60,841 nt of DNA from Sphingobacteriales bacterium. Its GTDB lineage: Bacteria > Bacteroidota > Bacteroidia > Chitinophagales > Chitinophagaceae. The notes beneath the pieces were generated by a model. The model was not told the DNA's origin, ran no database searches, and worked only from the letters and a program-made list of their open reading frames with translations. Both the position numbers and the translations under genes were made by a program. Shown here in pieces: positions 1 through 60,841 of this stretch. Every line of letters starts with the position of its first letter. Position 1 is the stretch's first letter. The DNA lies in contig REAR01000062.1 of NCBI GenBank assembly GCA_004295245.1, positions 1-60,841 of the forward strand. The letters are read 5' to 3'.

Positions 1-175
1 TAAAAAACATTTCTGAAAATCAATTCTTTAGTGTTCAACTTTTTGTATTGTTGTTAGTACAATCTACTATTTGGGAGCTGCTTAACCGGTGGGCCTTAGT
101 ATAGATTACAAGTTACAAGATATGGGTTAAAACAAAAACTGTTTTTTACAGCTGCCCAATGCGTTACCGCTAACA

Positions 176-197
176 GGTGCGACGCAAGAATGCTGCC
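176..197. repeat. Dispersed GTGCGACGCAA repeat, half copy
   Basis: GGTGCGACGCAAGAATGCTGCC is one arm of the window-wide palindromic repeat (full copies at 3763-3800 and 44986-45023). It is followed by the TTACCAGC-type hairpin that flanks several other copies. It lies downstream of the minus-strand gene ending at 258. Confidence 0.8.
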
Positions 198-206
198 ATA
201 ACATAC

Positions 207-235
207 AAAAGCTGGTAACATAATTACCAGCTTTT
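207..235 (-). terminator. Hairpin terminator of the 258-695 gene
   Basis: A 12-bp perfect stem (AAAAGCTGGTAA pairing with TTACCAGCTTTT) around a 5-nt loop sits 23 bases past the stop of the minus-strand gene. The stem ends in T runs on both strands, so it could act in both directions. Confidence 0.6.
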
Positions 236-257
236 ATACTATGCGTGTATCATTTAA

Positions 258-695
258 TTAATCCATGCCCGGAAACCAGCCGCGGCCAATGCCTGCTCTA
301 AAAGGCCAGGGGATAGTTACTAATATTATTAATAGTGCTATTACATACAACCAGCTGGCGGCCTTGTAATTGTCTTTTTTTACTTTACCGCGGGCAATGG
401 TTATTAGTATGATGCCAATGAGCATGCCGGTAAAATGTTCTACTACCCAAAAACGGGTGGCGGCGTTTTTCATTACCTCGCCCATGCTGCTTGCCTGTAT
501 TAGTTTTAGGCCAAGGTTACCAACTACCCATTGGTAGATACCTACTAACAAAGTGGTGTGTGCGGCTATTAATAACCAAAGGCTGGTTTTTTTTAAGCCA
601 TTGCTTTTGGTAAATGCCTGGTAAATGGCCAGCACGGCTAAAATTAAAATTACCCAACGTAGCAGGCTGTGCAGGTGTAACAATCCGGTGTACAT
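258..695 (-). CDS. Small four-helix membrane protein
   Basis: A 145-residue inner-membrane protein with four predicted transmembrane segments at about residues 10-28, 38-58, 85-103 and 112-130. His7 and His9 lie near the start (LLHLHSLLRW) and His87 lies in the third helix (VVEHFTGML), the kind of intramembrane histidines that could bind haem. Homologues in Bacteroidota are often labelled cytochrome b-like (from memory). The haem assignment is inference from these histidines only. The gene is a single unit with its own downstream hairpin; the next gene (808-1905) is on the same strand but 112 bp away. Confidence 0.55.
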   Translation of the reverse strand: MYTGLLHLHSLLRWVILILAVLAIYQAFTKSNGLKKTSLWLLIAAHTTLLVGIYQWVVGNLGLKLIQASSMGEVMKNAATRFWVVEHFTGMLIGIILITIARGKVKKDNYKAASWLYVIALLIILVTIPWPFRAGIGRGWFPGMD

Positions 696-807
696 ATAAT
701 GTGTTGTTGATGGTGAATGAATGTTGCAAAACTAAGGGCTTATTGCAAACAGCCCATATTTTTGTTTGCAATAAGCCCTCACATCATTTATGTAATACAT
801 CTACTAA

Positions 808-1905
808 CTACTCCACCCAATCGGCTATAAATATATTGGTATCGCGGGTGCCACCATTGCTGCGGTTACTGCAAAACACAATTTTCTTTCCATTGGGGCT
901 AAACATGGGGAAGGCGTCAAAGCCTTTGTCTCTGCTTATTTTTGTAAGGTTGGTGCCGTCTTCGTTCATGGTATATAGGTTAAACGGAAAGCCTCTTTTA
1001 TACTCGTGGTTGCTGGCAAAAATAATGCGTTTGCTATCTGGCATATATGCGGGTGCCCAGTTGGCTTGTCCAAAACTGCTTACCTGGCGGGCATTGCTGC
1101 CATCTGCATTGGCCACCCACACTTCCATATTGGTAGGGGCTACCAAGCCTTCTGCTAATAGCTCTTTGTACTCTTTAATTTCTGCATCGGTTTTGGGCCG
1201 GCTCGATCTCCAGATGAGTTTTTTCCCATCGGGGCTAAACCAGGCACCGCCATCATAACCCAGCAGGTTGGTAATGCGTTTTTCTTGGCCCGTTTTTAAA
1301 TCCATTATGTACAAATCAATATCGCCATCTTTGGTGCTGGTGTAAATCATTTTTTTACCATCGGGGCTTAATGTAGCTTCTGCATCATACCCTTTGCTGT
1401 TGGTTAATTGCTTTACAATTTTGCCATTCAGGTCGGCCATAAAAATATCGTAACTATCATACAAAGGCCAAATGTATTTATTGCCATACTTTTTACGGTC
1501 GGGCACCGGCGGGCAGGTATCGGCCCCCAAATGGGTGGAAGCATAAATAATATGTTTACCGTCTTTAGTAAAAGCGCCACAGGTGGTGCGGCCCTTACCG
1601 GTACTTACCATTTTATATTCAAATTTTTGACCGGCCTTGGGTACGCGGCCAATAAATATTTGATCGCAATTGAGCCCTTCTTTAGGATTGGTTTTTTGAA
1701 AAACAAGCCATTGCCCGTTGTAACTGAAATAGGCTTCTGCATTATCGCCGCCAAAAGTTAGCTGCTGAATATTTTTGAAATGCTGTTCATCGGCATACTG
1801 TAAAGAATCTGCCGGCGCAGCAACGGTGGTAACCGCTGTTTTTTTAAAAGCGGCTAAAATAACAATGGCTGCAATAACGGTGGTGGCGCTTATTAAATAT
1901 TTCAT
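808..1905 (-). CDS. Secreted TolB/PD40-type beta-propeller protein
   Basis: A 365-residue protein with a hydrophobic N-terminal signal segment (residues 1-19). Repeated PD40/WD40-like blades follow, each with a motif like FSPDGKKLIW, LSPDGKKMIYTS or FSPNGKKIVFCS (about residues 115, 180, 225 and 335). These blades are typical of TolB-like propellers, which in Bacteroidota are periplasmic or surface proteins thought to bind proteins or glycans. No catalytic domain is fused to the propeller, so it is not a prolyl oligopeptidase. The binding partner cannot be read from the sequence. It is divergent from the TPR lipoprotein at 2038. Confidence 0.75.
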   Translation of the reverse strand: MKYLISATTVIAAIVILAAFKKTAVTTVAAPADSLQYADEQHFKNIQQLTFGGDNAEAYFSYNGQWLVFQKTNPKEGLNCDQIFIGRVPKAGQKFEYKMVSTGKGRTTCGAFTKDGKHIIYASTHLGADTCPPVPDRKKYGNKYIWPLYDSYDIFMADLNGKIVKQLTNSKGYDAEATLSPDGKKMIYTSTKDGDIDLYIMDLKTGQEKRITNLLGYDGGAWFSPDGKKLIWRSSRPKTDAEIKEYKELLAEGLVAPTNMEVWVANADGSNARQVSSFGQANWAPAYMPDSKRIIFASNHEYKRGFPFNLYTMNEDGTNLTKISRDKGFDAFPMFSPNGKKIVFCSNRSNGGTRDTNIFIADWVE

Positions 1906-2037
1906 TTGAGGTTATTTGGTAAAGGCCGTGGTGGCCATTAAATTGGCCGCAAGCTATTACAATTTGCTCTTACAGGGGCGTAAGAATTGTAAAAATATTG
2001 TCAGCTGCTTTTTAACTGAATCATTTAGTTTTGCTGC

Positions 2038-3051
2038 ATGAAAAAATTGTATTGGGTAGTTTTTGTGGCAGCAATTACTCTTTTTAACAGTTGTGGTTTG
2101 TTGGATAGCGAAAGCACCGGCGGTTTTGATGCCATTTTAAATGCGCCTCCATATAAAGGCCTTACTGATAGCATTGAAAATGCCCCCAAAGATGCACAGC
2201 TACTTTTAAAGCGGGCCGATTTACTTACCCAAAATAACAGAAGCGATATTGCTTATTACGATTATAAAAAGAGCTGGGAGCTTGAACCTTCTGAAGGCAG
2301 TGCGTTGCTTTTTTCATCCAGCTTGTTTATGACGGGGCGTAACAAAGAAGTAATTGAACTTTTACAAAATTGTATAAAACAATATCCGCAAAATACTGAG
2401 TTTAGCCGCCGCTTAGGTGAGGTATATGTGCAGGCCGGTAAAACCAATGATGCGCTGGCTATTTACGACGGACTTTTAAAAGCAGATAGCAGCAATTTTG
2501 AAGTGTATCACGAAAAAGGGTTATTGTACGCTGCTATAAAAGATACCAGCAAAGCCATTGCCATGTTGCAACAATCGTACACCATTCAACCTACTATAAG
2601 AACCGGACTGGCATTGGCTAATTTTTATGCCGAAACAAACAATGCCGCCACCTTAAGTTTATGCGATGCATTGAGCCTGCGGGACACTGCCCGTGATTTT
2701 ATTGAACCCTTATTTCTAAAAGGTGTTTATTACAGCAATGTAAAAGAATATGCCAAAGCCATTAGTTTGTTTGATGAATGTACTACCCGCAACTGGCAGT
2801 TTATTGAACCCTATATTGAAAAAGGAATCATCTTTTTTGAGCAAAAAAATTATGATGAAGCACTAAAGACATTTCAAATGGCTGCCAGCATACAATATAC
2901 CTATCCTGATTGCTACTACTGGCTGGGGCGTTGTTATGAAGCCATCGGAAAAATGGAGGAAGCCAAAGATCATTACTTTAAAGCCCTTACCTTCGATCGC
3001 AATTTTACAGAAGCCCGTGAAGCCCTTGACCGATTGCGTGAAAAAAAATAA
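2038..3051 (+). CDS. TPR-repeat lipoprotein
   Basis: A 337-residue protein. The first 19 residues form a lipoprotein signal ending in the lipobox LFNSC, so the mature protein should be anchored through that cysteine. From about residue 50 to the end there are tandem tetratricopeptide repeats with the usual small-residue spacing (for example FIEPYIEKGIIFFEQKNYDEAL and PDCYYWLGRCYEAIGKMEEA). TPR lipoproteins scaffold envelope complexes, but no partner is evident. It is followed 23 bp later by rpe and probably shares its transcript. A TAGTTTTG box ends 4 nt before the ATG, which would give a nearly leaderless mRNA if used (inference). Confidence 0.8.
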   Translation: MKKLYWVVFVAAITLFNSCGLLDSESTGGFDAILNAPPYKGLTDSIENAPKDAQLLLKRADLLTQNNRSDIAYYDYKKSWELEPSEGSALLFSSSLFMTGRNKEVIELLQNCIKQYPQNTEFSRRLGEVYVQAGKTNDALAIYDGLLKADSSNFEVYHEKGLLYAAIKDTSKAIAMLQQSYTIQPTIRTGLALANFYAETNNAATLSLCDALSLRDTARDFIEPLFLKGVYYSNVKEYAKAISLFDECTTRNWQFIEPYIEKGIIFFEQKNYDEALKTFQMAASIQYTYPDCYYWLGRCYEAIGKMEEAKDHYFKALTFDRNFTEAREALDRLREKK

Positions 3052-3074
3052 CCCTCATTGTTTAAATTATAATT

Positions 3075-3722
3075 ATGCCCATTGTTGCACCTTCTTTATT
3101 ATCGGCCAATTTTATTAACCTGGCAGCAGATTGTAAAATGCTTAACGATAGCGTGGCCGATTGGTATCACCTGGATGTAATGGACGGCCGCTTTGTACCC
3201 AATATTACATTTGGCCCTATGGTTATAGAGTTTATAAGAAAAGCCACCACAAAAGTATGCGATGTGCATTTGATGATTGAAGAACCGGGGCTTTATACAG
3301 AACAGTTTAAAAAAGCAGGGGCAGATATTTTAACGGTGCACATAGAAGCCTGCACACATTTGCACCGCAATATTCAGCAAATAAAAAGTTTGGGCATGAA
3401 GGCGGGTGTTGCACTAAACCCGCATACTCCGGTGAGCAGTTTAAAAGATATACTGGCCGATATTGATTTGGTATGCCTGATGAGTGTGAACCCTGGTTTT
3501 GGCGGACAAACTTTTATACCACAAACCTTACAACGCATTAAAGAATTGCGCAGTATGATTGACGCGGCACAGCTGCCCACACTAATAGAAATTGATGGCG
3601 GCGTTACACTGCAGAATGCAACAACTATTTTAGATGCCGGTGCACATGTATTAGTAGCCGGCAATACCGTGTTTAAATCGGCCAACCCCACACAAACCAT
3701 TCAGCAGCTAAAAAATTTATAG
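3075..3722 (+). CDS. rpe: Ribulose-phosphate 3-epimerase
   Basis: A 215-residue cytosolic TIM-barrel enzyme that interconverts D-ribulose 5-phosphate and D-xylulose 5-phosphate in the pentose phosphate pathway. All family signatures are visible: SLLSANF at the start, the metal-binding and catalytic stretch YHLDVMDGRFVPN (about residues 32-44), CDVHLMIE (about 66), MSVNPGFGGQ (about 137) and EIDGGV (about 174). The length is normal for the family. It lies 23 bp downstream of the TPR lipoprotein gene, probably in the same operon, and a 38-bp palindrome follows it. Confidence 0.97.
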   Translation: MPIVAPSLLSANFINLAADCKMLNDSVADWYHLDVMDGRFVPNITFGPMVIEFIRKATTKVCDVHLMIEEPGLYTEQFKKAGADILTVHIEACTHLHRNIQQIKSLGMKAGVALNPHTPVSSLKDILADIDLVCLMSVNPGFGGQTFIPQTLQRIKELRSMIDAAQLPTLIEIDGGVTLQNATTILDAGAHVLVAGNTVFKSANPTQTIQQLKNL

Positions 3723-3729
3723 TATTTTT

Positions 3730-3820
3730 TTGTTACCAGCATTGGTACTGCTATTAAACATTGTTGCGTCGCACTCTTCAGCTGAAGGGTGCGACGCAAC
3801 AATGCTGCTTATTGTACTAC
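3730..3820. repeat. Full palindromic copy of the dispersed repeat
   Basis: Positions 3763-3800 form a 38-bp inverted repeat with arms GTTGCGTCGCACTCTTCAG and CTGAAGGGTGCGACGCAAC (one mismatch). It is flanked by TTACCAGCATTGGTA on the left and GCCGGTTACC on the right. It lies between the convergent ends of rpe and the carboxylesterase gene, where a hairpin could stop transcription from both sides (inference). Confidence 0.9.
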
Positions 3821-3833
3821 TGCCGGTTACCCA

Positions 3834-5465
3834 CTATTTCTTATTGCCATAGGCTTTGTCTAAGAAATGGTAGCGGGCATCGTTAGCAGCTTTAATTGCT
3901 TTAGAAGTTACATCTATAACCATTACATCCGGCTGTGCATCTCCGGGTTGCACAGCGGGCCAATTGGGCTGTTTGTTTCCGTTAGGGTTTCCGGTAATAA
4001 TAAAATTGGCAAAATAATTTTGCATGGTGGCAGCAACTTTATAGTCGTCTTCTGTCCATGCATAATCTGTTACCAGGTGTAGGTTGCCCATGCAGTACTC
4101 AATTTCGCAAGCATGCGGTGCACCAATAGGCTCTGGCATTTTAATGGCATTGGCGTCTCTCTTAACGGTGCCACCTGCTAAGCCGGGTGTTAAATTCTGA
4201 TCGGCCAACGGCGGACGTAACTTGCTATATAAATAACGATATACTGGTTGGCTGCTGTTATTAGCATGCAGGTCGGCCCATTTCCAGGTGCTGTAAACAA
4301 TAAACCGGTCTGATGCCAGTGCTGTGGCTGCTACTTCAATATCTTTTGTAGTATCTCCGGGGTAAAGTTTCAATACGGTTTCCCAATTGGTTGGGTATTC
4401 TGCCTTTAATCTTTTCAGATAACTTTCTTTGTTATAAGGCTGGCCTTGCATAAAAGCGCCGCCAGGTATTTCCGCAGAGTTCCATCCCAATAGTAAAGGA
4501 ACCTGTGCTTGTTTTTTTGCTTCAAATATTTCTGGCAGGGTAGCTGTTAAAAAGTAGCCATCAATTACCGTAGGAAAGCCAAAGCGTCTTGATTCGGTAA
4601 AGATTTCAAACAGCTCACGGGTGCTAAGCTTGCGCAGTTCAGCAATTGTTTTGTAACCGGCTTTAGTGGTAAACTCAACACCTGTTTTTTCTGCTTCTGC
4701 CAAGGGTACAGGCGCCATTGTGGGGTTAATACCGCCACCGCTTTCTCCAATAGCGCCGGCAATTAAATTTTTAGAAAGCGGAGAAGCCATGTGCATGCTA
4801 ACAGAAATAGATCCGGCAGACTCGCCGGCAATGGTTACCTTTTTAGGATCTCCACCAAATGCAGCAATATTTTTTTGTACCCATTTTAACCCAGCCTGTT
4901 GATCTAATAAACCATAATTGCCAGAAGCTTTATAAGATGCTTCTTTAGATAGTTCTGGATGTGCTAAAAAACCAAATACGTTTAAGCGATAATTAACAGT
5001 TACCACTACCATTCCTTTTTTTGCCATACTCTCACCATCATAGCGGGGCTCTGCACCATCGCCGGCAGATAAACCACCACCATAGAAGTAAACCAATACC
5101 GGAAGGTTTTTGGTATTTCTTTTCGCAGGTGTCCACACATTCAGGTACAGGCAATCTTCACTCAATCCTTCGCTGCGGCTTTTCATATCGCCAAAGATGA
5201 TGCCTTGCACAGCCCGTGGGCCAAATTTTTTGGTGTGCTTTACACCTTTCCACGCATCTAATGGTTGTGGTGCTCTCCACCGTAAATCGCCTACCGGCGG
5301 TTTTGCAAACGGAACACCAAGGTAAAACTGCATACCTGTTTTAGTATCATAGTTACCTTCTATAACACCGTTTTCAATAGTGGCTTGTACAGCCAAATAA
5401 TTATTGGTTTGTGCCCGGCTGCAAAGGCCGGCAGCAACAAATACAAAAAGAAAAAACTGGCGCAT
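3834..5465 (-). CDS. Secreted type B carboxylesterase
   Basis: A 543-residue alpha/beta hydrolase with an N-terminal signal peptide (about residues 1-19). It carries the oxyanion-hole motif VYFYGGGL and the nucleophile elbow GESAGS (about residue 216). The likely catalytic histidine is in GAPHACEIEY (about 450), and the acid is probably the Glu of GWNSAEIPGG. This is the para-nitrobenzyl esterase/cholinesterase-like family, which hydrolyses carboxylic esters; the natural substrate is unknown. The protein is probably periplasmic. It is divergent from a Nudix-type regulator, with a perfect palindrome between them, so it is probably that regulator's target (inference). Confidence 0.9.
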   Translation of the reverse strand: MRQFFLFVFVAAGLCSRAQTNNYLAVQATIENGVIEGNYDTKTGMQFYLGVPFAKPPVGDLRWRAPQPLDAWKGVKHTKKFGPRAVQGIIFGDMKSRSEGLSEDCLYLNVWTPAKRNTKNLPVLVYFYGGGLSAGDGAEPRYDGESMAKKGMVVVTVNYRLNVFGFLAHPELSKEASYKASGNYGLLDQQAGLKWVQKNIAAFGGDPKKVTIAGESAGSISVSMHMASPLSKNLIAGAIGESGGGINPTMAPVPLAEAEKTGVEFTTKAGYKTIAELRKLSTRELFEIFTESRRFGFPTVIDGYFLTATLPEIFEAKKQAQVPLLLGWNSAEIPGGAFMQGQPYNKESYLKRLKAEYPTNWETVLKLYPGDTTKDIEVAATALASDRFIVYSTWKWADLHANNSSQPVYRYLYSKLRPPLADQNLTPGLAGGTVKRDANAIKMPEPIGAPHACEIEYCMGNLHLVTDYAWTEDDYKVAATMQNYFANFIITGNPNGNKQPNWPAVQPGDAQPDVMVIDVTSKAIKAANDARYHFLDKAYGNKK

Positions 5466-5485
5466 ACGTTAAGAGTTTAAATTTT

Positions 5486-5506
5486 ATTGTCTCAATATGA
5501 GACAAT
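5486..5506. promoter_or_regulatory. Palindromic operator between esterase and Nudix regulator
   Basis: The 9-bp arms ATTGTCTCA and TGAGACAAT are perfect inverted repeats around ATA. The site lies 20 bp upstream of the esterase start and 49 bp upstream of the regulator start. Its symmetry and position in a divergent intergenic region fit a dimeric winged-helix repressor site. Binding is inferred. Confidence 0.7.
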
Positions 5507-5555
5507 GATACTTCTTTTTTTGAAATTTGAATTAATATTGTTGAAAAATAGATAA

Positions 5556-6311
5556 ATGGCAAAAAAGCTGCGGCAAGACGCTTCTGTTGTGGATGGGTAT
5601 GGCTACCTCACCAATATTGCGTTTGATTCGGTAGTGTTTGGTTTTTCAGGAGCAAGCTTAAAAATTTTGCTGATGGAGTACCATAACACAGGGCTGTTTG
5701 CTTTGCCTGGTGGTTTTGTAAAACTTAATGAAGACCTGAATGCTGCGGTTAAAAGAGGCTTAAAAGAAAGAACCGGTATCGATACTATTTATCTGGAACA
5801 GTGTTATGTTTTTGGTGATAAAGCCCGTCATCAGCCAGCAGTAATGAATACCATTTTAAAAGCTAATGGGTGGGCCGTGCCAAAAGAACATTGGTTGTTA
5901 GACCGTTTTATTTCTATTGCCTATTATGCACTGGTAAATTATAATGATGTAACGCTGGTGCCCGATGCTTTATCTGATAGCTGTACCTGGTATGATATTA
6001 CCAAACTGCCGCCTTTAATTTTAGACCATCGTTTAATTGTTGCTAAAGCACAACAAACCTTGCAGGCTAATTTAGATAGTAAAATTGTAGGCGGTAATCT
6101 TTTACCCAAACAGTTTACTATGAAAGAGCTGCAGCAAGTGTATGAAGCTATCTTAGGAGAAAATATCCGCCGCACCACTTTTCAGCGAAAGATGCTGGGC
6201 TTGGGTATTTTAAAAAGGCACCAGAAAAAATATTCGGGTAAAGCACACAAAGCCCCTTACATGTACAGTTTTAAAAAAAATAAAACCGCTTTCAGTAAAC
6301 AGGGGGGCTAA
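5556..6311 (+). CDS. NrtR-like Nudix/winged-helix transcription regulator
   Basis: A 251-residue protein with a Nudix fold at about residues 15-150 and a C-terminal winged-helix region at about 155-240 (MKELQQVYEAILGENIRRTTFQRKML). This architecture is that of NrtR and the related sugar regulators of Bacteroidota, in which the Nudix domain senses a ligand. The Nudix box is degenerate: it keeps the first Gly and Glu of GFVKLNE, but the REUxEExGU part reads RGLKERTGI. Two of the catalytic glutamates are therefore missing and hydrolase activity is unlikely. It is divergent from the carboxylesterase and probably controls it, and perhaps itself, through the 5486-5506 palindrome. The ligand is unknown. 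Confidence 0.85.
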   Translation: MAKKLRQDASVVDGYGYLTNIAFDSVVFGFSGASLKILLMEYHNTGLFALPGGFVKLNEDLNAAVKRGLKERTGIDTIYLEQCYVFGDKARHQPAVMNTILKANGWAVPKEHWLLDRFISIAYYALVNYNDVTLVPDALSDSCTWYDITKLPPLILDHRLIVAKAQQTLQANLDSKIVGGNLLPKQFTMKELQQVYEAILGENIRRTTFQRKMLGLGILKRHQKKYSGKAHKAPYMYSFKKNKTAFSKQGG

Positions 6312-6398
6312 GCAATGCTATCCGCTCCTCAATGCGATGCTGATGAAACGAGTCCCGATTGGTCGGGATAGACTATCGCAACGATGCCCGGTTTTGTT
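6305..6398. repeat. Variant copy of the dispersed repeat (CCCGA...TCGGG form)
   Basis: This short intergenic element holds the hairpin GTCCCGA-TTGG-TCGGGAT and ends CGCAACGATGCCCGG. Its left part, read backwards, matches the GCATTGAGGAGC...ATGCT tail of the copy at 28556-28620. It follows the Nudix regulator gene and may also end its transcript. Confidence 0.5.
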
Positions 6399-6452
6399 CT
6401 GCGGCTGGTACCATTATTATGTTAAAAAAAATTAATGTCGGCCAGCAAACAA

Positions 6453-6481
6453 TTTGCACGTTTGTAATTAAATTAATATTG
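6453..6481 (+). promoter_or_regulatory. Candidate Bacteroidota-type promoter of the TlpA-like gene
   Basis: TTTG (6453-6456), 17 nt, then TAATATTG (6474-6481) resembles the Bacteroidota primary sigma promoter (-33 TTTG, -7 TAnnTTTG) with one mismatch in the -7 box. The implied start is about 12 nt before the ATG at 6499. Confidence 0.35.
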
Positions 6482-6498
6482 CAACTTATTATTACGCA

Positions 6499-7707
6499 AT
6501 GAAAGGATTTGTAACAATTGTTTTGGTAGCCGCTACTATTTGCACATACGCACAAAAGGGTTTATGGAGAGGCTCTTTATTAAGAACCGATGGTAAAGAA
6601 ATTGTTTTTGTTTTTGAGTGGAAACAGCAGGCAGGAAAAAACACCTGGATCATTTATAACGCCACCGAGCGGTTGTTGGTAGATAAAATTGAAATAAAAA
6701 AAGACTCGGTATTGGTTGAAATGCCTTTGTTTGAATCTGCTTTTCGCCTGCACTATAAAAACGGACAGTTAACCGGTAACTGGATTAAAGGCACCTCCAC
6801 ACAAGAACTAGTAATGCCTTTTAAAGCAATACAACAATCAACAAGATTTACTACAACCCAACCTGCTACTGCAAACAGTACCGGCACCTGGGCTGCAACC
6901 TTTACCCGTAGCAACGGTACCACCCGCCAGGCCATTGCCAGTTTTCAACAAAAGGGCAATAAGGCAACCGGTACTTTTCTTACACCCAGTGGCGATTACA
7001 GATATTTGGAAGGTGTGGTAAGTGGAGACTCGCTGCTACTAAGCTGTTTTGATGGCAGCCATGCTTACTTATTTACGGCCACCATAAAAGGAGCAGAAAT
7101 AGTTAATGGGTGGTATTATAGCAGCGCCAGTTTTAAAGAACCCTGGGTGGCTAAAAAAAATGCAGCGGCTACTTTGCCTACCGATGCAGTGGCAATGTTT
7201 GTAAAAGAAGGAGCAACTGATAAACTTAATTTTTCTTTTCCGGATGTGAGTGGGCAAACTGTTTCTATAAACGATGAGCGGTTTAAAAACAAGGTGGTGG
7301 TTATACAAATAATGGGTAGCTGGTGCCCCAACTGTATGGATGAAACGGCTTTCTTAAGCAACTACTACAATACACAAAAAAATAAAGAAGTAGAAATACT
7401 GGCACTGGCCTATGAATACAGTACCAATACAGAGCGAAGTAGTAACAGTATTAAAAAATTTCAACAGCGGTTTAATGTGCAATACCCCATGCTTATAACC
7501 GGCGTTACGGTAAATGATAGTTTGCGTACAGAAAAAACACTGCCTCAGCTAACGCCTATAAAAGTTTTTCCAACCACCATTTTTATAGGTAAAGATGGTA
7601 GGGTTAAAAAAATTGATACTGGTTTTTACGGGCCTGGTACCGGTATTTATTATGAGGAATACAAGAAAAATTTTTATGCTACCATTACTGCATTACAAAA
7701 AGAGTAA
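6499..7707 (+). CDS. Secreted TlpA-like thioredoxin-fold protein
   Basis: A 402-residue protein with a short signal peptide ending near CTYAQ (residue 18). An N-terminal beta-rich region of about 230 residues follows. The C-terminal TlpA/ResA-type thioredoxin domain spans about 240-400, with the redox motif GSWCPNC (about 272) and the cis-proline loop FPTTIF (about 355). Such proteins act in the periplasm as thiol-disulphide reductases, often for cytochrome c maturation or stress defence; the substrate here is unknown. The family commonly has a DUF4369-like N-terminal domain, which could not be confirmed by eye. It ends 5 bp from the convergent gene at 7713. Confidence 0.85.
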   Translation: MKGFVTIVLVAATICTYAQKGLWRGSLLRTDGKEIVFVFEWKQQAGKNTWIIYNATERLLVDKIEIKKDSVLVEMPLFESAFRLHYKNGQLTGNWIKGTSTQELVMPFKAIQQSTRFTTTQPATANSTGTWAATFTRSNGTTRQAIASFQQKGNKATGTFLTPSGDYRYLEGVVSGDSLLLSCFDGSHAYLFTATIKGAEIVNGWYYSSASFKEPWVAKKNAAATLPTDAVAMFVKEGATDKLNFSFPDVSGQTVSINDERFKNKVVVIQIMGSWCPNCMDETAFLSNYYNTQKNKEVEILALAYEYSTNTERSSNSIKKFQQRFNVQYPMLITGVTVNDSLRTEKTLPQLTPIKVFPTTIFIGKDGRVKKIDTGFYGPGTGIYYEEYKKNFYATITALQKE

Positions 7708-7712
7708 TACTC

Positions 7713-8129
7713 TTAACTATTTTCATCTTTCCTTAGCGCTACCAATACTGGGCTGTCGGTAACTTGTTTGCGGCTATAAATAAGATAATAGTACAACAAT
7801 ATTAACAGGCCAATGCCAAATGGTATTAATGAAGCCTCGCGGAGGCCCAAGCCCCTCCAAATATTTTCATCCCAGCCAAAAAACTCGCCTACCATCCAGG
7901 TACAGTTGGCCGTAATCCAAAAATCTATGGCAAGGTTATGAAACAGCTCAGACTTTGTATGCCGGGTTTGCCAGGTAATAATAATGGCTACAGCAAAAGT
8001 GGGCACAATCATAATCATACCCGGTATTTTTAGGTTCAGTGCCCAACAGGCATCTTTTAGCAACCACAAAAGAATGTGCAAATTTTCAACCTTCCGGTAG
8101 CGGGCTGGTATAGAATAAACAGTACTCAT
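7713..8129 (-). CDS. Conserved hypothetical membrane protein
   Basis: A 138-residue protein with about four hydrophobic helices (residues 17-30, 37-53, 66-82 and 99-119). Conspicuous polar and aromatic residues lie in or near them: HILLWLLKDACWALN, FWITANCTWMVGEFFGWDE. The conserved-looking Trp, His and Lys residues suggest a folded family and not a chance reading frame, but no function can be assigned. It is convergent with the TlpA-like gene, 5 bp away. Confidence 0.6.
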   Translation of the reverse strand: MSTVYSIPARYRKVENLHILLWLLKDACWALNLKIPGMIMIVPTFAVAIIITWQTRHTKSELFHNLAIDFWITANCTWMVGEFFGWDENIWRGLGLREASLIPFGIGLLILLYYYLIYSRKQVTDSPVLVALRKDENS

Positions 8130-8465
8130 GTATTAAAGTAGAATTTTTTTACTCATGCGCTTTCCAAAGGAGAGCTATAACTAAACAAATTTATACAAAT
8201 GTGCCTTTCAAAAAATAATCGTTTATAATTTACTGGTACAGTTGTTAACCAGCAGTTGTTTTCCATGGCGGCACCCTTGCGTCGCACCAGTTAACTGAAG
8301 CGCTTTTGGCATCAATGTTTTTTTAGCAGGCTCGGAGACTGTATATACAGGCTTACCCTTAAATTTTACAGGGTGGGCATGGCTTGCTTGCACGGTTGTT
8401 ATATAACTTCCATCTTCAGGCTATATACTTTAGCCTGCCAGCTACCAATTTTGTATTTTTATTGT
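8130..8465. other. Intergenic stretch with repeat copy
   Basis: This 336-bp gap lies between divergent genes. The only recognisable element is the dispersed repeat at 8272-8312. A reading frame starting at 8373 runs into the YceI gene, but its first 31 residues look like non-coding sequence. Confidence 0.6.
8272..8312. repeat. Dispersed TTGCGTCGCAC repeat, half copy
   Basis: CCTTGCGTCGCACCAGTTAA plus CTGAAGCGC is a half copy of the window-wide repeat. It is preceded by GGTACAGTTGTTAACCAGCAG, similar to the TTACCAGC flank seen beside other copies. Confidence 0.75.
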
Positions 8466-9020
8466 ATGCTTAAACCAACGCTGTTAGTGGTATTAATTTG
8501 TTTATGTGGGCTGCTCTGCGGGGTGCAGGCACAGGTATTTAGTGTGGTTAGAAGCGAGGTGTCTTTTCAATCTGATGCCCCGCATGAAATACTAAAAGCG
8601 TCAGCTTCCAATGCAATGAAAGGCATTGTAGACTTTAATAAAAGAACTTTTGCATTTACCATTCCAATGAAGAGTTTTGATGGGTTCAATTCATCACTTC
8701 AAAAAGAACACTTCAATGAAAACTATATGGAAAGTGAAAAATACCCTGCCGCCAGTTTTAGTGGCCGCATTATAGAAGAAGAAGATTTTAGCAAAGATGG
8801 GGCCTATACATTAAGAGCAAAAGGAAAACTTTTTGTACACGGAATAGCGCAGGAGCGCATAATAAAGTGCGATATAACGATTAAGAATGGAAACATTAAA
8901 GTAAAATCTTTTTTTACAGTTTTACTGGCAGATCATGAAATTAAAGTACCGCGTATTGTGCATGAAAAATTGGCCTCAGAAATAAAAATTAATTTATTGG
9001 CAGAACTTACACAGAAATAA
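8466..9020 (+). CDS. YceI-family periplasmic protein (copy 1)
   Basis: A 184-residue protein starting at the ATG at 8466, chosen because it opens a clean signal peptide (MLKPTLLVVLICLCGLLCG to VQAQ). The rest is a YceI-like lipocalin fold, a family that binds isoprenoid or other amphiphilic ligands in the periplasm. The motif EHFNENYMES is shared word for word with the YceI copy at 14573. The stop codon lies one base before the TTG start of the propeller kinase, so the two are almost certainly co-translated. Ligand and role are unknown; the context suggests a link to envelope redox or ligand sensing (inference). Confidence 0.85.
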   Translation: MLKPTLLVVLICLCGLLCGVQAQVFSVVRSEVSFQSDAPHEILKASASNAMKGIVDFNKRTFAFTIPMKSFDGFNSSLQKEHFNENYMESEKYPAASFSGRIIEEEDFSKDGAYTLRAKGKLFVHGIAQERIIKCDITIKNGNIKVKSFFTVLLADHEIKVPRIVHEKLASEIKINLLAELTQK

Positions 9021-9021
9021 C

Positions 9022-11928
9022 TTGCAACCCTTAAAAAAACATACCAGCCTTTTTTTACTACTATTTTGCTTTAAGCTGGCAATTGCCCAAGCTCCGTTTT
9101 ACAAAACAATAACTATTGATGAAGATAATGCCAGTTTAAAATTGCAATCTTTTTTAAAAGATCATTTTGGTTTTATATGGGCTGCTACCAATGAAGGGGT
9201 TTATAAATTGTACGGCAACAATGCTGTTAAATTTAACTTACCCGGAGGTGTTAAAAAAAGCGTTACCGCCTTGGGAGAGGATAATAATGGCATTATTTGG
9301 GTGGGCTGCACAGATGGTACCGTTGCCCGTATAAAAAATAATAATGCTACGTGGTTTACCCCGGAAGAAGGAAACCCTAAAGCTTCCATCACCAGTTTTA
9401 TGGCAGATGTTGAAAATAATATGTGGTTTGCCACTGCGGGAGAAGGCATTTATCGCTACGATGGTAAAAAGCTGGTAAACTTTTCAGCTGAAGATGGGTT
9501 AACGGATAATTATGTGTACGCATTAAAAAATTATTATGGCAGTGTTGTAGCTGCTACAGACAGAGGACTTTCATTTATCAATTATAAAAAAGGGGTAAAG
9601 CAAATTGCACCATTTACTTCTAAAAACGGATTGCCCGATAATATAGTAAGAGCCCTTGCTCCATCAGATGTTAAAGGCTATTGGTGGCTGGCATTGCAAG
9701 ATAAAGGGGTTTGCCTTTTTGATATGGCGGGCAAGCAAATAATAAGTAACCATCTTGCGGCAAACTGGCAATACGGACAAGTAAATGCCATAAAAGATTT
9801 GGGCAACGAGGTTTGGATAGCTACAGAAGAAAATGGAATAATAGTTTATAATAAACTAAATGCCACTTTTGATAAAGCAGTGAATGGAGGTGCAGGTGTT
9901 AAAGGGGTAGTGGCAGATATGGTGCAAGATAATGATGGTAATTTATGGATTGGTAATGAAGGCAAACTTATTAAGTCTACTGCAGCCATTGCACGTTATT
10001 ATAAGTATTCTGATAACAACCCCATTTTTAGGGTGCATAGTTTGCTGGCAGATAAACAAAAGCGCCTTTGGTTTACACCCGATATACAATTAACACGTAC
10101 AGATTTAAGAAACAACCCACTTAATAATTCAAAAGTATATCCGGTTACTGGAAAAGGAAATAAAAACGATATTACTTCTCTGTATTATGACGATTGTGGT
10201 TATTTGTGGATAGGAACCATGGGTTCGGGCTTAATAAGGTTTGACCCTACTACTGAAAAGCAGTACACCGTTATTTCTAACCCACTATTAATAGATGGCC
10301 ATATTTTAAGTATTGCGGGTAAAGACGGGGACTTATGGGTGGCTTCTTTAAACGGAGTGACCCGTTTACATCTTACAGCTTCACACAGTAATTTAAACAC
10401 ACCAGTTACGTATAAAAACTATTCAAAGCAGGATGGAATTGGGGCTGATTATGTTTACAATATTTTCATTGATTCAAAAAAGAGGGTTTGGTTTGCAACA
10501 GATGGCGCTGGTGTGGCCATGCTGGAAGGAGAGCGGTTTACCAATTTCTATAAAAACAAAATTTTAGCCAGTGCTGTTATATACTCTATAACAGAAGATA
10601 GCGAGGGTAGTATTTGGTTAAGTACCTTAAATGAAGGTTTATACAAGTACGATGGTAAAAAATTTACGCATTTTGGTATTGAAGAAGGGCTAACTGATTT
10701 GGCTATTACCTCTATTGCAGCAGATGCTAAAGGGCAACTGCTGGTGGTAAATAAAAAGGGGTTAGATCTTATTAATGTGAACACATATGCTATTACTCAT
10801 TATGGTAAAGAAACAGGCTTTAATGGCATACAACCCAATTTAAATAGTATTTCTGTAGATGAGTTTGGCAGGTTTTGGATTGGCATGGAAAATGAAATTG
10901 TACAATTAAATGCGCCCCCTCAAAACCAGGTATTACCAAAGGCTGTTATTGAAACTATTAAAGCCGGCTCCACAACCATAGATACGGCAATGGTGCATGA
11001 ATTTGCTTACAACGAAAATAGCTTGCAGGTAACTTTTAGCAGTGTACATTATACAGAACCAGAAAAAATAAAATACCAATACTTTTTAGAAGGGTATAAC
11101 AAGCAATGGGAGCAAACCAGTGACGATTATATAAATTTTGTATTGTTAAACGCCGGTACCTATACTTTAAAAATAAGAGCTGCTGTTGGAGATAATTTTA
11201 ACGCAAGCCCCGTAGCCAGATACCGGTTTACAATTAAAAAGGCTTTTTGGCTTACCTGGTATTTTAGAACGGCAGTTTTGTTATTAGCAGGGTTTGGTAT
11301 ATATCTGTTAACAAGGCAGCGATTGAAAACTGTACGTCGGCAGGAACAATTGAAGAATGAACGTTTCCGGTTTCAATACGATGCACTAAAAAACCAGGTA
11401 AACCCACATTTTCTTTTTAACAGCTTAAACGCATTACTGAATGTGGTAGAAGAAAATCCGTCGGCAGCCAGTGGATTTATAAAACAATTGTCTGCATTCT
11501 ATCGTAAAATAACAGCATACAGAGATACGGATATAATAACTATTAAGGAAGAACTGGAAATTTTAAACACCTACTTATTTATACAGCAACAACGCTATGG
11601 TAATGCATTACTAAAATCAATTGCTGTGGATGTTGATTTAGCAGCCACCTATTATCTGCCACCACTTTCATTGCAATTGCTTGCAGAAAATGCGGTAAAG
11701 CACAATGCAGTTTCTTTAGAAACACCTCTTGAAATAAAAGTTTATGCAGAGGGGCAATGGTTAGTAGTTAGCAATAACCTGAATGCTAAATTCAACAAAG
11801 AAGAAAGTGAGGGAATGGGATTACAAAACATTCAAAATCGGTTTAGGTTACTAACAGACGCACCATTAAAATTTGGAACTGAAAATGGTTGGTTTGTGGT
11901 GCGGTTACCTATGTTAAAGAAAGTGTAG
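9022..11928 (+). CDS. Two-component-propeller sensor histidine kinase, LytS type
   Basis: A 968-residue membrane sensor. A signal peptide (1-22) is followed by about 620 residues of Reg_prop beta-propeller repeats (motifs like IWVGCTDGT, LWIGTMGSG, VWFATDGAG), a Y_Y_Y domain (about 650-745) and one membrane helix (about 750-768). The cytoplasmic His_kinase domain has the H-box NPHFLFNSLN (phospho-acceptor His near 795), the N-box LLAENAVKHN (about 884) and a GMGLQNIQ glycine box (about 932). The start is TTG at 9022: an in-frame stop lies at 8983-8985, no ATG lies between, and the signal peptide begins there. It is paired with the LytTR regulator at 12033. The signal is unknown. Confidence 0.93.
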   Translation: MQPLKKHTSLFLLLFCFKLAIAQAPFYKTITIDEDNASLKLQSFLKDHFGFIWAATNEGVYKLYGNNAVKFNLPGGVKKSVTALGEDNNGIIWVGCTDGTVARIKNNNATWFTPEEGNPKASITSFMADVENNMWFATAGEGIYRYDGKKLVNFSAEDGLTDNYVYALKNYYGSVVAATDRGLSFINYKKGVKQIAPFTSKNGLPDNIVRALAPSDVKGYWWLALQDKGVCLFDMAGKQIISNHLAANWQYGQVNAIKDLGNEVWIATEENGIIVYNKLNATFDKAVNGGAGVKGVVADMVQDNDGNLWIGNEGKLIKSTAAIARYYKYSDNNPIFRVHSLLADKQKRLWFTPDIQLTRTDLRNNPLNNSKVYPVTGKGNKNDITSLYYDDCGYLWIGTMGSGLIRFDPTTEKQYTVISNPLLIDGHILSIAGKDGDLWVASLNGVTRLHLTASHSNLNTPVTYKNYSKQDGIGADYVYNIFIDSKKRVWFATDGAGVAMLEGERFTNFYKNKILASAVIYSITEDSEGSIWLSTLNEGLYKYDGKKFTHFGIEEGLTDLAITSIAADAKGQLLVVNKKGLDLINVNTYAITHYGKETGFNGIQPNLNSISVDEFGRFWIGMENEIVQLNAPPQNQVLPKAVIETIKAGSTTIDTAMVHEFAYNENSLQVTFSSVHYTEPEKIKYQYFLEGYNKQWEQTSDDYINFVLLNAGTYTLKIRAAVGDNFNASPVARYRFTIKKAFWLTWYFRTAVLLLAGFGIYLLTRQRLKTVRRQEQLKNERFRFQYDALKNQVNPHFLFNSLNALLNVVEENPSAASGFIKQLSAFYRKITAYRDTDIITIKEELEILNTYLFIQQQRYGNALLKSIAVDVDLAATYYLPPLSLQLLAENAVKHNAVSLETPLEIKVYAEGQWLVVSNNLNAKFNKEESEGMGLQNIQNRFRLLTDAPLKFGTENGWFVVRLPMLKKV

Positions 11929-11959
11929 CAGCTAAACTGCTGCCTGTGGTTATACAGTA

Positions 11960-12000
11960 GAAAGGATTGCGACGCAACGATGTTGCTCGTAGCGGCAAAA
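11960..12000. repeat. Dispersed GCGACGCAAC repeat, half copy
   Basis: GATTGCGACGCAACGATGTT plus GCTCGTAGCGG is a half copy of the window-wide repeat, followed by AAAAGCTGGTA. It separates the kinase and response-regulator genes. Confidence 0.7.
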
Positions 12001-12032
12001 GCTGGTATAAAAAAGAAACAGAACTTTATTAT

Positions 12033-12797
12033 ATGAAGATATTAATTGTAGAAGACGAAGAACAAGCCTACAAGCGGCTAACAAAATTAATTTCTGAAGC
12101 TGTACCCAACGCTGTGGTGTTAAATGTGGTAATGAGTATTCAGTCGGCCGTAAAATGGTTTGCCAGTAACCCAATGCCAGATTTGGTATTTATGGATGTG
12201 AATCTGGCTGATGGGGAAAGCTTTGAAATTTTTAAGCAAACAACCATCAGTTGCCCCATTATTTTTACTACTGCTTATGAAGAATATGCAATTAAAGCTT
12301 TTAAGGTTAATAGCATTGCCTACTTGTTAAAACCTGTAGATAAAGCAGATATTGAAGGTGCAATGGCAAAGCTGCAAGCTATTAAAGGGCATGCACCAAT
12401 GCCTGATTACATAAACCTGCTTAAAAACTTGCAGCAAACGCCGGTTGCTAATTACCGCGAACGGTTTGTGATTAAACTGGGCGATAATTTAAAATCTATT
12501 GCCACTGAAGAAGTGGCCTACTTTTTTACTGAAAAAAAGACCAATTTTTTATGTACAAAAGAAGGCAAGAAATACCCTATTGATTTTAATTTAGACCAGG
12601 TGGAAACCCAACTAAACCCCAAAGCGTATTTTAGAATTAACCGGCAATTTATTATTGCCATGAGCAGTATTGATGAAATGAAAAGCTACACCAGATCAAG
12701 AGTAATAATTAAATTAAAACCCGCCAGTCATTTAGATACTATTGTAAGTGTGGAGCGGGCTAATAATTTTAGAGAATGGCTGGAAGGGATGTTGTAA
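12033..12797 (+). CDS. LytTR-family response regulator
   Basis: A 254-residue two-component regulator. The receiver domain (about 1-118) has the acidic pair ED at 7-8, phospho-acceptor Asp55 in VFMDVNL, and the conserved Lys in YLLKPVDK (about 105). A LytTR DNA-binding domain occupies about 150-254 (FVIKLGDNLKSIATEEVAYF, FFRINRQFII-like stretches). The start at 12033 was chosen because MKILIVEDEE is the usual receiver opening; an in-frame upstream extension would cover the repeat at 11960. It is the partner of the propeller kinase just upstream. Likely targets are neighbouring envelope genes such as the cytochrome/YceI block (inference). Confidence 0.93.
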   Translation: MKILIVEDEEQAYKRLTKLISEAVPNAVVLNVVMSIQSAVKWFASNPMPDLVFMDVNLADGESFEIFKQTTISCPIIFTTAYEEYAIKAFKVNSIAYLLKPVDKADIEGAMAKLQAIKGHAPMPDYINLLKNLQQTPVANYRERFVIKLGDNLKSIATEEVAYFFTEKKTNFLCTKEGKKYPIDFNLDQVETQLNPKAYFRINRQFIIAMSSIDEMKSYTRSRVIIKLKPASHLDTIVSVERANNFREWLEGML

Positions 12798-12905
12798 AAT
12801 AACAGCTGTTTGCAGGCTCAGCTATCAAATGTGCAGGTTCAGCGGTTTTATAAACCTGTTTTTTGAGTTTAGCACTATTTTTAATTGTATAAATACCAGT
12901 ACAAA

Positions 12906-13322
12906 ATGTTGAAAAGGAATTGGAAGAAAATAATGTTATTAGTGATAGTGTTAGCTGTGTTAGCGGCATTGGTAGGTTACTATCAGTTAAACAAACCGCA
13001 CAAACAAGCTTCTGTAAAAGCCGATGTTGAAATAACTGCCATAAACCTTGCAACAGCATTTGAAACAGATGAGGCAACTGCTAATGAAACTTATTTAGAT
13101 AAAGTAGTAGCCGTTACCGGCCAGGTTTCAGAGATAAGTACCAACCAACAGGGGTTTACAGTAATAGTGTTGAAAGGAACTGATATGAGTGGTGTTAGCT
13201 GCACCTTGTTAGGGAAAAACGCTACCGTAGAAAAAAACAGTACCATCCGCTTACAAGGTTTTTGTAACGGGTATTTAACAGATGTGGTACTAAACAGGTG
13301 CATTCTTAATACCTTAAAATAA
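12906..13322 (+). CDS. OB-fold (tRNA_anti-like) membrane-anchored protein
   Basis: A 138-residue protein starting at the ATG at 12906. It has an N-terminal membrane anchor (about residues 7-25), then a compact domain with YLDKVVAVTGQVSEI, FTVIVLKG, VSCTLLG and STIRLQGFCNG. This pattern fits the OB_tRNA_anti-like family. The two Cys of VSCTLLG and LQGFCNG, and a third in NRCILN, are visible, but no metal site is obvious. It begins a tight run of five same-strand genes (next gene 5 bp away) ending with the DUF5777 barrel. The function in the cluster is unknown. Confidence 0.7.
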   Translation: MLKRNWKKIMLLVIVLAVLAALVGYYQLNKPHKQASVKADVEITAINLATAFETDEATANETYLDKVVAVTGQVSEISTNQQGFTVIVLKGTDMSGVSCTLLGKNATVEKNSTIRLQGFCNGYLTDVVLNRCILNTLK

Positions 13323-13327
13323 ACAAC

Positions 13328-14017
13328 ATGCAGCGCCTTTTTCCGCTTACCCTTTTAGCCATTTTGGCTATAGGCCTCATCATTGCGTGCAAACACGAGC
13401 CCCCCATTCAACCGGGCGGTGGCGGGTTACCAATACCCGGGTGTGATAATACCGACATTTGTTTTGAAAGCACCATCCTCCCCATTTTTCAATCTTCTTG
13501 TGCTAAAGCTGGTTGCCACGATGCAACAACCGCTGAAGACGGTTATGTTTTAGACAGCTATGCCAACATTATTAAAAAAGGTATAAAGCCTGGTAACGCC
13601 GGAGGTAGTAAACTTTATACCGTATTGTTTAAAACCGGCGGAGACCAAATGCCACCATTACCCAGCGCTCCATTATCTCAAGCCCAGAGAGACTCTATTG
13701 GTAAATGGATTAATAACGGCGCTAAAAATACCATCAACTGTAATTGCAGTTGCGATACAGCACAATACACTTATACCGCTGTTATAAAACCAATAATGGA
13801 TGTAAGCTGTGTGGGCTGCCACAATGCTGCTTCATTAGGCGGTGGCATAAACTTAAGCAACCACGCCGCGGTAAAAGCCGTAGCAGTTAATGGTAAACTA
13901 ATGGGTAGCATAAACCATGCACCCGGTTATATTGCCATGCCACAAGGTGGTAAACTAAGCGATTGCCAGATTAAGCAGGTTGATAAATGGGTGAAGGCAG
14001 GATCGTTAAATAATTAG
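13328..14017 (+). CDS. Lipoprotein with two cytochrome c-like haem motifs
   Basis: A 229-residue lipoprotein with the signal and lipobox LIIAC (Cys at about 21). Two haem-type motifs follow: CAKAGCH (CX4CH, about residues 58-64) and CVGCH (CX2CH, about 160-164). Each is followed by a GG...L segment and a late Met (YIAMPQGGKLS, DQMPPLPSAP) that could be the distal ligand. This resembles the planctomycete-type cytochrome C domain common in Bacteroidota. It should sit on the periplasmic face of a membrane and carry electrons. The first motif is non-canonical, so one or two haems are possible. It is 5 bp downstream of the OB-fold gene. Confidence 0.82.
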   Translation: MQRLFPLTLLAILAIGLIIACKHEPPIQPGGGGLPIPGCDNTDICFESTILPIFQSSCAKAGCHDATTAEDGYVLDSYANIIKKGIKPGNAGGSKLYTVLFKTGGDQMPPLPSAPLSQAQRDSIGKWINNGAKNTINCNCSCDTAQYTYTAVIKPIMDVSCVGCHNAASLGGGINLSNHAAVKAVAVNGKLMGSINHAPGYIAMPQGGKLSDCQIKQVDKWVKAGSLNN

Positions 14018-14044
14018 TTACCCAGTATTGAGGCCCAACAGTAG

Positions 14045-14095
14045 CGGTTATGGCAACATCGTTGCGTCGCACACTTCAACTGTTGTGCAAAAAAG
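14045..14095. repeat. Dispersed TTGCGTCGCAC repeat, half copy
   Basis: TATGGCAACATCGTTGCGTC continuing GCACACTTCAACTGTTG is a half copy with the same GGCAACATC lead as the copy at 28556. It sits inside the five-gene cytochrome/YceI run. Confidence 0.8.
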
Positions 14096-14173
14096 CAACA
14101 AACCCTAAAAACAAAGTACCCTGTTTTAAAAGCAAACAGAATTATTACCTAGTAAAATGTAAATACGTTTCAG

Positions 14174-14554
14174 ATGATATTTAAAAAAGCCCTGTCTATA
14201 CTACTATTAGCTGCAGTTGTAGTATTTAGCAGTTGTTATTACGATAAAGAAGCAATTTTATACCCCGGTGGTGGCACTTGCGATACCGCAGCTACTTCCA
14301 CATTTAGTGCAGTAGTACTTCCTATTTTAAATACCAACTGTAATAATTGCCACGGTGGCAGTGCCACGGCCGGTGCCGGTATTATTTTAGATACATATGC
14401 AAGTGTAAAAACGCAGGTAAACAATGGCAAGTTAGTAGGATCCATTATTCACGCAGCAGGTTACTCAGCCATGCCTAAAAATGGTGCAAAAATGACTGCC
14501 TGTAATATTGCAAAAATTAACAGGTGGGTGGCTGCAGGCGCTTTAAACAATTAA
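14174..14554 (+). CDS. Small single-haem cytochrome c-like lipoprotein
   Basis: A 126-residue protein with a lipoprotein signal (lipobox VFSSC, Cys at about 21) and one haem motif CNNCH (about residues 56-60). A candidate distal Met lies in YSAMPKNGAKM (about 97). The domain is a short relative of the second half of the 13328 protein: both share TYASVK/NHAAVK, NGKLxGSIxHAxGYxAMP and WVxAGxLNN. The two lipoproteins are therefore paralogous domains. It probably relays electrons in the periplasm. It is followed 18 bp later by YceI copy 2. Confidence 0.82.
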   Translation: MIFKKALSILLLAAVVVFSSCYYDKEAILYPGGGTCDTAATSTFSAVVLPILNTNCNNCHGGSATAGAGIILDTYASVKTQVNNGKLVGSIIHAAGYSAMPKNGAKMTACNIAKINRWVAAGALNN

Positions 14555-14572
14555 ACTCCTAAATACACAAAT

Positions 14573-15124
14573 ATGAAAAAGCTTTTTTTAATAGCAGGGT
14601 TTTTGGCAATAGCAATTGCCGCCAATAGTCAGAATATTTATATAACCAAGGCAGGCCAGGTAGCATTCTACTCTAAAACACCGTTAGAAAATATAGATGG
14701 GGTTAATAATGAAGTTTCCAGTATTTTAAATACTTCCACTGGTGAAATTGTATTTACATTATTGGTGAAGAGTTTTCATTTTGAAAGAGCTTTGTTAGAA
14801 GAGCATTTTAATGAAAACTATATGGAGAGTTCGAAAATCCCTAAGGCTACCTTTAAGGGAAAAACAACCAATCTTTCAGCTGTAAATTTTAATAAAGAAG
14901 GTACTTACAATGTTAGTGTAGAAGGAGACCTGACATTACATGGTATAACACAAAAAATAACAGCACCGGGTACCATTACTGTTAAAGCTGGTAAAATAAA
15001 TGCAGCATCTACTTTTAAAATAAAAATAAAAGACTACGGCATTAAAATACCTACGCTGGTGGCCGATAAAATTGCAGAAGTAGTAGAAATAAAAGTAAAC
15101 TGCTTGTACGAACAAAAAAAATAA
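14573..15124 (+). CDS. YceI-family periplasmic protein (copy 2)
   Basis: A 183-residue protein with a signal peptide (1-19) and a YceI-like lipocalin domain. The strong motif EEHFNENYMES (about residue 80) is nearly identical to copy 1 at 8466, and LTLHGITQKI matches the LFVHGIAQER of that copy. The family binds isoprenoid-like ligands in a beta-barrel pocket. Here it lies between two haem lipoproteins and a DUF5777 barrel in one transcript, so a role beside those redox proteins is likely (inference). Confidence 0.85.
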   Translation: MKKLFLIAGFLAIAIAANSQNIYITKAGQVAFYSKTPLENIDGVNNEVSSILNTSTGEIVFTLLVKSFHFERALLEEHFNENYMESSKIPKATFKGKTTNLSAVNFNKEGTYNVSVEGDLTLHGITQKITAPGTITVKAGKINAASTFKIKIKDYGIKIPTLVADKIAEVVEIKVNCLYEQKK

Positions 15125-15142
15125 CCCCAATATTTTACTACA

Positions 15143-16048
15143 ATGAGGAAATACCTATTGGTTGCAGCAACCTTTCTTTTAGCCTTACCAGCACTGGCAC
15201 AAGATGATTTAATGAAAATGCTGGAAGATGAAACCAAAAAAGAAAAGCATACAGATTTAACCACGGCTACTTTTAAAACTACCCGTTTAATTAATGGGCA
15301 TTCTATTGAAAATGTAGCAACAGGGGTGTTAGATTTTAAAATACAACACCGCCTTGGGTTTGTAAATACTGGCTTAAAAGAATTTTTTGGGTTAGACCAG
15401 GCAACTATTCGCCTTGGGTTAGACTATGGTATTTCAGACAGACTAATGGTGGGGCTTGGCAGAAGCTCTTATCAAAAACAACTGGATGCGTTTTATAAAT
15501 TTAAAATACTGCGCCAATCTAGTGGAAGCAGGAACATGCCCATTAGCTTAAGTGCAGCATCCTCCATCATATTAAGAACTGATCCCTGGGCGGATGCTTC
15601 AAGAAAGAACTATTTCACAAGCCGGCTTTACTATTCCCATCAGTTAATTATAGCACGTAAATTCAGTGAGTCGTTTTCACTACAATTAATGCCAACCATG
15701 GTGCATCATAATTTGGTGCCTGGCGCAAACGACCCCAATAATTTGTATGCAATGGGTGTTGGTGGACGAATTAAGTTGAGCAAACGGGTGAGTTTTAACG
15801 GAGAATATTATTATCAATTACCGGGATATCGCTTTGAAAATACTAAGAATTCTGTGGCTCTTGGTTTTGATATTGAAACCGGTGGCCACGTATTTCAGTT
15901 GCATTTTACCAACTCAACCGGTATGACTGAAAAAACTTATATCAACGAAACATCCGGGGATTTCTTTAAAGGAGACATTCATTTTGGTTTCAATATTTCC
16001 AGAGTATTTACTATTAAAGACCCCCGAAAAAAGAAACAAGGGAAGTAG
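15143..16048 (+). CDS. DUF5777 family beta-barrel protein
   Basis: A 301-residue protein with a signal peptide (1-19), then a beta-rich body. Its features are those of DUF5777: TTRLINGHSIENVATGVLDFKIQHRLG (abridged), LGLDYGISDRLMVGLGRSS and an AMGVGGRIKLSKRVSFNGEY-like strand. It is predicted to sit in the outer membrane as a barrel. The family is of unknown function and often neighbours YceI and cytochrome-like lipoproteins (from memory). It is last in the 12906-16048 run and is followed by a hairpin terminator. Confidence 0.82.
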   Translation: MRKYLLVAATFLLALPALAQDDLMKMLEDETKKEKHTDLTTATFKTTRLINGHSIENVATGVLDFKIQHRLGFVNTGLKEFFGLDQATIRLGLDYGISDRLMVGLGRSSYQKQLDAFYKFKILRQSSGSRNMPISLSAASSIILRTDPWADASRKNYFTSRLYYSHQLIIARKFSESFSLQLMPTMVHHNLVPGANDPNNLYAMGVGGRIKLSKRVSFNGEYYYQLPGYRFENTKNSVALGFDIETGGHVFQLHFTNSTGMTEKTYINETSGDFFKGDIHFGFNISRVFTIKDPRKKKQGK

Positions 16049-16118
16049 TTAATTGCCAGCAATTTTTTTTCATTATTCGTTCAGTTGGTTTTTTTGCTCT
16101 CTTAATTGATATTTTATT

Positions 16119-16148
16119 AACAGCAATGCCAAAAGCGTTGCTGTTTTA
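16119..16148 (+). terminator. Terminator of the YceI/cytochrome/DUF5777 operon
   Basis: An 11-bp stem (AACAGCAATGC with GCGTTGCTGTT, one G-U pair) with a CAAAA loop runs into TTTTATTTTA. It lies 71 bases past the DUF5777 stop. Confidence 0.7.
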
Positions 16149-16177
16149 TTTTATGCCTTATTTTAGCAAAAAAAACA

Positions 16178-16705
16178 ATGAGAATTTTGATAGATATGGA
16201 TGAAGTGATTGCCGATGCAGTCGCTCTTTTTTTGAAATGGTATGAACGCGACTTTGGTATTAGGTACACCGAGAAAGATGTTTATGGAACCAAGCTGCTA
16301 CACATTGTGCCGGAGGCACATAAAAGTACCGTGGCTGCGTATCCCCATACCAAGGGGTTTTTTGATGATTTGCCTGTAATACCCAATAGCCAGGAAATAT
16401 TAAAGCAGTTGTATGAAGCGCATGAAGTTTATATTGTTTCTGCGGCGATGGAGTTTAAGCATTCTTTATACCCCAAGTTTGAGTGGTTGGAGCAACACTT
16501 TCCGTTTATACATTGGAAACGAAGAGTGCTCTGCGGAGATAAAAGTGTGATTAAAGGCGATGTGTTGATAGACGATCATGATTTTAATCTTGAAACTTTT
16601 ACGGGCAGGCGTGTTATGTTTACTTCTCCGCACAATGTGCATGATACCCGATTTGAACGTATGAATAATTGGCTGGAGGCAAAACAGTTTTTTGATTTGA
16701 AGTAA
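16178..16705 (+). CDS. 5'(3')-deoxyribonucleotidase
   Basis: A 175-residue cytosolic HAD-superfamily enzyme of the NT5C type, which dephosphorylates pyrimidine deoxynucleoside monophosphates. HAD motifs are visible: the nucleophile DMDEVIAD near residues 6-13, motif II VSAAMEF (Ser at about 89) and motif IV DVLIDDHDFN (about 128). The length is normal for the family. It is a single-gene unit after the DUF5777 terminator. Confidence 0.88.
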   Translation: MRILIDMDEVIADAVALFLKWYERDFGIRYTEKDVYGTKLLHIVPEAHKSTVAAYPHTKGFFDDLPVIPNSQEILKQLYEAHEVYIVSAAMEFKHSLYPKFEWLEQHFPFIHWKRRVLCGDKSVIKGDVLIDDHDFNLETFTGRRVMFTSPHNVHDTRFERMNNWLEAKQFFDLK

Positions 16706-16835
16706 ACGAACTTCAGGCTGTGTTGCATGCTAATATACCGTGCTGCTTGTATGTGTTTATTAATTTAATTTGGCAAAAGCTTCGTACAGGGCAGCATGAA
16801 GTATATATGCCGCTTGCTTACAATAGCGGTAAAGT

Positions 16836-16863
16836 TGAATGGTGCGACGCAAGGATGTTGCCA
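16836..16863. repeat. Dispersed GTGCGACGCAA repeat, half copy
   Basis: GAATGGTGCGACGCAAGGAT then GTTGCC is a half copy of the window-wide repeat, 34 bases upstream of the CYTH gene start. Confidence 0.8.
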
Positions 16864-16896
16864 TGAAATACAAATGCCGACTTACAAATAATTACT

Positions 16897-17421
16897 ATGA
16901 GTTTTACTAATATTGAAATAAAAGCAAAAACAGACCGGGCAGTGGCCATACGAAATTTTTTATTGCACCAAAATGCAAGGGTTGTGGGTAAAGACATACA
17001 AACGGATACGTATTTTAATGTTACTAAAGGCAGGTTGAAATTGAGGCAGGGTGCAATAGAAAATAGTCTTATTTATTATGAACGTGAGAATGTGGCCGGG
17101 CCAAAAGCATCTCAGTTTGAATTGGTGCCATTGGTTGATGGTATTGCTTTATTGAAATTATTAACAAAGGCACATGGTATTAAAGTGCAGGTGGTGAAGG
17201 AGCGGGAAATATTTTATATTGATAATGTAAAGTTTCATTTAGACAGGGTAGAAGGGCTAGGAAGTTTTGTGGAGATTGAAGCTGGCAATGTTTTAAAAGA
17301 AGTGGCCGTTGAAATATTACAGCAGCAATGTGATTTTTATGTAAAAGCTTTTGAAATAAGGCCAGAAGATATGATGGCAATGTCTTACAGTGATATGCTG
17401 CTGGCGCAGGTTAACGGATAA
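16897..17421 (+). CDS. CYTH-domain protein (class IV cyclase/thiamine triphosphatase fold)
   Basis: A 174-residue soluble protein with the CYTH superfamily plan. The N-terminal metal/phosphate motif NIEIKAK (ExExK type) is at residues 5-11. DTYFNVTKGRLKLRQ (about 42-56), YYEREN (about 64) and the late acidic strand LDRVEGLGSFVEIE (about 115-128) follow. Members are class IV adenylate cyclases or tripolyphosphate/thiamine triphosphate hydrolases; sequence alone does not decide between them. Its 3' end overlaps the 3' end of dnaG by 11 bp on the opposite strand. Confidence 0.85.
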   Translation: MSFTNIEIKAKTDRAVAIRNFLLHQNARVVGKDIQTDTYFNVTKGRLKLRQGAIENSLIYYERENVAGPKASQFELVPLVDGIALLKLLTKAHGIKVQVVKEREIFYIDNVKFHLDRVEGLGSFVEIEAGNVLKEVAVEILQQQCDFYVKAFEIRPEDMMAMSYSDMLLAQVNG

Positions 17422-19342
17422 TAACAGTGCCGCTTTGTTTTACTATTTCCTGTTCCAGCTGTTTTAAATGCTGGTGTGTTTGCATATATACAAATTGCTC
17501 TTCTGCATTAGTTGATTTTTCAAGGTCTTGCTGATTTTGAATAATCATTCTTTTAATTTTCCTGAGTTTAAGATAACTGGCAGTAGATTTCACTTCTTCG
17601 CGGTAAACTTGCTCTCTTGTTATTACCGGCATTTCAAATTCTGTTTTCCATTTTTCACTTAACTCATACGGAAAATCCATAATAGAAACAACCAAGGTGC
17701 TGAGTGCCTGATCTTCGTGGTAAAGAAAGTTTTTTGCGGTAGGCTCAATACCTGCTTCATACCAAGTTTTGTAAGTGGTAATAATATGTAACAGTTGCTT
17801 ATTATCAAAAAAGTCTTCCTCAATCAGGTGTTCAAACATATAGCTGGCAATGGTATGGTCTTCATCCCATGGCTTTAACCCAAATTCTAATAAAGCTCTT
17901 ACTACGGCTCTTTCTTGTAATTCATCTGCAAATAAGAGATTGATAGAGTCTTCATCTAGTAATGGTGGCTGATCTGTTGCGCCTACTTCTTGTTCTGCGG
18001 CTGATGTTTGTTTAGCCTCCGTCTTGCTTACTTTTTCTCTTATAAATTTATTTACAAGCGCATTTAATCCTGTTTCATCAATTTTTAATAACTCAGAACA
18101 TTTGCGAATGTAATCTTGCTGTTTAGTGAAATCTTCCGCTTTATTAATTTTAGAAATGGTTTCAGCGACCTGGTTAACAACGGTGGCTTTTTTTTGAGAA
18201 TCTTGACCGGCGTCTTTTAAGGCTACTTCTAATTGAAAAAGGATAAAATCTTTTTTGTTAGCGGCAATAAACTCTCTGAAAGCAGCCGCACCAACCTTGT
18301 TTACATAGCTATCCGGATCTTCTTTGTCTGGTATTAAAACCAGTTTTACATTTAGTCCTTCTTCCAGCGCCATATCCAACCCACGTAATGCGGCTTTAAT
18401 ACCTGCATTATCGCCATCGTAAATAATAGTTAGGTTATTGCTATATTTTTTTATTAATCGTAACTGATCTTGTGTTAGAGAGGTTCCTCCGCTGGCAACT
18501 ACATTTTCAATACCTGCCTGGTGCAGCGAAATAACGTCGGTATAACCTTCCACTAAAAGACATTCATCATTTTTATCAATAGCTTGCCGGGCAAAATAAG
18601 TGCCGTAAAGTATTTTACTTTTTACGTACAGTTCATTTTCAGGCGTATTGATATACTTGGGTGCTTTGTCGTTATTTTTAATAAGACGTGCGCCAAAACC
18701 AATAATTTTTCCGCTATTATTATGCACAGGAAAAATAATACGTCCGCGATAATTATCTACCAACTCATCATTTCGTAAAACTACAGTACCTGTTTTTAGT
18801 AAATTTTCCTGACCAAACTGATTTTTTAAAGCGGCAGTGGCGAAGCTGTTTCTATCTTGCGGGTTGTATCCTAATTGAAATTTTTCAATAATTTCTTCTC
18901 TGAAGCCGCGATGTTTTAAATAGCTCAAAGCAATATCAGTACCTTCTTCTGTTTGTAACAATTGCTGGCTAAAAAATTTTTGTGCAAAGGAATTGATGAT
19001 GTATAAACTATCTGCAACCTGTTGCTGTGCTTTTAACTCTGGTGCCAGTTCTGTTTCTTCTATGGTTACGTTATACTTGTTGGCTAACCAACGTAATGCT
19101 TCTGCATAACTGTATTTTTCATGCTCCATTATGAAGCTGATGGTATTACCGCTTTTTCCGCATCCAAAGCACTTGTATATTTCTTTGGCAGGGCTTACTG
19201 TAAATGATGGAGATTTCTCATTATGAAAAGGGCATAGTCCTAAATAGTTGGTTCCCCGTTTTTTAAGCTTTATAAAACTACCCACTATTTCGATAATATC
19301 GATCCGGCTTAGTATTTGTTGTATGGTCTGCTGACTGATCAA
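17411..19342 (-). CDS. dnaG: DNA primase
   Basis: A 643-residue replication primase that makes RNA primers at the fork. The CHC2 zinc finger has Cys37, His40, Cys58 and Cys61 (LCPFHNEK, YKCFGCG). The catalytic RNAP-core/TOPRIM region shows LLVEGYTDVISLH (about 255) and the metal-binding IIYDGDNAGIKAA (about 306). The C-terminal part after about 430 is the variable helicase-binding region. The length is typical. It is convergent with the CYTH gene, with an 11-bp overlap at the stop codons. Confidence 0.97.
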   Translation of the reverse strand: MISQQTIQQILSRIDIIEIVGSFIKLKKRGTNYLGLCPFHNEKSPSFTVSPAKEIYKCFGCGKSGNTISFIMEHEKYSYAEALRWLANKYNVTIEETELAPELKAQQQVADSLYIINSFAQKFFSQQLLQTEEGTDIALSYLKHRGFREEIIEKFQLGYNPQDRNSFATAALKNQFGQENLLKTGTVVLRNDELVDNYRGRIIFPVHNNSGKIIGFGARLIKNNDKAPKYINTPENELYVKSKILYGTYFARQAIDKNDECLLVEGYTDVISLHQAGIENVVASGGTSLTQDQLRLIKKYSNNLTIIYDGDNAGIKAALRGLDMALEEGLNVKLVLIPDKEDPDSYVNKVGAAAFREFIAANKKDFILFQLEVALKDAGQDSQKKATVVNQVAETISKINKAEDFTKQQDYIRKCSELLKIDETGLNALVNKFIREKVSKTEAKQTSAAEQEVGATDQPPLLDEDSINLLFADELQERAVVRALLEFGLKPWDEDHTIASYMFEHLIEEDFFDNKQLLHIITTYKTWYEAGIEPTAKNFLYHEDQALSTLVVSIMDFPYELSEKWKTEFEMPVITREQVYREEVKSTASYLKLRKIKRMIIQNQQDLEKSTNAEEQFVYMQTHQHLKQLEQEIVKQSGTVIIR

Positions 19343-19488
19343 GGTATAGTTGAGATAAGTGGGGCAAATTACTGAATATGTTGCTAAGAAAGTATGGTTA
19401 AACCTGTAATTGTTTTTCCTTATTGCACTGCTGAATCCTTTCTTATATCTTGATGACAGTCAAAATCCAAAAATCCTAAAATCATCCT

Positions 19489-22404
19489 ATGAGAATCTGG
19501 AAGTTTACCTGCTTATTGGTTACAATTCTCTTCTTCTGTTGCTCGCAATTGGTCTTAGGGGCGGGCAACCCCAATAAAAAATATACAGCACCTAACCCCA
19601 GTTTTTGGTCTCCAGCTACAGAAGGGTGCGGGCCATTAACCGTACAGTTTTATGATGTATCAGTATCAGCTCCTGGTGATCCAATTGTTTGCCGCATCTG
19701 GTATTTTGGAGACGGTGATACTGCCAGTGCAGAAACACCACTGCATACCTATACAAGTATTGGGTTTTATCAGGTTAAATTAGTTGTCATCAGCCAATCA
19801 GGCTTAAGAGATTCTTTAACACGAAATAATTATGTTGTAGTTACCACACCGCCAATTGTTAATCTTGGCAACGATACAACTATTTGCTCTGGAGAAAGTT
19901 TACTGCTTAATGCAGGGGCGGGGGCACAACATTATTTATGGAATACCGGTGATACCACTGAAACCCTTGATGGAAGTATGCCCGGTATTTATACTGTAAC
20001 AGTTACTAACTATGGTTGCAGTAGCACCGATAGTATTAAAGTAACGGTTAAACCAACATTGCTGCCTAAATTTGGATGGGCATTATTAAATAGTTGCCTC
20101 CCACAAGCTGTTCAGTTTAAAGATAGTTCAATTACTTGTGGGGTAAATATTGTAGAATGGTTCTGGGACTTTGGAGACGGTACTACAAGCTACCAGCAAA
20201 ACCCCTTACACAATTATACCAGCAATGGTACATATTCTGTCAAGCTTCGAGTAAAAGATAATACCGGCACTACTATTACACGCAGCAGAACATTATCTGT
20301 TATAGCAAGTACTTCTCCGGTTGTAATGCTGGGTGCAGACACTGCCATTTGTGCTGCAGATGTTTTGGTGTTAAATGCTGGTAATGCAGGGGCTACTTAT
20401 AGCTGGAGTACAAGCGAGATTACACAAACTATTTCCATTAATACTTCAGGTAAATATTGGGTAACGGTAACAAACGGCACTTGCAGCAGCACTGATACTA
20501 TTAGTGTTGCAGTAACCCCAACTTTATTACCAAAATTTGGATGGATAGCACTTACTAACTGTGCGCCGCAAAACATGCAGTTTATTGATAGTACTATAAC
20601 TTGTGGTGTTACAGCTACTGAATGGCTCTGGGATTTTGGTGATGGTACCAACAGCACCAGCCAGGAGCCAACACATACTTTTACATCTAATGGAACATAT
20701 ACAGTAAAATTCACTGTTAAAGACAATACCGGCACTTCTATAACCAGAAGTAAAACATTAGTGGTAAATACACCAACACCAGCATTTACACTGGGTGCCG
20801 ATACTACAGTATGTGATGGCATTACCGTAGTTTTAGATGCAGGCAATCATGCTGGTTGTTCTTATTATTGGAGCACAGGTGCTACCACACGCTCAATAAG
20901 TGTAGATATAAGTGGCGATTATTGGGTACAGGTATATAATTCCAGTTGCTCAGCAACAGATGACATTAAAGTAACGGTTAAACCAGCAGTATTAGCTAAT
21001 TTTTCTTTTAATCAGTCTGGCACCTGTTTGCCGGTAACGGCGCAGTTTACGGATATGTCTCAAACATGTGGCGGTACTATTGTGTATTGGCTGTGGGATT
21101 TTGGAGACGGTATTACTTCTACACTTCAAAACCCTGCTCATGTGTTTACCAGAGGTGGTAATTTTTCAGTTAAGCTTACCGTAAGAGATAATTTAGGAAA
21201 CCAAATTACAAGAGGTAAAACCATTTTTGTAAATACCAATACTCCATTGGTTAATTTGGGGGCCGATACCACCATTTGCGAAGGCTATGCTATTACCTTG
21301 AATGGCGGTATTGCAGATAGCTATTTATGGAATACCGGCGAAACCACGGCCAGCATCAACGTTAAAGATGAAGAGTATTATTGGGTGCAGGTTACTAAAA
21401 ACGGTTGTACCGGATGGGATACTATTCATGTGGCTACCAATTTTCCGTTGGTGCCTAATTATAATTTCAGTGTAACATCAAAATGCTTACCGGTTAAAAC
21501 TGCCTTTGAAGACGCTTCCATCATTACCTGTGGCAATGCACCTGTTACTTATTGGTTATGGGATTTTGGTGATGGCTCCACATCCACCGAAGCTAACCCG
21601 ATACACTATTACCAGCAAATTGGCACATATAATGTAAAGCTTGTTATAAGAAATAGTAATGGGGTATCCAGTTCTAAAAGCAAAATTGTAAAAATAGAAA
21701 CTGTAGGACCAGTTGTTGATCTTGGGCCAGACATTACAGTTTGCCAGGGTGCCAGCGCTACATTAAATGCAAATGAACCCGGTGCAATTTATAAATGGTC
21801 TCCGGCAGTGCTTTTGAATAACGATACCATACAAGCACCTATAGCAATACCAAGAACTACCACCTTGTTTGAGGTATTTGTTACAAAATGTGGTGTTACC
21901 GTTAAAGATAGTATCTTGATTTTTGTAGATAGTATGGCAACGCCTAATATTGTTCAAACAGAAGAAACGCTAACCGCTTCACCGGGTATGTATTACCAAT
22001 GGTACAGAGATGGTGGCTTGGTGGAAAATGCCACTACCAGAAATTATAAACCCAAGACAGGCGGCTATTTTCAGGTAATAGTAACCAACAACCGTGGTTG
22101 CAGTAATATATCTGATAAGTATTATTTTTTACCAAAGGGAGGGCATCACCTTGGAGGAACCAAAGTAAAAATTAAGATTAGTCCAAATCCTTCATGGGGC
22201 ATTATTAATATACTTTTATCAAAACTACCAGAAAAACCATTGTGGGTAAACATAACAGATAACCATGGCCGTATCTTGCTAAGAACCAGTATTAGCAGTA
22301 ATATAAATACGCTTAATCTTAGCCATTTGGGTAAGGGTCATTACTTTGCCATTATATATTTTGATAAAGAAAAAGTTGCATTGCCTTTTCTGCTTATTAA
22401 ATAA
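19489..22404 (+). CDS. Large PKD-repeat surface protein with T9SS sorting tail
   Basis: A 971-residue secreted protein. A signal peptide (1-24) is followed by repeated two-part modules. One part is a PKD domain with WxWDFGDGTTS (several copies from about residue 67 to 710). The other is a domain opening LGxDTTICxGxxLxLNAG and holding SGxYWVTVTNGxCSSTD. The last 75 or so residues (KVKIKISPNPSWGIINILL to ALPFLLIK) match the type A sorting domain of the Bacteroidota type IX secretion system, so the protein should be exported and attached to the cell surface or shed. The repeats suggest adhesion or a gliding-related role (inference). A hairpin terminator follows. Confidence 0.9.
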   Translation: MRIWKFTCLLVTILFFCCSQLVLGAGNPNKKYTAPNPSFWSPATEGCGPLTVQFYDVSVSAPGDPIVCRIWYFGDGDTASAETPLHTYTSIGFYQVKLVVISQSGLRDSLTRNNYVVVTTPPIVNLGNDTTICSGESLLLNAGAGAQHYLWNTGDTTETLDGSMPGIYTVTVTNYGCSSTDSIKVTVKPTLLPKFGWALLNSCLPQAVQFKDSSITCGVNIVEWFWDFGDGTTSYQQNPLHNYTSNGTYSVKLRVKDNTGTTITRSRTLSVIASTSPVVMLGADTAICAADVLVLNAGNAGATYSWSTSEITQTISINTSGKYWVTVTNGTCSSTDTISVAVTPTLLPKFGWIALTNCAPQNMQFIDSTITCGVTATEWLWDFGDGTNSTSQEPTHTFTSNGTYTVKFTVKDNTGTSITRSKTLVVNTPTPAFTLGADTTVCDGITVVLDAGNHAGCSYYWSTGATTRSISVDISGDYWVQVYNSSCSATDDIKVTVKPAVLANFSFNQSGTCLPVTAQFTDMSQTCGGTIVYWLWDFGDGITSTLQNPAHVFTRGGNFSVKLTVRDNLGNQITRGKTIFVNTNTPLVNLGADTTICEGYAITLNGGIADSYLWNTGETTASINVKDEEYYWVQVTKNGCTGWDTIHVATNFPLVPNYNFSVTSKCLPVKTAFEDASIITCGNAPVTYWLWDFGDGSTSTEANPIHYYQQIGTYNVKLVIRNSNGVSSSKSKIVKIETVGPVVDLGPDITVCQGASATLNANEPGAIYKWSPAVLLNNDTIQAPIAIPRTTTLFEVFVTKCGVTVKDSILIFVDSMATPNIVQTEETLTASPGMYYQWYRDGGLVENATTRNYKPKTGGYFQVIVTNNRGCSNISDKYYFLPKGGHHLGGTKVKIKISPNPSWGIINILLSKLPEKPLWVNITDNHGRILLRTSISSNINTLNLSHLGKGHYFAIIYFDKEKVALPFLLIK

Positions 22405-22424
22405 CTAACCCAATGCTATAAAAT

Positions 22425-22454
22425 AAAAAAGAGCCTTTTGTAAGGCTCTTTTTT
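22425..22454 (+). terminator. Terminator of the PKD protein gene
   Basis: A perfect 13-bp stem (AAAAAAGAGCCTT with AAGGCTCTTTTTT) around TTGT, followed by more T. It ends 50 bases past the stop codon. Confidence 0.9.
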
Positions 22455-22483
22455 ATTTTGATACTGGCTTTAGAATATTAATT

Positions 22484-22530
22484 GGGCATTGTTGCGTCGC
22501 ACACTGCAACGCCAGTAACAATATTGAACA
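22484..22530. repeat. Dispersed TTGCGTCGCAC repeat, half copy
   Basis: GGGCATTGTTGCGTCGCACA then CTGCAACGCCAGTAACAA is a half copy lying between the convergent ends of the PKD gene and the rhodanese-thioredoxin gene. Confidence 0.8.
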
Positions 22531-22543
22531 TAATTACTCTGTA

Positions 22544-23230
22544 TTACAATAACGCCATAAACTCTTCCAAGCTAACTATGCCTTGCTTGCGCCAAACTTC
22601 TTTACCATTTTTATAAATAATAAAAGTGGGTAATGCCTCCACCTTTAGCTGTTGCATAATTGTAAGGTGCACGCCACCATCAATTTTTACTAAATTGTAT
22701 TTGCCGGCCGCCTTTTGTTGTAGCGTTGCTAAAACAGGTTCCATTTTTTTACAGGGCGGACACCAGGTAGCACCAAAATCTACCAATATGGTTTCATTTT
22801 TTTGCACCAGTTGATTGAAGTCTTCAATGGTTAGTTGTTTTTCATTACTGCTATTTTCAACGGGTTTGCCCGCTTTCTTCCAGGCATTAATGCCACCTTC
22901 TAATGCTATTACTTTTTTAAAACCTTGCTGCTTTAAATAGTCAGCAGCATCAAAGCTGCGTGGGCCACCTAAACAATAAACATACACAGGCTTAGTTTTA
23001 TCCAGGTGTTGGGTGCGTTCTTTAAATTGGGTGTTATTTGTCCAATCTGCCTGTAGTGCGTTTTGCAAATGCCCGGTTTTAAACTCGGTAGCGGTTCTTA
23101 CATCTAGTAATTGAACAGTGTTGCCATTTATTTCTTTTTCAAAACTATTAGCATCTGTTGTGTTTTTTTGTGCAGTTGTATTACATGCAAAGGCAATTAT
23201 TGAAATACAGGCAATAAAAAATTGTTTCAT
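22544..23230 (-). CDS. Rhodanese-thioredoxin fusion protein
   Basis: A 228-residue exported protein with a signal peptide ending near IAFACNT; the Cys at about 16 could also be a lipobox Cys. A rhodanese domain (about 30-118) has the active-site loop YCLGGPRS (Cys at about 86). A thioredoxin domain (about 128-228) has WCPPC (about 155). The fusion suggests a periplasmic sulphur-relay or disulphide-reductase job: the rhodanese Cys can carry a persulphide that the thioredoxin motif could reduce (inference). It stands alone between a PKD protein gene and small hypotheticals. Confidence 0.88.
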   Translation of the reverse strand: MKQFFIACISIIAFACNTTAQKNTTDANSFEKEINGNTVQLLDVRTATEFKTGHLQNALQADWTNNTQFKERTQHLDKTKPVYVYCLGGPRSFDAADYLKQQGFKKVIALEGGINAWKKAGKPVENSSNEKQLTIEDFNQLVQKNETILVDFGATWCPPCKKMEPVLATLQQKAAGKYNLVKIDGGVHLTIMQQLKVEALPTFIIYKNGKEVWRKQGIVSLEEFMALL

Positions 23231-23385
23231 GGTGCGTAGCTATTTTGTACAAAGATATCTATGGCTATAATATAAAACAGCTACTTCTTTTGTTAAAGAT
23301 TTGTATTGGTGCTCAATATAGATATGCCTTTGAACCGAGCGTGGCAAGAATGTTTAACCGGAGCGTTGGCGCTGGTTACCAAATT

Positions 23386-23661
23386 TTATTCTTCGTCTCC
23401 TTCGTCTTCTTCATATTTATATTCATCTTCATTGTAATAATATTTCTTCCAGTCTTTTACTTTATCATCATCTATCAGTTCAAGAATATCAAATATGGCA
23501 TCTCCTTTTTTTTTCCACTCCATACGTTCACGGTCTTCAAAGCGGGTAATGCTCATGCAATGGTCTGTATCTAAATTAACCCTGATGAGGGTGATGGAAC
23601 TGTTCTCTTTCTCTTGAATGAGATAATAACATCCGGTTTCTAATAACGCATACGAATACAT
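23386..23661 (-). CDS. Small acidic hypothetical protein
   Basis: A 91-residue protein without signal peptide or membrane helix. A beta-rich N-terminal part (YALLETGCYYLIQEKENSSI) leads into an amphipathic helix and an extremely acidic tail (YNEDEYKYEEDEGDEE). The clean start and ordered composition favour a real gene, but it could not be assigned to a family. A poly-acidic C-terminus is common in small regulators and chaperone-like proteins; nothing else supports that. Confidence 0.55.
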   Translation of the reverse strand: MYSYALLETGCYYLIQEKENSSITLIRVNLDTDHCMSITRFEDRERMEWKKKGDAIFDILELIDDDKVKDWKKYYYNEDEYKYEEDEGDEE

Positions 23662-24057
23662 AACTCACAATTTTTAAGTTAACAGAAAACGAACTAATGG
23701 GTAAGAGAAGTTAATGGGTTGCAACTGAATTGTGGGTTAAAACACAGGGTACTGTTGCAATAGTTGTAGCTTCAAAAGTACAGCAAATTGGGGGTTGGTA
23801 GGGCTGTTTATTGCTTCTTTTTTATAAATATTTGATTGATATTTCAATTGATTTTCAGCTGATTACGGTTATTAAACTAATTGTTAAAAATTACTATTTT
23901 TCATATAAAAGCATTTATAAAAGGAAAAACGCAGCGGTAAGCGTATTTTATGCAAATGCTTGTTGGGGTATAAATACCGGATTTTTAGTCTCTTACAATA
24001 TTGTATGCATATTCTGCATTATATGTAGGAAAATAAACCGTACCAATTATCCATTGA
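23662..24057. other. Intergenic, AT-rich, no gene recognised
   Basis: This 396-bp divergent gap is AT-rich. An open frame at 23811-24128 runs through it but has an Ile/Tyr/Cys-rich composition typical of chance frames in AT-rich DNA and overlaps the next gene. No repeat or terminator was seen. Confidence 0.5.
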
Positions 24058-24768
24058 ATGTTATTGAAAGCTGTTACCATATTATCTTCTGTATTTTATT
24101 TTATCCCCTTTCTTATTGTATTATTTAGAAAATGCTGGAATGTAAGGCCCGTATTACTGTTTTCGCTGTATTGGGTACTGGGCGGCTTATTGAATTTACT
24201 GCTTTTGGTTGCTGACTCTTTTGGTTCTTCTTTTAATGCAGGGTTAGATGTTTTTTTTACTTACTACAATGTTTTGGATCCTTTATTGGTGTTGGGTATT
24301 ATGTATTATGCCAGCCGTTCTGTTATAATAAAAAAGAGTTTATTGGTTACCATGGGTTTGCTGGTAATAGGTATAATTATAACGGCCATTTTTTTTGGTT
24401 TAAAACACGAGACAATAAAATATGTTTTGGGTTTTGGAGTGGTGGCCGTGTTCTTATATGCTTTAGTTGAAATCTTAAACTATATCCGTAAACTGGTTTT
24501 TCATTGGCATGAAGAAGTGATGATTTATATATATGCCGCCATTGTTTATGAATACGGTACTTATTTGTTTAATTATTGGTTTGACTATTGGTATACCAAA
24601 CCTACGGCTCAGGAGTTTTTAGATTCTACACTGGTTTATAATTTATCTACTATTGTGGCGGTAAGCATATCGTTAGCCTCTTTTCTGCATGCAAAGCTTA
24701 ACCCCAGTAAAAGGGAAGAAAAAAAAGCTACAGCTAAACCTACGGAAAGAGAAATCTTCTACCTATAA
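24058..24768 (+). CDS. Hypothetical multi-pass membrane protein
   Basis: A 236-residue protein with about seven hydrophobic helices and a basic C-terminal tail (KLNPSKREEKKATAKPTERE). The third helix region contains DVFFTYYNVLDPLLVL, and HWHEEVMIYIYAAIVYEYGTYLFNYWFDYW holds many aromatic residues and two His. The layout resembles small Bacteroidota sensor or regulatory membrane proteins, but no family could be named. It stands alone upstream of smc. Confidence 0.55.
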   Translation: MLLKAVTILSSVFYFIPFLIVLFRKCWNVRPVLLFSLYWVLGGLLNLLLLVADSFGSSFNAGLDVFFTYYNVLDPLLVLGIMYYASRSVIIKKSLLVTMGLLVIGIIITAIFFGLKHETIKYVLGFGVVAVFLYALVEILNYIRKLVFHWHEEVMIYIYAAIVYEYGTYLFNYWFDYWYTKPTAQEFLDSTLVYNLSTIVAVSISLASFLHAKLNPSKREEKKATAKPTEREIFYL

Positions 24769-24919
24769 CTTCACTTTTATGGCTTACTAAACCCTTAAGA
24801 ATATTGTTTTTCTTCACAGTTTGTTGAAAACTTTCAGGGGTTAACTTTACTGTGTATAAGAAGTGAATAATTGTTGCCAGCCGCTTGCCAAAGCAGCTTT
24901 TTTTTATGCCTCAAAAAGA

Positions 24920-24927
24920 TATATTTG
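24920..24927 (+). promoter_or_regulatory. Candidate -7 box of the smc gene
   Basis: TATATTTG matches the Bacteroidota -7 consensus TAnnTTTG exactly, 22 nt before the GTG start. No TTG was found at the usual -33 distance, so support is weak. Confidence 0.3.
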
Positions 24928-24949
24928 CTTCTTACAAAAATTTTGAACA

Positions 24950-27900
24950 GTGCGATTAAAGACATTAGAAATCAAAGGATTTAAAAGCTTTGCCGATAAG
25001 ACCACATTGCGTTTTGACGAAGGCATTACTGGCGTAATTGGACCCAACGGCTGTGGCAAAAGTAATATAGTAGATAGCATCAGGTGGGTGATAGGCGAGC
25101 AAAAAATTAGTCACCTGCGTAGTGAAAACTTAGACAGCCTTGTTTTTAATGGTTCAAAAACACGTTCTGCCAGTGGGCTTGCAGAAGTGAGTTTAACTTT
25201 TGAAAATACCCGTAACCTTTTACCCACAGAGTTTAATACCATTACAGTAACCCGTAAGTTTTATAAAAGTGGCGAGAGTGAGTACCGGCTTAATGATGTT
25301 CAGTGCCGGTTAAAAGATATTCAAAATCTTTTTTTAGATACCGGGGTTAGTACAGATAGCTATGCTATAATTGAACTAGGAATGGTTGATGAGATTATTA
25401 AAGACAAAGAAAACAGCCGGCGTAGAATGCTGGAGCAGGCCGCTGGTATATCTATTTACAAAACCCGCAAAAAAGAAGCTAAGCAGAAACTGGATGCTAC
25501 CGAGCAGGATTTAGCCCGTATTGAAGACTTACTTTTTGAAATTAACAACCAGTTAAAGAGTTTAGAAAATCAGGCAAAAAAAGCGGAAAAGTATTTTGAA
25601 ATAAAGAAAGACTATCGTGAGCTAAGCATAGAACTTGCCAAAGCAGCACTGGAAGGGTTTAATATTACTTACCGGGAGTTGAATGAAAAAACAGAAAACG
25701 AAACGAATCGCAAAGTTCAGTTAGAGGCTCAAATTGCACAGGAAGAAGCTTCTATTGAGCAGGAAAAAGTAGGCTTTATTGAAAAAGAGCGGGAGCTACA
25801 AAGTTTGCAACACGGCTTTAATGAGTTGATGCAACAATTAAGAAGCAAAGAAAATGATAACAACTTAGCCGGCCAGCGTTTAAAATTTTTGCAGGAAAAA
25901 AGCACAAGCCTGGAAGATTTTTTAAATAAAAGTCAGGGACAATTAAACGGTTTACAGGAGAGCATCGACTTTACTTCTAACCAGGTTGTAGAAGAAGAGC
26001 AGCGTTTGGATACGCTGAATCTTCAGGTGGAAGAACTACGCCAGACCGTAGAAAGTACCCGCATTATTTTTGATGAGAAAAGAGCTGGGGTTGATAGCTT
26101 GAGAACAGAAAATATAGCGGTGCAGCGCAGCCAATTTGATGCAGAAAAGAAAGTGGCAGTTGCTGATACTTCCATACAAAACCTTCAGCGTACCGTTCAG
26201 CAAATAGAAGAAGAAAGAGATATACGTTATAGCCAGTTAAAACAACTGGAAGAAGAACGTATGCATAAAGAACAGGAGCTGGAGAGCCGCAAAACTGATT
26301 TACAGCAATTGCAGGAATTGCATGAAAAAACCAAGGAACAAATTTTTGCCACACAGGGTGAATTAGAAATACTGCGACAGGAGCTAGCTGATGAGAACCG
26401 CAAACTGGATGCTAAAAAGAACGAACACGACCTTCTAAAAAGTCTGATAGACTCCATGGAAGGCTATCCGGAAAGTGTAAAGTTTTTGCATAACAATCCT
26501 AATTGGAACCATGCGGCACCAATACTTTCAGATATTATCTATGTGAAGCAAGAATACCGTGCGGCCGTAGAAAATGTACTGGAACCTTACTTAAATTATT
26601 ATGTAGTTAATAATCTGCAAGAGGGTTTACAAGCTGTTCATTTATTAGACGATAATAAAAAAGGTAAGGCTAATTTCTTTTTACTTGATAAAATAAACAG
26701 CCTTGAGGCCGCAGCTACACACCAGCCAGATAATACCATTCCTGCAATGCAGGTAATTGAAGTGGATGAACAATACCGTAAACTGGCAGCGCAATTATTA
26801 GGCAACGTATATATAGCAGAAAGTGAAGATGCTTTAGAAAACAGCAATGGAGCTGTAGTGCTTGAAAAACATGGCAAGTATGTTAAAGGCAAATACTCTT
26901 TAACCGGTGGAAGTGTGGGATTATTTGAGGGTAAGAAAATTGGCCGTGCTAAAAACCTGGAAAAATTACAGGAAGAAATTGCAACACAAGAAACCGTGGT
27001 TAGCAATTTAAAAGCAGCCATACAGTTTAAGCACAACGAAGTAATTGCTTACAATGAGCAATTAAAAGAAAATGCTATAAAGCAGGCGCAGGATGATATT
27101 AACCGTATTACCAACTTTGTTTTCTCTCTTCAAAATAAAATTGAAAACCTGCATGCACAGCAAGGCACCTCTCAGCAACGTTTAGAAGAGCTGCAGTTGA
27201 ACCTTGAAGAAACAATGGGCAGTGTTGAAGGCGTAAGAAACGAGTGGATGCAATTGGTAGCTACTTTAAATGAGTTAAGAGAATCATTAAAACTGGCAGA
27301 AGATACTTTTAAAGAAGCTGAAGCAGGTTACAATGGCTCTTTATCTTCTTTTAATGATAGCAATCTGCAGCTGACGCGCCAGCAGAGTAAAATCACCGCT
27401 TTAAAGCAGGAGAAAGACTTTAAATCAAACCAACTGAATGATTTATTGGTTCAAATAGAAACCAACACTTCACAGTTTAAACAAACCCAAGAAAGCATAT
27501 CAGAAAGCGATGAAGCTTTAAGCGGCTTACAAGATGAACTGGTAAATCTCTTAAGAAATAAAGAGACCAGCGAAAAACAGTTAAATGAGGCGGATCAGGC
27601 CTATTACAACCTTCGTAACCAGCTAAACGAAAAAGAAAGTGAGCTACGCCACAAAGTAAAAGAGAAAGAACAATTAGAGCATGTGCTTTCAGATATAAAA
27701 GACCATCTGAATGAACTAAAGCTGCAACTGGCTGGTATGAAAGAACGCCTGCATGTTGAGTTTAGAATAAATCTGGATGATATTCTTGACAAACCCCGCA
27801 CCTCAGAAACACCTGTAGAAGAGCTGCAAGAGAAGAGTGATCGTATGAAGAAACGCCTCGAAAACCTGGGAGAAGTAAACCCAACGGCAATAGAAGCTTT

Positions 27901-28474
27901 TCAAGAAATGAAAAAACGCTATGAGTTTATCTTAGAACAAAAAAACGACCTTATTACTGCTAAAGACAGCTTACTACAAACAATTCAGGAAGTAGAAGCT
28001 ACTGCCAACCAGCAGTTCTTAGATACCTTTAATAAGGTTAGAGAAAACTTTCAGAAAGTATTTAAAGCATTGTTTACAGAAGATGATACGGCAGACATGG
28101 TTTTAGAAAACCCCGAAAACTTAGCTGAAACCAGTATTGATATTGTGGCAAAACCCAAAGGCAAACGCCCTTCATCAATTACACAATTAAGCGGTGGAGA
28201 AAAAACCTTAACCGCTACAGCATTACTCTTTGCCATTTACCTTATTAAGCCAGCTCCGTTCTGTATTCTAGATGAGGTGGATGCGCCGTTAGATGATGCC
28301 AACGTAGGCAAATTCACTAATATGATTCGTAAGTTTAGCGAGGAAAGCCAGTTCATTATTGTTACACACAATAAGCAAACTATGAGCTGTGTAGACGTTA
28401 TTTACGGCGTAACCATGCAAGAACCCGGTGTAAGTAAGTTAGTACCTGTAGATTTTAGAAGCCTGAGTAATTAA
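24950..28474 (+). CDS. smc: Chromosome segregation ATPase SMC
   Basis: A 1174-residue condensin ATPase that organises and segregates the chromosome. The ATP head has Walker A GPNGCGKSN (31-39), signature LSGGEKTL (about 1080) and Walker B CILDEVDAPLDD (about 1105). Between them are two long coiled-coil arms (about 165-495 and 680-1020) and a hinge (about 505-670). The start is GTG at 24950, because MRLKTLEIKGFKSF is the standard SMC opening and no in-frame ATG lies near it. The usual partners scpA and scpB are not next to it. A strong terminator follows. Confidence 0.97.
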   Translation: MRLKTLEIKGFKSFADKTTLRFDEGITGVIGPNGCGKSNIVDSIRWVIGEQKISHLRSENLDSLVFNGSKTRSASGLAEVSLTFENTRNLLPTEFNTITVTRKFYKSGESEYRLNDVQCRLKDIQNLFLDTGVSTDSYAIIELGMVDEIIKDKENSRRRMLEQAAGISIYKTRKKEAKQKLDATEQDLARIEDLLFEINNQLKSLENQAKKAEKYFEIKKDYRELSIELAKAALEGFNITYRELNEKTENETNRKVQLEAQIAQEEASIEQEKVGFIEKERELQSLQHGFNELMQQLRSKENDNNLAGQRLKFLQEKSTSLEDFLNKSQGQLNGLQESIDFTSNQVVEEEQRLDTLNLQVEELRQTVESTRIIFDEKRAGVDSLRTENIAVQRSQFDAEKKVAVADTSIQNLQRTVQQIEEERDIRYSQLKQLEEERMHKEQELESRKTDLQQLQELHEKTKEQIFATQGELEILRQELADENRKLDAKKNEHDLLKSLIDSMEGYPESVKFLHNNPNWNHAAPILSDIIYVKQEYRAAVENVLEPYLNYYVVNNLQEGLQAVHLLDDNKKGKANFFLLDKINSLEAAATHQPDNTIPAMQVIEVDEQYRKLAAQLLGNVYIAESEDALENSNGAVVLEKHGKYVKGKYSLTGGSVGLFEGKKIGRAKNLEKLQEEIATQETVVSNLKAAIQFKHNEVIAYNEQLKENAIKQAQDDINRITNFVFSLQNKIENLHAQQGTSQQRLEELQLNLEETMGSVEGVRNEWMQLVATLNELRESLKLAEDTFKEAEAGYNGSLSSFNDSNLQLTRQQSKITALKQEKDFKSNQLNDLLVQIETNTSQFKQTQESISESDEALSGLQDELVNLLRNKETSEKQLNEADQAYYNLRNQLNEKESELRHKVKEKEQLEHVLSDIKDHLNELKLQLAGMKERLHVEFRINLDDILDKPRTSETPVEELQEKSDRMKKRLENLGEVNPTAIEAFQEMKKRYEFILEQKNDLITAKDSLLQTIQEVEATANQQFLDTFNKVRENFQKVFKALFTEDDTADMVLENPENLAETSIDIVAKPKGKRPSSITQLSGGEKTLTATALLFAIYLIKPAPFCILDEVDAPLDDANVGKFTNMIRKFSEESQFIIVTHNKQTMSCVDVIYGVTMQEPGVSKLVPVDFRSLSN

Positions 28475-28501
28475 AATAATTTAAAGTTACCCAAATACCA
28501 T

Positions 28502-28540
28502 AGCGCATACTTTTGTATGCGCTTTTCTTTTTTTTTGAAA
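28502..28540 (+). terminator. smc terminator
   Basis: A 9-bp stem (AGCGCATAC with GTATGCGCT) around TTTT is followed by a long T-rich run. Confidence 0.9.
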
Positions 28541-28620
28541 CCAGCATTGGTAAGTATGGCAACATCGTTGCGTCGCACCTTTGTAGCTACAGTGCATTGA
28601 GGAGCCGATTGAGTAATGCT
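28541..28620. repeat. Long half copy of the dispersed repeat
   Basis: CCAGCATTGGTAA, then GGCAACATCGTTGCGTCGCA, then CATTGAGGAGC...TAATGCT. This is the most complete example of the left flank, core and right tail in one half-type copy. Confidence 0.8.
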
Positions 28621-28865
28621 CTTTTACAGCATCTAACAGCCCATTAATAGAGTTAGTCAGCAGTTAACTTTAGCAGTAATTATAATAAGTATGCTTAAGC
28701 AAAAGCAATAGTATTAAAACATATAATACTTAAATAGCTTTTGATAGCTGTAACATTACTTTTAAGCAGCCCTCTTTTTACTAAAAATAGTTTTGTAAAT
28801 ATCCTACCCATAAATGCACAAACTACTATTGGGTTGTAATGCACATAATCTTAATTTCGTTTCAC

Positions 28866-28938
28866 TTTTTGAGGTTGCAATTCTTGTTTTTCAAACAAGA
28901 TGAGATGACGGTCGGTGGTCGGCCGTCATTCTCTTTTT
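28866..28938 (+). ncRNA. Candidate small RNA with intrinsic terminator
   Basis: TTG (28829-28831), 20 nt, then TAATTTCG (28852-28859) resembles a Bacteroidota promoter with one mismatch. The implied RNA of about 73 nt holds hairpin 1 (28882-28900, stem TCTTGTTT/AAACAAGA). It ends in hairpin 2 (28902-28933, GAGATGACGG pairing with CCGTCAT-TCTC, one bulged T), then TTTTT. No open frame of note lies inside. It could instead be a 5' leader attenuator of the DUF486 gene at 28992. No known RNA family was recognised. Confidence 0.45.
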
Positions 28939-28991
28939 ATAGACCGGCCATTTGTTTTCTGCTTTATATTTGGTGCAAACTTTAAAATTAT

Positions 28992-29321
28992 ATGCGCACC
29001 ATTTTACTACTGCTGGCTTCAAATATATTTATGACTATTGCCTGGTATGGGCATTTAAAAGACAAAGGCATTCCACTATGGAAAGCTATTCTTGTAAGCT
29101 GGGGTATTGCTTTTTTTGAATACTGTTTAATGGTGCCTGCAAACCGTATTGGCTATAAAAGTGGTTTTTCTGCCTTTCAGTTAAAGATGATACAGGAAGT
29201 AATTACGTTGGTAGTATTTGCTGTATTTGCAGTGGTCTATTTAAAAGAACCCATCCATTGGAAATACCTGGTAAGTTTTATGTTTTTGTTGGGAGCCGTT
29301 TATTTTATGTTCAAAAAATAA
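28992..29321 (+). CDS. DMT-superfamily small membrane protein (DUF486)
   Basis: A 109-residue inner-membrane protein with four helices. The DUF486 pattern is clear: SNIFMTIAWYGHLK near the start, the middle FEYCLMVPANRIGY (about 48) and the end YLVSFMFLLGAVYFMF. The family belongs to the drug/metabolite transporter superfamily; no substrate is known. It is 54 bp downstream of a terminator-like hairpin that may attenuate it. No partner gene follows. Confidence 0.88.
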   Translation: MRTILLLLASNIFMTIAWYGHLKDKGIPLWKAILVSWGIAFFEYCLMVPANRIGYKSGFSAFQLKMIQEVITLVVFAVFAVVYLKEPIHWKYLVSFMFLLGAVYFMFKK

Positions 29322-29329
29322 TAATGCAT

Positions 29330-29395
29330 TGCCCATTGTTTGATGCTGTTGAAGTGTGCGACGCAACGATGCTGCATTGAATTACCAAAGCTGGT
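29330..29395. repeat. Dispersed GTGCGACGCAAC repeat, half copy
   Basis: GTTGAAGTGTGCGACGCAAC then GATGCTGCATTG is a half copy, followed by ACCAAAGCTGGTAAT. It lies between the convergent DUF486 and hppA genes. Confidence 0.8.
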
Positions 29396-29414
29396 AATCT
29401 TAAAATACCGGGCA

Positions 29415-29448
29415 TAAAAAAAGCCCCGGTGTAGAAACATCGGGACTT
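29415..29448 (-). terminator. hppA terminator
   Basis: A 12-bp imperfect stem (AAGCCCCGGTGT with ACATCGGGACTT) around AGAA. Read on the minus strand it runs into a U-tract, as expected downstream of hppA, which ends at 29492. Confidence 0.8.
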
Positions 29449-29491
29449 CGGTATTTGGATCTGATTAGTTCTACAACAAATATAGACTTTT

Positions 29492-31915
29492 TTACTTCTC
29501 GTCAATTTTTATTGACAATTTTATGTCTTTATTTTTTTCTAAAAAAGACTCATACTTTTTGAACGCTTCAGCAGAAAGCTTTTTGCCATTAACAGTCAGC
29601 TCACCATTGCCAAAATCAATGCTAAGGTTGCCATCTTTTGCTAAACCATCTGCTTTAAGCGCTTCAACCAAGCCTTCCATTTTATCTTCGCCATTAACTT
29701 TAATAGTAACCTTGCCAGAATCAGCAGGGTTATCAGACATTTTGTTCACAGTTACATTTACTTCTTTAGTAGTTATGTGTGTTTTTTGCGCTCCAGTATT
29801 GTGTACCCGTGCAAGGGTAGGGGCAATAACTAAAGACACAATAGACATCAGCTTAATTAAAATATTCATTGAAGGGCCAGAAGTATCTTTAAACGGGTCT
29901 CCTACAGTATCACCTGTTACTGAGGCCTTATGCGGCTCAGATTTTTTGTAGAAAATTTCTCCGTTAATTTCAACGCCTTTCTCAAAACTTTTCTTAGCAT
30001 TATCCCAAGCACCACCGGCATTATTTTGAAACATACCCATTAATACACCACTAACAGTAGCACCTGCTAAAAAGCCACCCAATGCTTCTGGGCCTAATAA
30101 AAAGCCAACCACCAACGGCGATATAATTGTTATAGCACCTGGCAACATCATTTTTTTGATAGATGCCTGTGTAGAAATAGCCACACATTTTTCGTATTCA
30201 GGTTTTCCGGTTCCTTCCATAATGCCTGGTATGGTACGAAACTGGCGACGCACTTCTTCCACCATTGCCATTGCAGCTTCACCAACTGCACGTATAGCCA
30301 ACGATGAGAAAATGAATGGTATCATACCTCCCACAAATAAAGAGGCCAGCACATCGGCTTTATAAATATTAATACCATCAATACCTGCCACACCCACAAA
30401 AGCTGCAAACAAAGCCAAAGCAGTTAAAGCAGCAGAAGCAATGGCAAAACCTTTACCGGTAGCAGCAGTAGTATTACCTACGGCATCTAATACATCTGTT
30501 TTTTCACGTACCTCTTTAGGCAGTTCACTCATTTCAGCAATACCGCCAGCATTGTCAGCTATAGGGCCAAAAGCATCTATTGCCAATTGCATAGCCGTGG
30601 TAGCCATCATACCAGCAGCGGCAATAGCCACGCCGTATAAACCAGCACAAGCATATGAACCATAAATACCACCAGCCAATACAAGAATCGGTAAAAAGGT
30701 AGATTCCATACCGATAGCTAAACCGCCAATAACATTGGTGGCGTGGCCTGTAGATGACTGACGGATAATTGACATAACCGGACGCTTGCCCATTGCAGTG
30801 TAATACTCAGTAATAATACTCATTAAAGTACCTACCACTAAACCTACAGCAATGGCACCTAAAACACCCCACTTAGTAAACTCGTTACCACGCAACACCA
30901 TTGTTTCTGGTAAAATATAATATACAAGGCCTACAGAAGCTATAGCAGTTAATACTATAGACCCCCAGTTACCCATATTGAGCGCTTTTTGTACACTGTT
31001 TGTGCTAATACCTGCGTTATCGCTTATCTTAACAAACCAGGTACCTACAATAGAAAACAAAATACCCAAACCTGCTATAAGCATAGGTAATAAAATAGGA
31101 GCCATACCTCCAAAACTGTCTATCGACTTGGTTTCCTGCCCCAATACCATCGTAGCTAAAACAGTAGCAACATAAGAACCAAATAAATCGGCACCCATAC
31201 CAGCTACGTCACCTACGTTATCGCCAACGTTATCTGCAATGGTAGCAGGGTTACGTGGGTCATCTTCAGGAATACCAGCTTCTACTTTACCAACCAGGTC
31301 GGCGCCTACATCAGCAGCCTTAGTGTAAATACCACCACCTACTCGTGCAAAAAGAGCAATACTTTCAGCACCCAAAGAAAAGCCAGTTAAAACCTCAATA
31401 GTTTTTAGCATTTCTTCTGAGTCAACCACAGTAGCTCCAAAATATGATTTAAGAATTAAAAACAAACCACCTAAACCCAAAACAGCCAAACCAGCTACAC
31501 CCAAGCCCATTACAGCACCTCCGGTAAAAGATACATTCAGTGCTTTTGATAAACTGGTACGAGCCGCATTTGCGGTGCGTACATTGGCCTTGGTGGCCAC
31601 TTTCATACCAATATAACCAGCAGTGGCGCTAAAAATAGCACCTAGTACAAAAGCAACTGCAATAGTCCAATCGCTATGTGGGTTACTTCTAGCCATTAAA
31701 GCCAAAAGAATAGCTACAATTACAACAAAGTAGCCTAATATTTTCCATTCGGCTTTTAAGAAGGCCATGGCGCCTTCAGCAATATAATTACTGATTTCTT
31801 TCATACGGTCGTTACCCGCATCTTGTTTAGATACCCAATTGAACTTTACAAACGTGTACAGCAAGCCAATAACTGCCATTGCTGGTACCAGGTAAATCAA
31901 TTTGTCCATAAGCAT
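29492..31915 (-). CDS. hppA: Membrane-bound ion-pumping pyrophosphatase with C-terminal tail
   Basis: An 807-residue integral membrane pump that couples pyrophosphate hydrolysis to H+ or Na+ export. The catalytic loop reads [20 protein letters not shown] (about 190-210), followed by [34 protein letters not shown] has Ala where K+-independent enzymes have Lys, so it belongs to the K+-dependent type. The choice between Na+ and H+ cannot be made here. After the usual family end ([13 protein letters not shown]) there is an unusual soluble tail of 105 residues (29495-29809 of the gene) rich in KVTIKVNG and LTVNGKKLS segments. Confidence 0.95.
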
Positions 31916-32342
31916 TTAATTCTCTGTGTGTTTAAATTAAGGAGGGCAAAAATAGGGCAAAAACCCCTTAATTCACAGTATAGTGCCTTTTTTTTAAACA
32001 GGTTTTATGCCCTCATTTTCAACAGCTAATGATTGTTTTTCTTTCTTTGTTTTAGTTATCACATACTCATTTGCAAAAAAGAGATATTTAATTCACCAGC
32101 TTTTTGATTGATAATTGATCATCGTTGCGACGCTCCGTTCAACTATAGTACAGGTATGCAGCGCCCTTGCTTTAGAAAAATTTGCAATTGCGGTTACCTG
32201 CATTTTCAGACTATTTTTTTGCATGCATCTGCTTACTTATTGCAAGAGTTTGCCAATGTATTGACAGTTGGAATGCTTTAACTATTTGTTATGCTGCTAT
32301 GGCATATGCTTTGGCATCTCTAATAAAAAGGAGGATTATACC
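31916..32342. other. Intergenic with degenerate repeat and a rare strong RBS
   Basis: This 427-bp gap between hppA and the DUF4476 gene holds a decayed repeat copy (32112-32145, ATCGTTGCGACGCTCCGTTC) and an AAGGAGG site at 32329-32335. No other element was seen. Confidence 0.5.
32329..32335 (+). promoter_or_regulatory. Strong Shine-Dalgarno site for the DUF4476 gene
   Basis: AAGGAGG ends 7 nt before the ATG at 32343, which decides the start against an in-frame extension to 32268. Such perfect sites are unusual in Bacteroidota, whose ribosomes mostly ignore them. Confidence 0.7.
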
Positions 32343-33206
32343 ATGAAAAAAATTTACACAAACAAAGAAACAAATGTTATTGCTTTTTCTTATTCAATTA
32401 ACCAAAGAGATGCTGTTACTGTACAGCAACTAAAATGGAGTAAGCTATTATTATTGATAGTATTTTTATTAACGGCAGCATTTACAACATTTGCAAAACC
32501 TAATTTTCAGACCAAGTTATCAGTAGCCGCACTTAGTAACGCACCTATCAGAGTAACTGTAGATGGGCAACGATACGATCAGGGTAGCAATAGCTGGGGT
32601 ATTAACACAAATAGTATCGTGGTACAGGATCTTTCGAATGGCTACCATACTATTAAAGTGTTTCAGCAACGTAATAACCGCCGGTATGATAATGACCGCC
32701 GCAGAAACAGAAATGATGATTATACACTTATCTATAGTGCAACTGTTTTTATAAAACCAATGTATCATATTGACATTGTTATTAACCGTTTTGGTAAAGC
32801 TTTAATTGATGAGCAATACATTAACGGACGAGATTATTATGATTATGACGATGATACCCGTAATAATAACAGGGATTATGACAGGGATAACAGAGACCGT
32901 GACCATCGCAATGAAAGGGCTATGGATAACCGCGATTTTATTATGGCCAAAAATCAATTGCAAAGAGAAAGCTTTGATAATAACCGCTTGCAAATGGCAC
33001 GCCAGATAAGCGATAACAATTACTTATCGGCACAGCAAGTAAAAGAGTTAATGCTGTTATTTTCTTTTGATGATAAGAAATTAGATTTTGCTAAGTATGC
33101 TTATCGCAGAACAGCAGATCGGAATAATTACTTCATAGTATATGATGCATTTTCTTTTAGTAGCAACAAAGACGAGTTGGCTAATTACATAAAAAATTTC
33201 AGGTAA
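32343..33206 (+). CDS. DUF4476 domain protein
   Basis: A 287-residue exported or membrane-anchored protein. A hydrophobic segment (WSKLLLLIVFLLTAAFTTFA) lies about 30 residues in. A beta-rich region with PIRVTVDGQRYDQ and GYHTIKVFQ follows, then a linker very rich in Asp, Arg, Asn and Tyr (about 125-190, repeats like NNRDYDRDNRDRDHRN). The C-terminal DUF4476 domain spans about 195-287 (FIMAKNQLQRESFDNNRLQM to LANYIKNF). The function of DUF4476 is unknown. The long charged linker suggests surface exposure. A strong hairpin terminator follows. Confidence 0.82.
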   Translation: MKKIYTNKETNVIAFSYSINQRDAVTVQQLKWSKLLLLIVFLLTAAFTTFAKPNFQTKLSVAALSNAPIRVTVDGQRYDQGSNSWGINTNSIVVQDLSNGYHTIKVFQQRNNRRYDNDRRRNRNDDYTLIYSATVFIKPMYHIDIVINRFGKALIDEQYINGRDYYDYDDDTRNNNRDYDRDNRDRDHRNERAMDNRDFIMAKNQLQRESFDNNRLQMARQISDNNYLSAQQVKELMLLFSFDDKKLDFAKYAYRRTADRNNYFIVYDAFSFSSNKDELANYIKNFR

Positions 33207-33228
33207 GGTTCGGCATAGGTACAATCAA

Positions 33229-33266
33229 AACCAACACCCTGGCTTTTCAAAGCCGGGGTGTTGGTT
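33229..33266 (+). terminator. Terminator of the DUF4476 gene
   Basis: Stem AACCAACACCC-T-GGCTTT pairs with AAAGCC-G-GGGTGTTGGTT (one T-G opposition) around TC, 23 bases after the stop. The tail is AT-rich and not a pure T run. Confidence 0.75.
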
Positions 33267-33274
33267 ATTAATAA

Positions 33275-33308
33275 TAAAAAAGCCCCACCTATAAAAGGCA
33301 GGGCGGCT
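33275..33308 (-). terminator. Terminator of the sigma/protease operon
   Basis: An imperfect AGCCCCACCT / AGG-CAGGGCGGCT stem, followed on the minus strand by a U-run (AAAAAA on the plus strand at 33275-33280). It lies 16 bases past the protease stop. Confidence 0.6.
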
Positions 33309-33323
33309 AAATAGGTATGCGAA

Positions 33324-34421
33324 TTAGTATGTTTTCACAAGGAAAATACAGTCTTCAATTTTTTTAATCTGCTGTACACGATCCATATTTTTAACCGTAG
33401 AACTGGTGGTTAATCTAAGGTTAATGAAAGCAGTATCTTCTTTTTTCAGCTCGTCAATAGTGCGAAAAATATTTTTAGTAGTAACAGCATAAACAGCTCC
33501 CTGTGCCTGCAGACGGGTACTTAAAATACCTACTATTTCTCCTTGTTTGTTAAAAACAGGGCCGCCACTATTACCAGGGTTGGCGGCAACAGCAATCTGG
33601 CAACTCATGGTATCTCCGTTATAACCGGTTTTAGCACTCATATATCCTTCGCCATATACAATCTCTTCACGCGGAAAGCCAAGGGTAAAAATCTGTTCGC
33701 CTAAATCTGCGCCATTGCGTTTAAGGCCATACGGAAGATTGGTTAACGGCTTAAAGTCTCCATCATTAATTTTAAGAATAGCAATATCTCTCAGGTTGTC
33801 TTTATGCACAACGGCCACTTTAAATTCCTGGCCTTTGTTGTTTTGTACAAATACGGTGGTGGAATTTTTAATAACGTGGGCATTAGTAACAAGGTAGCCT
33901 TTGCCATCAATTAAAAAACTAGTGCCACCACTTTTTATTACACCTCCAACAGGGGCTTTCAACGATTTTTGAACATCTTTAATTAAACTGTTATTAGCGT
34001 TTTGTTGCTTAATTACTGTATTTAATTTACTGGCAAGTTCTTCTACATCTTTGGTGTTGCGGGGTCCAAAATAAGTAACCAGCCCACTGGTAGCTAAAGC
34101 TATTACACCAGCAATTGTAGCAGCTACCGCCACCACACGTCTGTATTTACGCCACATATCAATAACCTTTGTTTTAGCAACAATTGGTTTAATAGTGCCG
34201 GCTTGCTCTAATTGATGGTGCACTTCGTTTAACTGATTTCGAAACTGCTTTTGTATTCCGTGTTGCTGCAGTTGTTGCAGAAAAATGGTTTGCTCAACCA
34301 CCATTTGGTCAACTACAGGGTTGGAGGAACGAAGTTGGTCAAAAAAAGCTCTTTCCTCTGCATTCATTTCGTTATTTAAATAACGTTCAACAGCATCTAA
34401 TAATTGAATTTCTTCCATCAC
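33324..34421 (-). CDS. Anti-sigma-like membrane protein fused to a trypsin-type protease
   Basis: A 365-residue single-pass membrane protein. Residues 1-90 form a helical cytoplasmic part (LLDAVERYLNNEMNAEERAFF) that resembles the N-terminus of Bacteroidota anti-sigma factors. A membrane helix spans about 95-117. The periplasmic trypsin/DegP-like domain has the full triad His182 (TNAHV), Asp212 (RDIAI) and Ser285 (GNSGGP), and no PDZ domain. The gene overlaps the ECF sigma gene by 4 bp and should be co-translated with it. The likely job is to hold the sigma factor and release it on a periplasmic signal through its own protease domain (inference). A plain S1C protease in a sigma operon is the alternative. 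Confidence 0.85.
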   Translation of the reverse strand: MMEEIQLLDAVERYLNNEMNAEERAFFDQLRSSNPVVDQMVVEQTIFLQQLQQHGIQKQFRNQLNEVHHQLEQAGTIKPIVAKTKVIDMWRKYRRVVAVAATIAGVIALATSGLVTYFGPRNTKDVEELASKLNTVIKQQNANNSLIKDVQKSLKAPVGGVIKSGGTSFLIDGKGYLVTNAHVIKNSTTVFVQNNKGQEFKVAVVHKDNLRDIAILKINDGDFKPLTNLPYGLKRNGADLGEQIFTLGFPREEIVYGEGYMSAKTGYNGDTMSCQIAVAANPGNSGGPVFNKQGEIVGILSTRLQAQGAVYAVTTKNIFRTIDELKKEDTAFINLRLTTSSTVKNMDRVQQIKKIEDCIFLVKTY

Positions 34422-34990
34422 AGTATCTGGTTTTTATGTTGAGAAAAGAATAATTTTTTTAAGCGCATCAGGCATTTGTATTTTTGATTTTTTGCATTAT
34501 CTGCATTGGTATAACCAAAATTGCCTGCTATTTCAGTCATGTTTTTCCTTTGCAAATAGTATGCTTCCAGTAAACTTTTACAGGGTTCGCCCAAGCTTTG
34601 CAAAGCCTTTTCCATTAAAACAAAATGCGCATTTCGTTGCTCTTGATGTTCTATTTCATCTTCAACGGGTACGGTAATAAGTGCAGTCTCCACATCTCCG
34701 TTAAACCTTTGTAACTGCTGCAATCTTTTTAACCACAAACGACGGCATACCGAATAGATATAGGTTTTAAGCTGGCAGTTTAGTTCAAAAGTCCCAGATC
34801 TGGCTTTTTCGTACAACACAATCATAGCCTCTTGAAAAATATCTTTGGCCTCATCTGCCGTACCGTTGTTATTAATTATCATTGCCTGAATCATACCATA
34901 GTTATTGGCATAAATCAGTTCAATGGCTTTTTTATCATTGATTGCCAGTCTTTTAAGCAATTCATTTTCTGCGCTAAAGGTCTCCACCAA
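34418..34990 (-). CDS. ECF-type RNA polymerase sigma factor
   Basis: A 190-residue sigma-70 family protein of the extracytoplasmic-function class, with only regions 2 and 4. Region 2 (about 10-80) includes DEAKDIFQEAMIVLYEKAR and the -10 recognition helix. Region 4 (about 120-180) includes LGEPCKSLLEAYYLQRKNMTEIAGNFGYTNADNAK, a helix-turn-helix for the -35 element. It is the first gene of the operon with the anti-sigma-like protease, which overlaps it by 4 bp. A small inverted repeat lies upstream, toward a divergent lipoprotein gene. Confidence 0.93.
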   Translation of the reverse strand: MVETFSAENELLKRLAINDKKAIELIYANNYGMIQAMIINNNGTADEAKDIFQEAMIVLYEKARSGTFELNCQLKTYIYSVCRRLWLKRLQQLQRFNGDVETALITVPVEDEIEHQEQRNAHFVLMEKALQSLGEPCKSLLEAYYLQRKNMTEIAGNFGYTNADNAKNQKYKCLMRLKKLFFSQHKNQIL

Positions 34991-35051
34991 AATTTATTTT
35001 AATACTCAAATTAACAAATAGTAACCCAAAACTAATTCAATAAATTTTTTT

Positions 35052-35063
35052 ACCCGAGCGGGT
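35052..35063. promoter_or_regulatory. Inverted repeat between sigma operon and lipoprotein
   Basis: ACCCG-AG-CGGGT is a perfect short palindrome lying 62 bp from the sigma start and 66 bp from the lipoprotein start. It may be a regulator site shared by the divergent genes. A chance palindrome is possible at this length. Confidence 0.35.
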
Positions 35064-35128
35064 TACCTTTTAATGGTTACAGGATAAAGGCTACAAACCA
35101 TTTATTTAAAAAATTTAAACAACAACAA

Positions 35129-35320
35129 ATGAAAAAGCTTCTTTTTGTTTTAGCAATTGGTGCATTAGTTACAGCTTGTAACAGTGGTAGTGGCGAAAAA
35201 GCTGCTGCTGATACTTTATCTGCTGCTCCTACAGTTGATACTACTGCTCCTGTAACTGTTGATACAGCTGCTGCAGTTGTAGATACTACTAAAGTTGCAG
35301 TTGATACTACTAAGAAGTAA
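35129..35320 (+). CDS. Small threonine-rich lipoprotein
   Basis: A 63-residue lipoprotein with the signal MKKLLFVLAIGALVTAC (lipobox VTAC, Cys17). The mature part is low-complexity, with repeated VDTT units (PTVDTTAPVTVDTAAAVVDTTKVAVDTTKK). Such short lipoproteins coat the Bacteroidota envelope and have no known activity. It is divergent from the ECF sigma operon, so it may be a member of that regulon (inference). A strong terminator follows. Confidence 0.7.
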   Translation: MKKLLFVLAIGALVTACNSGSGEKAAADTLSAAPTVDTTAPVTVDTAAAVVDTTKVAVDTTKK

Positions 35321-35357
35321 TTCTAAGAGTTTTCATATGGCAAGCAATCGTTAGAGG

Positions 35358-35386
35358 CCATTTACCGAAAGGTAAATGGTTTTTTT
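35358..35386 (+). terminator. Terminator of the small lipoprotein gene
   Basis: A perfect 9-bp stem (CCATTTACC with GGTAAATGG) around a GAAA tetraloop, then seven T. Confidence 0.92.
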
Positions 35387-35404
35387 GTGCCCGGCAGTAA
35401 ACCA

Positions 35405-35490
35405 GCAATAAGCAGTTGTTGCTCTTTGCAAACCCCAATGTGGGTTGTGCAAAGCCATCGGGGCACACTGCAGCTGCAACGCTGTACGGA
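35405..35490. repeat. Dispersed repeat, second form (CCCCAA...TCGGGG insert)
   Basis: AGCAGTTGTTGCTCTTTGCA, then AACCCCAATGTGGG, then ATCGGGGCACACTGCAGCTG and CAACGCTGTACGG. The outer ends match the TTGTTGC...GCACACT core of the ordinary repeat, with an insert between them, as at 51196-51272. Confidence 0.6.
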
Positions 35491-35558
35491 ACGGATAACC
35501 TTTTCACTGTATTCTAAGTTATATCCCCTCACATTGATAGTAATGCTGATGGAATTTT

Positions 35559-36167
35559 TTAAGATTGGGTTAAAAGCGTAATCACTACCTGTAATAAACC
35601 AATTATAAAACCCAGCACACCACCAATTATTTCCACAAAACGAAACTCTTTGTTCATAATCTGGTAGAGAATTGCCTCCAGCTTATCGGTACTAAAGCTG
35701 GTTACTTTATTTACAACAATTTGTTCCAGGTCTAAATCTTGTTGCAAACTGCCCATATAGTTTTTCATAATAACCGGAAAGAGGGTTTCCAGTTCTTTTA
35801 GGAAAATGCTTTTTAGCTGATCAATGGTTTTATCGCCAATAAACATACTAATAACCGGCATTGCCTGGCCTAATTTTACTCTTAAAAAGGTATCAATATG
35901 TGTTTCTATCACCGGCATTATCTTATTAAGGTTGTCAGCGCTGGTTATTTTTTGCTCAATATCAGAAAACGATAACAGTTCCTGACTGACCAGTTTACCC
36001 AGTTTTTCAGCAAACTGTTGCTGCCTTTTAGGAAAAATGCCATGTATTGTAATACCCAATATTTTTTTGGGTTCTTTCGGATGAAACAACATCTTAATTG
36101 CAATCCAGTTGGTAAACCAACCTATAAATGCAGAAATAACGGGTATTAATAATAACCAATAACTCAT
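35559..36167 (-). CDS. DUF445 family membrane protein
   Basis: A 202-residue protein starting at 36167 (MSYWLLLIPVISAFIGWFTNW). The longer in-frame opening to 36263 runs into a dispersed repeat and is unlikely. It has an N-terminal membrane helix with GWFTNWIAIKMLFHPKEP, the DUF445 hallmark, then GIFPKRQQQFAEKLGKLV, a soluble helical middle, and a C-terminal membrane helix (IGGVLGFIIGLLQVVITLL). DUF445 proteins are envelope proteins of unclear function. It stands alone between two repeat copies. Confidence 0.85.
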   Translation of the reverse strand: MSYWLLLIPVISAFIGWFTNWIAIKMLFHPKEPKKILGITIHGIFPKRQQQFAEKLGKLVSQELLSFSDIEQKITSADNLNKIMPVIETHIDTFLRVKLGQAMPVISMFIGDKTIDQLKSIFLKELETLFPVIMKNYMGSLQQDLDLEQIVVNKVTSFSTDKLEAILYQIMNKEFRFVEIIGGVLGFIIGLLQVVITLLTQS

Positions 36168-36239
36168 TTGCCTTTTTTGTGTTGCAAAGAAAACCAAAAA
36201 CAGTATTGCTTGCTTAAATAAAATATGCCCAAAATGGTA

Positions 36240-36270
36240 TTGCTGCTGAAGAGTGCGACGCAACCGGAGT
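36240..36270. repeat. Dispersed GTGCGACGCAAC repeat, half copy
   Basis: GCTGAAGAGTGCGACGCAAC then CGGAG is a half copy matching the right arm of the full palindromes. It lies just upstream of the DUF445 gene. Confidence 0.8.
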
Positions 36271-36373
36271 TAAATAGCAATACCCATGCTGGCAACACAA
36301 AAAACATTATTTAAAACAATGGGGTTGTTTTTTTGTGCGAACTGCATTTTCTATTATTTTTGCCGACCAAACG

Positions 36374-36447
36374 GTAGCCATAGCTCAGTTGGTTAGAGCA
36401 TCAGATTGTGGTTCTGAGGGTCGTGGGTTCGAGCCCCATTGGTTACC
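36374..36447 (+). tRNA. tRNA-His (anticodon GUG)
   Basis: A full cloverleaf is visible. The acceptor stem is GTAGCCA/TGGTTAC with one G-U pair, the D arm is GCTC...GAGC, and the anticodon stem TCAGA/TCTGA holds loop TTGTGGT with GTG at 36408-36410. The T arm is GTGGG TTCGAGC CCCAT. G at 36373 can serve as the G-1 that is special to tRNA-His, pairing with C at 36447. The CCA end is not fully encoded (CCAA follows), so it must be completed by the tRNA nucleotidyltransferase. A hairpin terminator follows directly. Confidence 0.97.
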
Positions 36448-36456
36448 CAAGTTTTA

Positions 36457-36482
36457 AGCCGGGGCTTTGCCCCGGTTTTTTC
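36457..36482 (+). terminator. tRNA-His terminator
   Basis: A 7-bp G+C-rich stem (CCGGGGC with GCCCCGG) around TTT, then TTTTTT. It starts about 10 bases after the tRNA. Confidence 0.92.
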
Positions 36483-36582
36483 TTTTAACAACCCCCACCG
36501 CTTACATAATTTTTGGGCAACGTAGTCTAAATGTATTGTTAACAAGCAACAAGCCTTCCTTTTATTCGTTATTTTTGGTATC

Positions 36583-38733
36583 ATGCAAAAATTTATTCAG
36601 CTTATGTTTAGTAGAAGAAGTTTACCCTTTTTGCTGCTGGTTTTAGGAGCAGCCGTTTTTATTGGCTTTCGTAGTATGGGCAACCATACAACTAATCCAC
36701 CCTCTAAGTATGAAAGAATATTGCACAGCGTAGGGGAGGTATTAATGCAGGGCCATTATAGTCCTAAAGAAATAAATGATCAGTTTTCAAAAGACATTTT
36801 TAAAAAATATGTGGTAGCCTTAGACCAGGATAAATCTATTTTTCTGGCAACAGACATTGAAGAACTGAAAAAGTATGAAACCAAGATAGACGACGAGGTG
36901 CTGGGTGCTCCGGTAGCTTTTGTACCTGCTATATCAACCATTTTTACTAAAAGAGTACCGCAGGCAGAAGCTATTGCCAAAGAATTTTTATCAAAACCAT
37001 TTGACTTTTCAAAAGACGAAAGCTTAATGGTTGACCCTGATAAAAGAGACTTTGTGAAGAGCGAAGCCGAGCTGAAGGAGTTTTGGAGAAAACGTTTAAA
37101 ATATCTGGTGCTGGATAGGTATGTTGATTTATTAGAAAACCAGGAAAAGAGTAAAGGCAAAGAAGGTTTTGTTAAGAAAACGAATGAGGAACTGGAAAAA
37201 GAAGCCCGTGAAAGAGTAATAAAGATTATGGACAGAATGTTTAATCGCTACAAGTTAAAGTTTAGTGAGGACGACCGTTTTAATCTTTTTGTAAATACGA
37301 TTACCAGTGCTATGGATCCGCACACTAATTTTTTTCCGCCGGTTGATAAAAGATATTTTGATGAGGAAATGAGCGGAGAGTTTTATGGTATTGGCGCATC
37401 ATTGCGTGAAGAAGATGGAGTTATTAAAATTGCCTCTATTTTAACCGGTAGCCCTGCATACAGAAGCGGAGATTTAACCGTTGGTGATGTAGTAGTTAAA
37501 GTTGCACAAGGCGAACAGGAAGCCGTTGATTTAACTGGTTATATTGTTACAGATGCGGTTAAAATCATTCGGGGTAAAAAAGGAACAGAAGTGCGGCTTA
37601 CCATTCGCAAAGTAGATGGCACTAACAAAATGGTTAAATTGATAAGAGAGAAAATTATACAAGATGAAGTGTATGCCCGCAGTACGATAGTTACCAATGG
37701 TAAATCAAAAATTGGTTTTATTTCTTTGCCAGAATTTTATGCCAATTTTGATGACCCTAATGGACGCCGTTGTGCAGATGATGTGGCCCGTGAAATAGTA
37801 AAACTTAAAGAAGAAAAAGTGGAGGGTATTGTGTTAGACCTGCGTAATAATGGTGGTGGTTCTTTATATGATGTGGTAAGAATGGTAGGGTTATTTGTAG
37901 AAGATGGTCCTATTGTGCAGGTAAAAGACCGCGATGGAAAACCACAGATTTTAAGAGACCGCGATAAAACCGTTTTATACGATGGCCCTTTAACAGTTAT
38001 GGTAAACGAGTTTAGTGCCTCTGCTTCTGAAATTTTTGCCGCCGCCATACAAGATTATAAGCGTGGTGTTGTAATTGGCAGTACCTCTACTTTTGGTAAA
38101 GGTACCGTACAGCGCCAGATTTCTTTAGATAGAGAAGGTGCTACGTTTAACCCCACCAGTGATATGGGTAGTATTAAGCTAACCCTGCAAAAATTTTATC
38201 GTATTAATGGTGGGTCAACACAATTAAGAGGTGTTTCTTCTGATATTGTTTTGCCCGATTTGTATGAATTTTCTGATTTAAGAGAAAAAGATGACCCCGA
38301 TGCATTACCATGGGATGAAATTCAAAAAGCAGACTACGCTACCTGGAAGGGCGATTTTGATTTGAATGCAGTACGTATTAATAGCCTGGCACGCATCACC
38401 AGCAACCCAACTTTTAATTTAATTAAAACAAATACAGAGTGGTTGTCTAAACAAAACGAAAACCTGGTGTACCTGAATCTGGATAAATACCGAGATGAAA
38501 AGAAGAAACGAAGTGCTACTGTTAAACAGCTGGAATCTCTTAATAAATTAAATAAAGAGATTGATGTAAAACCGCTGCCAGCAGAAGCTAACCGCTATGC
38601 AAATGACAAAGACAGAGATGATCGGTTTAAAGCATGGATGAAAAATTTAAGTAATGATATTTATCTGGAAGAAACAGTAAATATTATGAACGATATGATT
38701 AGCCAACGCAACCTTGCAATAAATAAAAAATAA
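36583..38733 (+). CDS. prc: Carboxy-terminal processing protease (S41, Tsp/Prc)
   Basis: A 716-residue periplasmic protease with an N-terminal signal anchor (about 12-28) and a helical N-terminal domain. A PDZ domain (about 255-335) follows, then the S41 catalytic core with Ser in EFSASASEIF (about 475) and the general-base Lys in GKGTVQ (about 507). The C-terminal Tsp-type domain (DUF3340-like) follows. The family trims or degrades envelope proteins from their C-termini. The length suits the long Prc/Tsp type and not the shorter CtpA type. TATTTTTG ends 5 nt before the ATG, so a nearly leaderless mRNA is possible. Confidence 0.95.
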   Translation: MQKFIQLMFSRRSLPFLLLVLGAAVFIGFRSMGNHTTNPPSKYERILHSVGEVLMQGHYSPKEINDQFSKDIFKKYVVALDQDKSIFLATDIEELKKYETKIDDEVLGAPVAFVPAISTIFTKRVPQAEAIAKEFLSKPFDFSKDESLMVDPDKRDFVKSEAELKEFWRKRLKYLVLDRYVDLLENQEKSKGKEGFVKKTNEELEKEARERVIKIMDRMFNRYKLKFSEDDRFNLFVNTITSAMDPHTNFFPPVDKRYFDEEMSGEFYGIGASLREEDGVIKIASILTGSPAYRSGDLTVGDVVVKVAQGEQEAVDLTGYIVTDAVKIIRGKKGTEVRLTIRKVDGTNKMVKLIREKIIQDEVYARSTIVTNGKSKIGFISLPEFYANFDDPNGRRCADDVAREIVKLKEEKVEGIVLDLRNNGGGSLYDVVRMVGLFVEDGPIVQVKDRDGKPQILRDRDKTVLYDGPLTVMVNEFSASASEIFAAAIQDYKRGVVIGSTSTFGKGTVQRQISLDREGATFNPTSDMGSIKLTLQKFYRINGGSTQLRGVSSDIVLPDLYEFSDLREKDDPDALPWDEIQKADYATWKGDFDLNAVRINSLARITSNPTFNLIKTNTEWLSKQNENLVYLNLDKYRDEKKKRSATVKQLESLNKLNKEIDVKPLPAEANRYANDKDRDDRFKAWMKNLSNDIYLEETVNIMNDMISQRNLAINKK

Positions 38734-38752
38734 TTTCTTTGCTCAAGTAAAA

Positions 38753-38784
38753 CAAAACCCAACCATTGGTTGGGTTTTGTTTTT
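38753..38784 (+). terminator. prc terminator
   Basis: A 12-bp stem (CAAAACCCAACC with GGTTGGGTTTTG) around ATT, then TTTTT. Confidence 0.92.
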
Positions 38785-38810
38785 GTAGCCAACTGCAAAA
38801 CTTTAATCAG

Positions 38811-38880
38811 CTCCGGTTGCGTCGCACACTTTAGCTGTATCGCTATGAGGAACTAGCAAGAGTATGCTACATGCCGCAAT
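38811..38880. repeat. Dispersed TTGCGTCGCAC repeat, long half copy
   Basis: CTCCGGTTGCGTCGCACACT, then TTAGCTGTATCGC, then ATGAGGAAC...GTATGCT. The tail matches the GAGGAGC...ATGCT tail of the 28541-28620 copy. It lies between the convergent prc and DinB genes. Confidence 0.8.
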
Positions 38881-38911
38881 GCGTAATTACAACAGTTACT
38901 CGTAGGTACTC

Positions 38912-39433
38912 TTATTTTTTCTTTGGCAAGTAACGCTCATTTATTATGTCTATATGATGGTTGGCATGGCCGGCAATAATATAACCAAGAGCCAATACAT
39001 TAACAACGTTATTGCTGGCAATCCCTTCTAGCAGCAACTCTTTTTTATCTAATGCCTCAAATAAAGCAAGCGTTGTTTTTCTTACTGCAATAAACTCATT
39101 TACCAAACTGTTCCATTTACGGGTTGCAGCAGTGGCATTTGAGGCCCAGGCATTTTCATCAAACCCCGGTAATGGGGTAGCATCTTTGCGGGCAAAGCGC
39201 AAAGCCCTGTAGGCAAATACTCTTTCTGTATCTATCATATGCTGTAGCAATTGCTTAATGGTCCATTTTCCTTCAGCATACGCATAGGTTCTTTTATTAG
39301 CGGGTATTTTACACAAGAATTTTTCTACTGATTTAAGATTGGCTTTTAGTGCTTTGTTTAATTCTTTATCCTCTGCTTTGTTAAGATAATTTTGAAAAAA
39401 AGAAGCGGCTATAGCATTGGCTTTATAACTCAT
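38912..39433 (-). CDS. DinB-family four-helix protein
   Basis: A 173-residue soluble four-helix bundle of the DinB/YfiT superfamily. The metal-binding His triad is visible: His in LLQHMIDTER (about 66) and two in AGHANHH (about 156-160). Members include thiol-dependent S-transferases and stress proteins; which cofactor is used cannot be told. It stands alone, and a terminator of the upstream S8 gene lies between them. Confidence 0.85.
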   Translation of the reverse strand: MSYKANAIAASFFQNYLNKAEDKELNKALKANLKSVEKFLCKIPANKRTYAYAEGKWTIKQLLQHMIDTERVFAYRALRFARKDATPLPGFDENAWASNATAATRKWNSLVNEFIAVRKTTLALFEALDKKELLLEGIASNNVVNVLALGYIIAGHANHHIDIINERYLPKKK

Positions 39434-39470
39434 AAAAATGTTTATTCAAATTTACAATAAGACACGCACA

Positions 39471-39500
39471 AAAAAGCCATGCAAAGTGCATGGCTTTTTT
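39471..39500 (-). terminator. Bidirectional-looking terminator of the subtilase gene
   Basis: AAAAAAGCCATGCA pairs perfectly with TGCATGGCTTTTTT around AAG. It lies 26 bases past the stop of the minus-strand S8 peptidase gene. Confidence 0.92.
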
Positions 39501-39525
39501 GACTAATAAAATCTTATTACTCTTA

Positions 39526-41220
39526 TCAGCCTTTTTTTGCACGCTTTAAAGTAGATTTTGGTAAAGCCTGTTTTTTCTTTTTCTCAGGCTTTAGTGTTGC
39601 TGCCACTTTTGCTGCTTCATATGCATTTAATAAACCACCGGTTTTAGATATATCACTCAACTCAACAGTTTCTGTAGTACCGGGTTTATTTACTTTAACA
39701 TCTGGCATTTGCGCCGATTTTTCTATAGCAAACTTAATTTGCTGCGGAGAAAGTTCGGGGAAATAAGTTAACAGGAAAGCTGCAGTACCTGCAACAACAG
39801 GAGAAGCCATACTGGTACCTTGTGCATCACCATAAGTGGTACCGCCGGGTACGGTAGAATAAATTTTTACACCCGGTGCAAACACATCTACTTCTTGCTT
39901 GCCATAATTAGAAAAAGATGCGGTTATACCACCAGCACGGGGGTCGCCGCTGGCACCCACGGTAATCCAATTAGTAGCTTTTGTATTATTTGTTTTTAAA
40001 TTAGCATTCGGAAAATTATCGTAAGTATCTACATCCTTGGCATCGTTACCTGCAGCGTGTACTAACAATACGCCTTTTGTGGCTGCATATTGTACTGCTT
40101 CATCCACCCATTTCTTTTCTGGAGAAAAGCTTTTGCCAAAACTCATATTAATAATTTTTGCACCGTTATCAACCGCGTAGCGAATGGCCAGCGCTATATC
40201 TTTATCATGCTCATCGCCATCTGGTACGGCACGAATGCTCATGATGCGTACATTATCAGCAATACCTTGTATGCCTTTATTATTGTCTCTTTTAGCTGCT
40301 ATAATACCACTTACATGGGTGCCATGAAAAGGGGTACTTGCCATAACATCACCATTGCCGTAGAAACGATCATTGATATCGGCTTCATTGTCTTTGGTAA
40401 TATTGCCACGATAATTTTCGGGAATTTTTTCGGAAGCTTCTTTTTTACGTTCTTCACCAGATACGTATTCACCAAAGCCTTCAATAAATTCTTTGTTGGT
40501 AGTCTCCATCATGTTATTGCCCTTAAACATGCCCAATAACATAGCTTTTGATTTTTTTCCATCTACTGATGTTGGTGCAAATTTTTCAAGATCGTTACCA
40601 GTATAGCTGTCTTTTGCCATTTCTGCTTTTAAGGTACTATCGGCCTTAACACAGTTTTCATAGGCTCTCTTCAACATTACCATGTCAACGCTTTCTTCTT
40701 CGCCACTGCCTTCTATATTGGCTTTTGCTTTTAACCACATTTGGTATTCTGCCTTATCATCGGCAGTAAGTTTAGTGGTATCAACACTTTTATTATTGTA
40801 TTTGCTTTTTAATTTGTGGTAAACACGGGCCCCTTCGTAAGAATCCACTTTTACATTTTTCCCATCTTTGCCACCAATAAAGTTCCATCCATTAACATCA
40901 TCTATATAACCGTTTTTATCATCATCAATGCCGTTGCCGGGTATTTCTTTTGGGTTTACCCATAAAATTTCCTTCAGGTCTTCATGCAGTGTATCAATAC
41001 CACTATCTATTACGGCTACCACCACGGTTTTGCCTTTCAGGTTTTTTGAACGTACAAATTCATACGCTTTATCCAGGCTGATGCCATAAACACCATCTTT
41101 TTCTTTATCCTGCAAATGCCAGCCTTTGGGAAGTGGGGTGGTTTTTGCGCTGGTGCCTTGCGCCAGTGCTACGGATACTGAACATGCCATCGCTACTGCA
41201 ACCGTTAAAAATTGCTTCAT
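39526..41220 (-). CDS. Secreted S8 (subtilisin-like) serine peptidase
   Basis: A 564-residue exported protease starting at 41220 (MKQFLTVAVAMACSVSVALAQ), a clean signal peptide. The catalytic triad is complete: Asp72 in VIDSGIDT, His in FHGTHVSGI (about 302) and Ser in GTSMASPVV (about 482). The distance between Asp and His is about 230 residues, against the usual 30-50. This leaves a large charged insert (about 85-295) containing NPKEIPGNGIDDDKNGYIDD, typical of several Bacteroidota subtilases. The substrate is unknown. A terminator follows. Confidence 0.93.
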   Translation of the reverse strand: MKQFLTVAVAMACSVSVALAQGTSAKTTPLPKGWHLQDKEKDGVYGISLDKAYEFVRSKNLKGKTVVVAVIDSGIDTLHEDLKEILWVNPKEIPGNGIDDDKNGYIDDVNGWNFIGGKDGKNVKVDSYEGARVYHKLKSKYNNKSVDTTKLTADDKAEYQMWLKAKANIEGSGEEESVDMVMLKRAYENCVKADSTLKAEMAKDSYTGNDLEKFAPTSVDGKKSKAMLLGMFKGNNMMETTNKEFIEGFGEYVSGEERKKEASEKIPENYRGNITKDNEADINDRFYGNGDVMASTPFHGTHVSGIIAAKRDNNKGIQGIADNVRIMSIRAVPDGDEHDKDIALAIRYAVDNGAKIINMSFGKSFSPEKKWVDEAVQYAATKGVLLVHAAGNDAKDVDTYDNFPNANLKTNNTKATNWITVGASGDPRAGGITASFSNYGKQEVDVFAPGVKIYSTVPGGTTYGDAQGTSMASPVVAGTAAFLLTYFPELSPQQIKFAIEKSAQMPDVKVNKPGTTETVELSDISKTGGLLNAYEAAKVAATLKPEKKKKQALPKSTLKRAKKG

Positions 41221-41545
41221 ACTTTTTGTTTTTGTTGAATTTATTGTTAGAACCATTGTACTTTTTTACTGACCGGTACTTGCTGCCACCGGCACTGCTG
41301 TTAACTGGTGCGACGCAACGGCTGCTGCGATACTTGCTGCTGTTGGTAACACCTAAATACTATCTGGACAATCTCTCAAAAATCTGTAATAGTTATAATA
41401 AACGCTAACCGTTTGTATAAAATTATGTAACAGCCCGCTTGTGATTAGGTAAACTTTTAACAAGGACTGCTGCTATTTTGTATAGATGCAATTATTGCCA
41501 GCATTAGCAGCATAGCCACTATATTTTATGAATCTGTTAAGACCT
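41221..41545. other. Intergenic stretch with repeat copy
   Basis: This 325-bp gap between the S8 and aldehyde dehydrogenase genes (same strand) contains the repeat at 41288-41335. No terminator or other gene was recognised. Confidence 0.6.
41288..41335. repeat. Dispersed GTGCGACGCAAC repeat, half copy
   Basis: TGTTAACTGGTGCGACGCAA then CGGCTGCTGCG is a half copy; the GTTAACTGG lead mirrors the 8272-8312 copy. Confidence 0.8.
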
Positions 41546-43075
41546 TTACAGATCAAACCGAATGCCCTGCGCCAATGGTAATTTATTGGTATAATTAATA
41601 GTGTTGGTTTGCCGGCGCATGTAAATTTTCCAGGCATCGCTACCGCTTTCTCTGCCGCCACCGGTTTCTTTTTCTCCGCCAAAAGCACCGCCAATTTCTG
41701 CCCCGCTGGTGCCTATGTTTACATTGGCTATTCCGCAATCGCTACCGGCTTGTGATAAAAACTGCTCTGCTTCACGTAGGTTAAGCGTCATAATAGCTGA
41801 GGAAAGGCCTTGTGGTACGCCATTTTGTAAGGCTATTGCTTCTTCTAGTGTATCGTATTTTATAAGATATAATATTGGTGCAAAGGTTTCATGCTGCACT
41901 ACCGGGTAGCTATTTTCAACTTCTGCAATGCACGGTTTAACATAACAACCACTTTCAAAACCGGGGCCAGTTAGCACACCGCCTTCTACCTCAAATTTGC
42001 CACCCTGCTGTTTACACTCTTCAATAGATTTTAAATACAGGGCTACCGCATCTGTATCAATTAAAGGCCCTACATGATTGTTTTGATCCAGCGGATTGCC
42101 AATGCGCAATTGCTGATACGCTTTTACTAATTTTTGTTTAAAAGCATCGTATACCGATTGGTGAATAATTAAACGGCGGGTGGAAGTGCAACGCTGCCCG
42201 GCGGTGCCAACAGCGCCAAATACACAGCCAATTAAAGACATATCCAAATCGGCTTCTTTAGAAATTATGATAGCGTTGTTGCCACCTAATTCTAATAAAC
42301 TGCGGCCCAATCGTTGTCCCACAGCGGCACTTACTGCTTTACCCATGCGGGTACTACCCGTTGCAGATACAAGTGGTATGCGTTCATCATTGCTCATCCA
42401 TTCGCCCACTTCTCTACCGCCTTGTACTAAACAATTAACCCCCTCTGGTACATTATTATTTTTAAAAACAGTAGTTACAATGTTTTGGCAGGCAATGCCA
42501 CAGAGTGGCGTTTTTTCACTGGGTTTCCAAATACAAACATCTCCACAAACCCAAGCCAGCATGCTGTTCCAGCTCCATACGGCAACTGGAAAATTGAAGG
42601 CCGATATAACACCTACAATACCTAGAGGATGATATTGCTCGTACATTCTATGTCCGGGCCGCTCACTATGCATGGTTAAGCCATGCAATTGCCTGCTTAG
42701 GCCCACAGCAAAATCGCAGATATCAATCATTTCCTGTACTTCTCCATAACCTTCCTGCAAGCTTTTGCCCATTTCATAAGAAACCAATCTGCCTAAGGCT
42801 TCTTTATTAGCTCTTAAAGCTTCGCCCACCTGTCGCACTACTTCGCCCCGCTTTGGTGCAGGCCATTGGCGCCATTCTTTAAAAGCAGCTTGTGCTTTAG
42901 CAACCACGTTTTCGTAGGCAGTCTTATCTGCAGCAATTACCGTAGCAATTTGTTTTCCATCAACGGGGGAATAAGAAGTAATAGGGGCACCTGCGCTTTT
43001 TATCCAGTCGGCGCCGGTAGCTACACCATCATTTTGGGCATTGATACCCAATGCAAGCAAAACATCTTGTATCAT
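41546..43075 (-). CDS. Aldehyde dehydrogenase, ALDH7/antiquitin type
   Basis: A 509-residue NAD-dependent aldehyde dehydrogenase. It has the catalytic Glu in LELGGNNAI (about 267) and the nucleophile Cys in GQRCTSTRRL (about 301). The LELGGNNAI and GTAGQRCTSTRR combination is characteristic of the alpha-aminoadipate semialdehyde dehydrogenase (ALDH7) branch, which acts in lysine breakdown. The substrate assignment is by family only. It is cytosolic. No other lysine-catabolism gene is next to it; a Crp-type regulator gene lies upstream on the same strand, 78 bp away. Confidence 0.9.
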   Translation of the reverse strand: MIQDVLLALGINAQNDGVATGADWIKSAGAPITSYSPVDGKQIATVIAADKTAYENVVAKAQAAFKEWRQWPAPKRGEVVRQVGEALRANKEALGRLVSYEMGKSLQEGYGEVQEMIDICDFAVGLSRQLHGLTMHSERPGHRMYEQYHPLGIVGVISAFNFPVAVWSWNSMLAWVCGDVCIWKPSEKTPLCGIACQNIVTTVFKNNNVPEGVNCLVQGGREVGEWMSNDERIPLVSATGSTRMGKAVSAAVGQRLGRSLLELGGNNAIIISKEADLDMSLIGCVFGAVGTAGQRCTSTRRLIIHQSVYDAFKQKLVKAYQQLRIGNPLDQNNHVGPLIDTDAVALYLKSIEECKQQGGKFEVEGGVLTGPGFESGCYVKPCIAEVENSYPVVQHETFAPILYLIKYDTLEEAIALQNGVPQGLSSAIMTLNLREAEQFLSQAGSDCGIANVNIGTSGAEIGGAFGGEKETGGGRESGSDAWKIYMRRQTNTINYTNKLPLAQGIRFDL

Positions 43076-43153
43076 AAATTATGATTTGAGGCCGCAATAT
43101 ACAAAAAGGGGCGTGGCAGTAAGGTGATTTGTGATAGCTGATTTGAGTGTTGT

Positions 43154-43852
43154 TTAATGCGCCGAAAGTTGTTCCAACTGCTTTAAATTAGTAATACAAA
43201 TTTCAGTGCGGCTGTATTTTACCAGTTGTGCAGCTTCTAATTCGTTAATTAAAGTAGTAACGGTTTGGCGGCTGCTGCCAATAAGCTTGGCAATATCATC
43301 GTGGGTAAGATAATTGGGTAAACATATACCACTGGTGGTTTGCACCGCATCTTCCTGCTGGGCCAGTTGTTTAAAAAAATAAAGCAATCTTGTTTTTACA
43401 TCTTTATTTAGCAGGTTTACCAGCCGGTTTTCTATTTGCCTTAATTTATTACCTACCTGTTTACTGTATTTTAAAGCCATGTAGGGCTTTTTTTGCAGCA
43501 ATTGTTCAAAGTCTTCAATATTAAAAGCACAAAGGCTTACCCCCGTTTTATAGGCTTGCGCAAATTCTCCATTCAGGTTATCTTTTTCAAGGGTAAACTG
43601 GCCAAACACTTCTCCTTTGCTGATGATTTCTTTTATTATTTCGTTGCCATTATCATCAATATATCCAATTTTAATATGGCCATCTTTTATAAAATAAAGT
43701 TTGTTATGGTACGCCGATTCAAAATAGATGTATTCTCCCTTGTCCGCTTCAATAAAGCGATGTATGAGGTTTAATTCTTCATACTCCTGGTCGTTTATTT
43801 CTGCAAAAATATCGCAGGTGCGTATCAGCAACATTCTTTCATCCATACTCAT
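43154..43852 (-). CDS. Crp/Fnr-family transcription regulator
   Basis: A 232-residue regulator with an N-terminal cyclic-nucleotide-binding-like beta-barrel (about 15-125: ADKGEYIYFE, GEVFGQFTLE). It has a long dimer helix and a C-terminal winged helix-turn-helix (THDDIAKLIGSSRQTVTTLINEL, about 185-207). The Arg and Ser of the cAMP-binding phosphate cassette are not present as in Crp, and no Fe-S cysteines of the Fnr type are seen, so the effector is unknown. It is divergent from a YceI gene and precedes the aldehyde dehydrogenase gene; both are candidate targets. Confidence 0.88.
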   Translation of the reverse strand: MSMDERMLLIRTCDIFAEINDQEYEELNLIHRFIEADKGEYIYFESAYHNKLYFIKDGHIKIGYIDDNGNEIIKEIISKGEVFGQFTLEKDNLNGEFAQAYKTGVSLCAFNIEDFEQLLQKKPYMALKYSKQVGNKLRQIENRLVNLLNKDVKTRLLYFFKQLAQQEDAVQTTSGICLPNYLTHDDIAKLIGSSRQTVTTLINELEAAQLVKYSRTEICITNLKQLEQLSAH

Positions 43853-43993
43853 GCTTCAAAAAATTAGTAGTATAAAACTATAACAATTTCTATTATCGTT
43901 TTTAATAACAATTGGTGGCCTTGGTATTCGTTAATTTTATGCAAAGAAGGTTTAAATGTCTCAAATCTGACCGTTACCAATAACAATCGGTTC

Positions 43994-44001
43994 TACATTT
44001 G
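43994..44001 (+). promoter_or_regulatory. Candidate -7 box of the YceI (copy 3) gene
   Basis: TACATTTG matches TAnnTTTG exactly and lies 27 nt before the ATG at 44029. No clear -33 TTG was found, which would fit an activator-dependent promoter next to the divergent Crp-type gene (inference). Confidence 0.35.
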
Positions 44002-44028
44002 ACATAATAATTTAAAGCAGTAATTTTT

Positions 44029-44571
44029 ATGATTAAACATTTTTTTATTCTCAGCATTTTATTTGCAGGCCTCACAACAACAGCCCAACAATATACACCC
44101 GCAGATGCCGGATCTGCTATTACGTTTAAGATTAAGAACCTTGGAGTGACTGTTAATGGCTCTTTTACCGGCTTAAAAGGTAATATTGTTTTTGATGCTG
44201 CCGCACTATCTAATAGCCAGTTTAATGTAAGTCTTACTGCTGCATCTGTAAACACAGGCATTAATGCCCGCGATAATCACCTGCGTAAAGAAGCTTATTT
44301 TAATGCCCCGCAATACCCGCAAATAAGTTTTGTATCTACTCGCATTACGGGTTCTACTGTTGCAGGTACCTACTTTGTATTTGGCAAACTCACTATAAAA
44401 AATACTACCAAAGAAATTTCATTTCCGTTTACCGTGATGCCAGAACAAAGTAACCTGCGGTTAAAAGGATCTTTTAAAATTAACCGCAGAGACTATGGGG
44501 TGGGTGGCAGCAGCCTTACTATGAGCGATGATTTAACCGTTAATCTGGATGTGCTGGCACAAAGAAAATAA
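44029..44571 (+). CDS. YceI-family periplasmic protein (copy 3)
   Basis: A 180-residue protein with a signal peptide (MIKHFFILSILFAGLTTTA) and a complete YceI domain. Visible marks are AITFKIKNLGVTVNGSFTGLKG, INARDNHLRKEAYFNAPQYP, TIKNTTKEISFPF and FKINRRDYGVGG. It is closer to the classic YceI pattern than the copies at 8466 and 14573, which carry the HFNENYMES variant. It probably binds an isoprenoid-like ligand in the periplasm. It is divergent from the Crp-type regulator. Confidence 0.92.
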   Translation: MIKHFFILSILFAGLTTTAQQYTPADAGSAITFKIKNLGVTVNGSFTGLKGNIVFDAAALSNSQFNVSLTAASVNTGINARDNHLRKEAYFNAPQYPQISFVSTRITGSTVAGTYFVFGKLTIKNTTKEISFPFTVMPEQSNLRLKGSFKINRRDYGVGGSSLTMSDDLTVNLDVLAQRK

Positions 44572-44576
44572 TAGTA

Positions 44577-44915
44577 CTACTTTAAAAAATCGCCATCAAT
44601 AATTAACAGCTTTACACCATTAGCAGCAATTGAACGATGGCTGCTCATATTGTCAGATACAATGTACGTCATACCTGCATTGAGTGTTTGTGGTGTTCCA
44701 TCCTGCAATTCAGAAACAAAAGCACCTTCTAAGCAATGTACAATATGGCCTTTCTGGCACCAATGGTCGGCTACATAACCGGCACTGTATTGTACAATAC
44801 GCAAGCGTAAGCCCGGCAATTGCAAGGTTTGCCAATAGGCAACACCGGTCTCTCCGGGGTGTGTTGTTTTTTCAATCTTGCTCCAGTCAATGGTTTCAAA
44901 TGCTATTGGGGGCAT
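44577..44915 (-). CDS. DHCW-motif cupin-fold protein
   Basis: A 112-residue soluble single-domain cupin. The metal-site stretch is YVADHWCQKGHIVHCLEGAF (about 46-65) with His, Cys, His and Glu ligands; the second cupin motif is GMTYIVSDNMSSHRS (about 83-97). The family is small and has no assigned reaction. It is convergent with YceI copy 3 (5 bp between stops). Confidence 0.82.
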   Translation of the reverse strand: MPPIAFETIDWSKIEKTTHPGETGVAYWQTLQLPGLRLRIVQYSAGYVADHWCQKGHIVHCLEGAFVSELQDGTPQTLNAGMTYIVSDNMSSHRSIAANGVKLLIIDGDFLK

Positions 44916-44954
44916 GGCATAAAGTTTACTTAAAAATACAGTTTAAATATTTGT

Positions 44955-45055
44955 GTTACCAGCTATCGGTTTTCATGGCGTCATCGTTGCGTCGCACCCT
45001 TCAGCTGAAGGGTGCGACGCAACAGCTGTTGCTATAAGCACTACAGCTGGCTACC
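44955..45055. repeat. Full palindromic copy of the dispersed repeat (type copy)
   Basis: Positions 44986-45023 form a perfect 38-bp palindrome with arms GTTGCGTCGCACCCTTCAG and CTGAAGGGTGCGACGCAAC. The outer flanks are GTTACCAGCTATCGG on the left and ACTACAGCTGGCTACC on the right, themselves roughly inverted. This is the best copy for defining the family. Confidence 0.95.
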
Positions 45056-45057
45056 AA

Positions 45058-45783
45058 CTAAAATTTTAAATAATAAGGCTGCAGCAACTGTATAAACGCA
45101 GGGGTATAATGATTGTTTTTTACAAAAATGCTCAATTCCTCTATTGGGTAAGTAGCCAATTGTTGACGTTGCAATAAAACTATTGATCTGAAAAAAGCGT
45201 GTGTGGTGCTTTGCCGTACCTGCAACCAATGTGCAGGATATAAATTATACACCGCTGCCTGTGTTAAAAGATAATTGCTGCGGTGCCAGGGCAATAATAA
45301 TATGAGTGCCCCTTTTTCATTTAATTTTTTATCTGCTATGGCCAGCAAGTCATCCAGCCGCAAACTATCATCGTGCTTGGCTTTGTTTTTAATAGGGTCG
45401 GCCGATTTTAAATCTCCTTCAAAAAAAGGTGGATTACTAATAATGCAATCGTATGTTTTAGTATTGTCAAATAATTTTATATCACCGTAATGTAAATGCA
45501 AGCGGTCTTTCCACGGGCTGCTGTTAATATTTTCAATGGCCTGTTCGTAGCTGTTATAATCCACTTCAATACCATCTATGGTGCCATTGTATTGTTGTGC
45601 CACCAGCAACATTAATAAGCCGGTGCCGGCGCCAATATCCAGCACATTACTATAATCAAATTCTTTTTGTTGCAGGTAATGTGCCGCCCATGCACCCAGC
45701 AGGCAGCTATCGGTACTTACTTTTAAAGTACTACGGTCGTGGTAAATAGTAAACTGTTTAAACTGAAAATATGGGTTAGGCAT
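45058..45783 (-). CDS. trmN6: tRNA1(Val) A37 N6-methyltransferase
   Basis: A 241-residue SAM-dependent methyltransferase of the YfiC/TrmN6 type, which methylates adenine 37 of valine tRNA. The N-terminal signature is FKQFTIYHDRSTLKVSTDSCLLGAW, with SAM motif I VLDIGAGTGLLMLL (about 47-60) and the catalytic NPPF in CIISNPPFFEGD (about 116-119). It lies 34 bp downstream of tsaD, another tRNA-modification gene, on the same strand. Start and length are as in the family. Confidence 0.93.
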   Translation of the reverse strand: MPNPYFQFKQFTIYHDRSTLKVSTDSCLLGAWAAHYLQQKEFDYSNVLDIGAGTGLLMLLVAQQYNGTIDGIEVDYNSYEQAIENINSSPWKDRLHLHYGDIKLFDNTKTYDCIISNPPFFEGDLKSADPIKNKAKHDDSLRLDDLLAIADKKLNEKGALILLLPWHRSNYLLTQAAVYNLYPAHWLQVRQSTTHAFFRSIVLLQRQQLATYPIEELSIFVKNNHYTPAFIQLLQPYYLKF

Positions 45784-45787
45784 AAAC

Positions 45788-45822
45788 GGTTACAGGTTGC
45801 AGGTTACAAGTTACAGGTTAAC
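45788..45822. repeat. Short tandem repeat, five 7-nt units
   Basis: Five units of about GGTTACA (GGTTACA, GGTTGCA, GGTTACA, AGTTACA, GGTTAAC) lie between trmN6 and tsaD and include the tsaD stop codon. A similar ATTACAAGTTACAAG run is at 104-118. Confidence 0.85.
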
Positions 45823-46852
45823 GTGCACTTACTTTCGCATCCAGGTCAATAAACTGACCGGCAAGGAATTTATAATAGGCAGTAATGGCAATCATGCCGG
45901 CATTATCTGTGCAATATTCAAACGGTGGTATATACGTTTGCCAACCCAATTGTTGGCCCATTGCAGTAAACTGGCTGCGTAAATAACTGTTGGCAGAAAC
46001 ACCACCAGCAAGGCAAATTTGCCGGATGCCGGTTTCTTTACTTGCTTTTTGTAATTTTTTTAATAAGATGCTTACAATGCGATGTTGTATAGAAGCACAA
46101 AGGTCGGGCAGGTTGTTTTGTATAAAAGCCAGTTGATCTTCTGTGCTGGCAACTTGTGCAGGTTTATAAACCTGGCTAAGGCCGGCATTTTGTAAAAAGT
46201 ACAAGATGGCTGTTTTTACGCCGCTAAAACTAAAGTCAAGCCCGGGTATTTGCGGCTCCGGAAAACTAAAACGGTTAGTGTTACCATGTTTTGCATAGGC
46301 ATCAATTAATGGGCCGCCGGGGTAGGGTAAGCCTAATAATTTTGCCGACTTATCAAAAGCCTCACCGGCAGCATCATCAATAGTAGTACCCACTACTTGT
46401 TGCTCTAATGGAGATTTGCAAAGTACTATTTGTGTGTGTCCGCCACTTACAGTTAAACATAGAAAAGGAAAAGAAGGTTGGCGCTCTGTAACCATATTGG
46501 CTAATACATGCGCCTGCATATGGTGCACTCCAATTAATGGAATGTTTAAAGCCAGCGCCATTGATTTAGCAAATTGAGCCCCCACCAGCAATGCGCCTAA
46601 TAAACCCGGAGATTGTGTAAATGCAACAGCACTTAAGGTATGTTTATTACAGCCAGCCGCTTCTAAAGCCTGTGCAACCACCGGTACTATATTTTGCAAA
46701 TGCGCACGGCTGGCCAGCTCGGGCACCACACCACCATATTGCGCATGTACTTTTTGCGTAGCAATTATATTCGACAATACCACACCATCCCGGCAAACCG
46801 AGGCCGATGTTTCGTCGCATGAAGATTCAATAGCTAAAATAGTAATGCCCAA
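45818..46852 (-). CDS. tsaD: tRNA N6-threonylcarbamoyltransferase subunit TsaD
   Basis: A 344-residue enzyme that transfers threonylcarbamoyl to A37 of ANN-decoding tRNAs, working with TsaB, TsaE and TsaC. ASKHA-fold marks are AIESSCDETSASV (8-20), the metal ligands His111 and His115 in HHMQAH, SGGHTQIV (about 135), DFSFSGVKTA (about 212) and the late CLAGGVSANSYLR. The partner genes are not nearby. Its stop codon falls inside a 7-nt tandem repeat. It lies downstream of the MacB-like permease gene. Confidence 0.97.
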   Translation of the reverse strand: MGITILAIESSCDETSASVCRDGVVLSNIIATQKVHAQYGGVVPELASRAHLQNIVPVVAQALEAAGCNKHTLSAVAFTQSPGLLGALLVGAQFAKSMALALNIPLIGVHHMQAHVLANMVTERQPSFPFLCLTVSGGHTQIVLCKSPLEQQVVGTTIDDAAGEAFDKSAKLLGLPYPGGPLIDAYAKHGNTNRFSFPEPQIPGLDFSFSGVKTAILYFLQNAGLSQVYKPAQVASTEDQLAFIQNNLPDLCASIQHRIVSILLKKLQKASKETGIRQICLAGGVSANSYLRSQFTAMGQQLGWQTYIPPFEYCTDNAGMIAITAYYKFLAGQFIDLDAKVSAR

Positions 46853-46892
46853 TACAGTAAAATTAATAGCTGCAAATGTAGGGGCTTTCAGT

Positions 46893-48134
46893 TTACTTAC
46901 TGCGTATGGCCACCACCGGATCCATTCTTGCAGCTATAATAGCTGGTATAATACCCGCCAGAATACCAATGGTTACACAAATACCAATGGCCAATGATAG
47001 AATTCTAAGTGAAATGGTTACTTCAAAACCAATGGCCGGAGATATGGCCTTGGTTAAAATAAATACCAGCAACAAACCTATTAATCCGCCAATAATACAA
47101 AGTATGGCCGACTCTAAAAGAAACTCAGTTATAATACTGGTTTTAGTGGCGCCAATAGCTTTCTTTAAGCCTATCTGTGGGGTACGTTCTCGCACCGTAA
47201 CAAACATAATATTAGCCACGCCAAACAAACCTACCAATAAAGAAAGGGCTGCAATAAACCAACCGCCCAAGTTAACATTAGAAAATATACCCGACATAAA
47301 TTCTCCAAACGCTTCAATATCGTTCAGGCTAAAATTATCGGCCTGTGTTGGTTTTATTTTTCTAATAGAACGCATGGCACCCTGCACATCTTCCTTCAAT
47401 GCTTTCATAGGTATATTCTCTGGGCCCTGCACCATTAAAACTGGTTGTGCGTAATCTTCTTTAACCAGTGTTCTTAAAAAACCATAGGTCATTAAAATAC
47501 ATTCGTCAAAATCCCAGCCACCCATCATGCTTTGGCCTTGTTTTTTAATAATGCCAATAATATTTGCCTTGCCCCCTAAAAATTCAACTTGTTGGCTCAA
47601 CGCTTTATCAGCACGGCCAAATAGTTTTTCGGCAATATTGTAGCCAATAACAATATTGTTTGCTGCATTGTCATAATCGCTTTGTATTAGGTAGCGGCCA
47701 CCTTCTACATCTAATTTCTGAATATTAGAAAAGTCTTCTGTAATACCATATGTATTTACATTGCTTACTGCCTCGTTGCCCCATTCTATGGTACTGTTGG
47801 TGCTAATATTAAACGCCACATTGGTAGCCATGCCGCTGCGTTGTTTCAGCATACGGGCTTCTTCATACTTTGGTACGGGGCGGTTAATTAATTTCCACCA
47901 GGGTTGTTCGCCGGTATAATCCCATTTGTCAATATAAATAGTTTTGCTACCCAGTTTTTTAATATCGTTTTGCACGTTGCGTTCAAGGCTATCCACAGTG
48001 CTAAGCACACCAATAATGCAAAAAATGCCCACAATAATTCCAAACATACTAAGGCCGGTACGCATTTTATTATACCTAAATTCTTGTAAGGCCATTTTTA
48101 AGCTGCTCCAAACTATTTCAATGTATTTTGACAT
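46893..48134 (-). CDS. MacB/FtsX-type ABC transporter permease
   Basis: A 413-residue inner-membrane protein starting at 48134 (MSKYIEIVWSSLKMALQEFRYNKMRTGLSMFGIIVGI); the longer open frame to 48359 covers a repeat and is not coding-like. One N-terminal helix is followed by a large periplasmic MacB core domain (about 45-270) and three C-terminal FtsX helices (about 285-405). MacB-type permeases drive mechanotransmission with a separate ATPase. No ATPase or MFP gene is adjacent, which is unusual. It precedes tsaD on the same strand, 40 bp away. Confidence 0.9.
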   Translation of the reverse strand: MSKYIEIVWSSLKMALQEFRYNKMRTGLSMFGIIVGIFCIIGVLSTVDSLERNVQNDIKKLGSKTIYIDKWDYTGEQPWWKLINRPVPKYEEARMLKQRSGMATNVAFNISTNSTIEWGNEAVSNVNTYGITEDFSNIQKLDVEGGRYLIQSDYDNAANNIVIGYNIAEKLFGRADKALSQQVEFLGGKANIIGIIKKQGQSMMGGWDFDECILMTYGFLRTLVKEDYAQPVLMVQGPENIPMKALKEDVQGAMRSIRKIKPTQADNFSLNDIEAFGEFMSGIFSNVNLGGWFIAALSLLVGLFGVANIMFVTVRERTPQIGLKKAIGATKTSIITEFLLESAILCIIGGLIGLLLVFILTKAISPAIGFEVTISLRILSLAIGICVTIGILAGIIPAIIAARMDPVVAIRSK

Positions 48135-48234
48135 GGTATCAAAAATACAGCAACCATTCAATACCCAGCACTTAATTCTATTAATGGCTGCTTTATAGGG
48201 TAAGTGGCTATTGCAGGGGCCGGCAGTTGCGCAG

Positions 48235-48270
48235 GGCTCAGCAGTTCTTGCGTCGCACCCTTCAACAGCA
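48235..48270. repeat. Dispersed TTGCGTCGCAC repeat, half copy
   Basis: CAGTTCTTGCGTCGCACCCT then TCAACAGCAATGC is a half copy between the divergent permease and coiled-coil genes. Confidence 0.8.
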
Positions 48271-48426
48271 ATGCAATACCCGGCAGGTTTAAAAACATTT
48301 TTTGCACAGGGCAGGTTTTGTTTAAAAACAGTTGTAAATTGTATACAGCTCTTACCCATCTATCCGCACCGGGAAAATCAGGAAGAAGTAAATCATCAAT
48401 TGTTTCATCCTTAAAATTTTATTCCC

Positions 48427-48801
48427 ATGGTTACTACAGACATCTCGCAGCTTTCTGCTGAGTGCAGCAGCTGGCGGCAGGCAATGCGCAACTACCGCGA
48501 AATCTTCACTCAGTTAAAAAACGATCTGCAACAGGTTGCAGGCCGCATCTCTCAAAAAGACCTACTTCAGGATGTAGAGCATTACCAAAATCAATTTCAC
48601 ATTCAGCTCATCAACATCCACGACATTAAGCACCAGATTAAGGCACTCGATCAAAAAATCTCTCACGAAATGGCCAGCGGCCAGGTATCAGATCAATCAC
48701 TCTCGGAACACGAACAACTACACAACTCCTTTGAATCTCTCAGCCACGACTTACAAGCACTGAAAGCAGCCTTTACACAGTTTCTTAAAAAGGTTCCATA
48801 A
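48427..48801 (+). CDS. Small coiled-coil hypothetical protein
   Basis: A 124-residue soluble protein, almost wholly helical with heptad-like spacing (YREIFTQLKNDLQQVAGRI, HDIKHQIKALDQKISHEM, LSHDLQALKAAFTQFLKKV). It is rich in Gln, His and Ser and lacks membrane segments or a signal peptide. No family was recognised; it may be a structural or regulatory coiled coil. It is divergent from the permease gene. Confidence 0.6.
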   Translation: MVTTDISQLSAECSSWRQAMRNYREIFTQLKNDLQQVAGRISQKDLLQDVEHYQNQFHIQLINIHDIKHQIKALDQKISHEMASGQVSDQSLSEHEQLHNSFESLSHDLQALKAAFTQFLKKVP

Positions 48802-48914
48802 CCTTTTTTGTTGATCAGGTATTGAAAAAATATTTACTGCTGCTTAAAAATAGCAGTAACGGCTATTACAGCTTAGTAACGTTTTTAACGTTTTGCCGCC
48901 CCGGCTGCAAGTAG

Positions 48915-48950
48915 CACTGCAGCACAAGTGAGTGACACAACGATGCCTGG
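48915..48950. repeat. Degenerate copy of the dispersed repeat
   Basis: GCAGCACAAGTGAGTGACAC then AACGATGCCTGG resembles AGTGCGACGCAACGATGCTG with several changes. It lies upstream of the EF-G paralog. Confidence 0.45.
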
Positions 48951-49031
48951 CTTTATTCTATCGTCTGTTCAATACTGTACATAACAACTACGGATTGTTT
49001 GCAATTTTTTTTAACTACTAAATTTTTTGTT

Positions 49032-51108
49032 ATGGCAGACTTTGATACTTCTCACGTAAAAAATATAGTCTTGCTGGGCCATGCTGGTTGCGGTAAGACC
49101 ACTTTGGCGGAATGTATGTTGTTTGAAGCCGGCCTTATTAACCGCCGCGGTACCGTGGCAGAAAATAGCACGGTAAGCGATTACCACGATCTGGAAAAAG
49201 AAAGAGGCAATTCTGTTTTTGCCACATTGCTGCACACCCGTTGGCGGGGTTATAAAATAAATATTATTGATACCCCCGGTTATGATGATTTTGTGGGGGA
49301 AGTACTAGCATCGCTACGGGTGGCAGATACAGGAGTGATGTTGTTAAACGCTGTTATGGGAGTAGAAGTGGGTACTGATATTATTTGGGAATATACCGAG
49401 GCTTTTAAAACGCCTATGATTTTTGCCATCAATAAATTAGACCACGATAATGCTGATTACGACAAAACCCTGCTTACTGCAAAAGCTCATTTTGGTAACA
49501 ATGTGATAGCCGTGCAATACCCCCGGCAAACCGGCGCTGGCTTTCATGAAATTATTGATGTGCTGCGCATGGTAATGTATCAATTTAAAGATACGGGTGG
49601 TAAACCCAATAAACTACCTATACCAGATGCTGAAAAAGAAAAAGCAGAAAAGCTGCATAAAGAATTAATTGAAGCCGTTGCCAGCAATGATGAAACATTA
49701 ATGGAAAAATATTTTAATAAAGGCGAGCTTGATGAAGATGAATTAAAAGAAGGTTTAAAAAAAGCAATGATAGGTCACGATCTGTTTCCGTTGTTTTGCC
49801 TGAGTGCAGCACGCAATATGGGCAGTGGCCGGCTAATGGGTTTTATTGATAATGTTTGCCCCAGTGCTAATGAAATGCCGGCACAGCCTACTAAAGAAGG
49901 TAAGTTGTTGAAATGCGATGCTAATGGCCCGGCAGCTATTTTTGTGTATAAAACCATTGTAGAAAGCCATGTAGGTGAAATGAGTTTGTTTAAAGTTTAC
50001 AGTGGTACTGTAAAAAGTGGTATAGAACTGGTGAATGAAAGCACGGGCAGTGCAGAAAAATTAAACCAGTTGTTTGTGGTAGAAGGACATAGCCGCACCG
50101 CCACTAATGAGCTGGTGGCAGGAGACATTGGCGCCACTATTAAACTGCGCAACACGCATGTAAATAATACGCTTCACGAAAAAAATAAAAGCATAGAATT
50201 ATTACCCATTAATTTTCCATCTCCAAACATGACGATGGCTATTGAAAGCACCCGTAAGGGAGAAGAAGAAAAATTATCGCAGGCACTGCATACATTGCAA
50301 GAAGAAGACCCTACTATTATTATTGAAGTGTCTCCCGAGTTAAAACAAACTTTAATACATTGCCAGGGAGAACTGCACCTGCAGATAATAAAATGGAAAC
50401 TGGAGCACCTGCACCATGTAGCTGTTAAATTTACCAAACCACGCATTCCTTACAGAGAGACGATTCGCAAAATGGCAGAGGCCAATTACCGCCACAAAAA
50501 ACAAAGTGGTGGCGCAGGTCAGTTTGGAGAAGTATACCTGCGTATAGAACCGTGGTACGATGGTATGGCCGACCCTAAAGGATTGAATGTGCGCAACCGC
50601 GATGAATACCCGTTGGAGTGGGGTGGTAAGCTGGTATTTTATAACTGCATAGTTGGCGGTGCTATTGATACCCGTTTTTTGCCCGCTATTTTAAAAGGAG
50701 TTATGGAAAAAATGCAGGAAGGGCCACTTACTGGTTCTTATGTAAGAGATGTACGCGTTTGTGTATACGATGGAAAAATGCACCCGGTAGATAGCAACGA
50801 TATTTCTTTTAAAATTGCCGGGTTGCAGGCCTTTCGCCATGCTTTTCAGCAGGCCGACCCGCAACTGCTGGAACCCATTTACCATGTAGCAATACTATGC
50901 CCCGATGATTTGACAGGTGCTGTAATTGGAGATTTGCAAACCCGCCGTGCCATTGTTGAAGGCATTGATGCCAGCGGGCATTTTCTCCATCACACAGGGC
51001 CGTGCACGTTTCAGCATGCAATTTTCTAATTATACCACAGTGCCATTTGAATTTCAAAAGCAATTACAGGAAACCTATAATAAACAGCACAAAGAAGAAT
51101 TGGTATAA
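49032..51108 (+). pseudogene. EF-G paralog (EF-G2-like) with disrupted 3' end
   Basis: A translational GTPase of the EF-G family, starting at 49032 (MADFDTSHVKNIVLLGHAGCGKTT). The intact frame codes 665 residues to 51029: P-loop GHAGCGKTT, switch II DTPGYDDF where normal EF-G has DTPGHVDF, and NKLD. Domains II to IV follow. At about 50984 the frame breaks. The expected domain V stretch of about 19 residues is missing, and the correct C-terminus (SITQGRARFSMQFSNYTTVP to HKEELV) continues in another frame to 51108. As read, translation stops 15 codons after GHF in an unrelated tail. It is either a damaged gene or a sequencing/assembly error. The Tyr for the catalytic His fits EF-G2-type paralogs reported not to hydrolyse GTP. 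Confidence 0.85.
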
Positions 51109-51195
51109 ATTTTTCCCTGCGGAAAGCATTACCCAGTGCTTTAAAAGCTGTACAAGAGTGCAGCTTTTTTTATTGGGTTACCAACAGTGGTGGTA

Positions 51196-51272
51196 CTATT
51201 AAGCATTGTTGCTCGTTGTAAACCCCGAGTAGGCCTGTGTGAAATGCTATCGGGGCACACTTGTACGGTAGT
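51196..51272. repeat. Dispersed repeat, second form (CCCCGA...TCGGGG insert)
   Basis: TTAAGCATTGTTGCTCGTTG, then TAAACCCCGAGTAGG, then TGCTATCGGGGCACACTTGT. The ends match the CATTGTTGC...GCACACT core, with an insert that forms a CCCCGA/TCGGGG stem. It lies after the EF-G paralog gene. Confidence 0.65.
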
Positions 51273-51305
51273 TTATTAAAACAGCAATAAAAAGTCAACA
51301 ATTGC

Positions 51306-51992
51306 TTACCGGCAGCTTTGCAGCAATTGCTTGCGGGCTTCGTTGCTGCCATACACCTGTGCGGCAATCCTAAATGCTTCGCAGGCTTTAGTAGTTTGGT
51401 TACTGCCCATCAAACATAATCCCACCCGGTAATTACAATCACCGGTCAAATAATTTAACTGGATGCAGGTTTCAAAATCAAAAAAGGCCATTCTGTATTG
51501 CTTTATTGCATAGTAGGCTGTTCCACGGTTGTAATAAATTTCGTACAGCGGCACATTAAAATTATCGGTTTTGTTATTACTATTAATAGCTGCAGTAACC
51601 TTCCTTTGAAGGGTATCTGTTGTTGCAATACTTCCTTTTGCTATCAATGCTTTGTTATAGTAATTAATGGCTGTATCAAAACGATGCAGCCTGCTATTGC
51701 AAACCCCGGCATAAAATAAGGCCATAGTATTGTTGCTATCTATCAACAATAACCCTTTATAGGTGTTAATTGCGGCTTCTTCTTGTTTTATTTTCTCATA
51801 ACAGTATGCCTTTTTTATATACGCTTCTTTTAATTTTTTGTCTAAATTAATGGCTTTATCAAACAAGTGTATGGCTGTTGTATAATCGCTAATCATAGCT
51901 GCGGCATGTGCTTCATTTAAATAATCAGTTGCTGTTTTGCCGGTGCAAGCTGTAGTAAAGCCAAATAGTAATAGGCAAAAGTATCTTTTCAT
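51306..51992 (-). CDS. TPR-repeat lipoprotein (second)
   Basis: A 228-residue protein starting at 51992 (MKRYFCLLLFGFTTAC). It has a lipoprotein signal with lipobox TTAC (Cys16), then tetratricopeptide repeats to the end (for example YTTAIHLFDKAINLDKKLKEAYIKKAYCYEKI and YNRGTAYYAIKQYRMAFFDFETCI). It is anchored in the envelope; the partner is unknown. It differs from the 2038 lipoprotein in sequence but has the same plan. It is a single gene between the EF-G paralog and the amidohydrolases. Confidence 0.8.
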   Translation of the reverse strand: MKRYFCLLLFGFTTACTGKTATDYLNEAHAAAMISDYTTAIHLFDKAINLDKKLKEAYIKKAYCYEKIKQEEAAINTYKGLLLIDSNNTMALFYAGVCNSRLHRFDTAINYYNKALIAKGSIATTDTLQRKVTAAINSNNKTDNFNVPLYEIYYNRGTAYYAIKQYRMAFFDFETCIQLNYLTGDCNYRVGLCLMGSNQTTKACEAFRIAAQVYGSNEARKQLLQSCR

Positions 51993-52070
51993 AAATACAT
52001 AATTATTCGGCAGCAAATATCTTCAATTCTGTTTAAATACATATAAAAGCACCCGTTTCAAATATTCAAT

Positions 52071-52099
52071 AAAAAAGGCGCACCTGGTGCGCCTTTTTT
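52071..52099 (-). terminator. Terminator of amidohydrolase 1
   Basis: AAAAAAGGCGCACC pairs perfectly with GGTGCGCCTTTTTT around T, 19 bases past the stop of the minus-strand gene. The terminator at 53726-53753 has nearly the same sequence, a relic of the tandem duplication. Confidence 0.9.
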
Positions 52100-52117
52100 A
52101 TTGAACGAAATAGCTTT

Positions 52118-53443
52118 TTACTTAAGGGTGTTTTTATAAATTACACCATCTTTTATAATAAGCATAAAATTTTTATTATAATCTACCATCACTTTAATGT
52201 CTTTAAGTGGGTTGCCGTCAACCAAAAGCACATCTGCATAAGCGCCTTCTTCAATTACACCCAGTTTGCCTTCTCTGTATGGGCTTCTGTTGCCCGAAAG
52301 CGCAAGTAGTTGCGCATTGTCTGATGTAATAAGTTTTAGCACTTCAAAAGGTGTAAACCAATTACCCATTTTCGCAATGTAGGTGTTTTGATCTTTATTA
52401 ACAGGAGGGTTAAAAAACACATCAGTACCCCAAGCCATTTTTACATTATATTTTTTTGCCAACTTTATTACAGCATCAGCACCATTTGCAACATCTCTCC
52501 TTTGTTGTTTCTGTTCTGCTGAAAAATCTGGCCTACCAGCTGTATCCAATGCCTGAATACTTAGCCATACCTTTTTTTCGCCCATTAATTTTACTGTAGC
52601 TTCATCCAATAACTGTCCATGCTCAATGCATTTTACACCTGCCGCAATAGCTTTATTTACTGCTCTTGAGGTAAAGGCATGTACTGTTACATATGTCCCC
52701 CAATCAGCGGCAGCTTCTACGGCAGCATGTATTTCTTCTTCTGTATACTGACTTACATCAATTGGGTCGTAAACTGAGGAAATGCCTCCACCCGCTGTAA
52801 GTTTTATATGTGAAGCACCTCTTTTTAATGTTTCTCTTACTGCAACCAGCACCGCATCTTTTCCATCGGCAATAAGGCAGGCATCAATAACTTCAGAATG
52901 ATCCAAAGCTCCGCCCAAAGAAACTGGTCTTTGATTAATATTTCTAAAATCACCATGCCCTGATGTTTGTGAAATCATTGGACCGCTAGGCCAAATTCTT
53001 GGCCCGGATATTACCCCCGCATCGATAGTTTGTTTCAAGCCAAAACTTGGGCCTCCAAAGTCTCTTACAGAGGTAAAGCCACGTAGTAAAACATTTCCAG
53101 CCTCCTGTCCTGCACGAATAAAAGCAGCTCCAATTTCGCCCGTCTGCATTTGCGTTAGTGTTGAACTGGCTAATATCATGTGCATGTGTACATCAATTAA
53201 TCCAGGCATTAAAAATTTACCCTTACCATCAATAATTTTTGTATTGCTGGTTTTATCAGTTGCTATAGAAGTGGTAGAAATTTTTTGAATTAGATTGTTT
53301 ACTATAAGTACATTGCCAGTAATGGTTTTTTCATCTTTACCATTAAAAATCTGCACATTATTAATAAGCAGGGCAGATTGAGAAAATAGAGATAGGCTGC
53401 TGCAGGTAACTAAGCCTGCAAAGATGAATTTCAATGCTTTCAT
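52118..53443 (-). CDS. Secreted amidohydrolase 1 (imidazolonepropionase-like)
   Basis: A 441-residue exported metal hydrolase with a signal peptide (about 1-21). The amidohydrolase signatures are complete: HMH in GLIDVHMHM (about 85-90), the candidate carboxylated Lys in ASHIKLTAGGG (about 213), His in VTVHAFT (about 251) and CIEHGQLL (about 274), and the metal Asp in AWGTDVFF (about 345). This family removes C-terminal or N-acyl groups from dipeptides or hydrolyses cyclic amides; the substrate here is unknown. It is the downstream member of a tandem pair with the 53780 gene; the two proteins agree over nearly their whole length. Confidence 0.9.
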   Translation of the reverse strand: MKALKFIFAGLVTCSSLSLFSQSALLINNVQIFNGKDEKTITGNVLIVNNLIQKISTTSIATDKTSNTKIIDGKGKFLMPGLIDVHMHMILASSTLTQMQTGEIGAAFIRAGQEAGNVLLRGFTSVRDFGGPSFGLKQTIDAGVISGPRIWPSGPMISQTSGHGDFRNINQRPVSLGGALDHSEVIDACLIADGKDAVLVAVRETLKRGASHIKLTAGGGISSVYDPIDVSQYTEEEIHAAVEAAADWGTYVTVHAFTSRAVNKAIAAGVKCIEHGQLLDEATVKLMGEKKVWLSIQALDTAGRPDFSAEQKQQRRDVANGADAVIKLAKKYNVKMAWGTDVFFNPPVNKDQNTYIAKMGNWFTPFEVLKLITSDNAQLLALSGNRSPYREGKLGVIEEGAYADVLLVDGNPLKDIKVMVDYNKNFMLIIKDGVIYKNTLK

Positions 53444-53591
53444 GTTGTTGCTTTTGGTTATTAGAAATAAAGATTAAAAAAATGTGGTTGCTACAAATTA
53501 AGAGGGCTTCAATACGGTGGCGAATTCATCAAAATTTTAAAAAGGGAAGGTAGTGTAAATAAGAATGGTTTTGTATAAGTAACACTAAGAT

Positions 53592-53611
53592 AATTGTAGA
53601 ATTTGTTCTAT
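53592..53611 (-). promoter_or_regulatory. Shared upstream box of amidohydrolase 1
   Basis: Minus strand ATAGAACAAATTCTACAATT, with the inner palindrome TAGAA-CAAA-TTCTA, is identical over 20 bp to the box at 55249-55268. It lies 148 bp upstream of the start. It may be an operator or part of the promoter. Confidence 0.5.
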
Positions 53612-53725
53612 GTAATTTTATTTTTATAGCCGCTCGCTTGATATAGATCTATATTATTTAAACTAACTTTTTAAGGGTGACATTTTTGGAAGGCTTCTTA
53701 TTCTAAGTGTTTTTAAGCTGATACT

Positions 53726-53753
53726 AAAAAGGCGCACTTAGTGCGCCTTTTTA
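53726..53753 (-). terminator. Terminator of amidohydrolase 2
   Basis: AAAAAGGCGCACT pairs with AGTGCGCCTTTTT around TA, 27 bases past the stop. It is nearly the same sequence as the terminator at 52071. Confidence 0.9.
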
Positions 53754-53779
53754 TGCAAGGGAGGAATTTAAATTTAGTG

Positions 53780-55105
53780 TTATTTAATTGTGTTTTTAAA
53801 AACCACACCATTTTTTACAATCAATACAAAATTTTTGGTATAATCTTCCATCACACTTAAATCTTTCATTGGGTTACCATCAATTAAAATAACATCTGCA
53901 TAAGCACCCACTTCAATCACACCCAGTTTGCCTTCGCGGTAAGGACTACGTTTCCCAGAAAGAGCCAGCAATTCTCCGTTATTAGACGTAATCATTTTTA
54001 ATACTTCAAAATTACTAAACCATTTACCCATTAAAGGAATAGTACCGGTTTGTCTTTTATTAGCACCAGGGTCAAATAAAAGATCGGTACCCCAGGCTAG
54101 TTTTAAATTATATTTTTTAACGGAAGAATAAATGCGATTGGTGCCGTTAGCTACATCGTATTTTTTTTGTTTTTGCTCTGCGTTTGAAGTAGCTCTTACG
54201 CTGCTGTCCAATGGTTGCATACTTAACCAAATTCCTTTTTCTCCAATCAGCTTTAGGGTTGCTTCATCCAGTAAATGGCCATGATCAATACATTTAACAC
54301 CTGCTTCAATAGATTTTTGTACGGCCCTTGGTGTATAAGCATGTACTGCCACATAGGTACCCCAGTCTTCAGCCGCTTCTACGGCAGCTCTTAATTCTTC
54401 CAAAGTAAATTGGCTAACATCTAACGGATCAAAAACAGATGATACCCCACCACCTGCGGTTAATTTAATTTGTGAGGCACCGCGTTTCAGGTTTTCTCTT
54501 ACTGCAACCAGCACAGCATCCTTGCCATCAGCAATAGTAGCGCCACCAATATTTTCAGAATGATGCATTGTGCCGCCCAAAGTAACAGGACGTTCATTTA
54601 CGTTTCTAAAATCGCCGTGGCCAGAGGTTTGAGAAATAATAGACCCACTTGGCCATATACGGGGGCCGGCTACCACCCCTTCATCAATGGCTTTTTTTAA
54701 ACCAAAAGCAGGGCCTCCTAAATCTCTAACGGAGGTAAAGCCACGCATCAACGTATTGGCTGCTTCATCGCCGGCTTTTATAAAAGCATAACCTGGCTCT
54801 CCATCCATTAGGTCTTCTAATGTATTTGCCGTCATAATTGCATGCCAGTGCGCATCAATAAGACCCGGCATTAAAAATTTCCCCTTGCCATCTATAATTT
54901 TTGTATTACCACTTTTATCGGTGGCAATGGGTGCTGTAGAAATTTTCTGAATCAGGTTATTTACAATAAGCACATTGCCGGTAATAATTTTTTCATCCTT
55001 ACCATTAAAAATCTGCACATTGTTAATAAGCAGGGTTGACTGTGAAAAAACAGTCAGGCTAAAGCAGGATACTATACCTGCAAAAAATAATTTCAACGCT
55101 TTCAT
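53780..55105 (-). CDS. Secreted amidohydrolase 2 (tandem paralog)
   Basis: A 441-residue exported amidohydrolase, the same length as the 52118 product and largely identical to it. The metal site reads HWH in GLIDAHWHAIM where copy 1 has HMH. The Lys in ASQIKLTAGGG, His in VAVHAYT and CIDHGHLL and Asp in AWGTDLLFD are kept. The differences concentrate around the HxH loop and the segment at about 95-105, near where substrate is bound in this family, which suggests the copies have diverged in specificity (inference). It has its own terminator and the 20-bp upstream box. Confidence 0.9.
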   Translation of the reverse strand: MKALKLFFAGIVSCFSLTVFSQSTLLINNVQIFNGKDEKIITGNVLIVNNLIQKISTAPIATDKSGNTKIIDGKGKFLMPGLIDAHWHAIMTANTLEDLMDGEPGYAFIKAGDEAANTLMRGFTSVRDLGGPAFGLKKAIDEGVVAGPRIWPSGSIISQTSGHGDFRNVNERPVTLGGTMHHSENIGGATIADGKDAVLVAVRENLKRGASQIKLTAGGGVSSVFDPLDVSQFTLEELRAAVEAAEDWGTYVAVHAYTPRAVQKSIEAGVKCIDHGHLLDEATLKLIGEKGIWLSMQPLDSSVRATSNAEQKQKKYDVANGTNRIYSSVKKYNLKLAWGTDLLFDPGANKRQTGTIPLMGKWFSNFEVLKMITSNNGELLALSGKRSPYREGKLGVIEVGAYADVILIDGNPMKDLSVMEDYTKNFVLIVKNGVVFKNTIK

Positions 55106-55435
55106 GTTGTTGCTTTTGATTATTTGAACTTAAGATTTAAAAGAATATTGTAGCTACCAGCCATAGTTATTTTCATGAAGTATTAACTAGAAATTTAAAG
55201 CTGTAAGGTACTGTTTTTAGTAATACTCGAAAATTCAGGTACACTTAAAATTGTAGAATTTGTTCTATAAGTAGCTGCTAGATTTAATTGCCAAATTTTG
55301 CAATTCTGGGTAAACATCGTTGTTAGTTGAAAACCCCGATTAGATTTGGGTCTGGCATTGAGTACCTGTTAGCTAAAACGCGTAGCCCTACTACATTAAA
55401 AAAAATTTATTGCGTTGTTGGCTCTGTTGTTTATG
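55106..55435. other. Intergenic with shared box and degenerate repeat
   Basis: This 330-bp gap contains the 20-bp box (55249-55268) and a decayed second-form repeat at about 55310-55370 (AACATCGTTGTTAGTTGAAA then ACCCCGATTAG). No gene was seen. Confidence 0.55.
55249..55268 (-). promoter_or_regulatory. Shared upstream box of amidohydrolase 2
   Basis: This is identical to 53592-53611 over 20 bp and lies 143 bp upstream of its gene, while most of the surrounding spacer has diverged. The conservation points to function or to recent duplication. Confidence 0.5.
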
Positions 55436-56242
55436 CTATAAGTAAACAAAAAATTCATACTGGTTCAATGCATTAAATTGAGATGGAATAGGCAGACTAT
55501 GTAGAATTTTCTTTTCAAAAGTATTGGTTGTTTCATTATAGTTAGTAACAAGCTGAAAAGTAGGGTACTTTCTTTGAGTGTTGGCAATGGGCTGGTTTGA
55601 AGTAAAGGCCCAACCCTTAACACCGTTGGGCAGCGTCACTAATTCAGGTGCGGAAAACACATTTTTATTTGCGCTATCCAGAATCGCCAATTTTTCCAAT
55701 TGCAGTACATCTGTATTCACAATAATGTAGCGCCAATGTATTTTTTTGTTTAGAAAGCGGATGTAGAAATCTTCTTTCAAGGCAAGGTCAAACTGAATTT
55801 CAATACTTCCAAAATAATTAGATGAATCTGTTTGCTGCTTTATTTCAGTTTCTGTAACAAATTCAGACTGGTGTAGTAAGTTTGAGTTTCTTATGATTTG
55901 CCGGACGTCATCATCAAAATTGTTTAAAGAGAAATATTGGTTTGAAAAGTTGTTTGGCAGGTTTGCCGTATGGTTATAAAACGACGGCTCTGTTAGATGC
56001 ATAAAAAATTGTAACCTAAACATATTCTTTAGCACGGTTTCCCGGATGCGGTTATTGCCTTCAAAGGGGTTCACAAAAAAAACAATAAAACCATCAGCCT
56101 GTTTTTTTATCACAAATCCATGTTTTATAAACAGAGCGCTGCTTGTTGCTGATGGAGAAAATTTACAACCATTAAATTGCAAATCGTCAAAATACAGGTG
56201 CTCAACTTGAACTTTAAATAATTTTGTATACGTACTATTCAT
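55436..56242 (-). CDS. Hypothetical protein, no family recognised
   Basis: A 268-residue soluble protein without signal peptide or membrane helix. The opening FKVQVEHLYFDDLQFNGCKFSPSATSSAL, the middle SIEIQFDLALKEDFYIRFLNKKIHWRYIIVN and a C-terminus rich in aromatic residues suggest a folded beta-rich protein. The motif order recalls hypothetical proteins that accompany contractile-injection or phage-tail-like clusters in Bacteroidota, but that is from memory and no such cluster is near. It lies 49 bp downstream of the GNAT gene on the same strand. Confidence 0.6.
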   Translation of the reverse strand: MNSTYTKLFKVQVEHLYFDDLQFNGCKFSPSATSSALFIKHGFVIKKQADGFIVFFVNPFEGNNRIRETVLKNMFRLQFFMHLTEPSFYNHTANLPNNFSNQYFSLNNFDDDVRQIIRNSNLLHQSEFVTETEIKQQTDSSNYFGSIEIQFDLALKEDFYIRFLNKKIHWRYIIVNTDVLQLEKLAILDSANKNVFSAPELVTLPNGVKGWAFTSNQPIANTQRKYPTFQLVTNYNETTNTFEKKILHSLPIPSQFNALNQYEFFVYL

Positions 56243-56291
56243 ACAATTGAAGAACGGTTAACGGTTCTTATTTTATGTTGACGGTTATTTT

Positions 56292-56813
56292 TTATTTTGC
56301 ACTTAGTTTCATTTCAAATAAACTAACTGTTGCATTTTTATAATGTGCCGGAAGCCCGGTCGTATTTTTTAATTTTAGTAAACCCAAAAAATCAAAACCA
56401 CATTTTGTATAATAATTTATAAGCCCCGGGTTGTCTCCCACGGTATCCATTCTTACAAACTGTTTTTTGTTTTCAAGCGCATATATTTTTGCCCAAGCCA
56501 CAATTTGCTCCACTAAATGTTGCCCCCTGAAATCAGGATTTGTTGCAATACGGTGAATATAAACAGCAGGGTCTGAATTTTTTTCTTCCCAAATCTGCGG
56601 GTCGTTAAACGTGGTGGCCCAAATGCAGGCAATGGTATTGTCAGCAACTATTTTCCATTGCCGGTTTTCAGCAATTTCTGTTGCAATAAGACTTTTATCA
56701 AATTCGGGCCAATGAACAATAAACCTTGTTTTCTGAAAGTCTGTTGCTATTTTATAAAGACGGAAAATTTCGTCAATATCGGTTAGCTTGCTATTTTGTA
56801 TTTGAAATTTCAT
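56292..56813 (-). CDS. GNAT-family N-acetyltransferase
   Basis: A 173-residue cytosolic acetyltransferase. The acetyl-CoA-binding motif is YIHRIATNPDFRGQHLVEQIVAWA (about 98-121), where RGQHLV stands for the usual RGxGxG. VRMDTVGDNPGLINYYTKCGFDFLG (about 131-155) is the standard C-terminal half. The acceptor may be a small amine, an amino acid or a protein. It probably forms a two-gene unit with the hypothetical gene downstream. Confidence 0.88.
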   Translation of the reverse strand: MKFQIQNSKLTDIDEIFRLYKIATDFQKTRFIVHWPEFDKSLIATEIAENRQWKIVADNTIACIWATTFNDPQIWEEKNSDPAVYIHRIATNPDFRGQHLVEQIVAWAKIYALENKKQFVRMDTVGDNPGLINYYTKCGFDFLGLLKLKNTTGLPAHYKNATVSLFEMKLSAK

Positions 56814-56928
56814 TTTGGATTGGCTTATTTAGGGTTGTTCATTTTTTACAATTATTGATTGATTTTTTCAATCTATTTCAGGACGACACACATATCTACA
56901 ACTACGCTTTTAGTAGCAAAAAGTAAAT

Positions 56929-57068
56929 AAAGGTCCCAAAAGAAAAAAACTAATACCTAGGTATAAACTACCTAAGTGTTGTTTCTTATCTTTTTTAATC
57001 AAAGGCGGTATCCCATCCAGCCTGCAAAAAAAACAAGTAAGCAAAGAGGAATTAATAATTTCAACATA
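56929..57068 (-). pseudogene. Possible frameshifted small membrane protein
   Basis: On the minus strand an ATG at about 57066-57068 opens MLKLLIPLCLLVFFAGWMGYRL, then stops at TGA. Directly after, in another frame, IKKDKKQHLGSLYLGISF then FLLGPLFTFCY runs to a stop. Joined, they would form a protein of about 50 residues with two membrane helices around a basic loop. One indel near CGCCTTTGATTAAAAAA would explain the break. It may be chance in AT-rich DNA. Confidence 0.3.
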
Positions 57069-57153
57069 GACAAGGGCACTTATACGTAACAATAGCGCTA
57101 TTAAAAATACTATAAATAAATATAAAGGAACAGGAAACCTGTTTTATAAAAAC

Positions 57154-57198
57154 AACTGCGACTTTTTTGCAGTAAGTAGTTGCAAAAAAGCCGCAGTT
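57154..57198 (-). terminator. Long hairpin after the amidohydrolase 3 gene
   Basis: AACTGCGACTTTTTTGCA pairs with TGCAAAAAAGCCGCAGTT (18 bp, one mismatch) around a 9-nt loop, 97 bases past the stop. It contains T6/A6 tracts within the stem. It is either a terminator or a structural element. Confidence 0.5.
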
Positions 57199-57294
57199 TA
57201 TATTTTTTGGTAATTCTTATTACACTATAGCATCATCAATTAAATTAAATTAAACAGGATGCTATGCTGTTGTCGGCAGCTGCCAATTTTAATA

Positions 57295-58623
57295 TTACCG
57301 TAAGGTGTTTTTATATACCACACCATCCTTCATGATAATTAGAAAGTTTTTATCAGGATTTGCAATCAGGTTAATATTTTCCAGCGGATTGCCATCCACA
57401 AGAATGAGATCAGCATAAGCACCCTCTTCAATGACACCCAGTTTTTTTGGATAGGGGTTACGAGGGCCACTTAAAGCCAGTAACTCAGCATTTTTAGCTG
57501 TAGCCATGTTCAGCACTTCAAATGTGGTATACCAACGCACCATTTTTGCTAATTGCGCACCCTGTCTTGTTGCCAGGTTGGCATCAAACAAACAATCGGT
57601 TCCAAATGCTGTTTTAATATTGTATTTTTTTGCCAGTTGGTAGGCATTATCCGTTCCTTGAACCATTTGTAATTGTTTTTTTCTAGAATCAGACCCCGCC
57701 GGAAAAGGGATGGCATCCTCATCGTCTAAGAATGGCTGCAGACTCCACCATATTCCTTTTTCTGCCATTAGTTTTGCTGAAGCGTCATCGGCCAATTGTC
57801 CGTGCTCAATACATTTCACTCCTGCTTTGATAGCCGCCTGAATAGCGGTTGGTGTGTATGCGTGTACCGTTACATAAGTATTCCATGCCGCCGCTGCTTT
57901 TACGGCAGCAGCAATTTCGTCTTCTGTATATTGAGCAACATCCAGCGGATCATAGTTAGATGCAACCCCGCCTCCTGCCATTATTTTTATTTGTGAAGCA
58001 CCATTACGTAATTGTTCACGGGTACGCAATAAAACCTGGTCGGGCCCATCTGCAATTATCGTCATTCCTGTTCTTTCAAGGTAGGAGAGCTGGCCAGATA
58101 CTTTTGGTACATCAGTAGGCATTCCAAAATCTCCATGTCCGCCTGTTTGAGAAATGGTGGCTCCACTCGGGTAAATACGTGGTCCTTTTATCATCCCCTG
58201 GTCAATAGCTTTTTTTAAACTAAAACTGGCGCCGCCCACATCTCTTACTGAGGTAAAGCCCCGCATCAGTTGTTTTTCTGCAGAGCTTGCTGCAAATAAG
58301 TTAAGGTAACCAATATCACTTACCAAAGCAAGGGGTAATGCTATTGCATCCATTGTGGTATGGGCATGTGCATCAATCAGACCGGGCATTAAGAATTTGC
58401 CTTTACCATCAATGATAGTTGTGTTGGCACTTTTGTTTATTGGTATTGGGGTGGCAGCTATTTTAGTTATTTGGTTACCGGTAACAAGTACATTGCCCAA
58501 AAACGGTTTATTATCTTTTCCATTAAAAATAAGAACATTGGTAAATAACGAAGTTTGCTGCGCAGTAGTTAAAACAGCTATCAACATCAATAATCCTGTT
58601 ACAGCATATTTTATTTTCATCAT
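57295..58623 (-). CDS. Secreted amidohydrolase 3
   Basis: A 442-residue exported amidohydrolase related to copies 1 and 2 but more diverged. A signal peptide (1-21) is followed by HAH in GLIDAHAHTTM (about 83-88), Lys in ASQIKIMAGGG (about 209), His in VTVHAYT and CIEHGQL, and Asp in AFGTDCLF (about 342). All metal ligands are kept, so it should be active. The substrate is unknown. It starts 48 bp after the end of the YtcJ-like gene on the same strand, so the two probably form an operon with a promoter upstream of 60399. Confidence 0.9.
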   Translation of the reverse strand: MMKIKYAVTGLLMLIAVLTTAQQTSLFTNVLIFNGKDNKPFLGNVLVTGNQITKIAATPIPINKSANTTIIDGKGKFLMPGLIDAHAHTTMDAIALPLALVSDIGYLNLFAASSAEKQLMRGFTSVRDVGGASFSLKKAIDQGMIKGPRIYPSGATISQTGGHGDFGMPTDVPKVSGQLSYLERTGMTIIADGPDQVLLRTREQLRNGASQIKIMAGGGVASNYDPLDVAQYTEDEIAAAVKAAAAWNTYVTVHAYTPTAIQAAIKAGVKCIEHGQLADDASAKLMAEKGIWWSLQPFLDDEDAIPFPAGSDSRKKQLQMVQGTDNAYQLAKKYNIKTAFGTDCLFDANLATRQGAQLAKMVRWYTTFEVLNMATAKNAELLALSGPRNPYPKKLGVIEEGAYADLILVDGNPLENINLIANPDKNFLIIMKDGVVYKNTLR

Positions 58624-58671
58624 GGTTTATGCATTTTAAAAAATTAAATGAAGCGTATTTGTTTGTAACAA

Positions 58672-60399
58672 TTATTGCAGACTGAATATAGTCTTTCCTT
58701 CTTTAATAGTTGTCGTCACTTTCACATTGGCCAGTGTCATAGGGTCAATTTTCAGTGGGTTTTTATCAAGTATTACAAAATCAGCCAACTTTCCTTTTGT
58801 AAGGGTGCCTTTACTATTTTCTTCAAAAGCCTGAAATGCAGCCCATGCTGTTAACGATTTTAAAGATATATAAGGTGATATTCTTTGATCTGCTCCAATA
58901 ATATCGCCGCTGCGGCTTACCCGGTTTACTGCTGAAGAAAGAATTCGGATGGCTTCGGGGTAAGCAACCGGGGCATCATGATGGTCAGTAAAAATCATTC
59001 CTCTTTTAAGGGCAGATTGTGTTGGAGAAATACGGTAGGCTCTTTCTTTTCCTAAAGTTTCATCCCTATGCCAATCACCCCAATAAAACGTGTGCATTGT
59101 AAAGAAGGAAGGCATAATACCCAATACCTTCATAGCGTCCAGCTGATCTTCCCGTACCGTTTGTGCATGAATCATTACGCTGCGCCGATCATTGTTACCA
59201 TACTTTTCAGCAGCCAGCCTTACCCCTTTTATATACACATCGGCAGCAGCATCTCCGTTGCAGTGTGTCAGTATCTGCCAATTATTTTTAAAAGCGGTAG
59301 CTACTAAATTGTAAAGCTCGTTTGTATCAGGAATAGCAGGATACCCATTGTAATTTTTTCCGGTGCCGGGTGGCGGTACTTTATACGGTTTGGTAAGCCA
59401 GGCAGTTTTTCCTTGTGGCGATCCATCAGCACTTAGCTTTACACCTGCAATTCTAAAGTGGTTGTTATATTCTTTTTGCACTCCATTCTTCAGCATATAA
59501 TCGTATTCCATTTGAATATCCGGGTAGGCATACACATCCATAAACAACGCATTCTTTGCTGCCATTTGTTTAAAGTTTTCACAGGCGGCAGTGCTGGCAC
59601 GTCCTTCCTGTGCAGTGGTGTAACCGTATTTTGAATAGGCTTTCATTCCGGCTTCCACAATTTTTTCATTTCCTTTTTTATCAACAGACCCCATCAGTTT
59701 AAATATCGGCCCAATCATAGCTGTTTCTTCCAATACACCATCGGGTGTTTTACTACCCGCTTTACGGCGAATGATGCCACCTTTGGGGTCTGGTGTTGCC
59801 GCACTGTAACCAGAAAGTTGCAACCCTTTATGATTCATTACACAAAGATGGCCCGACTGGTGAACGAAGATTACAGGCGTGTCAACAGCTACACGATCCA
59901 GGTCATCTGCCGTTGGATGTTTTTTTTCTTTTAATTGTGCATCGTCGTATCCTGTGCCAATTATCCAACCGGTTTGATTGATGGCTGCACTGTTTTTGGC
60001 AGCCCATTCTTTACCAATGGAAATTATCGAAGCAATATTGATTCCTTTTCCATCGGGTGGTGGCAACAAATCTGCAGCCAGCGCCTGAAAGCCAGCCATA
60101 AAAAGATGACCGTGCCCGTCAATAAAGCCCGGTAGTAAGGTTTTGCCCTGCAGGTCATTCATAGTGGTGCTGTCGCTTTTCAGTTTTTCTGCGGCTGCTT
60201 TTGTACCAACAAAAATTATTTTACCCGCTTTTATTGCCACTGCCTCTGCATACACGGCGCTATCGGTTTCCATTGTAATAATATCTCCGCCAAAATAAAT
60301 GGCATCGGCCATTGTGGTATCAGTATTTTTTTTAGCATCCCCACAACCTGCAGAAATAGCTACAAGGCCCAGAAATAAGACTAATTTAAAATATTTCAT
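58672..60399 (-). CDS. YtcJ-like amidohydrolase lipoprotein
   Basis: A 575-residue exported amidohydrolase of the Amidohydro_3/YtcJ group. The signal has a lipobox (ISAGC, Cys19), so the enzyme should be lipid-anchored. Metal-site candidates are HGH in GFIDGHGHLFMAG (about 93), HCNGDAAADVYI (about 373), VMIHAQTV (about 398) and FTDHHDAPVAYP (about 460). Members hydrolyse N-acyl or formamide bonds; the substrate is unknown. It is the first gene of the two-gene unit with amidohydrolase 3. Confidence 0.9.
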   Translation of the reverse strand: MKYFKLVLFLGLVAISAGCGDAKKNTDTTMADAIYFGGDIITMETDSAVYAEAVAIKAGKIIFVGTKAAAEKLKSDSTTMNDLQGKTLLPGFIDGHGHLFMAGFQALAADLLPPPDGKGINIASIISIGKEWAAKNSAAINQTGWIIGTGYDDAQLKEKKHPTADDLDRVAVDTPVIFVHQSGHLCVMNHKGLQLSGYSAATPDPKGGIIRRKAGSKTPDGVLEETAMIGPIFKLMGSVDKKGNEKIVEAGMKAYSKYGYTTAQEGRASTAACENFKQMAAKNALFMDVYAYPDIQMEYDYMLKNGVQKEYNNHFRIAGVKLSADGSPQGKTAWLTKPYKVPPPGTGKNYNGYPAIPDTNELYNLVATAFKNNWQILTHCNGDAAADVYIKGVRLAAEKYGNNDRRSVMIHAQTVREDQLDAMKVLGIMPSFFTMHTFYWGDWHRDETLGKERAYRISPTQSALKRGMIFTDHHDAPVAYPEAIRILSSAVNRVSRSGDIIGADQRISPYISLKSLTAWAAFQAFEENSKGTLTKGKLADFVILDKNPLKIDPMTLANVKVTTTIKEGKTIFSLQ

Positions 60400-60841
60400 T
60401 TTTTATGATTGATTTAAATGTTAATAGTTTTTTATTAAAAATATAGGTGGCATTTTTTAGCAGGCTTATAAAACCAATTTTTTTTGCAATTAAAAGAACG
60501 GATTCTTCTAATATCAATACTGAAACTAAATTAATTAAGTCACACAAATATTAAATAATAGGCAAATAAAAAACAGAGTCGAACTAACTCTACAATTTAT
60601 AGCCCCTTGTTTAATAAAAATTTCATTTAGGTACTCAAACGCTAATCAATCAAAAATTCAGGGTAGCTATAGTATTTGCAGCAGCAAAAAAAATTAAAGT
60701 ACAAGCCATTGTTCGCCAGCAATTGTATTGCATAGCAACTGCTGTTGCGTCGCACCTTTCAGCGGCAACGCTTTGAGGGGCGAGTAGCTGTTGCACTGCA
60801 TTCAGGTTTTAGCGGCCCTTGTGCGGAATACTATATTCAGC
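60400..60841. other. Intergenic up to the window end
   Basis: This 442-bp stretch is AT-rich upstream of the YtcJ-like gene, where its promoter must lie. CGAACTAACTCTACAATTTA at about 60580 loosely resembles the 20-bp amidohydrolase box but in the opposite orientation. A repeat copy is at 60735-60800. The next gene lies beyond the window. Confidence 0.55.
60735..60800. repeat. Dispersed TTGCGTCGCAC repeat, long half copy
   Basis: CAACTGCTGTTGCGTCGCAC, then CTTTCAGCGGCAACGC, then TTTGAGGGGCGAGTAGC. The tail matches the TTGAGGAGC...tail of the copy at 28541-28620. Confidence 0.8.

Follow-up and report, generated by a model that had tools for sequence, protein, structure and literature searches.

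The window analysed here, a stretch of 60,841 nucleotides that makes up contig C28 (REAR01000062.1) of the draft genome of a bacterium of the Chitinophagaceae, carries members of a real and large family of dispersed repeats, which is undescribed in the literature that was searched. The text search with TTGCGTCGCA, TGCGACGCAA and topic words, which covered only a minority of subscription journals and preprints and the results of which were judged by titles and the beginnings of abstracts, returned no description of the family. The 11-letter core of the repeat, TTGCGTCGCAC (hereafter core A), has 16 exact matches in the window, where 0.01 are expected from 100 shuffles. Genome-wide (3,371,011 bases in 269 contigs), there are 955 copies, compared with 2 for the reversed-letter control, and the two strands are balanced (474 forward, 481 reverse). 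The initial annotation had described a REP- or MITE-like dispersed family, far denser than chance, in both orientations and with flanks common to the copies beyond the core. Each of these points was borne out, as the copies sampled share a loose frame of 75-80 bp, and the 11-mer is not at background frequency outside the window. We give an about even chance to the reading that this is an old mobile repeat, the core of which is kept by a putative binding protein.

The elements of the window are listed in Table 1, where the bounds of each are those of the conserved frame, from -42 to +37, laid on the core. The positions given by the initial annotation match those found to within about 10 bases, and its estimate of about 20 copies is right because the related cores at 48930-48940, 32125-32135 and 23337-23347 bring the total to 20 cores at 18 places. 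When one mismatch to TTGCGTCGCAC is allowed, the window has 18 matches, including the copy at 11967 and a match at 20561. The latter, which lies inside the PKD-repeat gene 19489-22404 and has no element flanks, was taken as a chance match. This gene, on the forward strand, encodes a protein of 971 aa that combines a Por secretion tail with five PKD domains, encoded by 465-bp repeats. The claim that every copy lies between genes holds for most copies, while some are inside mechanically called ORFs (11967, 36253, 48248, the pair 44987/45012 and the C-like core at 23337). At 11967, 36253 and 48248, the 5' tip of the ORF crosses the element, and these three copies are most likely intergenic because the first Pfam domain begins only downstream of this tip, from residue 25, 44 and 101, respectively. 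The pair 44987/45012 overlaps a called ORF of 117 aa that has no Pfam match, and the core at 23337 falls within a called ORF of 109 aa. The right arm of this pair adjoins the stop codon of a methyltransferase-like gene, 45058-45783 on the reverse strand. The window also contains a tRNA gene at 36374-36447 (+), 111 bases from the core at 36253-36263, and three adjacent paralogues on the reverse strand (52118-53443, 53780-55105 and 57295-58623), the DNA blocks of which are 65-81% alike and the first of which matches Amidohydro_1.

Table 1 Repeat elements of the window, with bounds given by the conserved frame.
Element	Bounds	Strand	Core(s) and remarks
Single element	150..229	-	core A 177-187
Inward pair	3722..3841	.	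cores A 3764-3774 (+) and A 3789-3799 (-); 14-bp palindromic middle
Single element	8235..8314	+	core A 8277-8287
Single element	11940..12019	-	one-mismatch core TTGCGTCGCAA 11967-11977
Single element	14020..14099	+	core A 14062-14072; behind + ORF ending at 14017
Single element	16815..16894	-	core A 16842-16852
Single element	22450..22529	+	core A 22492-22502
Single element, C-type core	23310..23389	-	TTGCCACGCTC 23337-23347; flank-only profile 16.9 bits
Single element	28526..28605	+	core A 28568-28578; preceded by hairpin and T-run (sequence inspection)
Single element	29329..29408	-	core A 29356-29366
Single element, C-like core	32083..32162	+	TTGCGACGCTC 32125-32135; flank-only profile 21.0 bits
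Single element	36226..36305	-	core A 36253-36263
Single element	38775..38854	+	core A 38817-38827; preceded by terminator-like hairpin and T-run (sequence inspection)
Single element	41281..41360	-	core A 41308-41318
Inward pair	44945..45064	.	cores A 44987-44997 (+) and A 45012-45022 (-)
Single element	48206..48285	+	core A 48248-48258; in over-extended 5' tip of MacB/FtsX-like ORF 46893-48359 (-)
Single element, core B	48903..48982	-	TTGTGTCACTC 48930-48940; flank-only profile 25.8 bits
Single element	60703..60782	+	core A 60745-60755

Frame and placement were analysed in a sample of about 336 kb, composed of the window and further stretches and corresponding to about a tenth of the genome. 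The 75-80 bp frame around the core was found in 101 copies. Its left part comprises a T-run at -41 to -33, a box near CC[A/C][A/G]GC at about -28 to -24 and weak preferences at -9 to -1. The right part consists of [A/C]CTT[C/G][A/T][A/G]C, directly after the core, and a weak box at +32 to +36. Across the columns of the frame, information peaks at the T-run, the CC box, the core, the CTT..C segment and the AGC box. The core can be described as a 9-bp dyad with a central T. The same frame also holds two other cores, B (TTGTGTCACTC) and C (TTGC[T/C/G]ACGCTC, generalised as TTGC[N]ACGCTC). A flank-only profile, built from exact-A copies with the core left out, finds 88 A cores at 20 bits or more, together with 3 cores of one mismatch, 2 of two, 9 of three and 2 of more mismatches; the nine three-mismatch cores are six exact B and three exact C cores, and the Markov control gives 0 matches at this score. 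From A to B, the pair C3:G7 is switched to T3:A7, so that the dyad is kept, and at one homologous site B occupies the place of A. In a few copies (L062:13780, L064:2420 and L064:4185), a short palindrome, TCCCGAAACTTCGGGA or one much like it, takes the place of the bases immediately preceding the core. A variant ending in TTGCGTCGCAATCC.TTC in place of TTGCGTCGCAC.CTT is seen at L131:737, at L131:19424 and at 11967 of the window, and at one site it is present in three congeners. One reading frame of the element is codon-like (LRRTL[QV]); inspection showed in-frame stops flanking the core in several copies, and a coding role was rejected.

The core occurs in 261 of the 394 genomes of the family that were scanned, and in 23 of them it reaches 100 copies or more, with a maximum of 2,170. 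The distribution among congeners is patchy. In the genus of the window, G025 has 3 cores and G122 has 1 (both genomes are 85% complete); elsewhere, G373 has 1 core compared with 77-629 in its congeners, and G003 has none compared with 385 in G103. In a set of 57 genomes, a longer B pattern, TTGTGTCACTCACTT, is common in most of the A-richest genomes and reaches 801 copies in G141, while genomes with 50-90 A copies have 0-58 of B. Three genomes (G104, G015 and G204) have one B each and no A. Neither B nor C is strictly tied to A-carrying genomes. For C, the longer pattern reaches high numbers only in G299 (91) and in the genome of the window (36), followed by G327 (19) and G172 (11). The pattern of an A-B pair with a middle of 20-45 bp occurs in 32 stretches of the GTDB collection, all of them in records titled Segetibacter, Limnovirga or Chitinophagaceae bacterium. 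Two segments of locus L123 of G141, 725-3371 and 11376-14356, are 83-86% identical to another genus (the first to G207 and G149, the second to G207), whereas at 18085-19997 of the same locus the congener G058 shows 75-77% identity. To judge from these identities, the two blocks were likely acquired by horizontal transfer, with the elements carried along. The genes in the shared blocks are those of cytochrome c/PQQ and molybdopterin enzymes. Integron-like cassettes were considered, as these blocks end near cores, and were rejected, since cores occur throughout and the gene content is unremarkable. Furthermore, record DGQT01000040.1 (L194, L198 and L207) has tandem permease-like genes of about 800 aa, which are duplicates and presumably of the FtsX/MacB family, and many of them are followed by an element pair.

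To follow single sites, three of four 20-kb stretches of G070 were compared with the congener G149, in which 24 of their 27 cores could be placed. A core of type A, B or C in the same orientation lies within 200 bp in G149 at 16 of these 24 sites, compared with a fraction of 0.10 when positions are drawn at random. The type differs at three of the 16 (B to A, A to C and A to B). The core at L131:16954, counted as absent when compared with one locus, does have its counterpart at another G149 locus. A search within 100 bp that required no core gave 14 exact consensus cores, one TTGCCACGCTC and one TTGCGTCGCAA. Two further sites have decayed cores, with 1 and 2 mismatches, and the remaining 6 have 3-4 mismatches, which is the random level, found in 424 of 500 random stretches. 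The 24 sites thus sum to 16 with an intact core, 2 with a decayed core and 6 with none: a site in the congener mostly either keeps its core whole or has lost it, and half-decayed cores are few. Because the A-to-A pairs have a core identity of 99% by construction, this value carries no evidential weight. In the 13 A-to-A pairs, the ungapped identity of the flank blocks is 28-48%, compared with 27-47% for unrelated copies within G070, for which the block limits differ slightly; the outermost left block has 37% and 29%, respectively. At the single site that was compared in detail, L142 near 5500, where G141 and G207 have an A-B pair, G149 has, as judged by eye, a degenerate element with the C-type core TTGCCACGCTC on the other strand, and not a clean empty site.

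The core is seldom altered while its surroundings vary, which suggests that a protein reads the core. The family is an interspersed, intergenic repeat of the Chitinophagaceae that behaves like REPs and REPINs, reaches hundreds to thousands of copies in some lineages and is placed preferentially behind the 3' ends of genes and away from divergent promoters, singly or as inward pairs. In the reading as an old mobile repeat, which we favour, its copies would have arisen by a transposition-like process. The core, of 11-19 bp, would be the contact site of a putative sequence-specific DNA-binding protein, and the core types may be alternative alleles of this contact.

A purely selfish mobile repeat, the young copies of which are constantly re-inserted behind genes by a putative transposase, so that intact cores reflect fast turnover, is a possible explanation that we consider unlikely. 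It agrees with the patchiness among congeners, with the REPIN-like inward pairs and with the presence of the core, together with CTTGTAC, in 21 stretches of 17 viral contigs. It also agrees with orthologous flanks that are about as unlike as those of unrelated copies, at sites that are intact or gone. Moreover, gene-end occupancy alone nearly accounts for the retention: 13 of 31 G149 gene ends carry an element generally, over which 16 of 24 is a modest excess (p = 0.013), and re-insertion at the same gene ends could therefore also explain the retained sites. However, young copies of one master should share their flanks, and for blocks of the frame, with the core and the 8 bases after it left out, the within-genome similarity is 0.34-0.53, compared with a background of 0.27-0.29. 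Left and right flank similarities between copies hardly correlate (a weak r = 0.08 in the genome of the window, and r = 0.07 for the far flanks in G141), which does not fit the recent spread of sub-families.

Furthermore, the selfish repeat lacks a candidate transposase, both in searches for Y1 proteins and among the 13 ORFs, out of 107 in 66 intervals between inward cores, that were run against Pfam. The initial annotation had proposed a mover of the RAYT/IS200 type, and this proposal did not hold. One Y1_Tnp gene was found in the genome of the window, which is 96% complete, so that a gene could be missed. Its product is IS200/IS605-like (69.8 bits, cut-off 55) and scores 37.4 bits with NCBIfam REP_Tyr_transpos (cut-off 80). 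It bears the Y..Q..HH signature, which belongs to subclass 1.2, listed in the accessible part of the source as having no REPs (PMC6006769). In a profile search of 17 genomes, 14 had a Y1 match at E <= 0.01, and none was found in G024 (263 copies), G072 (101 copies) or the element-poor G025. G141, which is complete in one contig and has 1,690 copies, has only a sub-threshold Y1 fragment of 72 aa. When Y1 loci were taken from both element-rich and element-poor genomes, 3 of 30, the locus of the window's own genome included, had an A or B core within 300 bp of the match, and at a local density of 0.23 cores per kb several of the 30 would be near a core by chance. Homologues of the Y1 protein (BLAST, E <= 1e-10) occur in 17 of the 22 other genomes with at least 100 copies and in 202 of the 371 remaining genomes; at this threshold none was found in G141, G327, G024, G248 and G072. 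This weak excess is outweighed by the fragment in G141 and by the few Y1 loci near a core, and the RAYT/IS200 link was rejected. In the sampled tenth of the genome, neither an autonomous copy nor a trans-acting protein was found.

The placement of the copies relative to genes is not random. Called ORFs cover 86% of the sampled sequence, and 4 of 103 cores lie inside ATG-started ORFs of at least 90 aa, of which three are no more than about 110 nt from the ORF start (e.g. 48248). When GTG and TTG starts are allowed, the number is 18 of 96, and 15 of these again lie that close to the called start. Few single copies are in divergent spacers, which hold 5 of 54 of them but make up 40 of 183 spacers, and many are in convergent ones, with 16 of the 54 copies in 34 of the 183 spacers. 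A same-strand stop codon is located 30-49 nt before the core, which is the left edge of the element, in 33 of 103 copies, and toward the right edge in 7. In co-directional spacers, the sense preference of single copies is weak (18 in the same sense, 15 antisense). Inward A-A pairs, with middles of 14-146 bp, hold 40 of the 109 copies sampled from the genome of the window, and the other 69 are unpaired. In samples of five genomes, all 44 pairs of neighbouring cores within 300 bp of each other face inward. In the genome of the window, 9 such pairs are found between co-directional, 7 between convergent and 3 between divergent genes, and since they occur in all three types of spacer, the pair is one unit and not two separate gene ends. 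By eye, the middles form recurring classes (CACAATACAAATAAACATTTTAGTGGCA... and AAGTCCG-rich inverted stretches, e.g. at L071:2940, at L075:11255 and in several unpaired copies), as if they were repeat families themselves. At L205 (JANXWM010000116.1), an A-B pair appears by eye to lie in a near-perfect palindrome that reaches past the element on both sides, as if produced by inverted duplication.

Such placement invites the explanation that the element is a host-made functional site at the ends of transcription units, used by a nucleoid protein or as a roadblock or insulator, which was never mobile. This we consider improbable. Few decayed cores, the avoidance of genes and divergent spacers and the adjoining stop codons are in its favour, but about 1,000 sites of such information content would hardly arise from point mutation, the pairs are units also between co-directional genes, and whole congeners are almost without the element.

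The description of the repeat as palindromic is correct for two loci of the window (3764/3789 and 44987/45012), which are true inverted pairs; the unpaired copies have no hairpin beyond chance. For four genomes, with 68, 41, 27 and 12 unpaired copies, folding over the frame was compared with dinucleotide shuffles; the copies show no advantage, and some segments fold worse. In the genome of the window, a downstream control segment folds slightly better than shuffles. Tests of column pairs for stem-like covariation in the frame revealed no stem, as the column pairs above expectation (z up to 7.7) do not, as judged by eye, stack into one. A candidate TTGC...GYAR stem was dropped, since it pairs merely as its columns predict. 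The core dyad, of 9 bp with a central T, cannot close as a hairpin. With no fold, and with the dyad kept from A to B, the evidence therefore points to a protein on double-stranded DNA, and selection on such binding, and not on RNA structure, would be what keeps the core.

A transcription terminator or an RNA element of the 3'-UTR, the former also put forward by the initial annotation, is for these reasons very improbable. A third of the sampled copies lie directly behind a stop codon and the left edge has a T-run, as this explanation would have it. However, the T-run precedes the core and the inverted pair on the 5' side, and does not stand 3' of the hairpin as in an intrinsic terminator, and an Rfam search of the window at gathering scores found only a tRNA. 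Copies tight behind a stop codon have no terminator hairpin ahead of them, while remoter copies often have one; the folding energy ahead of the copies, minus that of shuffles, is -0.4 kcal/mol close to the stop and -4.5 kcal/mol further off in this genome. Intrinsic terminators are about equally common at its gene ends with (18 of 59) and without (23 of 106) the element. As ends that bear the element are not depleted in terminators, the idea that it replaces them was rejected as well; in small samples of 8-44 gene ends, no surplus of terminators was seen in element-poor or element-free genomes.

A DNA uptake sequence for natural transformation is highly unlikely: although the richest genomes have about 1,000-2,500 copies, in equal orientations, with inverted pairs and alternative core types, and genera that both carry the element have 83-86% identical gene blocks in common, the cores are nearly confined to the spaces between genes, the frame extends over 75-80 bp, and one-mismatch cores are few in the sample (16, ten of them TTGCGTCGCAA, compared with 103 exact cores and with 6 in the reversed control).

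Beyond the old mobile repeat with a protein-bound core, a wider and rather doubtful proposal can be made. The elements may constitute a lineage-specific, genome-wide DNA address system, in which a putative protein family would read the constant core, with its interchangeable alleles, and would mark the boundaries of transcription units or organise the nucleoid; the sites, about 1,000-2,500 per genome and most of them at the ends of genes, would have spread by transposition and then been domesticated. REP-like repeats are usually explained as hairpins moved by RAYTs, and here is a family of such size without a link to RAYTs, the single copies of which have no hairpin and the core of which is mostly intact or gone although orthologous flanks are as unlike as those of unrelated copies. 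The old question of whether such repeats serve the host becomes directly testable through what binds the core.

Structural comparison with known repeats shows likenesses to several of them. MITEs are short, non-coding and have inverted ends. The repeat is likewise short and non-coding, with inverted ends in the paired form; it differs in that no parent transposon was found among the 13 of 107 ORFs run against Pfam and in that most sampled copies (69 of 109) are unpaired. The uptake sequences of Neisseria and Haemophilus have a short constant core in about 1,000 copies, in both orientations, with inverted pairs and dialects, and are common inside genes. The repeat has a similar core, copy number, distribution over both strands and inverted pairs, and several core types, but it is nearly absent from genes and has a long composite frame and few one-mismatch copies. 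As described in the accessible part of the source, REPs are intergenic, lie near the 3' ends of ORFs, form dimers, and have high copy numbers that are uneven between species, and those of the CGTC type are reported also from Bacteroidetes, without a dedicated transposase (PMC3733652, Di Nocera et al. 2013). The repeat shares with the GTAG and CGTC REPs of that account its high copy number, intergenic 3'-end placement, dimers and uneven spread, and with CGTC REPs the lack of a dedicated transposase. However, its unpaired copies are not stem-loops and its column profile has no GTAG tag; CGTC lies within the core (positions 3-6), with no stem of 8-9 bp behind it. As the defining stem-loop and tags are absent, it is not filed as a REP. 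Compared with REPINs, as far as the accessible part of PMC3116915 describes them, it has inward pairs with variable middles, in addition to singles, as a population in one genome; unlike REPINs, it has no RAYT association, a core far more constant than its flanks and several interchangeable core types. The repeat thus resembles REPs and REPINs in placement and pairing and is not a member of either.
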